Assembly: GCF_011758655.1 (NCBI RefSeq)
Contig: NZ_JAAMPA010000001.1
Location: 2,108,001 to 2,172,000 of the forward strand
DNA length: 64,000 nt
DNA from: Modestobacter marinus
GTDB lineage: Bacteria > Actinomycetota > Actinomycetes > Mycobacteriales > Geodermatophilaceae
Reading direction: 5' to 3'
Shown here one piece after another: positions 1 through 64,000 of the stretch (its first letter is position 1; each line of letters opens with the position of its first letter). The notes below the pieces were generated by a model. It worked only from the letters and a program-made list of their open reading frames with translations. It made no database searches and was not told where the DNA came from. The position numbers and the translations under genes were made by a program.

Positions 1-281
1 CCCTCTTCATGCGGCTGCCGAAGCTCTCCGGCTTCAAGAACAACAACAAGGTCGTCTTCCAGGTCGTGAACCTGGACCGGATCGCCTCCCTGTTCCCGCA
101 GGGCGGCACGATCAGCCCGGACACGCTGGCCGACGCCGGCGCCGTCCGTCGCGGTCAGCCGGTCAAGGTCCTCGGCACGGGCGAGCTCGGCGGCGTGAAG
201 GTCGACGTGCAGGCGCACGCGTTCTCCAAGTCCGCGGAGGAGAAGATCGGCGCTGCCGGGGGCAGCACCACCCAGATCTGA
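1..281 (+). CDS. rplO: 50S ribosomal protein L15, C-terminal part (5' end outside window)
   Basis: The first 281 bases encode the last 90-odd residues of ribosomal protein L15. The reading frame is open to the window edge and starts with Leu-Phe before MRLPKLSGFKN, the conserved L15 segment. The end (VDVQAHAFSKSAEEKI) is also typical of L15. L15 is a late-assembling large-subunit protein and the last gene of the spc operon before secY. The methionine at position 9 is internal, not a start. A strong terminator follows directly. Confidence 0.95.
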   Translation, partial: LFMRLPKLSGFKNNNKVVFQVVNLDRIASLFPQGGTISPDTLADAGAVRRGQPVKVLGTGELGGVKVDVQAHAFSKSAEEKIGAAGGSTTQI

Positions 282-288
282 CGAAGGA

Positions 289-350
289 CCCCCCTGTCCC
301 CCCGTCGCGAACTCACTTCGCGGCGGGGGAGCCCAGGGGGGCTTTTCTCT
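289..350 (+). terminator. Rho-independent-type terminator between rplO and secY
   Basis: An outer stem CCCCCCTG (289-296) pairs with CAGGGGGG (334-341). It encloses an inner 12-bp stem (300-311 with 317-328, one wobble pair) around a 5-nt loop. The structure is followed by CTTTTCTCT (342-350), an unusually clear U-tract for this genome. It lies just after the rplO stop and implies that secY has its own promoter. Confidence 0.75.
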
Positions 351-447
351 GTCCGGCCGCCGGCCGGAGCGCCACCTGACCGTCGTCCGCACGGTCTGCA
401 CCACCCCTCCGGGTGGGCGGGCCGACCGGGCGGCGGCCTGACGTTGA

Positions 448-453
448 TAGCCT
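448..453 (+). promoter_or_regulatory. Possible -10 element upstream of secY
   Basis: TAGCCT fits the TANNNT -10 pattern seen before several genes in this window. It lies 25 nt upstream of the secY GTG, leaving room for the ribosome site GGGGAGGG at 468-475. No convincing -35 was found. The call rests mainly on the terminator upstream, which demands a promoter somewhere in 351-478. Confidence 0.3.
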
Positions 454-478
454 CATACGACCTACTCGGGGAGGGCAC

Positions 479-1789
479 GTGCTGCAGGCGTTCGCCGCGG
501 CGTTCCGGACGCCAGATCTCCGGCGCAAGCTGCTGTTCTCCCTGGCGGTGATCGCCGTCTACCGGCTCGGCGCCAGCATCCCCGGGCCAGGGGTCTCGAC
601 CGAGGCGATCAACAGCTGTCTGGACCTGGCTGCGGCCTCCGACCAGCGCGACGTCTACTCGCTGGTCAACCTGTTCTCCGGTGGGGCGCTGTTGCGGCTC
701 TCCGTCTTCGCGCTCGGCATCATGCCGTACATCACCGCGAGCATCATCGTCCAGCTGCTGGTCGTGGTCATCCCACGGTTCGAGCAGCTGAAGAAGGAAG
801 GGCAGTCGGGTCAGGCGAAACTGACCCAGTACACCCGGTACCTGACGATCGCCCTCGCCGTCCTGCAGAGCACCGGGATCATCGCCCTCGCCCGCAGCGG
901 CCAGCTGTTCCCGAACTGTCCGCAGGACATCATCCCGTCGGACTCCGTCTGGACGACGGTCGTCCTCGTCATCACGCTGACCGCCGGCACGGCCGTCATC
1001 ATGTGGCTGGGCGAGCTCCTCACCGAGAAGGGGATCGGCAACGGCATGTCCGTGCTGATCTTCACCTCGATCGCGGCCCGGATCCCCGCCGAGGGCGGCG
1101 CCATCCTGCAGACCCGCGGGGCGTTCATCTTCGCCGTGGTCTGCCTCTTCGCCCTGGTGGTCATCGCCTCGGTCGTCTACGTCGAGCAGGCGCAGCGCCG
1201 CATCCCGGTGCAGTACGCCAAGCGGATGGTCGGCCGCCGGATGTACGGCGGCACGTCGACCTACCTGCCGCTGAAGGTGAACCAGGCCGGCGTCATCCCG
1301 GTCATCTTCGCCTCCTCGCTGCTGTACCTGCCGCAGCTGCTCAGCCAGCTGCAGAGCGACTCGAGCGGCCCGGTCCGCCGGTTCTTCGAGAACTACGTGA
1401 TCAACCAGAGCAGCCCGGTGCACATCGCCATCTACTTCGGGCTCATCATCTTCTTCACGTACTTCTACGTGTCGATCACGTTCAACCCCGAAGAGCGGGC
1501 CGACGACATGAAGCGCTACGGCGGCTTCATCCCGGGCATCCGACCGGGCCGGCCCACGGCGGAGTACCTGCAGTACGTGCTGTCGCGGATCACCCTGCCG
1601 GGGTCCATCTACCTCGGGCTGGTGGCAGTGCTGCCCAACCTGTTCCTCTCGATCACCCAAGAGGGGCAGAACCAGAACTTCCCGTTCGGCGGGACCGCGG
1701 TGCTGATCATGGTGGGAGTGGGCTTGGAGACGGTGAAGCAGATCGAGACGCAGCTCAACCAGCGCAGCTACGAAGGGTTCCTCCGCTGA
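479..1789 (+). CDS. secY: Preprotein translocase subunit SecY
   Basis: SecY is the channel subunit of the SecYEG translocon in the cytoplasmic membrane. The 436-residue product has ten hydrophobic segments and typical SecY stretches such as [11 protein letters not shown] near the N-terminus, [17 protein letters not shown] in TM2-3 and [13 protein letters not shown] in the cytoplasmic loop before the last helices. The GTG at 479 is chosen because GGGGAGGG lies 4-10 nt upstream and [17 protein letters not shown] is the normal family start. The stop overlaps the adk start by one base (TGATG), so adk is translationally coupled. Order rplO-secY-adk-map is the standard actinobacterial one. Confidence 0.97.
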
Positions 1790-2424
1790 TGCGCGTCGTG
1801 CTGCTCGGCCCTCCCGGCGCCGGCAAGGGAACGCAGGCGCAGGTGATCGCCGCGCGGCTGGGCGTCCCCGCCATCTCCACGGGTGAGATCTTCCGGGCCA
1901 ACGTCAGCGGCGAGACCGAGCTCGGTCAGCAGGCGAAGGTCTACATGGACGCCGGCGACCTGGTGCCTGACGAGATCACCGTCGCGATGGTCTCCGACCG
2001 GCTGGCCGAACCGGACGCGAAGGTCGGGTTCCTGCTCGACGGTTTCCCGCGCACCATCGCCCAGGCGGAGCAGCTGCGCGACTCGCTCGCCGAGATGGGC
2101 CATGCGCTCGACCGGTGCCTCGAACTGGTCGTCGACGAGGAGGAGCTGGTGCGCCGGCTCTCCGGTCGCCGGATGCTGGTCGACGGTGTGTGGGTGCAGC
2201 GCGACGACGACAAGCCCGAGACGGTCCGCCACCGGCTGGAGGTCTACCGGGAGCAGACGGCCCCGCTGTCGGGCTTCTACGCCGAGGCCGGGCTGCTGAG
2301 CCAGATCGACGCCATCGGTGAGATCGACGAGGTCACCCGCCGGGCGCTCGAGGCGCTCGGCGCGGAGCACGTACTGGACGACGAGCCGGGCGACGACCCG
2401 GCCAACGGCCCGACCGGGGTCTGA
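1789..2424 (+). CDS. adk: Adenylate kinase
   Basis: Adk interconverts ATP+AMP and 2 ADP. The 211-residue product opens with the P-loop GPPGAGKGT (residues 7-15) and carries the AMP-site DGFPRT and the LID-flanking GRRM and TVRHRL segments. The LID is short and lacks the four-Cys zinc site of long bacterial forms, resembling the short-LID mycobacterial enzyme. The C-terminus adds an acidic tail ([11 protein letters not shown]) beyond the usual fold. Translation starts inside the secY stop (TGATG). Confidence 0.96.
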
Positions 2425-2505
2425 GACGGCGGGGCTGCGGTGCACGGTGACCGCGGGTCTGCGCTCCTCGCCCGGCTGCCGCTGCTGGCGAAGTGGAGTG
2501 GACGC

Positions 2506-3309
2506 ATGATCCAGATCAAGACGGCGCACGAGATCGAGCTGATGCGCGCCTCCGGGCTCGTCACCGCAGGCGCGCTCAAGGCGGTCCGGGCGGCGGTGCG
2601 GCCGGGGGTCACCACCGGTGAGCTCGACGCCATCGCCGAGGACCACATCCGGTCGGCGGGGGCGGTCCCGAACTTCCTGGGCTACCACGGGTTCACCGGC
2701 ACCATCTGCGCCTCGATCAACGACGAGGTCGTGCACGGGATCCCGAACCCGGACCGCACGTTGGCCGAGGGCGACAACATCTCGATCGACTGCGGGGCGA
2801 TCCTGCAGGGCTGGCACAGCGACTCGGCGATCACCGTGCCGGTGGGGGCGCCGTCGGCGGAGGACGCCGCCCTGCTGGAGGTCACCGAGCGGTCGATGTG
2901 GGCCGGGCTGGCGAAGGCCGTCGCCGGTGGCCGGCTCACCGACATCAGCCACGCGGTGGAGGAGTCGATCACCGCGCACGAGCACCGCTACGGGATCGTC
3001 GACCACTACGGCGGTCACGGCATCGGCACCGAGATGCACCAGGACCCGCACGTGCTCAACTACGGGCGCCCGGGCCGCGGCCCGAAGCTGGTCCCGGGGC
3101 TCGCACTGGCCATCGAGCCGATGGTCACCGTGGGCGACCCGGCCACCGTGGAGCTCGAGGACGGCTGGACGGTCGTCACCAAGGACGGCTCGCGCGCCGC
3201 GCACTTCGAGCACAGCGTCGCCATCACGCCCGAGGGCCCGTGGGTCCTCACGGCGGAGGACGGCGGCGCGGCCGGACTGGCGCCCTTCGGGGTCACCGCC
3301 CGCCAGTAG
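2506..3309 (+). CDS. map: Type I methionine aminopeptidase
   Basis: This enzyme removes N-terminal methionine from new proteins. The 267-residue product has the five metal-ligand regions of type I MetAPs in order: the first Asp in [17 protein letters not shown], a second Asp in the same stretch, His in [13 protein letters not shown], Glu in AIEPMV and Glu in [14 protein letters not shown] 2506 gives the usual start [14 protein letters not shown]. An upstream in-frame GTG at 2440 would add a non-conserved peptide. It follows adk by 81 nt, in the order adk-map-infA. Confidence 0.95.
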
Positions 3310-3400
3310 CGGGGGCGGCCTCCCGGCGGAGCGGGTCCCTGGCCCGTTGCCGTCGGGTGCGGGACGGACCGGCGGGAGGGCTCTGTCACCTCGCCCCGGG

Positions 3401-3430
3401 TTGGAGTGTCGCAGCTGCTGGGAGTACAGT
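3401..3430 (+). promoter_or_regulatory. Candidate promoter for the infA-rpmJ-rpsM block
   Basis: TTGGAG (3401-3406) and TACAGT (3425-3430) are separated by 18 nt, a good sigma-70-type match in a 307-nt gap. Start of transcription near 3438 would give a leader of roughly 180 nt before the infA GTG. The remainder of the gap (3310-3400, 3438-3599) shows no gene. Confidence 0.5.
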
Positions 3431-3616
3431 GGCCGATGGCGTTCGCGCCGTCCGTCGTCGTGCTGTGGCCGTACGCCGCCGGACGCCCTCAGTGAGGACG
3501 CCCGCACCACCGCACCCGACCTGGTCGGGTGCAGCCAGCAAGGAATCCCGCACGACCGCCCTGTCACTCCGGCATGGGCGCATGCAGTCCCGATCGAACG
3601 AGGAGGCCGTGTAGGC

Positions 3617-3838
3617 GTGGCTAAGAAGGACGGGGCCATCGAGGTCGAGGGTCGTGTCGTCGAGCCGCTGCCCAACGCGATGTTCCGGGTCGAACTGCAG
3701 AACGGGCACCGGGTGCTCGCCCACATCAGCGGCAAGATGCGGCAGCACTACATCCGGATCCTGCCCGAGGACCGCGTGGTCGTGGAGCTCTCGCCCTACG
3801 ACCTGACCCGCGGCCGCATCGTCTACCGCTACAAGTAA
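3617..3838 (+). CDS. infA: Translation initiation factor IF-1
   Basis: IF-1 is a 73-residue OB-fold protein that occupies the ribosomal A site during initiation. The product begins [20 protein letters not shown] and ends GRIVYRYK, essentially the full conserved protein. The GTG start at 3617 is set by AGGAGG at 3601-3606 and by the conserved N-terminus; upstream in-frame codons are not conserved. rpmJ follows at 73 nt. Confidence 0.97.
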
Positions 3839-3910
3839 CCCGCTGCCGGTCCGGGTCCCCACGTGGGTCCGGGGGTCGGCGCACGATCTACAGGAATGAG
3901 GGCGGCACCG

Positions 3911-4024
3911 GTGAAGGTCCAGCCGTCGGTGAAGAAGATCTGTGACAAGTGCAAGGTGATCCGCCGGCACGGCCGGGTCATGGTCATCTGCGAGAACGCC
4001 CGGCACAAGCAGCGCCAGGGCTGA
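3911..4024 (+). CDS. rpmJ: 50S ribosomal protein L36, zinc-binding form
   Basis: A 37-residue protein [14 protein letters not shown]... of the large subunit. Cys11, Cys14, Cys27 and His32 form the zinc ribbon, so this is the zinc-containing (C+) paralogue. The GTG at 3911 matches the universal L36 start. An in-frame ATG at 3896 would add five residues (MRAAP) that are not typical. It precedes rpsM by 14 nt. Confidence 0.95.
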
Positions 4025-4038
4025 GGGAGTACCTGACA

Positions 4039-4413
4039 ATGGCACGACTTGCTGGCGTCGACCTTCCCCGCGAGAAGCGGATGGAGATCGCGCTCACCTA
4101 CATCTACGGGATCGGGCCGACCTCGGCCAAGGCGACCCTGGCCGCGACGGGCGTCAGCCCGGACCTGCGGGCCAAGGACCTGACCGACGAGGACCTGCTC
4201 AAGCTGCGCGACTACATCGACGAGCACTTCCGCGTCGAGGGTGACCTGCGCCGCGAGGTGGCCGCCGACATCCGCCGCAAGGTGGAGATCGGCTGCTACC
4301 AGGGTCTGCGGCACCGCCGCGGCCTGCCGGTGCACGGGCAGCGCACCAAGACGAACGCGCGCTCGAGCAAGGGCCCGCGCAAGACCATCGCGGGCAAGAA
4401 GAAGGCCCGCTGA
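4039..4413 (+). CDS. rpsM: 30S ribosomal protein S13
   Basis: S13 lies in the head of the small subunit and contacts the P-site tRNA and L5. The 124-residue product starts [21 protein letters not shown], contains the helix-two-turn-helix segment and ends in the basic tail [17 protein letters not shown] that reaches the tRNA. Length is normal for the family. It belongs to the infA-rpmJ-rpsM-rpsK-rpsD run. Confidence 0.97.
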
Positions 4414-4425
4414 TCCCAGCACGTC

Positions 4426-4468
4426 GGCGCACCGTCGCGGGTCCGTAGGGCCGGACCGGCGGTGCGCC
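4426..4468 (+). other. Two-stem hairpin between rpsM and rpsK
   Basis: GGCGCACCG (4426-4434) is complementary to CGGTGCGCC (4460-4468). Inside it GGTCC (4440-4444) pairs with GGACC (4453-4457). It lies in the 128-nt gap before rpsK with no U-tract. It could be an RNA processing or attenuation element, or incidental pairing in GC-rich DNA. Confidence 0.35.
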
Positions 4469-4541
4469 TGAGCACGACCGCCCCCTCGGCTAGGACCGGG
4501 TGGGCGACCAGGCCACGAACACAGACTCAGACCGGAGAGAG

Positions 4542-4949
4542 ATGCCTCCCAGGGCTCGCGCGGCAGCTGGCACCAAGAAGGTGCGCCGCAAGGAGAAGAA
4601 GAACGTCGCCCACGGCGCGGCGCACATCAAGAGCACCTTCAACAACACGATCGTGTCGATCACCGACCCCACGGGCAACGTGATCAGCTGGGCCTCGGCC
4701 GGCCACGTCGGGTTCAAGGGCTCCCGCAAGTCCACGCCGTTCGCGGCGCAGATGGCTGCGGAGAACGCTGCCCGCAAGGCGCAGGAGCACGGCATGCGCA
4801 AGGTCGACGTCTTCGTGAAGGGCCCGGGCTCCGGTCGGGAGACCGCGATCCGCTCCCTGCAGGCCACCGGCCTCGAGGTCGGGCAGATCCAGGACGTGAC
4901 GCCGCAGCCGCACAACGGCTGCCGCCCCAAGAAGCGCCGCCGGGTCTGA
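4542..4949 (+). CDS. rpsK: 30S ribosomal protein S11
   Basis: S11 forms part of the platform of the small subunit. The 135-residue product has [19 protein letters not shown] at the start of the fold and ends [18 protein letters not shown], the canonical S11 tail. ATG 4542 gives the normal N-terminus [17 protein letters not shown] and follows GGAGAGAG; an in-frame upstream GTG at 4500 is rejected. rpsD follows after 33 nt. Confidence 0.97.
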
Positions 4950-4982
4950 CCGGTCACTGACGAGACGAAGAGGTAGATACAC

Positions 4983-5609
4983 GTGGCCCGTTACACCGGA
5001 GCCGATTGCCGCCTGTGCCGGCGCGAGAAGATGAAGCTGTTCCTCAAGGGCAGCAAGTGCGAGTCCGCGAAGTGCCCGATCGAGATCCGGCCGTACCCGC
5101 CGGGCGAGCACGGCCGCGGTCGCAGCAAGGACAGCGAGTACCTGCTCCAGCTCCGCGAGAAGCAGAAGGCCCGCCGCATCTACGGCGTGCTGGAGAAGCA
5201 GTTCCGCGGTTACTACGAGGAGGCGAACAAGAAGTCGGGCAAGACCGGTGAGGTCCTGCTGCAGATCCTCGAGTCCCGCCTCGACAACGTGGTCTACCGG
5301 GCCGGCTTCGCCGAGTCCCGCGACATGGCCCGCCAGCTGGTGCGCCACGGTCACATCAAGGTCAACGGCCGCAAGGTCGACATCCCGTCCTACCGGGTGA
5401 GCGCCAACGACATCCTCGAGGTGGCTGCGAAGTCCGCCGAGATGGTGCCGTTCCAGCTCGCCCAGGCGAAGGCCGGCTCCCGGCCGGTCCCGCCGTGGCT
5501 GGAGGTCATCTCCTCGCAGCTGAAGGTGTTGGTCCACAACATCCCGGCGCGCCAGGTGATCGACACCCCCGTCCAGGAGCAGCTGATCGTCGAGCTCTAC
5601 TCCAAGTGA
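4983..5609 (+). CDS. rpsD: 30S ribosomal protein S4, zinc-binding form
   Basis: S4 is a primary 16S rRNA binder and often an autogenous regulator. The 208-residue product starts MARYTGADCRLCRREK; Cys9, Cys12, Cys26 and Cys31 make the zinc site of the C+ variant. An S4-type RNA-binding domain follows (LESRLDNVVYRAGFAESRDMARQLVRHGHI). GTG 4983 is the start, preceded by GAAGAGG. In E. coli S4 represses the alpha operon; whether that holds here cannot be read from the sequence. Confidence 0.97.
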   Translation: MARYTGADCRLCRREKMKLFLKGSKCESAKCPIEIRPYPPGEHGRGRSKDSEYLLQLREKQKARRIYGVLEKQFRGYYEEANKKSGKTGEVLLQILESRLDNVVYRAGFAESRDMARQLVRHGHIKVNGRKVDIPSYRVSANDILEVAAKSAEMVPFQLAQAKAGSRPVPPWLEVISSQLKVLVHNIPARQVIDTPVQEQLIVELYSK

Positions 5610-5616
5610 CCCACCT

Positions 5617-5649
5617 CCTCACCCCCACCGCCCTGCGGTGGGGGTGAGG
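5617..5649 (+). terminator. Perfect 15-bp hairpin after rpsD
   Basis: The stem CCTCACCCCCACCGC (5617-5631) is exactly complementary to 5635-5649 around a 3-nt loop. It begins 8 nt after the rpsD stop. There is no U-tract, as is common in high-G+C actinobacteria. It probably terminates or attenuates transcription before rpoA. Confidence 0.65.
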
Positions 5650-5768
5650 GTGCGGGACAGCACCACACAGCACGACGGCGGAGCGGGTGGACCGATGTCC
5701 GCCCCGCCGGCACCACCTCCCTCACGGCGTCATATGGCGGTCGCCGGAGGACACGAAGGAGAACCACC

Positions 5769-6836
5769 ATGCTCATCGCACAGCGTCCGACCCTCGCCGA
5801 GGAGACCATCGACGCCCAGCGCTCGCGGTTCGTCATCGAGCCGCTCGAGCCGGGTTTCGGCTACACCCTCGGCAACTCGCTGCGTCGCACCCTGCTGTCC
5901 TCGATCCCCGGCGCTGCTGTCACCAGCATCCGGATCGAGGGCACCCTGCACGAGTTCACCACCGTGCCGGGCGTCAAGGAGGACGTCACCGAGATCATCC
6001 TGAACCTCAAGGGCCTCGTGGTCAGCTCCGACTCCGACGAGCCGGTGACCATGTACCTGCGCAAGCAGGGCCCCGGTGAGGTCACGGCGGCCGACATCGC
6101 CCCGCCGGCCGGTGTCGAGGTGCACAACCCCGACCTGCACATCGCCACCCTGAACGCCAAGGGCCGGCTCGAGATCGAGCTGGTCGTCGAGCGCGGTCGC
6201 GGCTACGTGCCGGCCACCCAGAACAAGCAGCCCGGCCAGGAGATCGGCCGCATCCCCGTCGACTCCATCTACTCGCCGGTGCTCAAGGTGACCTACGCCG
6301 TCGAGGCGACCCGCGTCGAGCAGCGCACCGACTTCGACCGCCTCGTGGTCGACGTCGAGACCAAGCCGTCGATGGAGCCCCGCGACGCCATCGCCAGCGC
6401 CGGTTCGACCCTGGTCGAGCTCTTCGGCCTGCTGCGCGAGCTCAACGTCGACGCCGAGGGCATCGAGGTCGGGCCCAGCCCGGCCGAGGCCGCGGACATC
6501 GCGAACTTCTCGATGCCGATCGAGGACATGGACCTCACCGTCCGGTCCTACAACTGCCTCAAGCGCGAGGGCGTGCACACCGTCGGTGAGCTCGTCACCC
6601 GCTCCGAGGCCGACCTGCTCGACATCCGCAACTTCGGTGCGAAGTCGATCGACGAGGTCAAGCTCAAGCTCGCCGCGATGGGCCTGGCGCTCAAGGACAG
6701 CCCGCCTGGGTTCGTCCCCTCGTCGGTGGAGAGCTACGACGAGGGCTACGAGACCGACGCCTACCAGGGCGACGCGGCCTTCGGTGACCCGGCCCAGTAC
6801 GACGAGGGCAGCTTCCAGGAGACCGAGCAGCTCTGA
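5769..6836 (+). CDS. rpoA: DNA-directed RNA polymerase subunit alpha
   Basis: The 355-residue alpha subunit nucleates RNA polymerase assembly. The N-terminal domain (about 1-235) includes the assembly motif [20 protein letters not shown]. The C-terminal domain (about 255-325) includes [20 protein letters not shown] and [14 protein letters not shown], which contact DNA and activators. An acidic tail follows ([17 protein letters not shown]). AAGGAG lies just upstream of ATG 5769. It sits between rpsD and rplQ as in most actinobacteria. Confidence 0.97.
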
Positions 6837-6841
6837 CAGAC

Positions 6842-6873
6842 GGACCCTGCCGCCCCCCGGGGCGGCAGGGTCC
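6842..6873 (+). terminator. Perfect inverted repeat after rpoA
   Basis: GGACCCTGCCGCCCC (6842-6856) is complementary to 6859-6873; the real loop would open to about four bases. It starts 5 nt after the rpoA stop. No U-tract follows. It likely acts as a terminator or an RNA end-stabilising element before rplQ. Confidence 0.6.
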
Positions 6874-6964
6874 CGCCGGGTCCGGCACCGCCGGCACCGG
6901 AGCACCACCCATCAGTGAACGCGCGGCTCGCAGGGACCCCCCGGCGGCCTGAGGAAGGACCGAC

Positions 6965-7678
6965 ATGCCCACCCCCACCAAGGGCCCCCGTCTCGGCGGG
7001 TCCCCCGCGCACGAGCGGCTGATGCTGGCCAACCTGGCCACCTCGCTGTTCGAGCACGGACGGATCACGACCACCGAGACCAAGGCCAAGCGGCTCCGTC
7101 CGCTGGCCGAGAAGCTGGTCACCTTCGCCAAGCGCGGGGACCTGCACGCCCGTCGCCAGGTCATGACGACCATCCGGGACAAGGACGTCGTCCACCACCT
7201 GTTCGCCGAGATCGGCCCGCGCTTCGCCGACCGGCCCGGTGGCTACACGCGCATCGTGAAGGTCGGTCCCCGCAAGGGCGACAACGCTCCGATGGCGATC
7301 ATCGAGCTGGTCGAGGGCCAGACCGTGGCGCAGCAGGCCGTCGGCGAGGCCGAGCGCGCCCGTGGCACCCGGTTCGCCGCCGGCGCGGGTTCCTCCGCCG
7401 CCGCCGGTGAGGTCACCGCGGACGCCACCGACACCGACCAGTCCGCCGAGGCGGAAGAGGTCGTCACCGACGTCTTCGTGCCCGACGGCGAGCGTCAGGA
7501 CGACGGCGACGTCAGCCCGGAGCCGACGTCGGAGAACCTGGCCGTCGTCGACGACCCGACGCTGAGCCCGGACGTGGCCGCTGCGGCCGCTGCCGAGGTC
7601 GAGGCCGCGGAGATCAGTGACGCGGCGACCGCGGGTGCCCAGGCGCCCGGCGGCGAGCCGGCCACCGACCCGAAGTGA
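6965..7678 (+). CDS. rplQ: 50S ribosomal protein L17 with long acidic C-terminal extension
   Basis: Residues 1-120 are a normal L17 ([52 protein letters not shown]). After that the 237-residue product continues with about 115 residues rich in Ala, Glu, Asp and Thr. Such low-complexity extensions occur on L17 in other actinobacteria; their role is not known. Start ATG 6965 follows GAGGAAGG. This is the last gene of the rpsD-rpoA-rplQ block and is followed by strong hairpins. Confidence 0.95.
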
Positions 7679-7706
7679 GCTGAGACCGTCCCCGACGGTC
7701 CACCTC

Positions 7707-8552
7707 ATGCACGACGTGCACGCTGACGAGCCCGCCACCGATCCCGGTGGCGGGCTCGTCCGCGTCCGGCTGGGGATCTCCTACGACGGGTCGGCGCTGC
7801 ACGGCTGGGCACGTCAGCCCGGTCTGCGCACCGTCCAGGGCGAACTCGAACTGGCCCTGGCGACGGTGCTGCGGGTGGACGTGGACCTGACGGTGGCGGG
7901 CCGCACGGACGCCGGCGTGCACGCCACCGGGCAGGTCGCACACGCCGACCTCCCCAGGGACCTCTTCGCCGCGCACCAGGACCGGCTGCTGCGCCGGCTG
8001 CGGGGGGTGCTGTCGCCGGACATCGCCGTCACCTCGGCCGCGGAGGTCACGCCCGACTTCGACGCGCGGTTCTCCGCGCTGGCCCGGCACTACGCGTACC
8101 GGCTCACCGATGCCGACGCCGGCCCGCCGCCGCTGCGCCGGGCCGACACGGTCGGGTGGCCGCGCCGCCTGGACGTCGGTGCGATGCAGACCGCGGCGCG
8201 GCTGCTGCTCGGGCAGCAGGACTTCGCCGCCTTCTGCCGCCGGCGCGAGGGTGCGACGACGATCCGGACCCTGCTCGCCCTGGACGTCGAGCGGGACGGC
8301 GACCTGGTGGAGATCCGGGCCTCGGCCGACGCCTTCTGCCACTCGATGGTCCGCAGCCTGGTCGGGGCCCTGGGCGCCGTGGGGGAGGGGCGCCGGCCGC
8401 CGGAGTGGCCGTCGTCCCTGCTCGCCCGCACGGAGCGGGCCAACGACGTGCCGGTCGCGCCGGCCGGGGGACTGACGCTGCTGCGGGTCGACTACCCCGA
8501 CGACGCCGGCCTCGCGGCCCGGGCAGTGGTCACCCGGGCGAAGCGCAGCTGA
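7707..8552 (+). CDS. truA: tRNA pseudouridine(38-40) synthase
   Basis: TruA converts U38-U40 of tRNA anticodon arms to pseudouridine. The family motif [10 protein letters not shown] holds the catalytic Asp68 when ATG 7707 is used (281 residues). [17 protein letters not shown] is the usual N-terminal strand, so the first about 17 residues are extra and are encoded by the 7725-7760 hairpin. GTG 7716 is an alternative start; no ATG/GTG lies closer to the conserved part. The product is the standard partner of rplQ in actinobacteria. Confidence 0.93.
7725..7760 (+). terminator. Perfect 16-bp hairpin at the rplQ/truA boundary
   Basis: GACGAGCCCGCCACCG (7725-7740) is exactly complementary to 7745-7760 with loop ATCC. 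A smaller 7-bp hairpin (7684-7700) lies just upstream. By position this is the end of the ribosomal/rpoA transcription unit, yet it falls inside the first codons of truA as annotated from ATG 7707. Confidence 0.6.
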
Positions 8553-8604
8553 CCAGCCGCCGGCTCCACCGCAGGGCCGGGACCGCGAGGTCGGCGTCCG
8601 GTGG

Positions 8605-9270
8605 TCAGGGGAGGGCGGCGACGGCCTCGGCGACCGGGGTGTCACCGGAGAGCAGTTCGACGACGGCGCCGTCCTTCGGGTCGTCGAGCAGGGCCAGCAG
8701 CACGGCGGCGACGTCGTCGCGGGGCACCTCGCCGCGGTCGGTGGTGTGCTCGAGCCGGACCCGTCCGGTGCCCGGGTCGTCGGTCAGGCTGCCCGGCCGG
8801 ATCACCATGGGGGACAGGCCCTCGCGGGAGAGCACGTGCTCCTCGGCGGCCAGCTTGGCCCGCAGGTAGGCGACGAAGACCTCGTCCATGTCCTCGGGGA
8901 CGGCGTCACCGGCCACCGTCTCGACCCCGATGGAGGAGACCAGGAGGTAGGGGCGGACGCCGGCCGCGACCGCGGCCTCGGCCAGCAGCACGGCGGCGCC
9001 GCGGTCGACCGAGTCCTTGCGTGCGATGCCGCTGTCCGGGCCTCCACCGGCGGCGAAGACCACGGCGTCGGCGCCGGAGACGATCTCGGCGAGCTCCTCC
9101 ACCGAGGCCTGCTCCAGGTCCAGCACCACCGGCTGGACGCCGTCGGACTCCAGGTCGGCCTGGTGGTCGGGATTGCGGACGATGCCGACGGCGGTGTCCC
9201 CCCGTTGGCTCAGCAACCGGCCGAGGCGGCGGGCGATCTTCCCGTGGGCTCCTGCTGTGACGACGCGCAT
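8605..9270 (-). CDS. Atypical short-chain dehydrogenase (NAD(P)-binding, NmrA/YwnB-like)
   Basis: A 221-residue single Rossmann-fold protein. The N-terminus MRVVTAGAHGKIARRLGRLL replaces the classical glycine motif with the form found in NAD(P)H-binding epimerase-like SDRs; VVFAAGG and YLLVSSIGVET follow in the expected places. RPGSLTDDPGTGRV near residue 160 is typical of this group. The substrate is unknown. It is convergent with truA and lies before mobA on the same strand without overlap. Confidence 0.8.
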   Translation of the reverse strand: MRVVTAGAHGKIARRLGRLLSQRGDTAVGIVRNPDHQADLESDGVQPVVLDLEQASVEELAEIVSGADAVVFAAGGGPDSGIARKDSVDRGAAVLLAEAAVAAGVRPYLLVSSIGVETVAGDAVPEDMDEVFVAYLRAKLAAEEHVLSREGLSPMVIRPGSLTDDPGTGRVRLEHTTDRGEVPRDDVAAVLLALLDDPKDGAVVELLSGDTPVAEAVAALP

Positions 9271-9328
9271 GGCGAGGGCCTACCCGCCACGTGTGGTCCG
9301 CACGCAGGCGCCGGGCGTGGGGAACCGC

Positions 9329-9916
9329 TCACTCGCGGCCGGGCACCGCCCGGGCGCGGGCCAGGTCGGCGGGGGTGTCGCAGTCGGTCCATGGCGCCGG
9401 CCGGCCGGGTCGCGCGTCCGGCCGGTGGCGGCCGACGGTGAGCCCGGCGAGGACGGCCCGCAGCGGGGTGTGCGGGCGGGGGTCGCGGACGGCGGCCCGC
9501 AGCGCCGCGGTCCGCCAGACGCCCAGGAGGAGCTGGTCGCGACCGGTGTCGTCGACGACCAGCACACCGTCGTCGACCAGGCGCCGGCGCAGGTCGGTCA
9601 CCAGCTCCCGGGTGAGGAAGGGCAGGTCGGCGGCGAGGACGGCGACCACCTCGGCATCGCCGACCGCGGTGAGCCCGGTGGCGAGCGCCGGGACCGGCCC
9701 ACCCCCCGGCGGCACCTCCCGGACGAGCACGGTCCCCTCGGGGACGGGCTGCGGTGGCCCGACGACGACGACCGGATCGGCGTCCCGGACGGCCTCCACG
9801 ACGGCGGCGAGCATCGTCCGGCCCCCGACGTCCAGCTGCGGCTTGGGCTGCCCGCCGAGCCGCGCGGCCCGGCCGCCGGCCAGCACGACGGCTGCGAAGC
9901 GCGGGAGCGAGGTCAT
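9329..9916 (-). CDS. mobA: Molybdenum cofactor guanylyltransferase-like nucleotidyltransferase
   Basis: MobA attaches GMP to Mo-molybdopterin. The 195-residue product begins with the nucleotide-binding signature VVLAGGRAARLGGQPKPQLDVGG and has LAADLPFLT as the metal-binding region. DCDTPADL near the C-terminus is typical of MobA. ATG 9916 is preceded by TACCGT with only 7 nt between, suggesting a leaderless mRNA. It is divergent from fdhD, the sulfurtransferase that prepares bis-MGD cofactor for formate dehydrogenase. A CTP:molybdopterin form is possible. Confidence 0.85.
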   Translation of the reverse strand: MTSLPRFAAVVLAGGRAARLGGQPKPQLDVGGRTMLAAVVEAVRDADPVVVVGPPQPVPEGTVLVREVPPGGGPVPALATGLTAVGDAEVVAVLAADLPFLTRELVTDLRRRLVDDGVLVVDDTGRDQLLLGVWRTAALRAAVRDPRPHTPLRAVLAGLTVGRHRPDARPGRPAPWTDCDTPADLARARAVPGRE

Positions 9917-9923
9917 GGCCGGA

Positions 9924-9951
9924 ACGGTAGGGCGCGGCGGGTGAGTACCGT
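9924..9951. promoter_or_regulatory. Back-to-back -10 boxes for mobA (-) and fdhD (+)
   Basis: On the minus strand TACCGT (9929-9924) ends 7 nt before the mobA ATG. On the plus strand TACCGT (9946-9951) ends 7 nt before the fdhD GTG. Both spacings place the transcription start at the first base of the coding region. The whole region between the two start codons is only 42 bp. Confidence 0.6.
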
Positions 9952-9958
9952 CACCCGC

Positions 9959-10789
9959 GTGGGACGAGTCACCAGCCGCACCCCGGTGCTGCGCATCCGC
10001 GGCGCCGTGCACACCCGACGGCCCGACACGGTCGCCTCCGAGGAGCCCCTGGAGATCCGGCTGGCCGGCGAGCCGCTGGCGGTGACCATGCGGACCCCGG
10101 GCGACGACTTCGACCTGGTGCACGGCTTCCTGACCACCGAGGGCGTCATCGCCTCGGCGGCGGACATCGCGGGGCTGCGGTACTGCAACTCCGTCGACGA
10201 CGAGGGCCGCAACACCTACAACGTCGTGGACGTGGACCTGGCACCCGGGGTGCAGGCCCCGGACACCGCACTGGACCGGAACTTCTACACGACCAGCTCC
10301 TGCGGGGTCTGCGGCAAGGCCAGCATCGACGCCATCCGCACGAAGACCGCCTACGACGTCGCCGCCGACGACACCCGGCTGACGCTGGAAACGCTGCTGG
10401 CGCTGCCCGACCGGCTGCGCGCCGCCCAGCAGGTGTTCGACAAGACCGGCGGGCTGCACGCCGCCGGCCTGTTCTCCGCCGGCGGCGAGCTGGTGGCGCT
10501 GCGGGAGGACGTCGGCCGGCACAACGCGGTGGACAAGGTGGTCGGCGACGCGGTGCGGGAGGGCCGGGTGCCGCTGGCCGGGCACGTGCTGATGGTCAGC
10601 GGCCGGTCGTCCTTCGAGCTCACCCAGAAGGCGGCGATGGCCGCGGTGCCGGTGCTGGCCGCGGTGTCGGCGCCCAGCTCGCTGGCGGTCGAGCTCGCCC
10701 AGGAGGTGGGCATCACCCTGATCGGCTTCCTCCGCGGCGACGGCTGCAACGTCTACACCCACCCCGAGCGCCTGGTCCTGCCGGACTAG
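9959..10789 (+). CDS. fdhD: Formate dehydrogenase accessory sulfurtransferase FdhD
   Basis: FdhD passes sulfur from a cysteine desulfurase to the molybdenum cofactor of formate dehydrogenase. The 276-residue product has TTSSCGVCGKAS with the sulfur-carrying Cys115 and Cys118, plus EDVGRHNAVDKVVG and SGRSSFELTQKAAMA, all family hallmarks. GTG 9959 is chosen because of the -10 box 7 nt upstream; GTG 9941 would add six residues. No formate dehydrogenase is in the window. Confidence 0.95.
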   Translation: MGRVTSRTPVLRIRGAVHTRRPDTVASEEPLEIRLAGEPLAVTMRTPGDDFDLVHGFLTTEGVIASAADIAGLRYCNSVDDEGRNTYNVVDVDLAPGVQAPDTALDRNFYTTSSCGVCGKASIDAIRTKTAYDVAADDTRLTLETLLALPDRLRAAQQVFDKTGGLHAAGLFSAGGELVALREDVGRHNAVDKVVGDAVREGRVPLAGHVLMVSGRSSFELTQKAAMAAVPVLAAVSAPSSLAVELAQEVGITLIGFLRGDGCNVYTHPERLVLPD

Positions 10790-10914
10790 ACAGCGGGTAC
10801 GGATCCTCGTCCGGGAGCGCAGCGCGGGCCGCAGGCTCGCCGCTGCGATCGCGGGCACCGGCTCGACGCGGGCCGGGACGCCTCCCGGCCGCGGTGGAGC
10901 GCGGTGGCGCGACG

Positions 10915-11408
10915 TCAGACGTGGTCGCCGCCCCGCAGCTGGCTGACCACGTGCGGCAGCAGGGGGCCGAGCACGGCGAGGCCGTCGCGGACGCCGCCGG
11001 TGGACCCGGGCAGGTTGACGATCAGGGTGCGTCCGGCGGTGCCGGCGATGCCGCGGGACAGCACCGAGGTGGGCACCTCCCCCTCCCCGTACCGGCGCAC
11101 CGCCTCGGCGATGCCGGGGGCCTCGCGTTCCAGCACCGTGCGGGTGGCCTCCGGCGTGACGTCGGTGGGGGAGAGCCCGGTGCCGCCGGTGGTCAGCACG
11201 ACGTCGGCCCCGCCGGCCACGGCCTCCCGCAGCACCTCGGTGAGCGCCGCGACGTCGTCCGGGCGGACGTGGGGGCCCTCCACGGTGAACCCGAGCGCGC
11301 GCAGCCCCTCGGCGAGCGCCTGACCGGAGCGGTCGGGGTAGACCCCGGCCGAGGCGCGGTTGGAGGCGGTGAGCACGACGGCCCGGGCGTCGGCCGGCAG
11401 GTCGGCGC

Positions 11409-11412
<4 letters not shown>
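10915..11412 (-). CDS. moaB: MogA/MoaB-family molybdopterin adenylyltransferase
   Basis: This family adenylylates molybdopterin before metal insertion by MoeA. The 165-residue product has TTGGTGLSPTDVTPEAT (the molybdopterin-binding motif), VVLTASNRASAG near the start and NLPGSTGGVRDGLAVLGPLLPH near the end. Its ATG overlaps the moaC stop by 4 nt (ATGA), making it the third gene of moeA-moaC-moaB. MoaB and MogA cannot be separated reliably by eye. Confidence 0.92.
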
Positions 11413-11890
<478 letters not shown>

Positions 11891-11894
<4 letters not shown>

Positions 11895-13096
11895 TGGAGG
11901 GCTCCTTCGATCAGGACGACGGTGACCTGGGCGCCCTCGGGCAGGTCGGTGACGTCCTCGGGGACGACGACGAGGCAGTTGGCGCGGGCGAGGTGGGCGA
12001 CCAGGTGCGAACCGGGCCCGCCGACCTGGTCGACGACCTCCCCGTCGAACCGCCCGCGCAGGAACTGCCGGCGGCCGGCCGGCGAGCGCAGCGGGGCGGT
12101 GAGCCGGGCGGTGGTGCGCAGCCGCTCGGGGGAGGCGTGGCCGAGGGCGCGGCGCAGGGCCGGCCGGACGAACACCTCGAAGGAGACGAAGGAGCTCACC
12201 GGGTTGCCGGGCAGCGTGATCACCGGGACGCCGTCGACGGTGCCGGCGCCCTGCGGGCCGCCGGGCTGCATGGCGACCTTGCCGAACTCGACCGTGCCGA
12301 GCCCGGCGAAGGCGTCCTTGACCACCTCGTAGGCGCCGGCGCTGACCCCGCCGCTGGTCACCAGCAGGTCGGCGTCCGGCAGCTCGGCGCGGACGGTGGT
12401 GAGGAACTGCTCGATGTCGTCGGGCACGAAGTGCAGCGTGCGGGCCTCGCCACCGGCCTCGGTGACGGCGGCGGCGAGCAGCACCGAGTTGGACTCGTAG
12501 ATCTGGCCCGGCTGCAGGGGGAGACCCGGTTCCACCAGCTCGCTGCCGGTGGAGAGCACCAGCACCCGGGGTCGGCGCCGCACCGGCACGGTGTCGTACC
12601 CGACCGCGGCCGCGAGCCCCAGCTGGGCCGCGCCGAGCGCGGTGCCGGCGGGCATGGCCAGGTCGCCGGCCTGGATGTCCTCACCGGCGTGCCGGAGGTG
12701 GGTGCCGGCGGAGGGGGCGGAGGTGATGGTCACGACGTCGGTGCCGGCGTCGGTGCGCTCGACCGGGACGATCACGTCCGCGCCGTCCGGGACCGGGGCG
12801 CCGGTCATGATGCGGTGCACCGTGCCGGGCAGCAGGGGCGGCACGTCGGTGCGCCCGGCCGGCAGGTCGGCGGCGACGGGCAGCTGGACGGGGGTCTCCG
12901 CGGTGGCCGTCCCCACCTCGGCGTGCCGTGCGGCGTAGCCGTCCATGGCGGAGTTGTCGAAGCCGGGCAGCGACACCCGGGCGGGGAGATCGCGGGCGAG
13001 CACCCGCCCGGCGGCCGCGGCGAGCGGGACCTCCTCGACCGGCAGGGGGCTGAGCAGCCCGGAGACCGCTGCCTGGTGTTCCTCGACCGTGCGCAC
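11891..13096 (-). CDS. moeA: Molybdopterin molybdenumtransferase
   Basis: MoeA inserts molybdate into adenylylated molybdopterin. The 401-residue product has the N-terminal region FDNSAMDGYA, the central MoCF domain with VLVLSTGSELVEPG and TSGGVSAGAYEVVKDAF, and LPGNPVSSFVSFEVFVRPALR before the C-terminal barrel. GTG 13096 fits the conserved start MRTVEEHQAAV. A GAGGAT box 6 nt upstream could be a -10 element or a ribosome site. It leads the overlapping moeA-moaC-moaB operon. Confidence 0.95.
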
Positions 13097-13276
13097 GGCC
13101 CCATCCTCACCGATGCCGCCGGAGCGGGTGGCGGCGCGGGCCGGGACCCCGGTGGTCGGGTGGTGCACGGCCGATCCTCGCCCGACGGAGCGTGAGCGGG
13201 CAGGCTGGCACGGTGACCGACGCCGCGCGGCGGGCCGGGGGCGGCGCGGCACGACCGGAGCCGAGGAGGAGGACGC

Positions 13277-14242
13277 GTGCCCGTTCCGGAGGGTCCCGCG
13301 GTCGTCGTCGGGCAGGTGGGCCGCGACCTGGTGCTGGAGGTCGACCGGCTGCCGCGCGGTGGCCGGAGCACCGACGTCCGCCGCCGCCGTGAACTGCTCG
13401 GCGGGAAGGGGGCGAACCAGGCCGTCGCGATGGCGCAGCTGGGCTGGCCGACCGCCCTGGTCGGCGTGCTCGGCGACGACCCACCCGGCGACCTGGTCCT
13501 GGCCCAGGCGGTCAGCGACGGGCTGTGGGTCTCCGGCGTGGTCCGCCGCCAGGGCGCCCAGACCGCCCTGCTGGTCGACCTGGTGGAGGCCGGCGGCACC
13601 CGGCGGCTGCTGGAGGACGTCCCGGACGCGACCCTGCTGACCGCAGCCGACGTCGAGGCGGCGGCCCGGTCGTTCACCCGGGCGTCCGCCGTGGTGCTCC
13701 AGCTGCAGCAGCCGGGGGCCGCGGTCCGCGCCGCGCTGGCACGGGCTCCCCGGGACGCGCTGACCGTCGCCGACGGCGCCCCGCCGGACGCCGAGACGCG
13801 GGCGGCACTGCTGGACCAGGTACGGGTCCTGCGCGCCGACCTCGCCGAGGCCGCGCTCTGGGTGGGCGGCGAGCTGGACGGGCTGGGCGACGTGCGCGCC
13901 GCGGCCCGCCAGCTGTGCTCGGCCGGGCCGACGGTGGTCTGCCTCGCCGCCGGCGAGGACGGCGACCTCACGGTGTGGCGCGAACCCGGCGGCCGGGTCC
14001 GCGAGGAGCTGGTGCCGCTGCTCGGCCAGGACCCGGTCGACCCCACCGGCGCCGGCGACAGCGTGGTCGCGGCCTTCACCGTCGCCCTGCTGCGCGGCGC
14101 CGACCCCGGGACGGCGGCCTGGCAGGCGGGAGCCGCGGCGGCGTCGACCGTGGGCCGGCTCGGCGGGCGACCGGCGCTCGACCCCGGCGAGGTCACGCGC
14201 CTCGCCGAGGAGTGCCGGGAGCGTGGCGGTGCCGGCCGCTGA
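13277..14242 (+). CDS. PfkB-family carbohydrate kinase (ribokinase-like)
   Basis: A 321-residue sugar or nucleoside kinase. GGKGANQAVAMAQLG near residues 43-57 is the first PfkB signature and DPTGAGDSVVAAF near 255-267 is the second, with the catalytic Asp in GAGD. The N-terminal segment VVVGQVGRDLVLEVDRLPRGG is ribokinase-like. The substrate cannot be fixed from sequence. GTG 13277 is preceded by GAGGAGGA. It is divergent from moeA with about 180 bp between. Confidence 0.85.
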   Translation: MPVPEGPAVVVGQVGRDLVLEVDRLPRGGRSTDVRRRRELLGGKGANQAVAMAQLGWPTALVGVLGDDPPGDLVLAQAVSDGLWVSGVVRRQGAQTALLVDLVEAGGTRRLLEDVPDATLLTAADVEAAARSFTRASAVVLQLQQPGAAVRAALARAPRDALTVADGAPPDAETRAALLDQVRVLRADLAEAALWVGGELDGLGDVRAAARQLCSAGPTVVCLAAGEDGDLTVWREPGGRVREELVPLLGQDPVDPTGAGDSVVAAFTVALLRGADPGTAAWQAGAAAASTVGRLGGRPALDPGEVTRLAEECRERGGAGR

Positions 14243-14285
14243 GGCGTCGCGCTAGCGTTCGCCCACACACGAGGCGGGAGCAGAG

Positions 14286-14798
14286 GTGGTGCAGGTGACC
14301 GAGATCGACCGGATGCTGGCGGCGAACGAGGCCTGGCTGGGGGAGTTCCCCGGCGACGTCCCGGTGGCGCCGGCGCGCAAGGTCGCCGTGGTCGCCTGCA
14401 TGGACTCGCGGATGCCGCTGTTCGGCATGCTCGGCCTGGCCATCGGTGACGCGCACGTCATCCGCAACGCCGGCGGCGTCGTCACCGAGGACACCCTGCG
14501 CTCGCTGACCATCTCCCAGCACGTGCTGGGCACCCGCGCGGTCGTGCTGGTGCACCACACCGACTGCGGGCTCAACAAGGCCACCGACCAGGAGGTCGCC
14601 GACCTGGTGGAGCGGACCACCGGGCACCGGCCCCCGTGGGTGGCGCGCACCTTCACCGACGTGGACGCCGACGTCCGGGAGTCGATGCGGCTGGTCCGGG
14701 AGACGCCGTACCTCCTCAGCACCGAGGTGCGGGGCACCGTCTACGACGTCGCGAGCGGCCGGCTCCGCGAGATCGAGGACCCCGCCGCCTCCCGGTGA
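14286..14798 (+). CDS. Beta-class carbonic anhydrase
   Basis: Interconverts CO2 and bicarbonate. The 170-residue product is short, like mycobacterial Rv1284-type enzymes. Zinc ligands are visible as ACMDSR (Cys38, with Asp40-Arg42 dyad) and HHTDCG (His91, Cys94). [15 protein letters not shown] is the adjacent conserved loop. Start is GTG 14286 or the in-frame GTGs at 14289 and 14295; GGGAG lies at about 14276-14280. Confidence 0.9.
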
Positions 14799-14831
14799 CA
14801 GGGGCGGGAGCACGGTCCCCGGTCCCGCTGG

Positions 14832-14837
14832 TATCGT
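14832..14837 (+). promoter_or_regulatory. Possible -10 box of the rplM-rpsI-glmM unit
   Basis: TATCGT, identical to the box in front of glmS, occurs in the 176-nt gap before rplM. It would give a leader of about 130 nt. No clear -35 element is visible. Confidence 0.4.
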
Positions 14838-14974
14838 CGTCTGCTGGTGCACGCCGCCGGCTGGTGCACGCGCGCCCGGGACCCCGACCTCGTCGGACCG
14901 TCCCACGTCTCCCGTCCTCGGTGAGGCGGTCCCACCAGCCACCCCGCCCGACGACGACAGGACAAGTGAGCCTC

Positions 14975-15418
14975 GTGCGCACGTACAGCCCCAAGCCCGG
15001 TGACATCACCCGGGCCTGGCACGTCATCGACGCCACCGACGTGGTGCTCGGTCGACTCGCCAGCCAGACCGCGATCCTCCTCCGCGGCAAGCACAAGCCC
15101 CAGTTCGCGCCGCACGTCGACGCCGGCGACTTCGTCGTCATCGTCAACGCGGGCAAGGTGGCCCTGACCGGCTCCAAGCGCGACACCAAGGTCGCCTACC
15201 GCCACTCCGGTTACCCGGGTGGGCTGCGGGCCACCAACGTCGGCGACGAGCTGAAGACCCGTCCCGACCGCGTCGTCGAGCGCGCCGTCAAGGGGATGCT
15301 GCCGCACAACACGCTGGGCCGGCAGATGCTCTCCAAGCTCAAGGTCTACGCCGGGCCCGAGCACCCGCACGCCGCCCAGCAGCCCCAGACCTACGAGATC
15401 AAGCAGGTGGCCCAGTGA
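14975..15418 (+). CDS. rplM: 50S ribosomal protein L13
   Basis: L13 is an early-assembly large-subunit protein. The 147-residue product is full length ([30 protein letters not shown] to [24 protein letters not shown]). GTG 14975 reproduces the family start; GTG 14966 would add MSLV and is a real alternative because AGGA sits closer to it. The stop overlaps the rpsI GTG by 4 nt. Confidence 0.96.
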
Positions 15419-15834
15419 CCAGCGCACTGACCGTGACCGACGCCGACGGGCGTCCCATCCAGACCGTCGGCCGCCGCAAGGAGGCCATCGTCCGGGTGCG
15501 ACTGCTCCCCGGCACCGGCGAGTTCAAGCTCAACGGCCGCAGCATCGAGCAGTACTTCCCCAACAAGGTGCACCAGCAGCTCATCCGTGAGCCGTTCGTG
15601 ATCCTGGAGAAGGCCGAGCAGTACGACGTCGTCGGCATCCTGCACGGTGGTGGCGTCAGCGGTCAGGCCGGTGCGCTGCGCCTGGCCATCGCCCGCGCGC
15701 TCATCGAGATCGAGCCCGAGGACCGTCCGGCCCTGAAGAAGGCCGGCTTCCTCACCCGTGATCCGCGGGTCACCGAGCGCAAGAAGTACGGCCTGAAGAA
15801 GGCCCGCAAGGCGCCTCAGTACTCGAAGCGCTGA
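15415..15834 (+). CDS. rpsI: 30S ribosomal protein S9
   Basis: S9 lines the P site with its C-terminal tail. The 139-residue product has [26 protein letters not shown] and ends [12 protein letters not shown], the conserved tail reaching the P-site tRNA. It starts at the GTG overlapping the rplM stop (GTGA), so rplM-rpsI are coupled. glmM follows after 10 nt. Confidence 0.97.
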
Positions 15835-15844
15835 CGGTACGTCC

Positions 15845-17200
15845 GTGGGTCGGCTCTTCGGGACCGACGGCGTCCGGGGCCGGGCCAACGCCGAGCTGAC
15901 GCCGGAACTGGCGCTTTCGGTGGCCCGGGCCGCGGCCAGCGTGCTCGCCGACCGCGACGGGACCTCGCGTCCCGTCGCGGTCGTCGGCCGTGACCCCCGT
16001 GCGAGCGGGGAGATGCTCGAGGCCGCGGTCGTCGCCGGTCTGACGAGCGCCGGCGCCGAGGTGCTGCGGGTCGGCGTCCTCCCGACGCCGGCGGTCGCGC
16101 ACTTGACCGGCCGCACCGACGCCGACCTGGGCGTGATGCTGTCGGCGAGCCACAACCCCATGCCCGACAACGGCATCAAGCTGTTCAGCCGTGGGGGGCA
16201 CAAGCTGCCCGACGCGGTCGAGGCCGCCATCGAGCGGCGGGTCATGGGCGGCGACGAGGGTGAGCCCTGCGTCGACCACCGCCCGACCGGTGGGGGCATC
16301 GGCCGCGTCCGCGACCTGGCCGGCGCCGTGGAGGACTACACCACCCACGTGCTCTCCGCGCTGCGCGAGCCGCTCCGCGACCTGCGCGTCGTCGTCGACT
16401 GCGCCCACGGGGCCGCCTACCGCTGCGCGCCCGAGGTGTACCGCCGGGCCGGTGCGCAGGTGCACGTCATCGGCGGCGAGCCCGACGGCTGGAACATCAA
16501 CGACGGCATCGGCTCCACCCACCTGGGGCCGCTGATCGACGCCGTCGCGCGGCACGGTGCCGACATCGGCATCGCCCACGACGGGGACGCCGACCGCTGC
16601 CTGGCGGTGACCGCGCAGGGCGACGTCGTCGACGGCGACGCGATCCTGGCGATCTGTGCCCTTGCGCTGCACGAGAGCGGCAACCTGACCGACGACACGG
16701 TCGTCGCCACGGTGATGAGCAACCTGGGCTTCCACCACACCATGCGGGCCGCCGGCATCTCCGTGCAGACGACGGCCGTGGGCGACCGCTACGTCCTGGA
16801 GGCGCTGCGTTCCCGGGGGCTCTCCCTGGGTGGCGAGCAGAGCGGTCACCTGGTCTTCCTGGACTGGGCGACCACCGGCGACGGCCTGCTCACCGGGCTG
16901 GCCCTGATGTCCCGGATGAGCGCCACCGGCGCCTCCCTGGCCGAGCTGGCCTCGGTCGTCCAGCGGCTGCCGCAGACCCTGGTCAACGTCCCGGTGACCG
17001 ACCGGCTCGCGGTCGCGGAGAGCGACGAGGTCGCGCGGGCGGTCAACGCCGTCGAGGCCGAGCTCGGCGACTCCGGGCGGGTGCTGCTGCGCCCCTCGGG
17101 CACCGAGCAGCTGGTGCGGGTGATGGTCGAGGCCCCCACCCAGGAGGAGGCCGACGCCGTCGCCACCCGGCTGGCCGAGGTCGTCGCCGCCACGGGCTGA
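15845..17200 (+). CDS. glmM: Phosphoglucosamine mutase
   Basis: GlmM converts glucosamine-6-P to glucosamine-1-P for peptidoglycan precursors. The 451-residue product begins [11 protein letters not shown]; the catalytic phosphoserine Ser102 lies in [14 protein letters not shown]; the metal site is DGDADRC; the sugar loop is GEQSGH; the phosphate loop is [17 protein letters not shown] 15845 is the start. rplM-rpsI-glmM-glmS is a normal actinobacterial order, linking translation and wall synthesis. Confidence 0.97.
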
Positions 17201-17250
17201 TCCGCCCCCGGACCCGGGCGGCCGGCGGCGTCGCTCGGCGGAACCGGCGT

Positions 17251-17292
17251 GCGTGGAGCGTCCGGTGGTGCGCGTGGAGCGAGCGGTGGTGC
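17251..17292 (+). repeat. Two tandem 21-bp repeats upstream of glmS
   Basis: 17251-17271 and 17272-17292 share GCGTGGAGCG at one end and CGGTGGTGC at the other, differing at two positions. They lie about 50-90 nt upstream of the glmS -10 box, in the 153-nt glmM-glmS gap. They could be a regulator binding site or a slippage duplication. Confidence 0.55.
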
Positions 17293-17340
17293 ACGCGGGA
17301 CGCACGTTCCCGGTCGCGGCGGCGCCCCGGCGTGAGTCGG

Positions 17341-17346
17341 TATCGT
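17341..17346 (+). promoter_or_regulatory. -10 box implying a leaderless glmS mRNA
   Basis: TATCGT ends 7 nt before the glmS ATG (17354). No ribosome-binding sequence lies between. This is the spacing of actinobacterial leaderless promoters, where transcription begins at the A of the start codon. The short distance also excludes a glmS ribozyme leader. Confidence 0.6.
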
Positions 17347-17353
17347 CGGGCGA

Positions 17354-19216
<1,863 letters not shown>

Positions 19217-19253
19217 CCGGGGCGCCGGCACCCGGTGGCCCCCGCTCAGCATC

Positions 19254-19291
19254 GATCAGGTGACTCGGTGTCAGGGGGTCGTTGCATCACC
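19254..19291 (+). repeat. Left inverted repeat of the IS30-family element
   Basis: Outer GATCAGGT and inner GGGGTCGTTGCATCACC are the best-conserved parts relative to the right end. The middle 9 nt match poorly. Positions 19254-19291 mirror 20479-20516. Confidence 0.7.
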
Positions 19292-19311
19292 CCAGTTGAG
19301 GGGTGCTGTCG

Positions 19312-20499
19312 ATGGCCGTGACGAGGGCAAATCAGCGGGTGTTCTGGGAGGGGATCGCTGAGGGGCTGCCGACGGAGGCAGCCGCTCGGCGATCCCGGGT
19401 CGGTGGGCAGCGCGGTCGACGGTGGTTCCGGGAAGCTGGCGGGGTGCCACCGCTGGAGATCACCGAGCCTTCGGGCCGGTTCCTGTCGCTGAGCGAGCGG
19501 GAGGAGATCGCGGTCGGGCTGGCTGCTGGCCAGTCCGCCCGGCAGATCGCCCGTCAGCTGGGGCGTGCGGCCACGACGGTCAGCCGCGAGCTGGGCCTGT
19601 GGGCCCAGGCCCATCCCGACCGGCCCTACCGGGCAGTCCAGGCCCAGGTCGACGCCGAGACCCGCGGTGCCCGCCCCAAGCCGTTCAAGCTGGCCCATGA
19701 GCCGCTGCGGGAACGGGTGCAGGCCGATCTGGAGCGCAAGTACTCACCGCGCCAGATCGCCATGCGCCTGGCCATCGAGTTCCCCGACGAACCAGCCATG
19801 CGCCCCTCCCACGAGGCCATCTACCAGGCCCTCTACGTCCAGGGCCGAGGCCTGCTGCGCCGGGAACTGGCTGCCTGCCTGCGCACCGGGCGCGCGATCC
19901 GCCGCCCCCGCCGCCGCATCGATGGCCGATCCGACCCCAACCGCCGCATCCCCGGCAAGATCATGATCAGTGAACGCCCCGCCGAGGCCGCCGACCGCGC
20001 CGTCCCCGGGCACTGGGAAGGCGACCTGATCGCCGGCAAGGCCAACAAGTCCTACATCGGCACCCTGGTGGAGCGCACCACCCGGTTCTGCATCCTGCTG
20101 CACCTGCCCGGGACCAAGCCCGACCCACTGGCCCTGCAAGAAGCCATCATCGCCGGCATCGGGCAACTGCCCAAGCACCTGCGACTGTCCCTGACCTGGG
20201 ACCAAAGTCTGGAAATGCGCCGGCACGCCGACATCACCCTCGCCGCGGACCTGCCCATCTACTTCTGCGACCCGCACTCACCCTGGCAGCGCGGCAGCAA
20301 CGAGAACACCAACGGACTGCTCCGCCAGTACTTCCCCAAAGGCACCGACCTCACCGCGCACACCCCCACCGACCTGGCGATGGTCGCCGCCGAACTCAAC
20401 GGACGACCCCGCCAGACCCTCGGCTGGCGCACCCCCGCCGAAGCCCTAAACGACCTACTCTCACCACCTCAACCAACCGGTGATGCAACGACCACCTGA
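19312..20499 (+). CDS. IS30-family transposase
   Basis: A 395-residue DDE transposase. N-terminal helix-turn-helix segment [20 protein letters not shown] precedes the catalytic core. The triad is visible as Asp in [10 protein letters not shown], Asp in LTWDQS and Glu in [20 protein letters not shown], the IS30 signature. ATG 19312 follows GAGGGG at 19298-19303. No frameshift or stop interrupts the frame, so it may be active. The stop lies inside the right inverted repeat. Confidence 0.95.
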
Positions 20500-20516
20500 A
20501 CCCACCTGACCTGATC
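20479..20516 (+). repeat. Right inverted repeat of the IS30-family element
   Basis: Complement of the left end, beginning GGTGATGCAACGACC and ending ACCTGATC. The inner half overlaps the last codons and stop of the transposase. Confidence 0.7.
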
Positions 20517-20519
20517 ACC

Positions 20520-20559
20520 GGCTGTCCCCCTGCACCAGCGTTGGTGCAGGGGGACAGCC
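20520..20559 (+). terminator. Perfect 18-bp hairpin, probably the original glmS terminator
   Basis: GGCTGTCCCCCTGCACCA (20520-20537) is exactly complementary to 20542-20559 with loop GCGT, followed by GTTCG. It lies 3 nt beyond the insertion sequence. Without the element it would sit about 40 nt after the glmS stop, the natural terminator position. Confidence 0.7.
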
Positions 20560-20597
20560 GTTCGTGCGGGCGGACGGCGGCGCGGCACACTGTCGGC

Positions 20598-20975
20598 GTG
20601 ATCATCGGGATCGGTGTCGACGTCTGCCCGGTGGAGCGGTTCGCCGCATCGCTGGCCCGCACCCCGGGGCTGCGCGACCGGTTGTTCACCCCGGCCGAGC
20701 AGCGCACCCCCTCCGGTGGGGAGCGCAGCAGCGAGTCCCTGGCCGCCCGCTTCGCCGCCAAGGAGGCGCTGGCCAAGGCGCTGGGTGCCCCGGGCGACCT
20801 GCGCTGGCACGACGCCGAGGTGGTCGTGGGGGAGCGGGGGCGCCCGCACCTGGAGGTCCGCGGCACGGTGGCGCAACGCGCGGCGGAGCTGGGCGTCACC
20901 TCCTGGCACGTGTCGCTGAGCCACGACGGGGGCATCGCCTCGGCCATGGTGATCGCCGAAGGAGCCACCCCGTGA
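20598..20975 (+). CDS. acpS: Holo-[acyl-carrier-protein] synthase
   Basis: AcpS transfers 4'-phosphopantetheine from CoA to acyl carrier protein. The 125-residue product starts [15 protein letters not shown] with the Mg-binding Asp and has [13 protein letters not shown] with the second acidic ligand; [12 protein letters not shown] closes the fold. GTG 20598 is preceded by CACACT with 6 nt between, a weak leaderless-type box. Its stop overlaps the nnr GTG by 4 nt. Confidence 0.94.
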
Positions 20976-22408
20976 TCGGTCTGTACACCTCCGCGCAGGT
21001 GCGGGCCGCCGAGCGGGCCGTGCTGGCCGGGCTCCCGGACGGGGCGCTGATGCAGCGGGCCGCGACCGGGCTGGCGACGGTCTGCCTCGGCTTGCTGGGC
21101 CGCGGGCACGGCGTCCGGGTGGTGCTGCTGGTCGGCTCCGGGGACAACGGGGGCGATGCGCTGTTCGCCGGCGCCCTGCTGGCGCGGCGCGGCGCGGCCG
21201 TCACCGCCGTCCTGCTCACCCCGGAACGGGTGCACGCCGCGGGGCTGGCCGCGTTCCGGCGGGCCGGTGGGCGGGTGGCCGAGGCGGCCGACGCCGGACT
21301 GCACCGGGCCGACCTGGTCCTCGACGGGATCGTCGGCCTCGGCGGCACCGGCGGGCTGCGCGAGCCCGCCGCCGCGCTGGTCCAGGAGGCGACCGCCGGC
21401 CCGGGGCTGCTGGTCGCGGTCGACCTGCCCAGCGGCGTCGTCGCCGACACCGGGGAGGTGCCCGGCGAGGCCTTCCCCGCCCAGCACACCGTCACCTTCG
21501 GCGCCGTCAAGCCCGGGCTGGTGGTGGGCGCCGGTCGCCGGCAGGCCGGCACGGTGCACCTGGTGGACATCGGGCTCGGCCCCGAGCTGGCCGAGCCGGC
21601 GGCCCGGCAGCTGACCGACGCCGACGTCGTCCCGCACCTGGACGCCCCCGCACCCGACGACGACAAGTACTCCCGCGGCGTGGTCGGCGTCCTGGCCGGC
21701 TCGGCGACCTACCCCGGCGCCGGGGTGCTGTGCACGGGTGCCGCGGTGCGCACCCGGCCGGGGCTGGTCCGGTACGCCGGCACCGCCGCGGAGGGCGTGC
21801 GGGCCGCCTGGCCGGAGGTCATCGTCACCTCGGGGCGCCCGGGGGACGCCGGACGGGTGCAGGCCTGGGTGGTCGGCCCGGGGATGGGCACCGACGACGA
21901 CGCGGCCGGCGTGCTCGCCGAGGTGCTGGCCACCGACCTGCCGGTGGTGGTCGACGCCGACGGGCTGACCCTGGTCTCCCAGCGCCCGGAGCTGGTGGCG
22001 GACCGGTCGGCGCCCACCGTGCTCACGCCGCACGACCGCGAGTTCGCCCGCCTCTTCGGCGAGGTCGGCACCGACCGGATGGCCGCCGCGCGCCGGGGCG
22101 CCGCGGAGCTGGGGTGCACGGTGCTGCTCAAGGGCGACGCCACCGTCGTCGCCGACGCCGAGGGCACCACGTTCGTCAACGGCACCGGCACCCCGTGGCT
22201 GGCGACCGCCGGCACCGGTGACGTGCTGGCCGGGATCCTGGGGGCGGTGCTGGCGACCGGGCTGCCGGCGGCGGAGGCCGCGGCGGTCGCCGCCCACGTG
22301 CACGGCCGGGCCGGTCAGCTGGCGGCCGAGCAGGGCCCGTTGATCGCCGGTGACCTGGTGCGCCGGCTGCCTGGGACCCTGGCCCAGCTGCGCACCGGCG
22401 TCGGCTGA
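20972..22408 (+). CDS. nnr: Bifunctional NAD(P)H-hydrate epimerase / ADP-dependent dehydratase
   Basis: Repairs hydrated NAD(P)H. The 478-residue product fuses a YjeF_N epimerase (about 1-215; [25 protein letters not shown] and AVDLPSGV) to a carbohydrate-kinase-like dehydratase (about 225-478; [50 protein letters not shown]). GTG 20972 overlaps the acpS stop. acpS-nnr-alr is a common actinobacterial order. Confidence 0.94.
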
Positions 22409-22435
22409 CCGCGGCGGCCTGGGACAGTGGGCAGC

Positions 22436-23587
22436 GTGACGCAGGTGCAGCAGGTGCTGGACAACCGGGCCGAGGTGGTCGTCGACCTCGACGCGATCGC
22501 GGCGAACACCGCGGCCCTGCGCGAGCGGGTCGGCCGGCCGCTGATGGCGGTGGTCAAGGCCGACGGCTACGGGCACGGGCTGGTGCCGGCCGCCCGCGCG
22601 ACCCTCGCCGGCGGCGCCGACGCGCTCGGGGTGACGGTGCTGGAGGAGGCGCTCGCGCTGCGCGCCGCCGGGGTCACCGCGCCGCTGCTGTCCTGGCAGC
22701 ACGGGCCGGGGGAGGACTACGCCGCGGCGCTGGCCGCCGACGTCGAGCTGTCGGTCAACGCGGAGTGGGCGCTGACCGAGGTGGTCGCCGCCGCCCGCGC
22801 GACCGGCCGCACCGCCCGGGTGCAGCTGTTCGCCGACACCGGCCTGTCCCGGGAGGGCGCCACGCCGGAGGCCTGGCCGAGGCTGGTGGCCGCCGCCGCG
22901 CGCGCCCAGGCCGACGGCGAGCTGGTGGTCACCGGGCTGTGGAGCCACCTGGCCTACGCCGACGCCCCGACCCACCCGACCATCGGCCGCCAGGTGCAGG
23001 TCTTCGAGGAGGCGGTGGCGCTGGCGCGGCGGGCCGGGCTGACCGACGCCCGCCGGCACCTGGCCAACTCGGCGGCCACGATCGCCCTGCCCGAAACCTG
23101 GTACGACCAGGTCCGGCCCGGGGTCGCGCTCTACGGCCTGGACCCCCTCGGCGGCGACCCGGCGCAGTACGGGCTCCGCCCGGCGATGACGGTCCAGGCC
23201 CGGGTCGCGCTGACCAAGCGGGTGCCGGCCGGGACCGGGGTCTCCTACGGCCACACCTACTCCCCGGCGGCCGAGACGACGCTGGCCCTGGTGCCGGTCG
23301 GCTACGCCGACGGGGTTCCCCGCGCGGCCGGCAACCGGGCACCGGTGCTGGCCGCCGGGGCGCAGCGGACGATCGCGGGCCGGGTCTGCATGGACCAGTT
23401 CGTCCTGGACGTGGGCGAGGACCCGATCGCCCCCGGGGACGCGGTGGTGCTCTGGGGCCCGGGGGCGGAGGGGGAGCCGACCGCCCAGCAGTGGGCCGAC
23501 GCGCTCGACACCATCCACTACGAACTCGTCACCCGGGTGGGCGGCCGCTTCACCCGCCGGTACGTCGGCACCGCCGGGGTGCGGTGA
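22436..23587 (+). CDS. alr: Alanine racemase
   Basis: PLP enzyme supplying D-alanine for peptidoglycan. The 383-residue product has the PLP lysine Lys41 in VVKADGYGHG, the barrel motifs SHLAYAD and NSAATIALPE, and GVSYGHTYSP containing the catalytic Tyr. RVCMDQFVLDVG lies in the C-terminal domain. GTG 22436 lies 7 nt after GACAGT, a possible leaderless -10. The next gene overlaps the stop by one base (TGATG). Confidence 0.95.
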   Translation: MTQVQQVLDNRAEVVVDLDAIAANTAALRERVGRPLMAVVKADGYGHGLVPAARATLAGGADALGVTVLEEALALRAAGVTAPLLSWQHGPGEDYAAALAADVELSVNAEWALTEVVAAARATGRTARVQLFADTGLSREGATPEAWPRLVAAAARAQADGELVVTGLWSHLAYADAPTHPTIGRQVQVFEEAVALARRAGLTDARRHLANSAATIALPETWYDQVRPGVALYGLDPLGGDPAQYGLRPAMTVQARVALTKRVPAGTGVSYGHTYSPAAETTLALVPVGYADGVPRAAGNRAPVLAAGAQRTIAGRVCMDQFVLDVGEDPIAPGDAVVLWGPGAEGEPTAQQWADALDTIHYELVTRVGGRFTRRYVGTAGVR

Positions 23588-24774
23588 TGGCGCAGCACGG
23601 ACACCTCCGCCTGGGCCGCGCGGCCGGCCTGGTCGGTGCCGCGGTCGGTCTGGCGGCGGCCGGCACGGCGGTCGGGGTCGCGGTCACCCGGACGGCGACG
23701 TCCCGGGTCCGGGCCGGCGAGCTGGCGGTCCAGCGCGGGGAGGACGGCCGCCCGGTCGAGGACCTGCCGGTGAGCACGCTGCGGCGGGAGGACCCGTTGG
23801 GCTCCGGCCGTCGTGCCGCCGATCGCTCGGTCGTGGTGCGGACCGACGACGGGGTCCCGCTCGCGGTGGAGGAGATCGGCCCGACCGACGCCCCGCTCAC
23901 CGTCGTCTTCGTGCACGGCTACGCCCTGTCGATGGCCTCCTGGACGTTCCAGCGCCGGGACCTCGGCGAGCAGCTGGCCACCGCCAACGGCCACCGGCCC
24001 ACCGCCCGCCTGGTCTTCTACGACCAGCGGGGGCACGGCTCCTCCGGCCGCGGCGCCGCCGAGCGCTCGACGATCGACCAGCTGGCCGCGGACCTGGAGG
24101 CGGTGCTCACCGCACGCGTGCCCCGGGGACCGGTGGTGCTGGTCGGCCACTCGATGGGCGGGATGACGGTGCTCTCGCTCGCCCAGCGCCGTCCGGAGCT
24201 GTTCGGGTCCCAGGTCGCCGGCGTGGCGCTGGTGTCCACCTCCAGCGGCAACCTCGGCGAGCTGGACTTCGGCCTGCCCGCCCTGCTCACCCGGGTCCGT
24301 TCGATGGTCATGCCGGTGGCGGTCTGGACCATGCGCCGACGTCCCGGGATCGCCGAGCTGACCCGGCGCCTGGCCAAGGACGTCGTGTCGGCGGTCACCT
24401 GGTCGATGTCCTTCTCCTCCACCGGCGTCGACCCCGCGCTGGGGCGCTACGTCGACGCGATGATCGCCGGGACGCCGGTCGACGTGGTCGCCGAGTTCTA
24501 CCCGGCGATCACCGGGCTGGACGTGAGCGGCGCGATCGAGCCGTTGTGCCGGGTGCCGACCGTGGTCCTCACCGGGGAAGCGGACAAGATGATCCCGAGG
24601 GCGCACAGCGAGCGGATCCGGACCCGCCTCGAGGAGTCCGGGGACGGCGTCGTCGAGTACGTCACCGTCCCCGACGCCGGGCACCTGGTGCCGCTGGAGC
24701 ACCCGGAGCGGGTGACCGATGCGCTGGCCGGCCTGATCCGCCGGGTCGCCGCCGCCCAGCGGCCTCCCCGCTGA
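23587..24774 (+). CDS. Membrane-anchored alpha/beta hydrolase
   Basis: A 395-residue protein with an N-terminal hydrophobic helix (about 10-35; Ala/Gly/Val-rich) and an alpha/beta-hydrolase fold. The nucleophile Ser189 sits in VGHSMGGMTVL; FVHGYALSMASW is the oxyanion-strand region; the catalytic His is in PDAGHLVPLEHPERV and an acidic residue in LTGEADKMIPRAH. Similar genes commonly follow alr in actinobacteria; the substrate is unknown. Translation is coupled to alr by TGATG. Confidence 0.85.
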   Translation: MAQHGHLRLGRAAGLVGAAVGLAAAGTAVGVAVTRTATSRVRAGELAVQRGEDGRPVEDLPVSTLRREDPLGSGRRAADRSVVVRTDDGVPLAVEEIGPTDAPLTVVFVHGYALSMASWTFQRRDLGEQLATANGHRPTARLVFYDQRGHGSSGRGAAERSTIDQLAADLEAVLTARVPRGPVVLVGHSMGGMTVLSLAQRRPELFGSQVAGVALVSTSSGNLGELDFGLPALLTRVRSMVMPVAVWTMRRRPGIAELTRRLAKDVVSAVTWSMSFSSTGVDPALGRYVDAMIAGTPVDVVAEFYPAITGLDVSGAIEPLCRVPTVVLTGEADKMIPRAHSERIRTRLEESGDGVVEYVTVPDAGHLVPLEHPERVTDALAGLIRRVAAAQRPPR

Positions 24775-24794
24775 CCGGCCGCGAGGCCCCGCCG

Positions 24795-24800
24795 TAGGGT
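24795..24800 (+). promoter_or_regulatory. -10 box implying a leaderless mRNA for the glycosylase gene
   Basis: TAGGGT ends 6 nt before GTG 24807, with GCTGGC between and no ribosome site. It separates the alr-hydrolase unit from the glycosylase-tsaE pair. Confidence 0.5.
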
Positions 24801-24806
24801 GCTGGC

Positions 24807-25424
24807 GTGGCTGCTCCTCGACCCGACGCCGCCGCCGCAGAGGTGGCGGCGACCGCCGCGGCCGCGCCGGACTGGGCCGCGCTGGCCGAGGTCGCCCGCT
24901 CCTGCGTCGCCTGCCCCGAGCTGGCCGCCACCCGGCAGCACGTCGTCGTCGGCGACGTGCCGGTGACGGGGCGGCCGCGGCTGGTGGTCGTGGGGGAGGC
25001 CCCGGGGGCCACCGAGGACGAGACCGGCCGGCCGTTCGTCGGCAGGAGCGGCGCGCTGCTGGACCAGCTGCTCGGCGAGGCCGGGCTGGCCCGGGCGGAG
25101 GTGGCCGTGCTCAACATCGTGAAGTGCCGCCCGCCGGGCAACCGCACCCCGAAGGCCCCCGAGGTCGCCCGCTGCAGCGGCTGGCTGCGCCGCCAGCTCG
25201 ACCTGCTCGGCGCCGACGTCGTGGTGGCGCTCGGGCTGTCCTCGGCGAAGTGGTTCCTCGGCCCGCGCACCGTGCTCGGCCAGGTGCGCGGCCGGGCGCA
25301 CGACGTCGACGGGCGCGCGGTGTGGGTCACCTACCACCCGTCGGCGGCGATCCGGTTCGGCCCGAACGGCGCCCCTCGGGCGGCGCTCGCCGCCGACCTG
25401 CAGGCCGTGGCGGCGTCGCTGTGA
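24807..25424 (+). CDS. Family 4 uracil-DNA glycosylase (iron-sulfur type)
   Basis: Removes uracil from DNA. The 205-residue product has the active-site motif GEAPGATEDETGRPFVGRSG (residues 63-82) and HPSAAIR near the end. Cys33, Cys36, Cys107 and Cys123 match the four ligands of the 4Fe-4S cluster in thermostable-type UDGs. An Ala-rich N-terminal stretch (8-20) precedes the fold. Its stop overlaps the tsaE GTG by 4 nt. Confidence 0.92.
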   Translation: MAAPRPDAAAAEVAATAAAAPDWAALAEVARSCVACPELAATRQHVVVGDVPVTGRPRLVVVGEAPGATEDETGRPFVGRSGALLDQLLGEAGLARAEVAVLNIVKCRPPGNRTPKAPEVARCSGWLRRQLDLLGADVVVALGLSSAKWFLGPRTVLGQVRGRAHDVDGRAVWVTYHPSAAIRFGPNGAPRAALAADLQAVAASL

Positions 25425-25873
25425 GGCGCGCGCAGCAGCTGCCCACCGTCGCCGACACCCAGGCGTTCGGCCGCGAGCTGGCCGGTCTGCTGCGGGCCGG
25501 CGACCTGGTCGTGCTGGCCGGGCCCCTGGGTGCCGGCAAGACCGCGCTGACCCAGGGCATCGGGGCCGGGCTCGGGGTGCCGGGTCCGGTCACCTCGCCG
25601 ACGTTCGTGCTGGCCCGGGTGCACCGCGGCGGGCGGGTCCCGCTGGTGCACGTGGACGCCTACCGGCTCACCGGCATGGCCGACGTCGACGACCTGGACC
25701 TGGACGCCACCACCGACGAGGCGGTCACCGTCGTCGAGTGGGGGCACGGCCTGGTCGAGCAGCTGGCCGACGAGCACCTGGTCGTCGAGCTGGACCGGCG
25801 GGACGACGACGTCCGCACCGTCCGGCTGGTGCCGCACGGCCCCGGCTGGGAGCAGCGGCTCCCCGGGGCCTGA
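25421..25873 (+). CDS. tsaE: tRNA t6A biosynthesis ATPase TsaE
   Basis: TsaE is the P-loop ATPase that drives the TsaBD complex in t6A37 synthesis. The 150-residue product has Walker A GPLGAGKT (34-41), SPTFVLARVHRGG (switch region) and HVDAYRLTG; VVEWGHGLVEQL is the Walker-B-like strand. GTG 25421 overlaps the preceding stop (GTGA). tsaB-rimI-tsaD follow about 0.8 kb later on the same strand. Confidence 0.93.
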   Translation: MRRAQQLPTVADTQAFGRELAGLLRAGDLVVLAGPLGAGKTALTQGIGAGLGVPGPVTSPTFVLARVHRGGRVPLVHVDAYRLTGMADVDDLDLDATTDEAVTVVEWGHGLVEQLADEHLVVELDRRDDDVRTVRLVPHGPGWEQRLPGA

Positions 25874-25876
25874 GCC

Positions 25877-26557
25877 TCAGCCGGCCCGCTCGACGATCGG
25901 GCGCAGCAGCGCCGCCAGTTCCGCCGGTACGGCCAGGAACGGTGAGTGGCCGGCGTCGAGCCGGAGCACCGTGTCGGCGCGGGAGGACATCGCCTCCTGG
26001 GCCGCCACCGGGATCGCCTGGTCCTGCTCGCAGACGACGTAGGTGCTCGGCAGCCCGGTCCAGGCGGCGCGGCTCAGCGGCTGGGTGAGCGCGGCCGTGG
26101 ACTGCAGCCGCAGTTCGGCCACCGCCTGCCGGGTGAGCTCCGGGGAGACGCCGTTGTAGAAGACCTCCTCCGGCGTGGTGACCCGCACGTGCGTCGGGTG
26201 CAGTTCCTGCCAGGACGGGACCTGCCCGCCCAGGCTGCCCACCAGCGACTCGCCCACGTCCAGCTGGAAGGCGCACAGGTAGACCAGGTGCGCCACGCCC
26301 AGCTCGGCGCTGGCCGCCTCGCTGATCGGGATGCCCCCGTAGGAGTGGCCCACCAGGACGACGGGGCCCTCGACCGCGGCGAGCGCGTCCCGGACGGCCG
26401 TGGCGTCGGCGGTGAGGTCGCCGAGCGACTGCGGGTCGGTGCCGGAACTGGGCAGCGCGACCCGGACGACGTCGACGCCGGGCAGCTGGTCGACCAGTGG
26501 CTGCCAGCACCAGGGGCTGTGCCAGGCGCCGTGGACCAGGACCAGGGTGGCGGGCAT
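25877..26557 (-). CDS. Alpha/beta hydrolase (esterase/MenH-like)
   Basis: A 226-residue soluble alpha/beta hydrolase. LVLVHGAWHSPWCW is the oxyanion region, Ser72 in VGHSYGG is the nucleophile and LDAGHSPFLAVP carries the catalytic His. It resembles salicylate-esterase or EstC-like small hydrolases; substrate unknown. ATG 26557 is preceded by CGAGGAACC. It lies on the opposite strand between tsaE and tsaB, separating genes that usually adjoin. Confidence 0.85.
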   Translation of the reverse strand: MPATLVLVHGAWHSPWCWQPLVDQLPGVDVVRVALPSSGTDPQSLGDLTADATAVRDALAAVEGPVVLVGHSYGGIPISEAASAELGVAHLVYLCAFQLDVGESLVGSLGGQVPSWQELHPTHVRVTTPEEVFYNGVSPELTRQAVAELRLQSTAALTQPLSRAAWTGLPSTYVVCEQDQAIPVAAQEAMSSRADTVLRLDAGHSPFLAVPAELAALLRPIVERAG

Positions 26558-26652
26558 GGGAGGTTCCTCGTCGTCGGGGGCGATGGAGGGGCAGTTGATC
26601 AACATGTGGGCCCCGGCGCAACCGCCCGGCCGCTGCCGTCAGGAGCGGCATC

Positions 26653-26658
26653 TACCCT
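26653..26658 (+). promoter_or_regulatory. -10 box implying a leaderless tsaB mRNA
   Basis: TACCCT ends 8 nt before GTG 26667. The tsaB-rimI-tsaD unit needs its own promoter here because a minus-strand gene lies upstream. Confidence 0.45.
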
Positions 26659-26666
26659 CGACGGTC

Positions 26667-27296
26667 GTGCTCGTCCTCGCGCTCGACACGGCCACCCCGA
26701 CCCTCGTCGTCGGCCTCGCCCGCTGGACCGCCGGTGGCCCTGCCGAGGTGCTCACCGAGCGCGGGCTGCCGTCGGGCAACCGGCACGCCGAGCTGCTCAC
26801 CCCCGCGGTCCGCGAGGTGCTGAGCGCGGCCGGCGTCGCGATGGCCGACCTGGACGCGGTCGTCGTCGGCCTCGGGCCGGGACCGTTCACCGGCCTGCGG
26901 GTGGGCATCGTGACCGCGGCCGCCCTGGGCGACGCCCGCGGGGTCCCGGTGCACGGGGTCTGCTCGCTGGACGCCGTGGGCGAGGGCGCCCGTTCGGTGG
27001 TCACCGACGCGCGGCGCAAGGAGGTCCACTGGGCCACCTACGACGCGGCGGGTGCGCGGGTCTCCGGCCCCGGCGTGGACCGGCCGGAGGACGCCCCGGT
27101 CGCCGACCCGGTCGTCGGCGACGTCCGGTTCGCCGAGCGGCTGGGCCGGGAGGTGGTCGCCGCCGAGGTCACCACCGCCGGGCTGCTGCGCGCCGCCCTG
27201 CCCCTGCTGGACCGGCCGCCGGCGCCGCTGGAGCCGCTGTACCTGCGCCGTCCCGATGCGGTGCCGTCGGTGACCCGGAAGCCGGTGAGCCAGTGA
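26667..27296 (+). CDS. tsaB: tRNA t6A biosynthesis protein TsaB
   Basis: TsaB is the inactive partner that forms the TsaBD heterodimer for t6A37 modification. The 209-residue product starts [15 protein letters not shown] (ASKHA fold) and has [20 protein letters not shown]. It lacks the metal-binding HxxxH of TsaD. The stop overlaps the rimI GTG by 4 nt. Confidence 0.94.
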
Positions 27297-27754
27297 GCGT
27301 GCGGCTGCGCGACATGACCGTCGCGGACCTGCCCCGGGTGATGGAGCTGGAGGAGGAGCTCTTCGCCCCGGACACCTGGACCGAGTGGATGTACCGCGAC
27401 GAGCTCGCCCGCCCCGACACCCGGCACTACCTGGTCGCCGTCGACGCCGATGCCGACGCCGACGCCGTGGTCGGTTACGCCGGTCTGATCTCCTACCCCT
27501 ACGAGGCGCACATCGCGACCATCGGGGTGACCGGCACGCGGCAGCAGGAGGGGATCGGGGCGCTGCTGCTGGACACCCTGCTCGCCGAGGCGGACGGGCG
27601 GCGCACGCCGGTGCTGTTGGAGGTCCGCGAGGACGACGAGGCGACCCAGGCCTTCTACCGCCGGCGGGGGTTCGCCGAGATCGGCCGCCGCCCGAACTAC
27701 TACCCGCTCAGTGGGAAGGACGCCGTCGTGATGCTGCGGGAGGTGGCCCGATGA
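27293..27754 (+). CDS. rimI: Ribosomal protein S18 alanine N-acetyltransferase
   Basis: A 153-residue GNAT acetyltransferase. [22 protein letters not shown] is the acetyl-CoA binding region and [29 protein letters not shown] is the RimI-type C-terminal motif. A short run of alternating Asp-Ala (about residues 50-57) sits in a loop. GTG 27293 overlaps tsaB; an in-frame GTG at 27299 is an alternative. It lies between tsaB and tsaD in the usual order. Confidence 0.92.
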
Positions 27755-28785
27755 GCCAGCCCCTGGTCCTGGGGTTCGAGACCTCGTGCGACGAGACCGG
27801 CATCGGGCTGGTGCGCGGGCAGACGCTGCTGTCCGACGCGCTGGCCACGAGCATGGCCGAGCACGAGCGCTTCGGTGGCGTGGTCCCGGAGATCGCCAGC
27901 CGGGCGCACCTGGAGGCGATGGTCCCCACCGTGCACCGGTCGCTGGCCGACGCCGGGGTGACGCTGGGCGACGTCGACGCGATCGCGGTCACCGCCGGGC
28001 CCGGGCTGACCGGCGCGCTGCTGGTGGGGGTGGCCGCGGCCAAGGCCTACGCGCTGGCCCTCGACGTCCCGCTGTACGGGGTGAACCACCTGGCCGCGCA
28101 CGTCGCCGTCGACGAGCTGGAGCACGGCCGGCTGGCCGAGCCGTCGATCGCGCTGCTCGTCTCCGGCGGGCACAGCTCGCTGCTGCTGGTCCCCGACCTC
28201 GCCCAGGACGTGCAGGAGCTGGGCCGGACGATCGACGACGCCGCGGGGGAGGCCTTCGACAAGGTCGCCCGGGTGCTCGACCTGCCCTTCCCCGGTGGTC
28301 CGCCGATCGACCGCGCCGCCCGGGAGGGCGATCCCCGGGCGATCCCGTTCCCCCGAGGGCTGACCGGCCCCCGCGACGCCGCCTACGACTTCTCCTTCTC
28401 CGGGCTGAAGACGGCGGTCGCCCGCTGGGTCGAGGGCCGGCAGCGGGACGGGGAGCCGGTGTCGGTCGCCGACGTCTCCGCGTCCTTCCAGGAGGCGGTG
28501 GTCGACGTGCTGACCGCCAAGGCGGTGCGCGCCTGCCGCGACCACGGGGTCGACCATCTGGTCATCGGCGGCGGCGTGGCGGCCAACTCGCGGCTGCGGG
28601 CGCTGGCCCAGGAGCGCTGCGACGCCGCCGGGATCGTGCTGCGCACGCCCAGCCCGCGGCTGTGCACCGACAACGGCGCGATGGTGGCCGCCCTCGGGTC
28701 CAGGCTGGTCGAGGCGGGCGTGGCCCCGGCGCCGATCGACCTGGGCGCCGACAGCTCCATGCCGATCGACCTCGTCTCCCGGTAG
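27751..28785 (+). CDS. tsaD: tRNA N6-threonylcarbamoyladenosine synthase TsaD
   Basis: TsaD transfers the threonylcarbamoyl group to A37 of tRNA. The 344-residue product begins [13 protein letters not shown]; the metal ligands His113 and His117 are in [16 protein letters not shown] and [13 protein letters not shown] are further ASKHA motifs. ATG 27751 overlaps the rimI stop. The C-terminal codons and stop form the first unit of a three-fold 21-bp repeat. Confidence 0.96.
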
Positions 28786-28835
28786 CCACCCAGGATCTCC
28801 CGGTAGCCACTCGGGATCTCCCGGTACCCACACGG
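28773..28835 (+). repeat. Three tandem 21-bp repeats spanning the tsaD stop codon
   Basis: Units 28773-28793, 28794-28814 and 28815-28835 share TCTCCCGGTA. Units 1 and 2 both contain the in-frame TAG and differ at few positions; unit 3 is more diverged (CCC for GCC). The first unit is the end of the tsaD coding sequence. Confidence 0.75.
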
Positions 28836-28858
28836 GGCAGAAATGGCCATTTCTGCCC
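28835..28858. terminator. Perfect 24-bp palindrome between convergent genes
   Basis: GGGCAGAAATGG at 28835-28846 is followed directly by its exact complement to 28858. The AT-rich centre is unusual in this DNA. It lies between tsaD (+) and the methyltransferase gene (-), where a bidirectional terminator is expected. Confidence 0.65.
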
Positions 28859-30127
28859 TCACGGGGAGTCGCAGACCAGCACGGTGGGGGCGCCGGCGAC
28901 GCGGGTGACGACGACGACCGCGCTGCCCTCGCCGGGCCCGCGGAGCTGGCGGGCCAGCGTCTCCGGCTCGATCGGCGAGCCCCGCTTCTTCACCACCACC
29001 CGGCCGACGCCGCGTGCCCGCAGCAGCGCCTTCAGCTTCTTCAGGTTGAACGGCAGGACCTCGGTCACCGCGTAGGAGCTGACCCACGGGGAGTCCGCGG
29101 CCGCATCGGAGGTCAGGTAGGCGATCGTCGGGTCGACCAGGGTCGCGTCCAGCTCCGCCGCGGCGAGGGCGACCAGGCCGGAGCGGATCACCGCCGGGTC
29201 GGGCTCGTGCAGCCAGCCGCGCACCGGACCCGGCGCGGCGTCCCCGGAGTCGGTGTCGGCGGTCAGCTCGCGCAGCACGCCGTCCCGGCCGACGACGGTG
29301 GCCCGGCGCCAGGCACGTGACGGTGCCCGCCCCCACAGCAGCGCCTCGACGATCGACCCGCCCATCGACACCCACTCGGCCTCGACCCCGGCCGGCACCC
29401 GGTCGTGGTCCAGCCCCGGCGCCACCTTCACCACGCAGGTGGGCGCGGCGTCGAGCAGCGCCTGCACCGTCGACCAGGGCGGCGACCAGCGGTCGGGGTC
29501 GAGCTGACGGCGTCCGCCGGCCCGCCGGGCGGGGTCCAGGACGGCGGCGTCGCAGCCGGCCACCCGGCCCCCGGTCGCGGCGGCCACCAGGTCGACCGCG
29601 TCGGCCGCCCGGACCTCGACCCCGCCGAGCCCCGCCGCGGCGGTGTTGAGCCGGGTGAGCTCGCGGGCGACCGGGTCCAGGTCGACGGCGACCACGGCGG
29701 CGCCGGCCCGGGCCAGCGCGATCGTGTCGGTGCCGGCGGCGCAGCCGAGGTCGACCACCGACCGGGCGCCGCCGGCCAGCAGCCGGGCCGCCCGCCGGTC
29801 GGCGAGGACGGGACGGCCGGCCTGCTCGAGGGCGTCGGCGGTGAAGAGGAACCGGTCGGCGTCGGCGCCGAACACCGGCCGGGCCCGCTCGCGCTGCCGG
29901 GCGATGCCCCAGGCCGGGCCGGCCAGCTCCACCCCCACCTCGGCGCGGAGCCGGGTCAGCGCGGTGACGGCGTCGGCGCGGTCGGCCAGCAGCTCCCGTG
30001 CCCGGGTCAGCGCCGCCGCGCCGGCCGGGGTCGCGAGCGCCCGCAACTGGCGGACCGTATCTGCGGCCTGCCCGCCGGGCGCGTCGTCGTCGTGGAGGTC
30101 GCCGGGCACCGGCACAGCCTGGCGCAT
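28859..30127 (-). CDS. Class I SAM-dependent methyltransferase with THUMP-like domain
   Basis: A 422-residue protein. The methyltransferase core has VVDLGCAAGTDTIALARAGA (motif I) and AVDLDPVARELT (motif II); DAAVLDPARRAGGRR matches the catalytic-loop region of rRNA/tRNA methyltransferases. The C-terminal part (NLKKLKALLRARGVGRVVVKKRG) is the THUMP-like segment. The target is unknown. ATG 30127 is preceded by GGGAGGGA. A longer frame would run into the groES promoter, so this start is preferred. Confidence 0.85.
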   Translation of the reverse strand: MRQAVPVPGDLHDDDAPGGQAADTVRQLRALATPAGAAALTRARELLADRADAVTALTRLRAEVGVELAGPAWGIARQRERARPVFGADADRFLFTADALEQAGRPVLADRRAARLLAGGARSVVDLGCAAGTDTIALARAGAAVVAVDLDPVARELTRLNTAAAGLGGVEVRAADAVDLVAAATGGRVAGCDAAVLDPARRAGGRRQLDPDRWSPPWSTVQALLDAAPTCVVKVAPGLDHDRVPAGVEAEWVSMGGSIVEALLWGRAPSRAWRRATVVGRDGVLRELTADTDSGDAAPGPVRGWLHEPDPAVIRSGLVALAAAELDATLVDPTIAYLTSDAAADSPWVSSYAVTEVLPFNLKKLKALLRARGVGRVVVKKRGSPIEPETLARQLRGPGEGSAVVVVTRVAGAPTVLVCDSP

Positions 30128-30156
30128 CGGGCGTCCCTCCCGGGGTGGGACCCCGC

Positions 30157-30186
30157 TTGAGCGGCTGGCACTCACCTGGGTAGAGT
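30157..30186 (+). promoter_or_regulatory. groES promoter
   Basis: TTGAGC (30157-30162) and TAGAGT (30181-30186) are 18 nt apart. The CIRCE operator overlaps the spacer and -10. Transcription should begin near 30193, giving a leader of about 108 nt. Confidence 0.75.
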
Positions 30187-30191
30187 GCCAA
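30165..30191 (+). promoter_or_regulatory. CIRCE operator (HrcA binding site)
   Basis: CTGGCACTC (30165-30173), a 9-nt spacer and GAGTGCCAA (30183-30191) match the CIRCE inverted repeat with one mismatch in the arms. HrcA bound here would block the -10 box, giving heat-shock control of groES-groEL. Confidence 0.92.
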
Positions 30192-30300
30192 TCGACACGG
30201 GCCGGGCCCCGACCCCCGCGACGGCGAGGCCCAGCCCCCGTGCCACAGCATCAGCACCATCCACCGAGAGCCCGTCCGACACCGAAGGGGGCGTCACGAC

Positions 30301-30609
30301 GTGACGACCGCTACCAAGGTCAACATCAAGCCGCTCGAGGACCGCGTGGTCGTCCAGGCCAACGAGGCCGAGACCACCACCGCCTCTGGCCTGGTCATCC
30401 CGGACACCGCCAAGGAGAAGCCCCAGGAGGGCACCGTCATCGCTGTCGGCCCCGGCCGCGTCGACGACAACGGCAACCGGGTCCCGCTCGACGTGAACGT
30501 CGGCGACGTGGTCATCTACTCGAAGTACGGCGGCACCGAGGTGCGCTACGGCGGCGAGGACTACCTCGTCCTGTCCGCGCGCGACCTGCTCGCCGTCGTG
30601 GAGAAGTGA
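30301..30609 (+). CDS. groES: Co-chaperonin GroES
   Basis: The 102-residue co-chaperonin caps the GroEL ring. It has [36 protein letters not shown] with the mobile loop, and [32 protein letters not shown] at the end. GTG 30301 is the start. It is under CIRCE control and followed after 114 nt by groEL with a large hairpin between. Confidence 0.97.
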
Positions 30610-30637
30610 CCTCGCTCCTCCGCTAGACCAGCACGAC

Positions 30638-30676
30638 ACCGCCCCGGCGACCCGAACCACCGGGTCCCGGGGCGGT
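30638..30676 (+). terminator. Bipartite hairpin between groES and groEL
   Basis: ACCGCCCCGG (30638-30647) pairs with CCGGGGCGGT (30667-30676). Inside, GACCCG (30649-30654) pairs with CGGGTC (30661-30666) around a 6-nt loop. It lies in the 114-nt gap and could attenuate readthrough so that GroES exceeds GroEL1, or protect the groES mRNA end. Confidence 0.6.
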
Positions 30677-30711
30677 CGTCGTCTGCCCCCGTTCTCCTCC
30701 GCACCACCTGA

Positions 30712-32361
<1,650 letters not shown>

Positions 32362-32382
32362 GCTGAGCGCGACCGGCTGACC

Positions 32383-32416
32383 TCCGCCCCCGTTCCCTCC
32401 TGGGAGCGGGGGCGGA
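32383..32416 (+). terminator. Hairpin terminator after groEL1
   Basis: TCCGCCCCCG (32383-32392) pairs with CGGGGGCGGA (32407-32416). The stem continues with TCCC/GGGA around a 4-nt loop. It starts 21 nt after the stop. Confidence 0.7.
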
Positions 32417-32505
32417 CCCGTGTCGGCGACCGGTGGGCCCACCCGTGCGGGTCAGTCCGCCGGGTCAGGGGCTCAGCGTGGCGGACGCGCCGTCGATGGG
32501 GTGAG

Positions 32506-34119
32506 GTGCAGGAGATGGCGGTCGGTGAGCGGGTCGTGCCCCCCGTGCCTCCGGCGACCCCTGAGGACGCTGCCGGGCTGGCGGCTGCGCTCCACGACCT
32601 GGAGGCGCTGTCCCGCTTCGACGTCGACGGCATCGGCGAGCGGGCGCAGCAGGCCGAGGACGCCGCCCGCGCGCTGGGCGCACCCGACCTGGAGCGGCGG
32701 GCCCGGCTGGTGCTGGCGGACCTGGCCCGACGGCGCGGCGACGTGGCCGAGGCCGGCCGCATCGCCCGTCAGGTGCAGCGCTGGGCCACCGACGCGGACT
32801 CCCGTCACCTGCTGGCCCGCAGCCACTTCCTCCTCGCGGCCGTCCTGCAGGAGCTGGGCGACCTCTCGCTCGCCCTGGAGCACGCCGTCCAGTCGGTGCA
32901 CCTGCTCGGGGACGAGGACCCGCCGGTCCAGCGGATCGACCACCTCGCCCGGCTGGCCGACTGCCAGGGCCTGCAGGGTGACGAGGGAGCCGGCGAGCGT
33001 TACGCGGAGGTGCTCGGTCTGGCCGAGCGGCTCGGCGACGTGGACCGCCAGCTGCTCATCCTGAACAACTGGGCCTACGTGGAGACGATCGCCGGCCGGT
33101 ACGACGGCGCACTGCGCCTGAGCGCGCAGCTGCAGGCCCTCGCCGAACGGCACGGGGTGCCGCTGCACGTCGGGCGGTTGGACACCATCGCCCGCGCCCT
33201 GCTGGGCCTGGGCCGGTTGGCGGAGGCGGAGGACGCGCTGGCGCCGGGCACCGAGTCCGGGGCACTGGACGTCTCGCCGGACGGGGACGCCGGCGCCGAC
33301 TTCCTGCTGACCCTGGCCGAGGTCCGCCGCCGGCGGGGGCACGTGGCGGGCGCCCAGGAGGCGCTGGACGAGTGCGTGCGCCGGTGCGAGCAGCACGGGT
33401 TGACCGCCATCCGGGTGCGTGCCCGGCGGGAGCAGGCCGAGCTGCACGCGGCGGGCGGGGACTACCGGGCCGCCTTCGAGGAGCACCAGCTGTACAGCCA
33501 GGCGGCGCTGGACCTGCAGTCCGCGCAGCGCGACGCCCGGGCCCGGGCGCTGCAGGCGATGTACGAGGCCACGGAGGCGCGGCGGCAGAGCCGGCGCTAC
33601 CGCGAGCTCTCGCTGCGCGACCCGCTGACCGGCCTGTACAACCGCCGCTTCGTCGACGACCAGCTCCCGCAGCTGCTGGACCGGGCGTCCGCCACCGCCG
33701 GGACGGTCTCCGTGGCGCTGGTCGACCTGGACCACTTCAAGCGGATCAACGACGCCTGGTCGCACGACGTGGGGGACCAGGTGCTCCGCGCCGTGGCGGC
33801 GAGGCTCGAGGTCGCGGCGTCCGGCTGGACCGTGCCGGGTGGCTTCGCCGCCCGGATGGGGGGCGAGGAGTTCCTGCTGGTGCTGGTGGGCGGCGACGAG
33901 CGCCGTGCCGTCCGGCAGCTGGACGACCTGCGCCGGGCGGTCACCGCCCACCCCTGGGCCGAGCTGGCCGACGGACTCGCGGTGACCCTCAGCGCCGGGG
34001 TGGCGACCACCGGCGGGAGCGCTGCCGCGTCCCTCGCCGACCTGCTCGGTCGCGCCGACGAGCACCTGTACGAGGCCAAGGCGCGGGGGCGGGACCGGGT
34101 CGTCGGCGACGGGGGCTGA
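32506..34119 (+). CDS. TPR-GGDEF protein, probable soluble diguanylate cyclase
   Basis: A 537-residue protein. Residues about 20-350 are helical repeats of TPR type (for example HFLLAAVLQELGDLSLALEHAVQSVHLL). A GGDEF domain follows from about 365, with RDPLTGLYNRRFVDDQLPQLL and the active site GGEEF at 452-456, so c-di-GMP synthesis is predicted. The RxxD inhibitory site is absent (VPGG in its place). No signal peptide or membrane segment is seen. Start is GTG 32506 or ATG 32515. Confidence 0.88.
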   Translation: MQEMAVGERVVPPVPPATPEDAAGLAAALHDLEALSRFDVDGIGERAQQAEDAARALGAPDLERRARLVLADLARRRGDVAEAGRIARQVQRWATDADSRHLLARSHFLLAAVLQELGDLSLALEHAVQSVHLLGDEDPPVQRIDHLARLADCQGLQGDEGAGERYAEVLGLAERLGDVDRQLLILNNWAYVETIAGRYDGALRLSAQLQALAERHGVPLHVGRLDTIARALLGLGRLAEAEDALAPGTESGALDVSPDGDAGADFLLTLAEVRRRRGHVAGAQEALDECVRRCEQHGLTAIRVRARREQAELHAAGGDYRAAFEEHQLYSQAALDLQSAQRDARARALQAMYEATEARRQSRRYRELSLRDPLTGLYNRRFVDDQLPQLLDRASATAGTVSVALVDLDHFKRINDAWSHDVGDQVLRAVAARLEVAASGWTVPGGFAARMGGEEFLLVLVGGDERRAVRQLDDLRRAVTAHPWAELADGLAVTLSAGVATTGGSAAASLADLLGRADEHLYEAKARGRDRVVGDGG

Positions 34120-34134
34120 GCAGACCCCTGGACA

Positions 34135-34181
34135 GCCGAGAGGGCCGGTCCGACGTGAGTCGTCGGACCGGCCCTCTCGGC
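34135..34181. terminator. Perfect 21-bp hairpin between convergent genes
   Basis: Positions 34135-34155 are exactly complementary to 34161-34181 around the loop TGAGT. It lies 15 nt past the GGDEF stop and 35 nt before the whiB stop, so it can serve both strands. Confidence 0.8.
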
Positions 34182-34216
34182 ATCTCGTCAGCGGGGGGAG
34201 GTCTCCCGCGGACGGA

Positions 34217-34516
34217 TCAGACCGCAGCGGCGATGGCGGCGGGCTCCGCGGCGATCAGCCGCGCGCGCTCCTCCTCGCTCATGCCGCCCCACACCCCGTA
34301 GGGCTCGCGGACGGACAGGGCGTGCTGGAGGCAGGACTCGATCACCGGACAACGTCCGCAGACGGCCTTGGCGGCGGCCTGGCGACGTGCGCGGGCCGGG
34401 CCGCGCTCCCCGTCGGGGTGGAAGAAGAGCGAGGTGCTCTCACCCCGGCAGGAACCGTGCAGCTGCCAGTCCCAGACCTCGGCCACGGGGTTGGGCAGTC
34501 GGCGGATGTCAGCCAT
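34217..34516 (-). CDS. whiD: WhiB-family iron-sulfur regulator, WhiD/WhiB3 type
   Basis: A 99-residue Wbl protein. Cys23, Cys53, Cys56 and Cys62 (HGSCRGE, CGRCPVIESC) bind a 4Fe-4S cluster; GVWGG (74-78) contacts sigma factor; a short basic C-terminus would bind DNA. The start MADIRRLPNPVAEVWDWQL and FFHPDGERG match Streptomyces WhiD and mycobacterial WhiB3. ATG 34516 is preceded by GAGGAGG. It is divergent from the BldM-like gene, as whiD and bldM are neighbours in Streptomyces. Confidence 0.92.
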   Translation of the reverse strand: MADIRRLPNPVAEVWDWQLHGSCRGESTSLFFHPDGERGPARARRQAAAKAVCGRCPVIESCLQHALSVREPYGVWGGMSEEERARLIAAEPAAIAAAV

Positions 34517-34884
34517 TGGACCTCCTCGGCTCGGTGCACCGGGGGGTCTGCCCGGTCGCTTCCGGGCCGATGCCCGCTGCTGACGAGCCGCAAACACGAC
34601 CGTTCGCGTTCGTCGTGCGGAATCGGCCGAGTTGTGCTTCAGCCGCCGCGCACTCACGGGTCGTCACCCGCGGGGGTGACGGCCACTGTCGTCGCGCTAC
34701 CGACAGGATCAAGGTGATCACAGTGAGTGCCGACCACCAGGGTGGGGGACACCCCGACACCCGTCCGGCAGACCGGAGGTGCCGGCGCTCCCGGGAGCGG
34801 GGTGACCACCCCGCTCCGGCCACCCGCCCGGGCGACGCCCGGTCGGTACGCCGCCGGCCCCGGCCGGCGCAGACGGGAGCAGTC
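34517..34884. promoter_or_regulatory. Intergenic control region between whiD-like and bldM-like genes
   Basis: These 368 nt separate two divergent developmental-type regulators. A relatively AT-rich patch (about 34590-34640 and 34690-34740) is the likely promoter zone, but no -35/-10 pair convincing enough to report was found on either strand. No small gene is supported. Confidence 0.3.
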
Positions 34885-35643
34885 GTGATCGAGGACAGGA
34901 CGCGGGGCAACGGCAGCGGTGGATCCGTCGTCTGGGTGTTCGACGAGCGTCGCCGGGTCCGGGACGACGTCGCCGGCCGGCTGCTCGCCCTGCCGTTCGT
35001 CAGCCGCGTCGAGGCCGTCGCCGACCCGGCGGCGCTGATGGCCCGGCTGGACAACCGCGTGCCCGACGTCCTCCTCGTCGGCACCCAGCGGGCGACCGAC
35101 AGCGGGCTCTCCGTCGCCACCCAGGTGTTGCGCGCCCACCCGGCGCTGCCGGTGCTCATGCTCGGGGCGCCGGACGACGCGGAGACCGTGCGCGCCGCGG
35201 TGTCCCTCGGCGCCCGCGGCTACCTCCGCTGGGACGCCAGCCCGGTCGAGCTCGGGCTGGGCCTGTCCCGCACCGGCATGCGGCCCGACGGCGGGCGCCT
35301 GCCCTCGCAGCTGGCCCCGGCACCCCGCAGCCCCCAGCAGGCCGGCGTGCTCGCCGGCGCGCCCATGGGCTCGGGCTGGGGCGGTGCCACCCCGCTGGCC
35401 GGCCTGGCCCCGACCACGGTGCGCTCCACCGTGCCCGAGACGCCGCAGGTCGCCCTGTCGGCGCGGGAGATGCAGGTGCTCACCGGGATGAGCCAGGGCA
35501 AGAGCAACGCCCAGATCGGCCGGGAGCTCTACCTGTCCGAGGACACGATCAAGACCCACGCGCGGCGGCTGTTCCGCAAGCTGGGTGCCAAGGACCGCGC
35601 CGAGGCCGTGGCCACCGGCTTCCGCCGCGGGATGATGCACTGA
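34885..35643 (+). CDS. BldM-like LuxR-family regulator with degenerate receiver
   Basis: A 252-residue protein with a receiver-like domain (about 13-125) and a LuxR helix-turn-helix (192-250). The C-terminal part LSAREMQVLTGMSQGKSNAQIGRELYLSEDTIKTHARRLFRKLGAKDRAEAV is closely like Streptomyces BldM. The phosphoacceptor Asp is replaced by Gly66 in DVLLVGTQ and the acidic pair near the start is FDERR, so phosphorylation is unlikely. A Pro/Ala/Gly-rich linker of about 50 residues joins the domains. GTG 34885 follows GGGAG. Confidence 0.85.
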   Translation: MIEDRTRGNGSGGSVVWVFDERRRVRDDVAGRLLALPFVSRVEAVADPAALMARLDNRVPDVLLVGTQRATDSGLSVATQVLRAHPALPVLMLGAPDDAETVRAAVSLGARGYLRWDASPVELGLGLSRTGMRPDGGRLPSQLAPAPRSPQQAGVLAGAPMGSGWGGATPLAGLAPTTVRSTVPETPQVALSAREMQVLTGMSQGKSNAQIGRELYLSEDTIKTHARRLFRKLGAKDRAEAVATGFRRGMMH

Positions 35644-35648
35644 GCTGA

Positions 35649-37913
<2,265 letters not shown>

Positions 37914-37916
37914 CCC

Positions 37917-39080
37917 ATGCCAGTACGTGACAACGTCGAGATCGGCCTGAACCGCTTCGCCCGCCGTGGCTACGACCTGGACGAGGTGTCGATCGTCCCC
38001 TCCCGGCGCACCCGGGACCACGACGACGTCTCCACCGCCTGGCAGATCGACGCCTTCCGGTTCGACATCCCGCTCGTCACCAGCCCCAGCGACGCGGTGG
38101 TCAGCCCGGGGACCGCGGTCGCGGTCGGGCAGGCCGGCGGGCTGGGCGTGCTCAACGCCGAGGGCCTGTGGGCCCGGTACGACGACCCGACCGACGTCTA
38201 CCGCCGGCTGCGCGACGCCGCCGGGGCCGACAGCGGCCCGCCGACCGCGCTGCTGCAGCAGGTCTACGCCGAGCCGGTGAAGCCGGACCTGATCGCCGCC
38301 CGGGTCAAGGAGGTGCGGGACGCCGGCGTGACGACGGCGGTGCGCGTCTCCCCGCAGCACACCGTGGCGCTCGCCCCGACCGTGCTCGCGGCGGGGGTCG
38401 ACCTGCTGGTCATCCAGGGCACCATCGTCTCCGCCGAGCACGTCACCACCGGCGGGGACGCGTTGAACCTCAAGGAGTTCATCGCCGACCTCGACGTCCC
38501 GGTGATCGTCGGGGGCGCGGCGGACTACCAGACCGCGCTGCACCTGATGCGCACCGGCGCGGCCGGCGTGATCGTCGGCGTGGGCGCCGACAGCTGGTCG
38601 ACCGCGGACGCCGTCATGGGCATCCGCGTCCCGCTGGCCAGCGCGATCGCCGACGCCGCCGCGGCCCGCCGCGACTACCTGGACGAGACCGGTGGCCGGT
38701 ACGTGCACGTCATCGCCAACGGCCGGATCGAGACCAGCGGCGCCATCGCCCGGGCGCTGGCCTGCGGGGCCGACGCCGTCCAGCTCGGTGAGCCGCTGCG
38801 CACCGCCGCCGAGGCCCCGGCCGGCGGCGTCTGGTGGGACTCGGTGGCCGCGCACCCGCGGCTGCCCCGCGGCGGCACATCGGCACCGGCGCAGGCCCGC
38901 GGCACGCTCGAGGAGGTGCTGCTCGGCCCGGCCACCGCCGCCGACGGGCGCACCAACCTCTTCGGTGCCCTGCGCCGCACGATGGCCAAGACCGGCTACC
39001 GGGACCTCAAGGAGTTCCAGCGGGTCGACCTGGTGCTCGGCGGCGGCAGCGACGACGCCCCCGGCCACCTGGCCGGCTGA
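37917..39080 (+). CDS. guaB3: GuaB3-family IMP dehydrogenase-related protein
   Basis: A 387-residue TIM-barrel protein related to GuaB but without CBS domains. It starts NVEIGLNRFARRGYDLDEVSIVPSRRTRD, the GuaB3 signature, and has ALHLMRTGAAGVIVGVGADSWSTADAV where IMPDH has its catalytic cysteine loop; no Cys is present there. Family members from other bacteria have been reported to act as GMP reductases, but activity here is uncertain. It is the second gene of guaB-guaB3-guaA. Confidence 0.92.
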   Translation: MPVRDNVEIGLNRFARRGYDLDEVSIVPSRRTRDHDDVSTAWQIDAFRFDIPLVTSPSDAVVSPGTAVAVGQAGGLGVLNAEGLWARYDDPTDVYRRLRDAAGADSGPPTALLQQVYAEPVKPDLIAARVKEVRDAGVTTAVRVSPQHTVALAPTVLAAGVDLLVIQGTIVSAEHVTTGGDALNLKEFIADLDVPVIVGGAADYQTALHLMRTGAAGVIVGVGADSWSTADAVMGIRVPLASAIADAAAARRDYLDETGGRYVHVIANGRIETSGAIARALACGADAVQLGEPLRTAAEAPAGGVWWDSVAAHPRLPRGGTSAPAQARGTLEEVLLGPATAADGRTNLFGALRRTMAKTGYRDLKEFQRVDLVLGGGSDDAPGHLAG

Positions 39081-39086
39081 CCCCAG

Positions 39087-40670
39087 ATGAGCAGTGGCCT
39101 GTCGAACATGGACTTCCCGACCGTGCTGGTCGTCGACTTCGGTGCCCAGTACGCCCAGCTGATCGCCCGCCGGATCCGGGAGGCCGGCGTCTACTCCGAG
39201 CTGGTCGGCTCCGACGTGCCGGTGGCCGAGCTGCTGGCCCGCGAGCCGGCGGCGATCGTGCTGTCCGGGGGTCCCTCCAGCGTCTACGCCGAGGGCGCGC
39301 CGCAGGTCGACCCGGCCGTCTTCGAGGCGGGGGTGCCTGCCTTCGGCATCTGCTACGGCTTCCAGGCGATGGCCGCCAGCCTCGGCGGCACCGTCGCCCG
39401 CACCGGGGACCGGGAGTACGGCGGCACCCCGCTGACCGTCACCACGCCCGGTCAGCTCTTCGGCCAGCTGCCCAACGAGCAGTCGGTGTGGATGAGCCAC
39501 GGCGACGCGGTCAGCGCGGCGCCGCCCGGGTTCACCGTCACGGCCACCTCCACCGGTGCCCCGGTCGCGGCCTTCGAGGACGTCGACCGGCGGCTGGCCG
39601 GGGTGCAGTTCCACCCCGAGGTGAAGAACACCCCGCACGGGCAGACGGTGCTCGAGCACTTCCTGTTCGACATCGCCGGCCTGGAGCCGAGCTGGACGAT
39701 GGCCAACGTCGTCGACGAGCAGGTCGCCTCGATCCGGGCGCAGATCGGCGACCGCCGGGCCATCTGCGGGCTCTCCGGTGGGGTCGACTCCGCGGTGGCC
39801 GCCGCGCTGGTCCAGCGGGCCATCGGTGACCGGCTCACCTGTGTCTACGTCGACCACGGGCTGATGCGCGAGGGGGAGACCGAGCAGATCGAGCGGGACT
39901 TCGTCGCCGTCACCGGCGCCGACCTGCGCGTCGTCGACGCCAGCGAGCAGTTCCTCGCCGCGCTGGCCGGGGTCAGCGACCCGGAGACGAAGCGGAAGAT
40001 CATCGGCCGGGAGTTCATCCGGGTCTTCGAGCAGGCCGCGCTCGACGTGATCGCCGACGCCAAGGAGCACGGCGAGACCGTCGACTTCCTGGTGCAGGGC
40101 ACGCTCTACCCCGACGTGGTCGAGTCCGGTGGCGGCACCGGGACGGCGAACATCAAGAGCCACCACAACGTCGGTGGGCTGCCCGAGGACCTCACCTTCA
40201 CCCTGGTCGAGCCGCTGCGCACGCTGTTCAAGGACGAGGTGCGCGAGGTCGGCCGGCAGCTGGGCCTGCCCGACACCCTCGTGCAGCGCCAGCCCTTCCC
40301 CGGGCCGGGCCTGGGCATCCGGATCATCGGCGAGGTCACCCGGGAGCGGCTGGACGTGCTGCGCCAGGCCGACGCGATCGCCCGCGAGGAGCTGACCGCG
40401 GCGAAGCTGGACACCGAGATCTGGCAGTGCCCGGTGGTGCTGCTGGCCGACGTCCGCTCCGTGGGGGTGCAGGGCGACGGGCGCACCTACGGCCACCCGA
40501 TCGTGTTGCGCCCGGTGTCCAGCGAGGACGCGATGACCGCGGACTGGACCCGGCTGCCCTACGACGTGCTGGCGAGGATCTCCACCCGGATCACCAACGA
40601 GGTGGCCGAGGTGAACCGGGTCGTGCTCGACGTGACGAGCAAGCCCCCGGGCACCATCGAGTGGGAGTGA
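39087..40670 (+). CDS. guaA: GMP synthase (glutamine-hydrolysing)
   Basis: Converts XMP to GMP. The 527-residue product joins a class I glutaminase domain ([11 protein letters not shown] with Cys89; GVQFHPEV) to an ATP-pyrophosphatase domain ([15 protein letters not shown]) and the dimerisation domain ([24 protein letters not shown] at the end). ATG 39087 follows guaB3 by 6 nt; an ATG at 39108 ([12 protein letters not shown]) is an alternative. Confidence 0.97.
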
Positions 40671-40674
40671 GGAC

Positions 40675-40929
40675 CCCGTCCTCCCCACCACGAGCAAGCT
40701 CGCGGCGGGGCCCGGGACGGGGCCTGACCGCTCCTCGCCGGCGCTCGTCGCGGGCACCAGAGCCACGGGAGTGATCCGGGCCGTCACGTCTCCCTGAGTC
40801 GAGGGGCCCGTCCTCCAGTACCACGAGCGAGCTCGCGGCGTGGCCCGGGACGGGCCTGACCGCTCCTCGCCGGCGCTCGTCGCGGGCGCCAGGGCCACGA
40901 GGTTGATCCGGAACGTCACCTGTCGTGAG
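40675..40929 (+). repeat. Two tandem about-124-bp intergenic repeats with internal hairpins
   Basis: 40675-40798 and 40807-40929 are near copies; shared blocks include CTGACCGCTCCTCGCCGGCG and CTCGTCGCGGGC. Each begins CCCGTCC and contains the complement GGACGGG about 40 nt later, enclosing GAGC/GCTC, so each can fold into a cruciform. They occupy most of the 343-nt guaA-exchanger gap, which holds no gene. They look like a mobile or amplified intergenic repeat family. Confidence 0.8.
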
Positions 40930-41013
40930 ATCGGGGGCCGCCCGAGTGGCGGGGGCTGGGAGCTCATGATCGGGTTGTCGTCGATCTGATCGTCGACTCC
41001 TGGAGGCCCTCGG

Positions 41014-42039
41014 GTGACCACCGGAACGTGGCCGCTCGTCCCGAGTGCGATCGCGCTGGTCGCCATGGCCGCGGTCATCGTGTTCGTGGGCGTCCGGCTG
41101 ACCCGGACGGCCGACGAGCTCGCCGACCGCACCGGCCTCGGTGACGCCATCGGCGGGGCGCTGCTGCTCGGCGCGGTGACCTCGCTGCCGGGCAACGTCA
41201 CCGTCCTCACCGGGGCCCTGGAGGGCGACGCGGGCTTCGCGCTGGCGAACCCGGTCGGCGGGATCGCCCTGCAGACCGTCTGGCTGGCGATCGCCGACCT
41301 GGTGTACCGCCGGGCCAACCTCGAGCACGCGGCCGCGTCGCTGGAGAACGTCATGCAGTCGGTGATCCTCATGGCGATGCTGTCGCTGCCGGTGATCGCC
41401 TACGCGACCCCGCAGCTGACACTGGGCTGGATCCACCCGGTGACGCTGCTCATCCCCCTCCTCTACGCCTACGGGCTGCGGTTGCTGCGCAGGATGCACG
41501 ACCACCCGATGTGGGTGCCCACCCACACCTCGGCGACCGAGGGCGACCACGCGGACGAGGACGACGGCTCCGACCGGTCCACCCCCCGGCTGTGGGCCAC
41601 CCTCGCCGTGTGGGGGCTGATCGTCGGGGTGGCCGGCTGGGTCGTCGGGCAGGCCGGCCTCGGCGTCGCGGCGGGCACCGGCCTGGAGGGCGGCATCATC
41701 GGGTTCACGCTGACCACGGCCGTGAGCTCGCTGCCCGAGCTGGTCGTGCTGGTCACCGCGGTGCGGATGGGGCAGCTCACCCTCGGCGTCGGCAACATCG
41801 TCGGCGGGAACGTCTTCGACATGCTGATGATCGCCGTCGCGGACCTCGGCTACCTGAACGGCTCGCTGTACCGGGACGCCGGCTCGACCAGCCTGATCCT
41901 GCTAGGCGGCACCATGCTGCTGATCGCCGTGCTCACCGCCGGCCTGGTGATGCGCGACCGGAAGGGCATCGGGTTCGAGGGCCTGCTGATACCCGTCATC
42001 TACGTCGCCACGGTCGCCCTGGCGGTCGTCAGCCGGTGA
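41014..42039 (+). CDS. Sodium/calcium exchanger-family membrane protein
   Basis: A 341-residue protein with about ten membrane segments in two halves joined by an acidic loop ([14 protein letters not shown], about 170-185). The second alpha-repeat is canonical: [14 protein letters not shown] and [11 protein letters not shown]. The first is altered: [13 protein letters not shown] has Gly where the ion-binding Glu is expected and the Asn of GSN is missing. GTG 41014 follows TGGAGG. The transported ion is uncertain. Confidence 0.8.
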
Positions 42040-42040
42040 C

Positions 42041-42074
42041 GAGGGCCCGGGGAGCGGTCGCTCCCCGGGCCCTC
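42041..42074. terminator. Perfect 16-bp inverted repeat after the exchanger gene
   Basis: GAGGGCCCGGGGAGCG (42041-42056) is complementary to 42059-42074. It starts 1 nt after the stop and lies between convergent genes. Confidence 0.7.
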
Positions 42075-42145
42075 GCGGTCGGATGTCGCTGTGCCTCGGT
42101 GGGTGCCGGGTGACCCCGCCCGCCCCCGGTCCGCGGCGGCTGCCC

Positions 42146-42439
42146 TCAGCTGCGGCGGCGGGCCTTGCGCCACTCGTTGACCAGCAGCGCGACGCCGGCC
42201 CCGATCAGGATGACCCAGGCGACCCCGTTGCCGAACCAGTCCAGGTCCAGGTCCACCCCGGCCATCAGCAGCACCGCCACCAGGATGAACAGCACCCCGG
42301 CGACCAGCGCACCGGCGTCGAGGTCCCGTCGCCGGTCGGGCTCGGTGGGGGAGGCGGTCGAGGAAGCGGTGGAGCCGCCGAGGGTGCCCTGCGGGAACAC
42401 CTCCGTGTCCCGCCGTCCGTAGTCGTCGTGCTCAGCCAC
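42146..42439 (-). CDS. Small membrane protein downstream of PspC-family gene
   Basis: A 97-residue protein. The first 40 residues are polar (MAEHDDYGRRDTEVFPQ, Ser/Thr-rich); two hydrophobic helices follow (about 43-60 and 70-85) and a basic end (EWRKARRRS). It resembles the LiaF/PspC-associated transmembrane region. GTG 42439 overlaps the upstream stop by 8 nt, so the two are coupled. No enzymatic motif is seen. Confidence 0.75.
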   Translation of the reverse strand: MAEHDDYGRRDTEVFPQGTLGGSTASSTASPTEPDRRRDLDAGALVAGVLFILVAVLLMAGVDLDLDWFGNGVAWVILIGAGVALLVNEWRKARRRS

Positions 42440-43373
42440 GGGACACCTCCACGTCGCCCAGACCGGAGTTGATGGTGATCTCGAACTCCGGCTCGGAGTC
42501 CCCGGACCAGTCGGCCGTGCCGCGGCCGGGGAAGAAGCCGGTCTCCACGCTGTCGCCGAACAGGTCGGTCGCGCCGAGCCCCTGGACGACCTCCAGCTGC
42601 ACGTCGGCGGAGAAGGGCACGATGACGTCGATGTCACCGACCCCCGAGTCGATCCGGGTGGTGATCGGGGAGTCCAGGTCGTCCAGGTCCACGTCGCGCA
42701 GGTCCAGCAGCAGGTCACCGGCCCCGTTCTGGTACTCCGACTGCACCGCGGCGGCCGACGCCGGGCGCCACGTGCGGTCGCCCACGCTCCCCGACGGGAC
42801 GTCGACCGTCGAGGCGATCGCCAGCGCCACGGACAGCAGCAGGCCCAGCCCGATGAGCCCGCCCTTGGCGCCCCGGCTGATCCCGGTCAGCGCGCCGAAC
42901 ACCAGGCCGACGCCGACGATCAGCAGGGCCGCGCCCAGCACCCCGCGGGCGCCCAGGTCCACGGTGGTGAACTGGTCGAGCATCACCGCGATGCCGGCGA
43001 TGATCAGCAGCGCCGCCACCGTCACGCCGGGCACCGGCGAACGCGGGCCGGTCCGGGTCTGCTCCGGGACCCCGGGCTGGCCGGGCGGGGCGGCGGGGGC
43101 GGCCGGCATGAGCAGCCACAGCAGCACGTAGATGATCAGGCCGCTGCCGCCGGCGAGGGTCAGCGCGATGGCGCCCACCCGCCACAGCAGGGCGTCGACA
43201 CCGGTGTACTCGGCCAGGCCGCCGGCGACGCCGCCGATCACCCGGTCCGTGCGGCTGCGGCGCAGCGGTGGCCGCGCGACCTGGCCCGGCGGCGGTGGCG
43301 GCGGGGGCGGCCAGGAGCCCGGCGGCTGTTCGGCCGCCGGGGGCGGGGCGGAGGGAGGGAGTGCTGAGGTCAT
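42432..43373 (-). CDS. PspC-domain membrane protein with LiaF-like C-terminal domain
   Basis: A 313-residue protein. A Pro-rich N-terminus (PPPPPPPPG) precedes a PspC domain (about 37-92: RSRTDRVIGGVAGGLAEYTGVDALLWRVG, then a TM helix). Further helices follow to about 190. The C-terminal 110 residues form a beta-rich domain (LLLDLRDVDLDDLDSPITTRIDSGVGDIDVIVP) like the LiaF/toast-rack fold of envelope stress proteins. It is divergent from a PspC-type sensor kinase. Confidence 0.85.
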   Translation of the reverse strand: MTSALPPSAPPPAAEQPPGSWPPPPPPPPGQVARPPLRRSRTDRVIGGVAGGLAEYTGVDALLWRVGAIALTLAGGSGLIIYVLLWLLMPAAPAAPPGQPGVPEQTRTGPRSPVPGVTVAALLIIAGIAVMLDQFTTVDLGARGVLGAALLIVGVGLVFGALTGISRGAKGGLIGLGLLLSVALAIASTVDVPSGSVGDRTWRPASAAAVQSEYQNGAGDLLLDLRDVDLDDLDSPITTRIDSGVGDIDVIVPFSADVQLEVVQGLGATDLFGDSVETGFFPGRGTADWSGDSEPEFEITINSGLGDVEVSRG

Positions 43374-43507
43374 GCCACGAGCCTGCCGCCGCGGTCGCCC
43401 TCGCGGTATCAGGGAACCCCCTGGACCGACCCTGATCCGCGCCGACCGCCCTGCCTCCGGGTGATCACCGGTGTGCGCGGCGCGGGGACGGTGACACCAT
43501 CGCTGTC

Positions 43508-44746
43508 GTGACCACCAGCACCGCGCCGACGGCCGGGCAGCCCGCCCCGTCCGCGGCCCGGTCCCCCGACGGCCGGCCGGCCCGGCCCCCGCTGGCGCGG
43601 CCGGCCTCGGGCCGGCTGCTGGCCGGGGTGGTCGCCGGCACGGCCGCGCACCTGCGCCTGGACCCGCTGGTGGTCCGGGTCGTCGTCGTCGGGCTGGCGT
43701 TCACCGGCGTCGGCGTCGTCGCCTATGCCCTGCTGTGGCTGACCATGCCGGTCGCCGACCCGTCCGGGGACAGCACACCGACGGCCGTGATCGGGCAGCG
43801 ACCCAGCCGCCGCCAGCTGATCCTGCTGGCGCTGCTCTCGTTCGTCGTCTTCGGGCTGGTCTCGCAGCTGCTCACCTTCGGCGGCTACGACGTCGTCCTG
43901 CCGCTGGTGCTCGCCGGGATCGGCCTGGCGGTGATCTGGCGGCAGACCGACAGCGACGCCTCGCTCTCCCGCCGCACCAGCCGCTGGGGGCTGGCCGCCG
44001 GTGTCGTGGTCGGCGTGGTCGGCGTGGTGCTGCTGCTGGCCACCACCGGGCAGCTGGCCAACGCCCGCAACGGCTTCACCGCCACCGTGGTGATCCTCGT
44101 CGGCGTGGCGCTGGCGACCGCCCCGCTGTGGCGCCGGCTGCTGGACCAGCGCGCGACCGAGCGGGCGGCCCGGATCCGCTCGGAGGAGCGCGCCGCGGTC
44201 GCCGCCCACCTGCACGACTCGGTGCTGCAGACGCTCGCGCTGATCCAGCGGCACGCCGCCGACCCCACGGTGGTGGGCCGGCTGGCGCGCAGCCAGGAGC
44301 GGGAGCTGCGGGCGTGGCTGTACGAGCCGACCGTCGCCACGGGTGGCACCTGGGCCGGGCTGGTCGCCCGCCTGGTCGCCGAGGTGGAGGCCGACCACGC
44401 CGTCACCGTCGACCCGGTCGTCGTCGGTGACCTGCCCGTGGACGACGCCGTCGCCACCCTCGGTCAGGCCGCCCGGGAGGCGGTGGTGAACGCCGCCAAG
44501 CACTCCGGCGCACCGTCGGTGTCGCTGTACAGCGAGGTGACGCCCGGCTCGGTGACGGTGTTCGTCCGGGACCGCGGGACCGGGTTCGACCCCACCGCCG
44601 TGCCGGGCGACCGGCGAGGACTGCGCGACTCGGTGGTGGGACGGCTGACCCGGCTGGGCGGCACGGCGACGGTGCGCTCCGCGCCGGGAGAGGGGACCGA
44701 GGTGGAGCTCTGCCTCCCACGCGAGCGGACGGAGGCGACGGCGTGA
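43508..44746 (+). CDS. PspC-domain sensor histidine kinase (MacS-like)
   Basis: A 412-residue kinase. A PspC domain (about 33-90: GRLLAGVVAGTAAHLRLDPLVVRVVVV) leads into several membrane helices (to about 215). The dimerisation helix has AAHLHDSVLQTLALIQRHA with the likely phosphoacceptor His236. HATPase motifs are AAREAVVNAAKHSGAP and RGTGFDP, with GRLTRLGGTATVRSAPGEGTEVEL at the end. GTG 43508 lies 7 nt after CACCAT. It overlaps the regulator gene by 4 nt. Confidence 0.9.
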   Translation: MTTSTAPTAGQPAPSAARSPDGRPARPPLARPASGRLLAGVVAGTAAHLRLDPLVVRVVVVGLAFTGVGVVAYALLWLTMPVADPSGDSTPTAVIGQRPSRRQLILLALLSFVVFGLVSQLLTFGGYDVVLPLVLAGIGLAVIWRQTDSDASLSRRTSRWGLAAGVVVGVVGVVLLLATTGQLANARNGFTATVVILVGVALATAPLWRRLLDQRATERAARIRSEERAAVAAHLHDSVLQTLALIQRHAADPTVVGRLARSQERELRAWLYEPTVATGGTWAGLVARLVAEVEADHAVTVDPVVVGDLPVDDAVATLGQAAREAVVNAAKHSGAPSVSLYSEVTPGSVTVFVRDRGTGFDPTAVPGDRRGLRDSVVGRLTRLGGTATVRSAPGEGTEVELCLPRERTEATA

Positions 44747-45402
44747 GCCGCACCCGGGTCTTCCTGGTCGACGACCACGCGATGGTCCGCGCCGGGGTGC
44801 GCGCCGAGCTGGGCGAGGAGGTCGAGGTGGTCGGCGAGGCCGCCGACGTCCCGACCGCGGTGGCCGGCATCCGGGCCAGCACACCGGACGTCGTCCTGCT
44901 CGACGTCCACCTGCCCGGCGGTGGCGGTCACGCCGTCCTGGAGTCGCTGCGTGCGGAGCTGCCCGCGACGAGGTGGCTGGCGCTGTCGGTCTCCGACGCC
45001 GCCGAGGACGTCATCGCGGTCATCCGGGCCGGGGCGCGGGGGTACGTCACCAAGACGATCTCCGGGGCCGACCTGCGGGACGCCGTGCGCCGGGTCGCCG
45101 AGGACGACGTGGTCTTCAGCCCCCGGCTGGCCGGCTTCGTGCTCGACGCCTTCTCCGCCGGCCCCGCCGCCCCCGCGCCCGCCGACGACCCGGCCACCGA
45201 CCCGGGCCTGGACCTGCTGTCGGCCAGGGAGCGGGAGGTGATGCAGCTGCTGGCCCGCGGCTACACCTACCGGGAGATCGGCCAGCGGCTGTTCATCTCG
45301 GTGAAGACGGTGGAGTCCCACGCCTCCAACGTGCTGCGCAAGCTGCAGCTGTCCAACCGCAACGAGCTCACCCGCTGGGCGGCGACCAACCGCCTGCTGT
45401 GA
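44743..45402 (+). CDS. NarL/LuxR-family response regulator
   Basis: A 219-residue regulator with an intact receiver (VDDHAMVRAGV; phosphoacceptor Asp54 in LLDVHLPGGGG; KTISGADL with the conserved Lys) and a LuxR helix-turn-helix (LSAREREVMQLLARGYTYREIGQRLFISVKTVESHASNVLRKLQ). Its start overlaps the kinase stop. With the PspC genes it forms an envelope-stress module. Confidence 0.93.
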   Translation: MSRTRVFLVDDHAMVRAGVRAELGEEVEVVGEAADVPTAVAGIRASTPDVVLLDVHLPGGGGHAVLESLRAELPATRWLALSVSDAAEDVIAVIRAGARGYVTKTISGADLRDAVRRVAEDDVVFSPRLAGFVLDAFSAGPAAPAPADDPATDPGLDLLSAREREVMQLLARGYTYREIGQRLFISVKTVESHASNVLRKLQLSNRNELTRWAATNRLL

Positions 45403-45426
45403 GGTCCCGGCCCTCCGGGCCGGACC
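45403..45426 (+). terminator. Hairpin after the response regulator gene
   Basis: GGTCCCGGCCC (45403-45413) pairs with GGGCCGGACC (45417-45426) with one bulged C, starting right after the stop codon. The rest of the gap to 45690 shows no gene. Confidence 0.5.
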
Positions 45427-45690
45427 ACGCCCGCCGGGATCACGCTGCGCACCCGACGGCGCTGTCATCCACCGGGGAGACCGCGATGTCCGCGGCAGCC
45501 GGGAGGTCTGTCAGGAACGCTGTGCGGTCGATCTGCACACCGCCCTCGGGATGACCGCAGTGAGGGTGTCCGGCACCAGGTCGATGGGGTGCGTGAGACG
45601 GGTGTGACTGCCGGGATCGGCGGTGCAGATGAGTGATGGCAGTAGTTGCCGAAGCGTCCCGTTCGAGCCAATTGTGGCCGTTCGTGTACT

Positions 45691-45696
45691 TAGAGT
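45691..45696 (+). promoter_or_regulatory. -10 box at the start of the glycopolymer locus
   Basis: TAGAGT ends 7 nt before the ATG of the first glycosyltransferase gene, with CCCCGGC between. It is a leaderless-type promoter in a locally AT-richer stretch (45661-45695). Confidence 0.6.
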
Positions 45697-45703
45697 CCCC
45701 GGC

Positions 45704-46765
45704 ATGACAGAGACGGTCACGGAGGCGTCGAGCGGTCACCCGATCGAGTGGCCGGCTCCCACCAGCCAGCGCGCCTGGCCGTCGATCTCCGTGGTCATGC
45801 CCGTGCTGAACGAGTCCCGGCACCTGGCCGAGAGCGTCGGCGAGATCCTCGCCCAGCACTACCTCGGCGAGCTCGAACTGATCATCGCCCTGGGACCGTC
45901 GCGGGACGACACGGACCGCGTGGCCCGGGAGCTCGCCGCCTCCGACTCCCGCGTGAAGCTGGTGCGGAACCCGACGGGCAAGACGCCTGCGGGGCTCAAC
46001 GTCGGCGTGCTGGCGGCCAGTCATGAGATCGTCGCCCGGGTCGACGGGCACGGCATCCTGCTCCCCGGCTACCTGGAGCGGGCCGTCTGCCTGCTGGAGT
46101 CCACCGGCGCCGCCAACGTCGGCGGGCTCATGCTCGCGGTCGGTGTGACGGGGTTCGAGCAGGCCGTCGCCCAGGCCTACCGCTCGCCGGTCGGGCTGGG
46201 CGGCGGGAGCTTCCACGTCGGGGGCGTCGAGGGCCCGGCCGACTCCGTCTACCTCGGGGTCTTCCGGCGCGAGGTCCTGCAGCGACTGGGTGGGTTCAAC
46301 GAGCACTACCAGCGCGCACAGGACTGGGAGCTGAACCACCGGATCCGGCAGGCCGGCGAGCTCGTCTGGTTCTCCCCGGACCTCGCCGTCACCTACCGGC
46401 CGCGGTCCTCCTGGGTCGAGCTCGCCCGCCAGTTCTACGCGACCGGTCGGTGGCGCCGCGAGGTCATCCGGCAGTACCCGGACACCATCTGCGCCCGGTA
46501 CCTGGCACCACCGCTGGTCGTCTGCGCGATCCTCCTGGGCGCCGCAGCGGGTCTGGCCGCAGCGACGGTCGGGGTGCCCGCCCTCCTGTGGGGCTGGCTG
46601 GCCCCGGTGGCCTACGGACTCGGCGTGCTGGGGGCCTCGGTGCTGCAGAGCCGGGACCTGGGCTGGCGCGCCCGTGCCTGGTTCCCGGCAGTGCTCGCCA
46701 CCATCCACCTCAGCTGGGGTGCGGGCTTCCTGTTCGGCCGGCGGCCGGGCGGTCGCGGCCGGTGA
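45704..46765 (+). CDS. GT2 glycosyltransferase (ExoA-like), membrane-associated
   Basis: A 353-residue family 2 glycosyltransferase. SVVMPVLNESRHLAESVGEILAQ opens the GT-A fold; GKTPAGLNVGVLAASHEIVARVDGHGIL includes the DxD-equivalent DGH; RRAQDW-type acceptor region appears as HYQRAQDWELNHRIR. The C-terminus has two or three membrane helices (about 265-325). It resembles succinoglycan ExoA-type enzymes. It is the first gene of GT2-permease-ATPase-Stealth. Confidence 0.85.
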   Translation: MTETVTEASSGHPIEWPAPTSQRAWPSISVVMPVLNESRHLAESVGEILAQHYLGELELIIALGPSRDDTDRVARELAASDSRVKLVRNPTGKTPAGLNVGVLAASHEIVARVDGHGILLPGYLERAVCLLESTGAANVGGLMLAVGVTGFEQAVAQAYRSPVGLGGGSFHVGGVEGPADSVYLGVFRREVLQRLGGFNEHYQRAQDWELNHRIRQAGELVWFSPDLAVTYRPRSSWVELARQFYATGRWRREVIRQYPDTICARYLAPPLVVCAILLGAAAGLAAATVGVPALLWGWLAPVAYGLGVLGASVLQSRDLGWRARAWFPAVLATIHLSWGAGFLFGRRPGGRGR

Positions 46766-46818
46766 CCCTGCGCACCTCCGAGGACCTGGAGCGCGTCGCC
46801 TGTCTACCGTCTGAGGGC

Positions 46819-47640
46819 ATGGCGGGCAGCACCGAACTGGTCGCGGCCCGCCGGCGAGGTCCCGCGCGGCGGGTCGTGGCGTTGTGGGGACGGCGGCGGG
46901 CCCTCCGCCTGCTGGTGGCCCGTGACCTCAAGGTGCGCTACGCGTCCTCCTCGTTGGGCTACCTGTGGTCGGTGCTCGAGCCGCTGCTGATGGCGGGCAT
47001 CTACTGGTTCGTCTTCACCCAGGTCTTCGCCCGGTCGGTGGGCGCGGAGCCCTACATCGTCTTCCTGCTGGCCGGGCTACTGCCCTGGACGTGGTTCAAC
47101 ACCGCGGTCGGAGACACGGCGAAGGCGTTGCGCAGCGACGCGAAGCTGGTCCGGTCCACCAACGTGCCCCGGGAGATCTGGGTGCTGCGGGTGGTGGTGT
47201 CCAAGGGCATCGAGTTCGTCCTCAGCCTGCCGGTGCTCTTCCTCTTCGCGCTCGTCCAGGCGGCGTCGGTGAACTGGCGGATCCTGTTGCTCGTCCCGGC
47301 GGTGCTGCTGCAGGCGACGCTCCTGCTCGGCCTGGGCCTGATGCTCGCCCCGATGATCGTGCTGGTCCGCGACCTGGAGAGGGTCGTACGGATCGCGCTG
47401 CGACTGGGCTTCTACGCCTCACCGGTGATCTTCGCCGTCTCCGACGTGCCGGGGCCATGGGCCGGGCTGTTCGCACTCAACCCGCTGTCCGGGATCTTCG
47501 AGCTGTGCCGGGCCGGCTTCTTCCCCGAGCAGCTGAACTGGGCCCACGTGGGGGTCTCCGTGGTGTTCTCCCTCGCCGTCCTCGCCGGCGGGTGGGCCGT
47601 CTTCGCCCGGCTCGAGCGCACCGTGCTGAAGGAGATCTGA
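46819..47640 (+). CDS. ABC-2 transporter permease for polysaccharide/teichoic acid export
   Basis: A 273-residue membrane protein with six predicted helices and the Wzm/TagG pattern: LLVARDLKVRYASSSLGYLWSVLEPLLMAGIYW at the cytoplasmic entry helix and FALNPLSGIFELCRAGFF near the end. ATG 46819 lies 8 nt after TACCGT; the alternative GTG 46762 overlaps the upstream stop by 4 nt and would add 19 residues. The ATPase gene starts inside its stop (TGATG). Confidence 0.88.
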   Translation: MAGSTELVAARRRGPARRVVALWGRRRALRLLVARDLKVRYASSSLGYLWSVLEPLLMAGIYWFVFTQVFARSVGAEPYIVFLLAGLLPWTWFNTAVGDTAKALRSDAKLVRSTNVPREIWVLRVVVSKGIEFVLSLPVLFLFALVQAASVNWRILLLVPAVLLQATLLLGLGLMLAPMIVLVRDLERVVRIALRLGFYASPVIFAVSDVPGPWAGLFALNPLSGIFELCRAGFFPEQLNWAHVGVSVVFSLAVLAGGWAVFARLERTVLKEI

Positions 47641-48395
47641 TGGCGACGGCGATCGACCTGCGGCCGGTCATCTCGGTTCGGGACGTCGGGGTCCGCTTCC
47701 AGCGCGGCCGGCGGCAGCGCAGCCTGCGTGACTGGGCGCTGCGTGCCGACCGCGGTACGCGTCCGGGGGAGTTCTGGGCCCTGGACGACGTCTCCTTCGA
47801 CGTCCGGCCGGGTGAGGCCATCGGCGTGGTCGGCCGCAACGGGCAGGGCAAGTCGACGCTGCTCAAGCTCATCGCCGGCGTCCTGCTCCCCGACCGGGGC
47901 CAGGTGACCGTCCGCGAGGGGGTCGCTCCGCTGATCGAGATCACCGGTGGTTTCGTCGCCGACCTCACCGTTCGCGACAACATCGGTCTGACGGCGGGTC
48001 TGCACGGCATGTCCAAGGCGATGATCGCCGAGCGGTTCGACGAGATCGTGGACTTCGCCGAGATCTCGGAGTTCCTCGACACCCCGTACAAGCACCTTTC
48101 CAGCGGCATGCAGGTGCGGGTCGCCTTCGCGGTGGTCTCCCGGCTGGAGGAGCCCGTGATCCTGGTGGACGAGGTGCTCGCCGTCGGCGACAAGGCCTTC
48201 AAGCGCAAGTGCTACGCCCGGATCGACGAGCTGATCGCCGAGGGGCGGACCCTGTTCCTGGTCTCGCACAGCGACCGGGACCTCCGTCGGTTCTGCACCC
48301 GCGGCCTGTACCTGCGGCAGGGGCGGCTCGTCGAGGACGGGCCGATGGACGACGTCCTCACTTCCTACGCCGCGCAGGACGGCAAGGACTCATGA
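47640..48395 (+). CDS. ABC transporter ATPase for polysaccharide/teichoic acid export
   Basis: A 251-residue ATPase of the Wzt/TagH type. Walker A is GRNGQGKST, the signature is LSSGMQVRVAFAV and Walker B is VILVDEVLAVGD, with the H-loop in LVSHS. An N-terminal extension (VGVRFQRGRRQRSLRDWALR) is typical of O-antigen and teichoic acid exporters. There is no C-terminal carbohydrate-binding domain. It pairs with the permease immediately upstream. Confidence 0.92.
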   Translation: MATAIDLRPVISVRDVGVRFQRGRRQRSLRDWALRADRGTRPGEFWALDDVSFDVRPGEAIGVVGRNGQGKSTLLKLIAGVLLPDRGQVTVREGVAPLIEITGGFVADLTVRDNIGLTAGLHGMSKAMIAERFDEIVDFAEISEFLDTPYKHLSSGMQVRVAFAVVSRLEEPVILVDEVLAVGDKAFKRKCYARIDELIAEGRTLFLVSHSDRDLRRFCTRGLYLRQGRLVEDGPMDDVLTSYAAQDGKDS

Positions 48396-48441
48396 GCGAG
48401 TGCCCGTCGGCACCGCGACCGACCGGATGCCGGAGAGAACG

Positions 48442-50226
48442 ATGAGCCCCAGTCTCACGAGCAGGGTCCCCGTGCGCCTGCAGCAGCAGGCCCACCGCGT
48501 CCTCCCCGCGCCCGCGTGGCGGCTGGCACGGGACGTGGGCACGGGGACGACCGCGTGGCAGAAGCGCGTCACCGCAGCGCGGTTCGAGCGGATGCGGCGC
48601 GCGGCCGAGCCGGACGTCGACGGGCCGCTCACGGTCGTGCGCTACCGCAACGAACGCTTTCTCGCCCGGCCGGTCGACCGGTTCCGCGCGGCGGACACCC
48701 TCGCCGCCAATGCCGCCTTCGTCGCCGACGCCCTCGAGCGGGCCGGCGTGCGGTACCTCGTCGTCGAGGCCCCGGTGAACCGCCGGCGGGTGCTGGCCGT
48801 GGCCGACACCGACCGGACCGCGGCCTGGGCGGCCCTGGTGGCGGCGGGTGACCGGATGCCGGTCTACGTCCGTGAGCTGAGCCCCCGGGGGGACCGGCCG
48901 AGCGTGCGCCTCGGTTCGCTGGCGGGGTCCTCCACCGGACCCACGGCCGCCACGGTGTTCCAGGTCCAGGCGGCAGCCGGGTCGGGCGAGGCACTGGCCG
49001 GCCCCGAGCTGGGCTGTGTGCTGGAGTTCTGGCGGGAGCTCGCCGAGGACGTGCCGGACGACCACCAGACGGGTGAGCCGCTGTGTGCCGGGTCCTGGGT
49101 GGCCCCGCGGCGGAACCGCTGGGTGGACGCGGTGCCCGGAGACATCGGTGAGCCGGCGCGCTGGGTCGTCGACGGGGTCGAGCGTCCGGCGGTCCCGGCC
49201 CTCACCGGGCGGCACGCGTTCGACGTCGACTTCCCCATCGACGTGGTCTACACCTGGGTCGACGGCAGCGACCCGGCGTGGCAGGAGCGCAAGGCGGCGG
49301 CGCACGCCGCCGTGGGTCTCGGTGAGCTGAACGAGTTCGCCAGCAACGAGTCGCGCTTCCTGTCCCGGGACGAGCTCCGCTACTCGCTGCGGTCGCTGGA
49401 CATGTACGCCAGCTGGGTGCGGCACGTCTACCTGGTGACCGATGACCAGGTGCCCGACTGGCTGGACGTCTCGAACCCGCGCATCACCGTGGTGAGCCAC
49501 CGGGAGCTGTTCGCTGACCGGGGGAAGCTGCCGACGTTCAACTCGCACGCGATCGAGTCGCAGCTGCACCACGTCCCCGGACTCAGCGACCACTTCCTCT
49601 ACCTGAACGACGACTTCTTCTTCGGCCGGCCGGTCGCTCCACAGACGTTCTTCGACGGCAACGGACTGGCCCGCTTCTTCACCTCGACCGCGAAGCTGGG
49701 TCTCGGCGGTACCGGTGCGTTCGACCGGCCGGTGATGAGTGGGGGGAAGAACAACCGGGACCTGCTGTTCAAGGCCTTCGACCGAGTGGTCACGAACAAG
49801 TTCAAGCACGTCCCGCAGAGCCTGCACCGCGACCTGCTCCTGGAGATGGAGGAGCGGTTTGCCGCGGAGTTCGCGGCGACGGCGGGCCACCAGTTCCGCA
49901 GCCCGGCAGACCTTTCCATCGTCTCCTCGTTGCACCACCACTACGCCTACCTGAGCGGGCGGGCGGTGGAAGGGCGGATGCGCTACATGTACGCCGACAT
50001 CGCTGCGCCGGAGACCGCGCGGCGGCTGGAGCGGATGCTCGCCTCCCGCAACTACGACACCTTCTGCCTCAACGACCACGACACGTCCGGTGTCGACCCC
50101 GCGGTGCAGCAGCAGATGCTGCACTCGTTCCTGAGCCGGTACTTCCCCCTGCCCAGCAGCTTCGAGAGGATGTCCCACTCAAAGGGGGGCACCCCGGTCA
50201 CGGGCACCTCGCCGCAGACCGTCTGA
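48442..50226 (+). CDS. Stealth-family sugar-phosphate transferase
   Basis: A 594-residue protein. The C-terminal 331 residues (from 264) hold the four Stealth regions: IDVVYTWVDGSDP (CR1), SRDELRYSLRSLDMYASWVRHVYLVTDDQVPDW (CR2, written across positions 312-345), PTFNSHAIESQLHH and LYLNDDFFFGRP (CR3) and the ADLSIVSSLHHHYAY block (CR4). Such enzymes transfer hexose-1-phosphate to build phosphodiester-linked capsules. Residues 1-260 are an unassigned domain. ATG 48442 follows GGAGAG; ATG 48427 is possible. Confidence 0.88.
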   Translation: MSPSLTSRVPVRLQQQAHRVLPAPAWRLARDVGTGTTAWQKRVTAARFERMRRAAEPDVDGPLTVVRYRNERFLARPVDRFRAADTLAANAAFVADALERAGVRYLVVEAPVNRRRVLAVADTDRTAAWAALVAAGDRMPVYVRELSPRGDRPSVRLGSLAGSSTGPTAATVFQVQAAAGSGEALAGPELGCVLEFWRELAEDVPDDHQTGEPLCAGSWVAPRRNRWVDAVPGDIGEPARWVVDGVERPAVPALTGRHAFDVDFPIDVVYTWVDGSDPAWQERKAAAHAAVGLGELNEFASNESRFLSRDELRYSLRSLDMYASWVRHVYLVTDDQVPDWLDVSNPRITVVSHRELFADRGKLPTFNSHAIESQLHHVPGLSDHFLYLNDDFFFGRPVAPQTFFDGNGLARFFTSTAKLGLGGTGAFDRPVMSGGKNNRDLLFKAFDRVVTNKFKHVPQSLHRDLLLEMEERFAAEFAATAGHQFRSPADLSIVSSLHHHYAYLSGRAVEGRMRYMYADIAAPETARRLERMLASRNYDTFCLNDHDTSGVDPAVQQQMLHSFLSRYFPLPSSFERMSHSKGGTPVTGTSPQTV

Positions 50227-50244
50227 CTCCCGCGGCGAGGCGCC

Positions 50245-53079
50245 TCAGCTCTCGTAGCGGCCCGGAAAGGGCCAGTAGGCCTGGAGGAACGAGCGGACCA
50301 TGTCGTCGACCTCTTCCTCTGGCAGCCCCGTGTCGTGGAAGTCCCCGATGGAGAAGACGTCGAAGTTGCGCTCCGTGAGGAGTTGCCCCAGTCGTCGGCC
50401 GATGTCGTCGCCGCCCAGTCCGACGTATGCCGCTCGGATGTTCCCGTACACGGCTTGACCTGTAAGAAGGCCGTAGTGCTGGACCAGTGAGGAGGTGACC
50501 GACAGGTCCTCGTCGTGACGGAAGGGATGCCCGGCTGTGAGGGCGTACTCGACCGGGTATCGCTCCTCCAACTCGGTCAGCAGCGACCGACGCATGGGGT
50601 GTGCCACGTGCAACATGCCATTCGTGATCGTCCGGCCGAAATCCCGCCGTAGCAGCGCGCGGTTGTTCAATGCGGCGCGCACGTGCGGCGGCGCCTCCCC
50701 AGAGGGGAAGCCGACCAGCGTCGGTGACTTAAAGACCCGGGGAAGGCCGCCCGGCGTGAAGAACATGTCGGGCGAGACGGGTCGGCCGAAGAAGACGTCG
50801 TCGTTGACGTACAGGAAGTGGTCCGCCAGTCCGTCGATGTGATGGAGCTGTGACTCGATCGCGTGTGAGTTGAAGGTGGGCAGGTCAGCGGGTCGTTGGA
50901 ACAGATCTCGGTGGTCGACGATCGTGAGGCCGGGATGGTCTTCGGCGACCCAGCTGGGCACCTGGCCGGCAGTCACGAGGAAGACGTGTCGGACCCAGGG
51001 TGCGTGGTATTCCAGGGATCGCAGCGAATACCGCAGCTCGTCACGCGACCGATAGCGTGCCTCGCTGTCCGCCTCGAGGTGGAGACGTCCGCCCGCCTCC
51101 GCCCGTCGGCTGCGCCTCGTGGTCAGCCACGCTGGGTCACTGCCGTCGACCCAGGTGTAGACGGCGTCGATGTCGAAGGTGACGGTGTCGACGGAGGTGA
51201 ACCCGGACAGCCGGGACAACTCGGCCACGGGAACTCCACCGTGTGTGACCGTGGTCCGCTCGGTCAGCCACTCCCACGGTATCTCTGACACGATCCCCTC
51301 CCCGTGGCCGACCAAGTGATCACCCTCGTCATGCCAGAACGCCAGATCGCATCCCAATTCGGCCCCGTAGAGGAGGGTGCGCTGAGGGTCGGCCCACCGC
51401 CGGAAGAGGCGTACTCGTGTGGGTTCGGAGCGCCAGAAGTCGTAGGCCTCGTCGGTCAGCACTCCTCGGCTGGCCCTACCATTCTGATCCACCGCAGCGA
51501 CGTACAGCCCGCCGACGTCTGCGGCCCGGGACAGGGCCTCGGCGATCCGGCGGCGGTCGCGATCCGGAACGACTATGGTCGTCCGGGCCCCAGGCCCGGG
51601 CAGCCGGAAACCGGGCGACCCGGTGACGGCGATGGCCTCTACGGCGATTCGCAGGTTCTCCTGCCGGGCGTCCTCAGGGAGCAGTGCGGTGTTCGCCGCG
51701 ACCTCGGAACCGGCTAGGAGCAGTATCTTCTCCCGGGATGACGGTCTGAGTGGCTGATCCACAGTGTCGGTGCCCGTGGTCCCGCTGGGAGCCGCCGGCG
51801 GGACAAGCGGTGTGTCGATGACCACGTCGTCGGCTGCGTCCCGTCGAGACGGACGATGGCGCGGCGGGTCGAGCGTTCGGCGGATCACCCGCTCGAGACG
51901 CGTCTCGCCGTCACGGACGTCGGCCAACAGGTCGAGGAAGTGCCCCTCCCAAGTCTCGGCGATCGTCTCGGCGGCGAAGGCACGGGCACGGAGTCTCGCT
52001 GCCTCGCCGAGTGCCTGCCGCCGCTCGCCGTCCCGGACGAGCGAGATCAGAGCCGTCGTCAGTTCGCCGACGTTACCGTTCTCGACGAGCAGTCCGTCGA
52101 CGCCGTGAGTGATGAGCTGGGCGGGGCCGTTCGGGCATGCGTAGCTGACGACGGGTGTGCCAGCCGCCATGGCCTCTTGGATCACCAAGGAAAGGCCCTC
52201 GTTGCGTGAGGACAGAGCCGCAATGCTCGCGGCCGCCCACTCCGCGCTCATGACGGAGCTCGGACCCATGATCTCCACCTGATCGGTGAGCTGTTTGCGT
52301 GAGATCTGCCGTCGCAGGGCGGGCTCCTGGGGACCGCTGCCGAACAACCGCAGCGTCCACTGCGGATGGGCCTCAGCTATGGGCGCGAACGCATCGATCA
52401 GGTGGTCGAACCGCTTCTCAGCTGTCAACCGGCCTGCAGCGACGATGAGCGGGCGCTTGTGGCCGCTGACCGGCCGCAGATCGGGCGTCAGGGGGTTGAG
52501 CACCTGGATCAGGGTGGGGGCTGCAGAGCCCCAGGCATCACGGAAGTGCTCCACGGAAGGAGTCGTGAGGAAGGCGACCGCGTCGACGCGTGGACCATGG
52601 CTCATCAGGGGTGCCAGCGTCGCCCCTCGGCGTTCGGACGTCCGGTGCTCCTGGTGTACCACCACGACCCGATGAGGTGCCAGCTCCGAACCGATCGCCA
52701 GCAGGGCAGGCGTGGTGGTCACCAGCACGTCGCAGTCCAGCTCCCTCAGCCAGCGAGTCATCGCGAGGTCCGTGAGCTGGCTGAAGGCAGACTCCCAACC
52801 GCCGGGGATCAACCTGGACGGAGCTGCATGAAGCTCCTCCAGCCTCCTGGGCGGCAGGTCGACTCCCTCGACCGCTGACGGCAGGCCCTCGGCGTCCGTT
52901 CGAACGAGGACCCGATGGGCCACGGCCGTCGGTATGGGGAAGAACGGCTCTGGCCGCGACGAGATCACCCCGACGATCTCTACCTGGTGGCGGTGGGCCA
53001 TGGCCTCGGCCTGCGTGATGATGCTTCGTTCGGTGCCGCCCATCTCGAACGGCCAGGTGAGCAGGTAGACGATCTTCAT
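50245..53079 (-). CDS. Fusion of GT4 glycosyltransferase and Stealth sugar-phosphate transferase
   Basis: A 944-residue two-enzyme protein. Residues 1-400 are a GT-B fold of family 4: MKIVYLLTWPFEMGGTERS at the start and NEGLSLVIQEAMAAGTPVV with the EX7E motif. A linker (about 410-455) and a middle domain follow. From 635 the Stealth regions appear: IDAVYTWVDGSDP, RDELRYSLRSLEYHAPWVRH, PTFNSHAIESQLHH, YVNDDVFFGRPVSP and EDLSVTSSLVQHYG. Its ATG overlaps the upstream stop by 4 nt. It is convergent with the other Stealth gene, 18 nt apart. Codon use is less GC-biased than its neighbours. Confidence 0.88.
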   Translation of the reverse strand: MKIVYLLTWPFEMGGTERSIITQAEAMAHRHQVEIVGVISSRPEPFFPIPTAVAHRVLVRTDAEGLPSAVEGVDLPPRRLEELHAAPSRLIPGGWESAFSQLTDLAMTRWLRELDCDVLVTTTPALLAIGSELAPHRVVVVHQEHRTSERRGATLAPLMSHGPRVDAVAFLTTPSVEHFRDAWGSAAPTLIQVLNPLTPDLRPVSGHKRPLIVAAGRLTAEKRFDHLIDAFAPIAEAHPQWTLRLFGSGPQEPALRRQISRKQLTDQVEIMGPSSVMSAEWAAASIAALSSRNEGLSLVIQEAMAAGTPVVSYACPNGPAQLITHGVDGLLVENGNVGELTTALISLVRDGERRQALGEAARLRARAFAAETIAETWEGHFLDLLADVRDGETRLERVIRRTLDPPRHRPSRRDAADDVVIDTPLVPPAAPSGTTGTDTVDQPLRPSSREKILLLAGSEVAANTALLPEDARQENLRIAVEAIAVTGSPGFRLPGPGARTTIVVPDRDRRRIAEALSRAADVGGLYVAAVDQNGRASRGVLTDEAYDFWRSEPTRVRLFRRWADPQRTLLYGAELGCDLAFWHDEGDHLVGHGEGIVSEIPWEWLTERTTVTHGGVPVAELSRLSGFTSVDTVTFDIDAVYTWVDGSDPAWLTTRRSRRAEAGGRLHLEADSEARYRSRDELRYSLRSLEYHAPWVRHVFLVTAGQVPSWVAEDHPGLTIVDHRDLFQRPADLPTFNSHAIESQLHHIDGLADHFLYVNDDVFFGRPVSPDMFFTPGGLPRVFKSPTLVGFPSGEAPPHVRAALNNRALLRRDFGRTITNGMLHVAHPMRRSLLTELEERYPVEYALTAGHPFRHDEDLSVTSSLVQHYGLLTGQAVYGNIRAAYVGLGGDDIGRRLGQLLTERNFDVFSIGDFHDTGLPEEEVDDMVRSFLQAYWPFPGRYES

Positions 53080-53987
53080 CCTCGCGGCGCTGCCTGCTGG
53101 TTCGTGTCGATCTCCACTGCTAGGTACCGGTCCTTCGTGAAGTAGGGGCGGAACACCAGGACGGGGCCGGTCGCCGGAGGTTGGTAGCTGGAGGTGACGT
53201 ACCGGTAGACCCGCCGCGGATCGCTGACGTCCCGAGCGGTGCGCCCGCATCGAGTAAGTCCATCGGAGCTCTGTACGAAGACGTCCCAAACCGACGTGGG
53301 CGTGCTCACCGCCTCCTGGGCGACCTGGTCCAAGGGCACGGTCACTGCCGCGGTCCGGTCGGTCAGGGCGAGCGGGACGGAGACCCGGCCCGTACCGCCA
53401 CGCTGGGCGAGGACCAGTGCGGTGGGTTCTGGCCCGGACCACCGGACGAGCTCAACCGTCAGTGCCAGCCGCCCCGGCTCGCTCACGAGCTCCGATACCT
53501 CGACGCTCGTGGGCGCGGCGGCCACCCGCAAGGCCGCCAGCCCATCCGCGGTGCGGTATGGGGTGATGATTAAGCCGCTGCTCCCGGCCACGGGGCTGGC
53601 GGGGGGGACCGGGTACAGCTGTGCGCGCTCGCCCAGTCGCAAACGCACGGGCGAGTGGCCCGGCGCCCTCACCGCCAGGTCCCAGATGCCCTCGTCTTGA
53701 GCGGTCAGGAGGTCCGCGAGCGATCCAGCGGCGAGCAGGGCACTCGGTCGCGCCTGCTGCCCGATCATGTCGGCGAGCGTCGGTGCGGGCAGAGGTCGGA
53801 CATCCCGGTGCTTGCGGCGAACTGCCACGAGCTCAGCCCCCGGCCAGGCCGGCACGTCGGCGGAGATCCACAGGTCGTCTCCGTTGATCACCGCCAAGTA
53901 GGTGATCTCACGCGGCGCCGGGGTCTCCGAGGTCTTAAGCCGTGCCCTCGCACGACACAGCACTCTGCGTCGTGCCTCTCGAGCCAT
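53076..53987 (-). CDS. Uncharacterised beta-rich protein coupled to the GT4-Stealth fusion
   Basis: A 303-residue protein with no recognised catalytic motif. Two stretches resemble each other: LIITPYRTADGLAALRV (about 140-156) and VLVFRPYFTKDRYLAVEI near the end, each of form PYxTxD...LAxxV. Similar short motifs close beta-sandwich domains in TagF-like and surface-glycan proteins. ATG 53987 lies 7 nt after GATCGT; GTG 54041 would add 18 basic residues. The 4-nt overlap with the fusion gene implies joint function. Low G+C like its neighbour. Confidence 0.65.
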   Translation of the reverse strand: MAREARRRVLCRARARLKTSETPAPREITYLAVINGDDLWISADVPAWPGAELVAVRRKHRDVRPLPAPTLADMIGQQARPSALLAAGSLADLLTAQDEGIWDLAVRAPGHSPVRLRLGERAQLYPVPPASPVAGSSGLIITPYRTADGLAALRVAAAPTSVEVSELVSEPGRLALTVELVRWSGPEPTALVLAQRGGTGRVSVPLALTDRTAAVTVPLDQVAQEAVSTPTSVWDVFVQSSDGLTRCGRTARDVSDPRRVYRYVTSSYQPPATGPVLVFRPYFTKDRYLAVEIDTNQQAAPRG

Positions 53988-54353
53988 CCGTCTTACGATC
54001 TTGACCAGCCTCCCCCGACGTCGAGCCGGGATGGTACCCACGAGTGGACGACGCCACCGAGATCCGGTGGGGCGGCGAGCCGCTCAGCCCGGATGCTCCG
54101 GCGCCGGAGCCACGACCCGCCACGGCCCCGCCGTCCCGGTCTCGTAGACAGTTGCTGCGTCAGTCGTATGCACATCCGGATTGCACTGCGGGCACTCGGG
54201 CTGGTGCGCGGCTGTGGGACGGCGGCGACGCGCTGAGCAGTCTCGATCCGCTCGGCTCGACAGCTGGCCGGAAGAGGAGGGCGCCACCGGTCCAGCTCAA
54301 GACCGCTCCTCATCGGCCGAACTCTCCCCTGACCTTTCTGGAGAGGACACCGC
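53988..54353. other. Divergent intergenic region
   Basis: 366 nt between the uncharacterised gene (-) and the M23-FN3 gene (+). Only the minus-strand -10-like GATCGT (54000-53995) and the plus-strand ribosome site GGAGAGGA just before 54354 can be named. The G+C content rises back toward the genome level here, so this is the edge of the poorer-GC segment. No gene is supported. Confidence 0.3.
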
Positions 54354-55658
54354 ATGTTCGCGCTGCACCTGTCGCGCCGCTCGATGGCCGCGCTGGCCGT
54401 GTCGCTGGTCGCTGTGATCGCCGCACCGGAGGCGGTCCCCGGCGCGGCGGCGGCTCGCGCCGAAACGACCACTGCGGCCGCGACCCAGGTCACCTGGGTG
54501 CCCAGCGCCGCGCGGCCCTTCAGCGACCCGGTGTGGTTGCCACTCCGTGAGCCGGCGCGGGTGTCCTGCACCTACACCAACTGCCCCGGGCCCTACCACG
54601 GCTACTGGGCGTTGGACCTGCTCGGTGACCAGGGCGACCCGATCCACGCGGCCGGCGCGGGGATCTTCCACATCGGCTCCCTGGACACCTCCTGCCGGAC
54701 CAGCACGGCGGAAGCCGCCGGGACGTGGGTCTGGATCGACCACGGGGGCGGCGTCGTCACGAAGTACACCCACCTCGACACGGTCACGGCGCGTGAGGGT
54801 CAGCTGGTCACACCGTCCACCCGGATCGGCACGATGGGGCACAGCGGCGACGTGCTGCCGTGCACGACCAACTACCTGCACTTCGAGGTGCGCACCGGGG
54901 GCATCAAGGGCAAGCGGGTGGACCCGGGGCCGCTGTGGGGCTGCGAGGGCACGACCCGACGCGCCTTCCCGACCGTCTGGGGGCACGCCTCCTGGAACGA
55001 CATCCCCAAGGTCACCCGGTCGACCCCGGCACTGGACAACGGCTGCCTCCCGACCAGCACCGTCACCTCCAGCGAACCGGCCGCCGTCGCAGTCCGGCGA
55101 GGCGACAGGACCGCCCGGGTGGCCTGGACGCCGCCCGCCTCGCGAGCTGTTGCCGTGGACCGGTACGTGATCTCCCAGGAGCTCTGGGGGCCGAGCTTCC
55201 AGGGCTGGCACCCAGCGACCTATCGCTCGGTCCCGGCCGGGCAGCTGGCCACCAACTTCCGCGGGCTGGACAACGGCCGCCGGTACCGCTATCGAGTGCT
55301 GTCCCACACGAGCGTCGGCAACAGTGCGTGGACGAGGTTCGTGGAAGCAGTGCCGGCCACCGTCCCGGTGGCTCCTGGAACGGATCGGCAGCTGACCGCC
55401 GGGCGGAGCTACGTCCGGTTCGGCTGGTGGAACGGCACCGCACAGGGAGCGCCGATCACCTCGTACACCGCGGCGATCCGCCGTCAGAAGGCCACCGGCT
55501 GGACCGCCTGGAGCTACGTGACCGTGCCCGGGAACGTGCGGACGTACCGATGGGACGGGCTGCGTCCCGGCACGACCTACCAGGTGACGGTGCGCGCGGA
55601 CTCCGACGTCGGACCCAGTCGGTGGGGCCGCTTCCGGGCGCTCACCACCACGCCCTGA
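54354..55658 (+). CDS. Secreted M23 (LytM)-like protein with two fibronectin III domains
   Basis: A 434-residue exported protein. The signal peptide is residues 1-35 (basic start, hydrophobic ALAVSLVAVIAA, AAAARA cleavage region). The M23-like domain (about 60-230) has YHGYWALDLLG (His82, Asp88), YTHLDTV and NYLHFEVR; the usual HxH is YLH, so the catalytic base may be missing. Two FN3 domains follow (about 243-335 and 340-434). It may bind or trim the wall near the surface polymer. ATG 54354 follows GGAGAGGA. Confidence 0.85.
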   Translation: MFALHLSRRSMAALAVSLVAVIAAPEAVPGAAAARAETTTAAATQVTWVPSAARPFSDPVWLPLREPARVSCTYTNCPGPYHGYWALDLLGDQGDPIHAAGAGIFHIGSLDTSCRTSTAEAAGTWVWIDHGGGVVTKYTHLDTVTAREGQLVTPSTRIGTMGHSGDVLPCTTNYLHFEVRTGGIKGKRVDPGPLWGCEGTTRRAFPTVWGHASWNDIPKVTRSTPALDNGCLPTSTVTSSEPAAVAVRRGDRTARVAWTPPASRAVAVDRYVISQELWGPSFQGWHPATYRSVPAGQLATNFRGLDNGRRYRYRVLSHTSVGNSAWTRFVEAVPATVPVAPGTDRQLTAGRSYVRFGWWNGTAQGAPITSYTAAIRRQKATGWTAWSYVTVPGNVRTYRWDGLRPGTTYQVTVRADSDVGPSRWGRFRALTTTP

Positions 55659-55767
55659 CGCGCGTGCCTCGGCCCTGATGGCGGGAACAGTCGTCACGTC
55701 CGTCTCGTCCGACCCGCCTCTCCCGTAGCGGGCCCGGGTGCGGCGTCCGTCCGGTGATACTCGCGGC

Positions 55768-57033
55768 ATGGTCCTCCAGCAAGCCCCTGCTCGACCGCAC
55801 TCGGAGACCCCCGACCGGGGTGTTCTGAACCGCGGGCGGCCGCAGCAGGCCGGGCCGAGCCGACTGCGTGCCCTGGACGGCCTCCGGCTGCTGGCCGCCC
55901 TGTCCGTGGCGGTCTACCACTACCTCGCCTACGAAGGTGCGGCTCCGGCCTGGGGCCAGGCGCCGAGCAGCCTCTTCCCCCAGTGGTCGGGGGCCGCGGC
56001 CTACGGGTGGCTCGGCGTCGAGGTGTTCTTCGTCATCAGCGGGTTCGTCATCTGCATGAGCTGCTGGGGACGCTCCCTCGGCGACTTCTTCCGGTCCCGC
56101 GTCACCCGGCTCTACCCGGCGTACTGGGCCGCGGTGGTGCTGACGACCGTCGTGGTCACCGTGACGCCCGCGATCGGTCAGGACATCCCGTTCACCGATG
56201 TGCTGGTGAACCTCACGATGTTGCAGGACGCGGTGGGGGCGGACCGTGTCGACGGCGTCTACTGGACCCTGTGGGTCGAGCTGCGGTTCTACCTGCTGTT
56301 CGCGCTGCTGGTCTGGGGCGGGCTCACCTTCCGCCGGGTGCTGGCCTTCTCGCTCATCTGGACGGTCGTGGCTGCGCTCGCGCGTACCGCCGACAGCGAG
56401 TTGCTGACCCTGGTCGCCATGCCGAAGTACGCGCCCTACTTCCTCGTGGGCATCGGGATCTACCTGGTCCACCGGTTCGGCGACCACCTGCTGAGCTGGC
56501 TGGTCATCGGGGTCAACGCGATCCTGAGCTACCACTACGCGGTCCTGCGCATGGACCACCAGGCGGAGGACGTCGTCCACCAGCCGCTGAGCCGGCTGAT
56601 CGTCGGGCTGGTGCTGTTCGGGGGGATCGCCCTGGTGGCGGCGATCGCCCGGGGGCACCTCGGCTGGGTGCGCTGGCGGTGGGTGAGCTACGCGGGCGCC
56701 CTGACGTACCCCTTCTACCTGCTGCACGACTACATCGGCTTCGCCCTGATCAACTGGCTCTACGACCGCGTCGGGGTCTCGGCCTACGCGGTGCTGCCCG
56801 TGACGGTGACGGCCATGCTGGTCCTGGCTTGGCTGGTCCACCGCCTCGCCGAGAAGCCGCTGGCCCGCTGGCTGAAGGTCCGGCTGACGTCCGGCGCGAT
56901 GACCCTGGACCCCCGCGACCTGCTGTCACGGCGCCGACCGGTGCCCGCTGCGACGCCGGACGCAGCCACCCCGGGCGCTCAGGCCGCCGGGCCGGGGCGG
57001 AGCCGGGACGAGGTGACGATCGCCAGGAAGTGA
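55768..57033 (+). CDS. Acyltransferase 3 family membrane protein (OafA-like)
   Basis: A 421-residue membrane O-acyltransferase. RLRALDGLRLLAALSVAVYHYL carries the family start, with GVEVFFVISGFVICM and FFRSRVTRLYPAYW following. About ten helices continue to residue 370. The polar C-terminal tail (about 380-421) is Ala/Pro/Arg-rich. It likely acetylates or succinylates a surface sugar. ATG 55768 lies 6 nt after GATACT. Its last 55 nt overlap the convergent phosphotransferase gene. Confidence 0.88.
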   Translation: MVLQQAPARPHSETPDRGVLNRGRPQQAGPSRLRALDGLRLLAALSVAVYHYLAYEGAAPAWGQAPSSLFPQWSGAAAYGWLGVEVFFVISGFVICMSCWGRSLGDFFRSRVTRLYPAYWAAVVLTTVVVTVTPAIGQDIPFTDVLVNLTMLQDAVGADRVDGVYWTLWVELRFYLLFALLVWGGLTFRRVLAFSLIWTVVAALARTADSELLTLVAMPKYAPYFLVGIGIYLVHRFGDHLLSWLVIGVNAILSYHYAVLRMDHQAEDVVHQPLSRLIVGLVLFGGIALVAAIARGHLGWVRWRWVSYAGALTYPFYLLHDYIGFALINWLYDRVGVSAYAVLPVTVTAMLVLAWLVHRLAEKPLARWLKVRLTSGAMTLDPRDLLSRRRPVPAATPDAATPGAQAAGPGRSRDEVTIARK

Positions 57034-57800
57034 CCGGCGACGGCCAGCAGCGAGGCTGGGATGAGCACCAGGAGAAGCACCTGGGTGCCGGTCAGGTCGC
57101 CGACCACCAGGTCGACGACGGCGGCGACCAGGATGATGATGCTCAGCTCGATCGAGTGGTACAGCCGGTGGAACGGGACGAACCGGGCCAGCCGGCGCAG
57201 CCGGGCCAGTCCGCTGGTCCGCGGGGCCGTCGTCGCCTCGTCGTCCGCGGCGCGGGGGAGCCCGGCTGCGGCGCGGGAGACGTGCACCATGTCGTTGAGC
57301 GACTTGTTGAGCACGATGACCACGGCCAGCAGCGCCCCCAGGGTCGTCCAGCCGTAGCCCTGCCCGTCGGACAGCTCGTCCAGACCACCCGCGGCGCGTG
57401 CCCCCAGGGCGAGGGGGATCAGCGACTCGGTGCCGTAGTGGCCGACCCGGTCCAGGAAGACGCCCAGCGGGCTGGACGTGCCGCGCCACCGCGCGACCTC
57501 GCCGTCGCTGGCGTCCCAGAGCATCTGCATCTGGGTCAGCAGCACGGCGAGCACCGCGCCACCCAATCCCGGCAGCAGCAGGGCTGGGCCGGCCGCGAAG
57601 CCGGTCACGATCATCAGCGCCGTCACGGCGTTGGCCGACAGCCCGGCCCGGACGAGCGCCCGGGTGAGGTAGGGCGAGATCTGCCGCATGTACAGGTCGC
57701 CCGTCCAGTGCTCGGCGCTGCGCCGTCCCCGGATCGCCGGTGGCTGGGTGACCTCGCGGAGCTGCGCGATGCTGGGCCAGGCCGGCCGCGGAGCCGTCAC
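56979..57800 (-). CDS. CDP-alcohol phosphatidyltransferase-family protein with altered motif
   Basis: A 273-residue membrane protein. The CDP-alcohol motif is present as DASDGEVAR (Asp96, Asp99, Gly100, Ala103, Arg104), Gly113 and Asp117, but the fourth acidic position, normally the catalytic base, is His121 (DRVGHYG). Six membrane helices are predicted. It would transfer a phospho-alcohol from a CDP donor, possibly a CDP-polyol made in this operon. GTG 57800 overlaps the upstream stop by 4 nt. Confidence 0.82.
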   Translation of the reverse strand: MTAPRPAWPSIAQLREVTQPPAIRGRRSAEHWTGDLYMRQISPYLTRALVRAGLSANAVTALMIVTGFAAGPALLLPGLGGAVLAVLLTQMQMLWDASDGEVARWRGTSSPLGVFLDRVGHYGTESLIPLALGARAAGGLDELSDGQGYGWTTLGALLAVVIVLNKSLNDMVHVSRAAAGLPRAADDEATTAPRTSGLARLRRLARFVPFHRLYHSIELSIIILVAAVVDLVVGDLTGTQVLLLVLIPASLLAVAGHFLAIVTSSRLRPGPAA

Positions 57801-59029
57801 TGCAGGGCCTCCTTCGCGCGGATCCGATCGTCGTCCCGGGCGGTCAGCACGTCCTGGCAGGCGTCCAGGAACCGGCCCAGTGCCGCCGCGGGGTCACCGC
57901 CACCCAGGTAGTGCTCGACGAGGGCGCCCCGCGCTGCCCGCTCCGGGTCGTCCTCCAGGCACCGGCGCACCAGCTCGGCCGTGTCCGCGGCCGCTGTCTG
58001 CGCGAGCCGCGGGGTGGCCGCCAGCAGCGGGGAGGGTGGCACCACGGCACCGGCCTCGGCCGGCTCCGTGACCACCAGGGGTCGGCCCGTGGGCAGCCAC
58101 TCCACCGCGACCGAGGACACGTCGGTGATCAGCAGGTCCGCGTCACTGAACGCCTCGGTCAACGGCCCTCCTGGGTCGAGGACGCTGCCGGTGGCCTGGA
58201 CGGCGGGTTCGTCGAACACCCGGCGGAGGGCGGCGTCGGCCTCGGCCACGTCCCGCCGGTTCGCGCCGGTGCGCGGGTGCGGCCGGTAGACCACCCGCAG
58301 TCCCGCACCGGTCAGGGAACGCACCAGCGCCTCCCCGTGGGTCGGCACCGAGCTGTAGGCCATCGACGGCTGCCCGCCCTCCCAGGTGGGTGCGTACAGG
58401 ACGGTCGGCCGTTGACCGGCGGGTCGGTGACGCTCCGCGATCGAGACCTGGGGCCGACCGATCCGGACCAGCCGGTCGAGGTCGAACCACATCAGCTCGC
58501 CGGCGATCCGGTCCACGGCGGCCTGCCCGGCGACGAAGGACCGGTCGTAGGCCTTCAGCTGGTTGGAGGCCGAGACCGCCTTGTCGCTCTCCCCGTGACC
58601 CAGGTACACGTGCGCGAGCGAGGGGTAGCGCAGCAGCTGGAAGTTGCGGGGGTGGTGGCTCACGTAGAGCGCCAGCGCGAGCCGGCCGCGGGAGACCAGG
58701 CCGTCGAGCGTCGCGGTGCGCGCCACGCAGTGCACCGGCAGGGTGGTCCCGGCCCGCAGCTGTGCGGTGGTCCGGCTGTCCTGGGTGATCAGCACGACGC
58801 CCTGCCGGCGGTCCAGGTGTTCCAGCGGGCGGAGCCACTGTTCGAGCTGGTAGGCGTTGCGCGGTGGCTCCGGGAAGAAGACGACGACGCGCTGGTCGAG
58901 AACCCGGCCGGTGAGCTGCGCGTCCTCGCCGATGGCGTCGGGCTCGCCCCCCGGCAGCAACCGGCGCCGGAGGAGGCGCCCGCCCCGCGCGCGGAGACGC
59001 CTGGCGGAGGCGGGAAGGGAGAGGTGCAC
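57797..59029 (-). CDS. TagB/TagF-like CDP-polyol phosphotransferase
   Basis: A 410-residue GT-B protein of the CDP-glycerol glycerophosphotransferase family. VYLGHGESDK is the acceptor/base motif, TVLYAPTWEGG and VVYRPHPRTGANR are donor-site motifs, and LLITDVSSVAVEWLPTGRPLVV is the C-terminal signature. Known members add glycerol- or ribitol-phosphate to teichoic acids. With a CDP-ribitol-synthase-like gene upstream, ribitol phosphate is a plausible unit. GTG 59029 lies 39 nt after the GT2 gene stop. Confidence 0.88.
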   Translation of the reverse strand: MHLSLPASARRLRARGGRLLRRRLLPGGEPDAIGEDAQLTGRVLDQRVVVFFPEPPRNAYQLEQWLRPLEHLDRRQGVVLITQDSRTTAQLRAGTTLPVHCVARTATLDGLVSRGRLALALYVSHHPRNFQLLRYPSLAHVYLGHGESDKAVSASNQLKAYDRSFVAGQAAVDRIAGELMWFDLDRLVRIGRPQVSIAERHRPAGQRPTVLYAPTWEGGQPSMAYSSVPTHGEALVRSLTGAGLRVVYRPHPRTGANRRDVAEADAALRRVFDEPAVQATGSVLDPGGPLTEAFSDADLLITDVSSVAVEWLPTGRPLVVTEPAEAGAVVPPSPLLAATPRLAQTAAADTAELVRRCLEDDPERAARGALVEHYLGGGDPAAALGRFLDACQDVLTARDDDRIRAKEALQ

Positions 59030-59068
59030 CGAGGAACTCCAGACGATCGGGCCGTTCGGACGTGGTGG

Positions 59069-59947
59069 TCAGAGGACCGGCGGACGCCCGTGCCGTGTCA
59101 TGCGGCGGACAGTGGCCCACCGCAGAGGTCTCCGGGGGCCCGCCGGGACCCGCCATCCTTCCAGCCACCCGCGGGACCAGCTGGACAGCGCGGCCGGGTT
59201 GCGTGCGGAGCGGACCACCTGCAGGGCGGTCCAGCTGAGCACGTAGGGGATGCCGCAGACCCAGGGCAGGTTGCGCCGGGCGAGCCAGACCCGATTGCGG
59301 GCGTTGAGCCGGAGGTAGTCGACGTGCCGGGTCTGGGAGGTGAGCGGGTGCTCTGCCGCGAGGTCCCCCGCGTACCAGACGGAGAACCCGGCGTCCCAGA
59401 CCCGCCAGGCCAGCTCGATGCCCTCGTGGGCGTAGAAGAACGGTGCCGGCCAGCCGCCGGCGGACTCGAAGGCCGACCGGCGGACGACCAGGGCGCCTTC
59501 CCACACGGAGAAGGCCGGGCTCGAGCGGTGCCGGTCAGCGGCCCGCAGCCGGGGCGTCCAGCGGCGCGGGGCCACGCCTCCGCCCAGGACGTCGACCCGC
59601 GGCTGCAGCACCCCGAGCCGGTCGTCCGCGGCGAAGCGCCGGGCGGCGGCGGCCAGGAAGTGCGGATCGGGCAGGGTGGCGTCGTCGTCGAGGAAGAGGA
59701 GCAGGTCGCCGGCGACCTGGGGCACGCCGGCGTTCCGCCCGGCGGGGATGCCGACGTTCTCGCGCAGGGTCAGTCCCCGGGTCCACGTCGGGAGCCCGGT
59801 CGGCTGCCACCCGTTGCCGACCACGAGGACGTCCGTCTCCACCTCCTGCTGCCAGGAGAGCGAGGCGAGGGCGCGGGTGAGGTCGGCGGGGCGCCGTCCC
59901 TGGGTGAGGACCACCACGCCCACGACCGGGCGCTCGCTGTCCGGCAC
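59069..59947 (-). CDS. GT2 glycosyltransferase
   Basis: A 292-residue GT-A enzyme. VVGVVVLTQGRRPADLTRALASL opens the fold, NVGIPAGRNAGV and LLLFLDDDATLPDPHF carry the DDD donor site, and FFYAHEGIELAWRVWDAGF is the acceptor region. No membrane helix is clear. GTG 59947 lies 4 nt after the upstream stop and is the first possible start beyond it, so the gene is translationally coupled. Confidence 0.88.
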   Translation of the reverse strand: MPDSERPVVGVVVLTQGRRPADLTRALASLSWQQEVETDVLVVGNGWQPTGLPTWTRGLTLRENVGIPAGRNAGVPQVAGDLLLFLDDDATLPDPHFLAAAARRFAADDRLGVLQPRVDVLGGGVAPRRWTPRLRAADRHRSSPAFSVWEGALVVRRSAFESAGGWPAPFFYAHEGIELAWRVWDAGFSVWYAGDLAAEHPLTSQTRHVDYLRLNARNRVWLARRNLPWVCGIPYVLSWTALQVVRSARNPAALSSWSRGWLEGWRVPAGPRRPLRWATVRRMTRHGRPPVL

Positions 59948-59951
59948 GCGG

Positions 59952-61448
59952 TCAGCCAACGGTGACGTCGTCCAGTTCGACGCCCTCGGGGAGGACGTCG
60001 CCCGGTTCCTCCTCGTGGATGACCGCAGCCGCGATGGCCGCGTCGAGGTGCGAGGCCAGCTTGTCCTCCCGACGCACGTCGACGACGTGCCCGGTCCACC
60101 CCGAGACCAGGACCTCCAGGGAGATGGCAGCGACCGCGTCGGAGGCCAGCAGGGAACTGGCCGGCTCCTGGCCGAAGGCCTTCGTGCGCATCGGGGTGCC
60201 GGTGCGCTCGGGGTTGACGCAGTTGACCCGGACGCCGTCACAGGCCCACTCGTCGGCCAGGGCCTGCGTCAGGTTCACGACGGCTGCCTTCGCGGAGGAG
60301 TAGAGGCTGTACCCACTCCGGCCACGGGTGTACGAGCTGGACGTGAACAGCAGCAGCGACCCCCGGGTGACCTGCAGGTGGGGCTGGAATACCTGGGCGA
60401 TGTGGATGGGGGCCAGGTAGTTCACGTCGGTGGCGAGGTAGATGGTCTCCTCGCTGGTGTCCGAGAGCTCGCCGCGTGGCAGGACCCCGGCGGTGTTGAC
60501 GACGAAGTCCACCCGGCCGGTGGTGGCGAGCACCTGCTCGCAGGCGGCGACGATGTCCGCTCGCCGCTCGACGTGGGTGCCCGTCGACGACCGGCTGAAC
60601 GTCATCGCGGTCGCGCCGTACCCCTCGGCCAACCGGACGATGTCCTGGCCGATGCCGTAGGACCCCCCGAAGACGACGACGGTCTTGCCGTCCAGTGCGG
60701 CGCGGTACTCGGCGTCCGAGCGGGGACCGGGGGCGTCGTGGCTGTCGAGCTGGAAGAGCTTGTCGGCCAGGTACACGTCGATCGGCTCGGTGACCTTCAT
60801 GTTCCGTTCTTCACCGCGGACGACGGCGATCGGCACCTCGGGCGCATACCGGAGGACGACGGTGCAGTCGTCCGTGGCCTCGAAGTCCGGGTCCTCGGTG
60901 GCGACGGAGTAGGCCCGGCGGATCACCGAGAGCCGGAAGCACTGCGGCGTCTGACCACGACGGAGCAGCGGCCGGCGCAGGACGTCCTCGATGGTGTCGC
61001 CGGCTCCGCCGTCGACCTGGATGATCGTGTCGGCCGACGGGATGGCGGTGTCCACCGCCTCGTACTCGGCCAGCGCGGCGACGCAGTCCGCGATGACCCG
61101 CTGGCTCAGCAGTGGCCGGACCGCGTCGTGCAGCAGCACGTTGCACTCCTCGTCGCCGAGGGCGTCCAGCGCCCGGCGCGTGGTGGCGTTCCGCGTCTCG
61201 GCGCCTTCCAGGACGCGGGTCACCTTCGGGTAGGTGCCTGGGCGGAGGATCGCCTGGACGGCGTCGAGGTGACCCGGCGTCATCATGACGACGATCTCGT
61301 CGACGTGCGGCGAGGCCTGCAGGACCCCGATGGTGTGCTCGATGATCGGCTTGCCGGCGACCTTGATCAGCTGCTTGGGGATCGACAGGCCGACTCGGGA
61401 ACCCGTACCGCCTGCCAAGACCACCGCGACGTTACGGAGGGAGGACAC
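59952..61448 (-). CDS. Bifunctional cytidylyltransferase-SDR reductase, CDP-ribitol synthase type
   Basis: A 498-residue fusion. Residues 1-235 are an IspD/TarI-like cytidylyltransferase (VVLAGGTGSRVGLSIPKQ, NVLLHDAVRPLLS, TPQCFR). Residues 250-475 are a short-chain reductase (VVVFGGSYGIGQD; YSLYSSAKAAVVN with the Tyr-x3-Lys pair). Haemophilus Bcs1/Acs1 combine ribulose-5-P reductase and CDP-ribitol synthase in the same way. GTG 61448 lies 6 nt after a TATGGT box. It heads a four-gene minus-strand operon. Confidence 0.88.
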   Translation of the reverse strand: MSSLRNVAVVLAGGTGSRVGLSIPKQLIKVAGKPIIEHTIGVLQASPHVDEIVVMMTPGHLDAVQAILRPGTYPKVTRVLEGAETRNATTRRALDALGDEECNVLLHDAVRPLLSQRVIADCVAALAEYEAVDTAIPSADTIIQVDGGAGDTIEDVLRRPLLRRGQTPQCFRLSVIRRAYSVATEDPDFEATDDCTVVLRYAPEVPIAVVRGEERNMKVTEPIDVYLADKLFQLDSHDAPGPRSDAEYRAALDGKTVVVFGGSYGIGQDIVRLAEGYGATAMTFSRSSTGTHVERRADIVAACEQVLATTGRVDFVVNTAGVLPRGELSDTSEETIYLATDVNYLAPIHIAQVFQPHLQVTRGSLLLFTSSSYTRGRSGYSLYSSAKAAVVNLTQALADEWACDGVRVNCVNPERTGTPMRTKAFGQEPASSLLASDAVAAISLEVLVSGWTGHVVDVRREDKLASHLDAAIAAAVIHEEEPGDVLPEGVELDDVTVG

Positions 61449-61454
61449 CGCCCG

Positions 61455-61460
61455 ACCATA
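61455..61460 (-). promoter_or_regulatory. -10 box of the minus-strand glycopolymer operon
   Basis: On the minus strand TATGGT ends 6 nt before the GTG at 61448, with CGGGCG between. This is a leaderless-type promoter for the four-gene operon. Confidence 0.55.
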
Positions 61461-61640
61461 GGTCGGCGGAGATCCGCATCCCGGAACGGTCCGTCACGGG
61501 CGGGTCAGGCGTGGCCACCTGCTCCTCCTGTTGCGCATGAGCAAGCAGATGCGGGCGACGCACTGCAGAGCATCAGCCGTTCAGCAGGTGCTCACCTGGA
61601 CGACGTCCTGCCGCCCTCCACTCTGCGCATGCTGACCCGT

Positions 61641-62009
61641 ATGGCAGAACCGCGACCGACGACCTGTGCGGCGTGCGCTCACCAGTCCGCGGCGCACCTG
61701 CACTGCCGGCCGGGGACGGACTGTGGACTGTGCGACTGCCGAAGACTCCGTCGCCCGGCCGCACAGGTCGCCTCCTGGCTGTGGGCGACCCTGCGCAGGC
61801 GTCGGGCTCGGTCAGGTTCGTCGGTCCGGTCAGGCGGTCTGCGCCTCCAGGAGGACGTCGGACTGGCCGCCGCTGGGTCGGCCCCGGGAGGCCGCGCGCC
61901 CGCTGGGGCGGGCCGTCAGCAGAAGTGCGCCTTCGGGATGACGCCGTGCACCCCGACCGTGCGGTCCACCACCTGGGAGACCTCGAAGTCGGCGGCCGCC
62001 GAGAGGTAG
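61641..62009 (+). CDS. Possible small Cys-rich protein
   Basis: An open frame of 122 codons. Its first 40 residues are TTCAACAHQSAAHLHC and GTDCGLCDCRRLRRP, a CxxC...HxC...CxxCxC pattern that suggests a zinc site. The remainder is low-complexity and basic, and its last 91 nt overlap the convergent amidase gene. ATG 61629 is an alternative start. It is not known to be expressed; a shorter product ending before 61916 by frameshift cannot be excluded. Confidence 0.4.
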   Translation: MAEPRPTTCAACAHQSAAHLHCRPGTDCGLCDCRRLRRPAAQVASWLWATLRRRRARSGSSVRSGGLRLQEDVGLAAAGSAPGGRAPAGAGRQQKCAFGMTPCTPTVRSTTWETSKSAAAER

Positions 62010-63286
62010 GCGTAGGCGACCGCGCGGTCCATGCCCAGGTCTGCCTCCAGGAAGTCCAGCGCGTTGACGACCGCCCGCCGGCTGGCGACGTCGAGGTCGC
62101 TGCCCTGCCCGTTGCGGGCCCCGTCGGGGTCGGACAGCCCGATCGGCACCCAGGCGTCCGGCGTCTCCCCGAACGGGTACCGGAAGGCGACCGACGGTGC
62201 GTCACCCGACCCCGGGCGGCACACGGTGAGCCGGTAGCTGATCCGGAGCGACCCCTCCATCGCGGTCAGGGCGACCTCGCCGTTGCCCATCGACATGTGC
62301 GGGTCGCCGGTGGAGAACAGGGCGCCCTCGGCGACGACCGGCACGTAGAAGGCGGACCCCACGTTGAGGTGCTTGACGTCGATGTTGCCGCCGCCGACGG
62401 TCGGCGGGATCGAGTTGACCAGCGGGTCGTTCAGCGTGGCGGCATCGCCGACCGTGGCGACCGCCATCAACCCGGCGAAGGGGTCCAGCGGCCAGCTGAC
62501 CTCGCCCTTCGTGCCGACCGGGAGGTGCGCGGTGGGCACTCCGCGGCGACCACGGCGGACCGGGGTGAAGACCGAGACGTTGCCGTACTGCAGCGGGTCC
62601 CCGGTGGCCCGGCCGTCCGGCGTCCGGGGCATCGCCTCGGCCGGGCTGATCCCGGCGTCGGGGGAGAACTGGACGGCGAGCGCCCCCTTGCCGTGCCGGC
62701 TGGAGATGACGCCGTACGGGACCCGGGGCATCGCCGAGAGGGGCTCGATCTTCAGCACGTCGCCGGGTCGGGCGCCCTCGACGTGGACCGGGCCGGTGAC
62801 GACGTGCGGGCCGTCGGCGTCGAAGTCGCGCGGGTGCCGGCTGTAGCCGGCCGCGATCGCGACGGCGTCGTCGAGCACCTGGTCGCGGGGCACGCCGCGA
62901 CCGGCGAACCAGCCCGCCGGGTCGCGGCCCTGGTCCTCGAGCAGCCCCTCGTGGCTCACCGTGTCGATGGTGATCGTCTGCCCGGAGCGCATCCGGGCGA
63001 CCGGTGCGTCGGTGGTGCGCGGCAGGTAGCCCCACAGCACCTCGTCCGGCCGGGAGGGCAGGTACACGTCACCGTCGATGGGACCGGTGCCGGGCTGGAG
63101 GACCTGGCCGGGCAGCCGGGTCCGGTGCCCACCGCCGGCCGCGGCCGGCGCGGCGGTGGCGACCCCGGCGGCCATGACGGCGCTGGTGGCCAGGGCCGCC
63201 TGGACGAAGGCGCGGCGGCCGAGCCCGCGTTCCAGCAGGCTCGCGGCGGTCGCGGGTTCCGGGCTCTCGTGGCGTGCGTCGGTCAT
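61916..63286 (-). CDS. Tat-exported acetamidase/formamidase-like protein
   Basis: A 456-residue member of the FmdA/AmdA family. A twin-arginine signal (GRRAFVQAALATSAVMAAGVATAAPA, residues 23-48) directs export. The fold has WGYLP, GPVHVEGARPGDVLKIEPL and NIDVKHLNVGSAFYVPV, with FSTGDPHMSMGNGEVALTAME being the conserved family region. It would hydrolyse short amides outside the cell. ATG 63286 follows GGGGAGAA. It is not obviously linked to the glycopolymer genes. Confidence 0.88.
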   Translation of the reverse strand: MTDARHESPEPATAASLLERGLGRRAFVQAALATSAVMAAGVATAAPAAAGGGHRTRLPGQVLQPGTGPIDGDVYLPSRPDEVLWGYLPRTTDAPVARMRSGQTITIDTVSHEGLLEDQGRDPAGWFAGRGVPRDQVLDDAVAIAAGYSRHPRDFDADGPHVVTGPVHVEGARPGDVLKIEPLSAMPRVPYGVISSRHGKGALAVQFSPDAGISPAEAMPRTPDGRATGDPLQYGNVSVFTPVRRGRRGVPTAHLPVGTKGEVSWPLDPFAGLMAVATVGDAATLNDPLVNSIPPTVGGGNIDVKHLNVGSAFYVPVVAEGALFSTGDPHMSMGNGEVALTAMEGSLRISYRLTVCRPGSGDAPSVAFRYPFGETPDAWVPIGLSDPDGARNGQGSDLDVASRRAVVNALDFLEADLGMDRAVAYAYLSAAADFEVSQVVDRTVGVHGVIPKAHFC

Positions 63287-63398
63287 GGTGTTCTCCCCGG
63301 GGCTGGGTGGGCGGCCCGGAGAGGTCTACGTGAGCTGTGTTACGGCTGTGCGGCCGGACGACCGGTGCGTTCCGGGCCGGTGTCCGAGCGCCTGTCCC

Positions 63399-64000
63399 TC
63401 ACGCTGTGTGCACGACATGGAACGCTTCGGCCAGGCGGCCGTCCGGCAGGCCGTGGGTGCGCGCCGTCTGCCGCATCCAGCCGGTCACGAACTCCGCCAG
63501 CTGCCCCGCGGGCAGGTGGCTGACCTGGGTGACGTGGTGCGCCAGCGCGGCGAGCTTCCGGTCGACCACGTCGGTGACGTCGACGGCGTGGTCGGCGCGC
63601 GGGCTGGCGCCCATCCAGACCTCGGCGACGGTCCAGGCGTCCAGCCCCTCGTCGGCGAGCAGCTCGGGGAAGGCGAAGGGGTTGCGGGCGTCGGGGTAGA
63701 CGGCGCGCAGCGTCGACTCGCCCACGGTCATGTGGTCGGGGTGGCTGGCGCCGATCCGCTCCCACAGGCGCTCGGGTGAGCTGGTGAGCACCCGCTGCGG
63801 CCGCACCTGCCGGATGACCCGGCTGATGTCGCGACGCAGGTCCAGGGTCAGCTCCAGCCGCCCGTCCGGGTAGCCGAGGAACCGGACGTCGGTGACCCCC
63901 ACCGCGGCCGCGGCGGCCCGCTGCTCGGCCCGGCGCAGCGGCCCCATCTGGTCCCGCGGGGTGTCGTCGAAGCCCCCGGCGTCCCCGTCGGTGACGATGC
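63399..64000 (-). CDS. PIG-L family deacetylase, C-terminal part (5' end outside window)
   Basis: The frame is open to the window edge and reads TDGDAGGFDDTPRDQMGPLRRAEQ, the region just after the zinc motif of LmbE/PIG-L enzymes, then FLGYPDGRLE and SHPDHMTVGESTLRAVYPDARNPF. HPDH gives a further zinc ligand. Family members deacetylate GlcNAc-containing substrates such as mycothiol precursors. About 200 residues are visible; the N-terminal zinc motif lies outside. Confidence 0.88.
   Translation of the reverse strand, partial: IVTDGDAGGFDDTPRDQMGPLRRAEQRAAAAAVGVTDVRFLGYPDGRLELTLDLRRDISRVIRQVRPQRVLTSSPERLWERIGASHPDHMTVGESTLRAVYPDARNPFAFPELLADEGLDAWTVAEVWMGASPRADHAVDVTDVVDRKLAALAHHVTQVSHLPAGQLAEFVTGWMRQTARTHGLPDGRLAEAFHVVHTA

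Follow-up and report, generated by a model that had tools for sequence, protein, structure and literature searches.

A GT4-Stealth fusion protein of Modestobacter marinus as a plausible polymerase of alternating glycosidic and phosphodiester bonds

The window analysed here, a 64,000-nucleotide stretch of the Modestobacter marinus genome, encodes a 944-residue protein (50245..53079, minus strand) in which sequence inspection, Pfam and blastp-type matches place a GT4 glycosyltransferase and a Stealth domain in one chain. Fold, motifs and the conservation of residues among relatives lend good support to both predicted activities, GT4 transfer and sugar-phosphate transfer, and we consider it plausible, and on balance marginally probable, that the fusion is a cytosolic bifunctional polymerase of alternating glycosidic and phosphodiester bonds. 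A literature search for a functional description of a GT4-Stealth fusion returned none.

Chain layout and the two catalytic halves

The frame opens at an ATG and runs to its end with no inner stop, and Pfam domains of both halves lie within it, as expected for the single chain proposed in the initial annotation. In order along the minus strand, the protein comprises the GT4/GT-B half (residues 1–403; 51871..53079), a disordered linker of 48 residues with pLDDT below 50 (residues 404–451; 51727..51870), an accessory module of the Stealth half that is folded in the AlphaFold2 model (residues 452–630; 51190..51726) and the Stealth catalytic domain (residues 635–943; 50251..51177). The model of the whole fusion has a mean pLDDT of 86.7 and a pTM of 0.61. 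The accessory module is common to the stand-alone Stealth1 protein encoded in the same window, which matches residues 495–943 with 44% identity. The TagF-like family PF04464 was not found in the fusion chain (Pfam, E 0.01) and is absent from the ten families listed for 38 fused members (Pfam, E 0.001). A frameshift or assembly artefact joining two genes, a possibility that the initial annotation itself had raised, was dismissed, since many genomes carry the frame open and in collinear form: full-length collinear fusions with 38–71% identity are found in seven other genomes, and the arrangement recurs in many further named ones.

The GT4 half was delineated from Pfam, the AlphaFold2 model, fold search and conservation, and carries the residues GGT 14–16, H145, R217 and K222. 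Pfam places Glyco_transf_4 at residues 13–184 (2.9e-07) and Glycos_transf_1 at 207–363 (1.8e-33), both above the Pfam cut-off. The EX7E motif, read from the sequence, runs from E294 to E302 (52174..52200, minus strand); E302 is present in 60/60 fused rows and E294 in 58/60, and all eight GT4 positions that were checked are kept in 55 of the 60. In the fold search the model matches 6eji over residues 1–387 with Z 40.8, and residues 1–383 superimpose on TarM (4x7r) with Z 38.6, so that the complete GT-B fold with EX7E that had been claimed for this half is borne out. The fusion shares the GT-B fold, the EX7E motif and the donor-phosphate Arg and Lys with TarM, SdgB, BshA and enzymes of the 6eji type, whose solved chains of about 360–500 residues match the GT4 half only. 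Single domains crowd the fold-search lists, so the absence of a structure from them is uninformative.

In the Stealth half, identified by Pfam, residues and fold search, Stealth_CR1 lies at residues 635–660 (47.3 bits, 1.6e-12), Stealth_CR2 at 675–780 (152.6 bits, 4.8e-45) and Stealth_CR3 at 824–869 (57.8 bits, 1e-15), all above the Pfam cut-offs. The catalytic NDD motif at 759–761 (50797..50805, minus strand), whose role is taken from the available text of PMC11418123, together with R675, H824 and R854 corresponds to R322, N406, D407, D408, H956 and R986 of the human enzyme GNPTAB, and the equivalents of all six are present in 64/64 fused rows. The model matches the human phosphotransferase (9bgf) over residues 609–944 with Z 38.5, and structural alignment of the fused Stealth domain with CpsY (8j2n) gives Z 35.3, rmsd 1.5 and 47% identity. 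The key residues of the fusion are also those of Mycobacterium tuberculosis CpsY and of further Stealth phosphotransferases; the CpsY construct compared spans residues 201–520 only, and the fusion differs from it in the Asn of CR4, which is replaced by Gly. Human GNPTAB, a GlcNAc-1-phosphotransferase, likewise shares the Stealth fold and the catalytic residues, whereas its domain scheme has no GT4 half, its substrates are lysosomal glycoproteins and its Asn 1151 is replaced in the fusion.

CR4 is the one block for which the claim that all Stealth blocks are present from residue 635 has to be qualified. It is divergent (residues 900–943; 50251..50382, minus strand) and matches Pfam weakly at 1.7e-04, its score of 21.9 bits falling short of the 27.4 cut-off; the sequence at 910–913 is SIGD where CLND or CIND is usual. 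A CR4 match was obtained in 36/38 fused members (E 0.001). The equivalent of human Asn 1151 is Gly 912 in the window protein, the only active-site position at which the loss envisaged in the initial annotation is seen, and in human GNPTAB an alanine mutant of Asn 1151 impairs the enzyme, according to the available text of PMC11418123. The Asn has become Gly or Ala in 42/64 fused rows and is kept in 68/69 stand-alone rows versus 22/64 fused ones, a contrast that counts sequences and for which the tree needs only two changes between Asn and other residues. An inactive Stealth half was not accepted on this ground because the change is widespread among the fused proteins, in which the remaining key residues never vary.

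Occurrence and descent of the fusion

A collinear GT4-Stealth fusion was found in 55/78 related actinobacterial loci, in a list ranked by similarity; in a class sample it is present in 13/296 genomes, most sampled genomes being without it. No Stealth_CR2 match was found in 14 control genomes. Pfam and profile searches show L101, L106 and L108 to be true fusions; the L083 row was a wrongly called frame and was left out. The fused rows contain near-duplicates because the genome sets overlap. The window's own order includes fusions that are identical or nearly identical to those of Micromonospora and Verrucosispora.

In the Stealth tree the fused domains group in a single clade. Its SH-aLRT support is 98 when CR4 is included, the clade then also containing one row cut by the contig start (L087_3_1442), and 79 without CR4 and with that row dropped. 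The fused GT4 domains also form one clade (88), with the GT4-only protein of G096 inside it. The pairing has therefore been long-lasting, extending over Streptomyces, Micromonospora, Actinomadura, Nocardioides and Micrococcaceae. Partial forms occur as well. G096, a single draft genome of the same genus that is 67% complete, keeps the locus with only the GT4 half (411 aa), and two Streptomyces fusions (L085 and L089) have lost several conserved GT4 residues and kept those of the Stealth half. L138 has lost the residues of the GT4 and the Stealth half alike.

Neighbouring genes and the slot beside the exporter

On the plus strand lie a GT2 glycosyltransferase gene (45704..46765; Pfam) with relatives in G052, G050 and G094, an ABC-2 permease of the Wzm/TagG type (46762..47640; PF01061), an ABC ATPase of the Wzt/TagH type (47640..48395; PF00005) and Stealth1 (48400..50226), a second, stand-alone Stealth gene that is convergent with the fusion gene and in which all four conserved regions score above the cut-offs; apart from these two genes, the genome has no Stealth_CR2 match. 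Directly upstream of the fusion is a partner gene of 321 aa (53076..54041, minus strand), whose end overlaps the fusion ATG and whose product has a basic N-terminal helix and a C-terminal domain whose fold is the accessory one seen in enzymes of teichoic-acid synthesis, namely TarS (Z 13.7), TarK (13.5) and RmlT (11.0), the best other structure reaching 6.0 in the fold search. No Pfam family match was found for the partner copies in L061 and L052 (E 0.01), and among PDB sequences none scored below E 0.016 with a profile made from 28 partner proteins. Scores of the partner gene from a profile built from the very set scored are circular; the count over 40 loci is the independent one. Farther upstream on the minus strand are genes for a CDP-alcohol phosphatidyltransferase (56979..57800; PF01066), a TagF-like glycerophosphotransferase (57797..59029; PF04464, 5.4e-09) and an IspD-SDR fusion (59952..61448; PF01128 and PF00106) with a likely role in CDP-polyol synthesis. 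An LCP ligase gene is present in 10/40 fusion loci with near-full flanks.

The gene context gives the best support for the polymerase reading. Two relatives, of which one is a MAG, have a different gene in the slot next to the ABC-Stealth1 genes: a GT2-TagF fusion of 973 aa in G050, and in L100 a TagF-GT4 fusion of 891 aa in the same convergent orientation as in the window. Members of both architectures polymerise with both bond types, as established by NMR, mutants and trans-complementation in the available text of Litschko 2018 (PMC5974469). These TagF-like capsule polymerases, which comprise the GT-A/TagF proteins Cps1B, Ccs2 and CslB and the TagF/GT-B proteins Cps3D and Cps7D, resemble the fusion in that a single chain unites a glycosyltransferase with a transferase for sugar or polyol phosphate; they differ in the phosphotransferase, which is TagF with two catalytic His rather than Stealth with NDD, His and Arg. 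The two kinds of gene are not mutually exclusive, as a GT2-TagF-type frame and a GT4-Stealth fusion occur in one locus in L047, L062 and L065, with Pfam domains confirmed for L047 only.

A proposed alternating polymerase and other readings

We favour a single alternating polymerase because two relatives have the proven GT2-TagF and TagF-GT4 architectures in this slot, and by this analogy polymerisation with both bond types is plausible. The Stealth half would transfer a sugar-1-phosphate, probably from a donor of the UDP-GlcNAc type, to the growing end and so form the phosphodiester, and the GT4 half would add a sugar with retention of the anomeric configuration to form the glycosidic bond. 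Repeated turns, presumably in the cytosol, would yield a poly(oligosaccharide-1-phosphate) for the wall or capsule, which the adjoining ABC transporter may export. The TarS/TarK-like upstream protein may be a separate subunit for targeting or for holding the acceptor, and Stealth1 may act at another step such as priming. The fusion need not act alone, since the second Stealth gene, this partner, the exporter and a TagF-like gene are all nearby. Of the interpretation offered initially, the two activities stand as predictions, and several observations weigh against a strict one-enzyme scheme: some lineages keep, or have active-looking, only one half, as in the GT4-only G096 and the decayed GT4 of L085 and L089, and three loci also have GT2-TagF.

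The nearby TagF-like and IspD-SDR genes could make the backbone instead. With the CDP-alcohol transferase in the same cluster, they would produce a polyol-phosphate teichoic acid on which the GT4 half places a sugar, as TarM does, and which the Stealth half caps with a sugar-1-phosphate. The folds closest to the GT4 half include that of TarM, the TarS/RmlT-like domain of the partner is that of teichoic-acid glycosylating enzymes, and G096 manages without a Stealth half. Relatives of the polyol genes are nevertheless rare beside the fusion (TagF-like in 3/40 and IspD-SDR in 1/40 loci with near-full flanks), and the slot in two relatives holds polymerase architectures, so that we regard a decorating role as rather unlikely. 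Having two Stealth genes side by side exceeds the need of one polymerase and would suit an enzyme that forms just one glycosyl-phospho-glycosyl linkage, connecting a lipid-linked primer with a polymer that a different enzyme produces. The capsule transition transferases act in this way and are a proven class in the available text of PMC11666461. The same text, however, describes the priming enzymes CpsA and CpsC of a capsule pathway as separate from the polymerase CpsD, and the slot that the fusion occupies holds two-domain polymerase architectures in relatives; such a linker or priming function seems to us improbable.

The disordered linker, the pTM of the model and the finding that loss or decay can affect one half independently of the other would also fit two halves that serve different reactions of one pathway, joined for co-regulation and not alternating on one chain. 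Against this stand the maintenance of one clade of fused proteins through many genera and the joint loss of residues of both halves in L138, and we give this explanation little credence. More tentatively than the polymerase reading itself, GT4-Stealth could be added to GT-A/TagF and TagF/GT-B as a third class of glycosyl-phosphate polymerases that consist of one chain. It would be the enzyme that makes the poly(glycosyl-1-phosphate) wall polymers of some actinobacteria, assisted by a TarS/TarK-like subunit that can detach and by a Stealth protein that primes separately. In this possible but doubtful scheme the rebuilt CR4 pocket (Asn to Gly or Ala) would set the acceptor, and whole polymerase genes would be swapped at one slot next to an exporter that is itself conserved, much like capsule types in other bacteria.

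If the fusion is a polymerase, it offers a testable gene for sugar-phosphate wall polymers in many actinobacteria and an enzyme tool for defined phosphoglycans, and it places the Stealth domain, which also occurs in the human enzyme responsible for tagging lysosomal proteins, inside a two-step machine. A polymer with the backbone -6)-α-Gal-(1-6)-α-GlcNAc-(1-P- is known from the walls of Streptomyces coelicolor, and the available text on the poly(diglycosyl 1-phosphate) (PDP) of this species describes it chemically and names the ligase PdtA but no polymerase. The fusion was not assigned as its maker, only the ligase being named for PDP there. Near PdtA in S. coelicolor lie GT2-TagF genes, which we take to point to another enzyme as the PDP maker in that species.

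Architecture and active-site residues of the fusion

A single open frame (50245–53079, minus strand), beginning at an ATG, encodes the 944-residue GT4–Stealth fusion, which bears out the single chain proposed in the initial annotation. In Pfam, residues 13–363 match family-4 glycosyltransferases and residues 635–869 match Stealth CR1, CR2 and CR3, all above the cut-offs, whereas CR4 (residues 900–943) reaches 21.9 bits, below its cut-off of 27.4. Elsewhere in the whole genome, genome and protein searches found Stealth_CR2 only in the convergent neighbor, Stealth1 (48400–50226). The AlphaFold2 model, built with 37 relatives in the alignment (mean pLDDT 86.7, pTM 0.61), predicts a folded region up to residue 403, a disordered linker (404–451), an accessory module (452–630) and the Stealth domain. 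In the fold search on this model, and also with Foldseek, the nearest solved structures to residues 1–387 are of GT4 type (6eji, Z 40.8; TarM 4x7r, Z 38.6; BshA 6d9t, Z 38.2). Those nearest to residues 609–944 are GlcNAc-1-phosphotransferases (9bgf, Z 38.5; 7sj2, Z 38.0 over 628–944), and CpsY (8j2n) matches residues 635–944 with Z 35.3 at 1.5 Å. Domain search and structure prediction, as the annotation had proposed, thus recovered both halves in one chain and the GT4–Stealth observation is confirmed; of the claimed GT-B fold with all Stealth blocks, only CR4 falls short of its cut-off.

Human R322, N406, D407, D408, H956, R986 and N1151 are reported as residues that line the Stealth pocket or act within it (PMC11418123), and in CpsY activity is wholly lost in R419K/Q and falls 200- to 500-fold in E305A, N322A and D324A (PMC10668966). 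Loss of active-site residues had been considered as grounds against the fusion, but the aligned Stealth residues R675, E742, N759, D760, D761, H824 and R854 are all present, each conserved in all 64 of the fused Stealth domains compared, and the exception is the N1151 equivalent, Gly912. At this position the 64 fused rows carry Gly (34), Asn (22) or Ala (8), whereas 68 of 69 stand-alone rows carry Asn; the one that does not is truncated by a contig start and falls among the fusions in the tree. Two changes between Asn and other residues suffice on a tree built without the CR4 stretch, so that the replacement dates far back in the fused lineage and few events underlie the contrast. Since human N1151 helps to hold the metal and, in a docked model, the acceptor (PMC11418123), fused enzymes in which it is replaced may hold metal or acceptor differently.

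In the GT4 half, all eight of the positions G14, G15, T16, H145, R217, K222, E294 and E302 are conserved in 55 of the 60 fused rows. G14 is the single deviation in L086 and L090, and L067 (frame at 6625) differs at both G14 and T16; two Streptomyces fusions (L085 and L089, about 10001–12874) have lost G15, T16, H145, K222 and E294, with their Stealth residues intact.

Gene neighborhood and partner gene

The plus-strand block comprises a GT2, an ABC permease, an ABC ATPase and Stealth1; convergent to it on the minus strand lie the fusion and then its partner. Past the partner follow an M23 peptidase and an acyltransferase (plus strand), then a CDP-alcohol transferase, a TagF-like gene, a GT2 and IspD-SDR (minus strand). 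The last (59952–61448, minus strand) joins an IspD-like cytidylyltransferase to a short-chain dehydrogenase and probably serves a CDP-polyol. Genome G052 has the same order from GT2 through partner and differs beyond it, a GT92-type gene being next, over the 20 kb compared, which end before any polyol-gene position. Among 40 fusion loci with near-full flanks, LCP ligases occur in 10, PIG-L deacetylases in 16, Wzt-like ATPases in 11, relatives of the TagF-like gene in 3 and IspD-SDR in 1. In one Streptomyces locus an 851-residue LytR-CpsA-Psr ligase (L061:4375–6927, minus strand) adjoins Stealth, partner and fusion genes.

The partner (53076–54041) overlaps the ATG of the fusion. Relatives were found in 24 of these 40 loci when the Streptomyces L061 copy served as query and in 3 when the window copy did; judged by position, a frame of 230–380 codons of coding composition precedes 40 of the 55 fused genes, ending at most 80 bases from the start and in most cases within 14 bases. 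The partner model (pLDDT 84.2, pTM 0.73) has an N-terminal helix, Arg-rich by sequence, and β-strand domains, and residues 178–318 match the wall-teichoic-acid enzymes TarS (Z 13.7), TarK (Z 13.5) and RmlT (Z 11.0), the best other structure reaching 6.0. Against TarS_C1 the partner scores 20.7 bits (cut-off 26.3), and the L061 and L052 copies had no Pfam match. A 1287-residue frame in another genome (L131:3302–7162, plus strand, G949) carries a GT4 of the fusion's kind and, a long way downstream, a TarS_C1 match that is weak and below the cut-off, with no Pfam match between the two regions.

Exchange with TagF-type polymerase architectures and separable halves

That one chain alternately makes the glycosidic and phosphodiester bonds of a polymer is partly supported. 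The strongest argument is that in two genomes the position beside the ABC–Stealth1 block holds GT2-TagF (GT-A/TagF) or TagF-GT4 (TagF/GT-B), the two architectures shown to yield polymers with both bond types (Litschko et al. 2018, PMC5974469), where Stealth polymerases are described as believed to be single-domain. In G050, of the same family, the GT2-ABC-Stealth1 block (74–80% identity) is directly followed by a 973-residue GT2-TagF fusion (L125:10914–13832), and no GT4–Stealth was found in the genome. In a Micrococcales MAG (L100), whose Stealth is the row nearest Stealth1 in a tree without same-family copies (62% in the catalytic domain), the gene in the convergent position encodes a TagF-GT4 fusion of 891 residues (L100:11353–14025), oriented as the window fusion, with a TarS_C1-TagF protein on the opposite side of Stealth and ABC and CDP-OH relatives (43–53%) nearby. 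GT2-TagF fusions also lie directly after Stealth in Salinispora (L116) and nearby in L111 and L119. The exchange is not exclusive: GT2-TagF-type frames lie downstream of GT4–Stealth within one locus at L047:15189–18704 (confirmed by Pfam), L062:11867–15340 and L065:7435–10944, so both kinds can coexist. The poly(diglycosyl 1-phosphate) of S. coelicolor has the unit -6)-α-Galp-(1-6)-α-GlcpNAc-(1-P- (PMC7831098, PMC11481543); both α linkages would be the products expected of a retaining GT4 and an α-sugar-1-phosphate transferase, a precedent in chemistry only, which implies neither production of this polymer by the window organism nor a part for the fusion in making it in S. coelicolor.

Against a strict need for both halves, a locus arranged as in the window (L007:1501–2736, genome G096) has a GT4 of 411 residues that retains each of the eight conserved positions but lacks the Stealth half, the gene ending right after the GT4. 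A 927-residue relative (L138:3093–5873, minus strand, G1055) has lost nearly all checked residues of both halves, NDD for example becoming AGG, with the frame still open, and is likely a non-catalytic form. Together with the decayed L085 and L089 and with stand-alone Stealth genes and GT4 relatives (about 40%), common in the class sample, these sequences indicate that the two halves can be separated; a strict requirement for both in one chain goes beyond the data.

The GT4–Stealth architecture is probably already visible in public domain databases. We found no description of it among the literature matches listed (best 25 of 1,454 and best 15 of 1,067 for two queries), nor any account of its function. 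A Stealth-family protein, AMIS_70380, is reported in an Actinoplanes exopolysaccharide cluster in a 2026 paper (PMC13390465).

Distribution and origin

An alignment of eight fusions was scanned against genome contigs, and the best 80 matches gave 78 loci. Profile search placed the fusion in 55 of these; the set is rich in fusions because matches were ordered by their similarity to the query. Genera include Streptomyces, Micromonospora, Actinomadura, Nocardioides, Arthrobacter, Glutamicibacter and Brachybacterium. In four overlapping even samples, where E-value limits make the counts lower bounds, full-length fusions occur in at least 2 of 112 genomes (family), 8 of 397 (order), 13 of 296 (class) and 2 of 396 (phylum); of the 13, six are single matches, including the residue-decayed L138, and seven were judged fusions from adjoining matches in one open frame.

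In quick maximum-likelihood trees, fused Stealth domains form one clade (SH-aLRT 98, 133 domains), with the row cut by a contig start inside it, and do so without CR4 (79, 132 domains). Fused GT4 domains also form one clade (88, 79 domains), within which the G096 GT4-only protein is sister to the window and G052. These trees are most simply explained by a single fusion, long retained, with loss of the Stealth half in G096. Each of four loci (L044, L067, L078 and L082) carries two GT4–Stealth fusions; two distinct polymers may therefore be produced in some strains.
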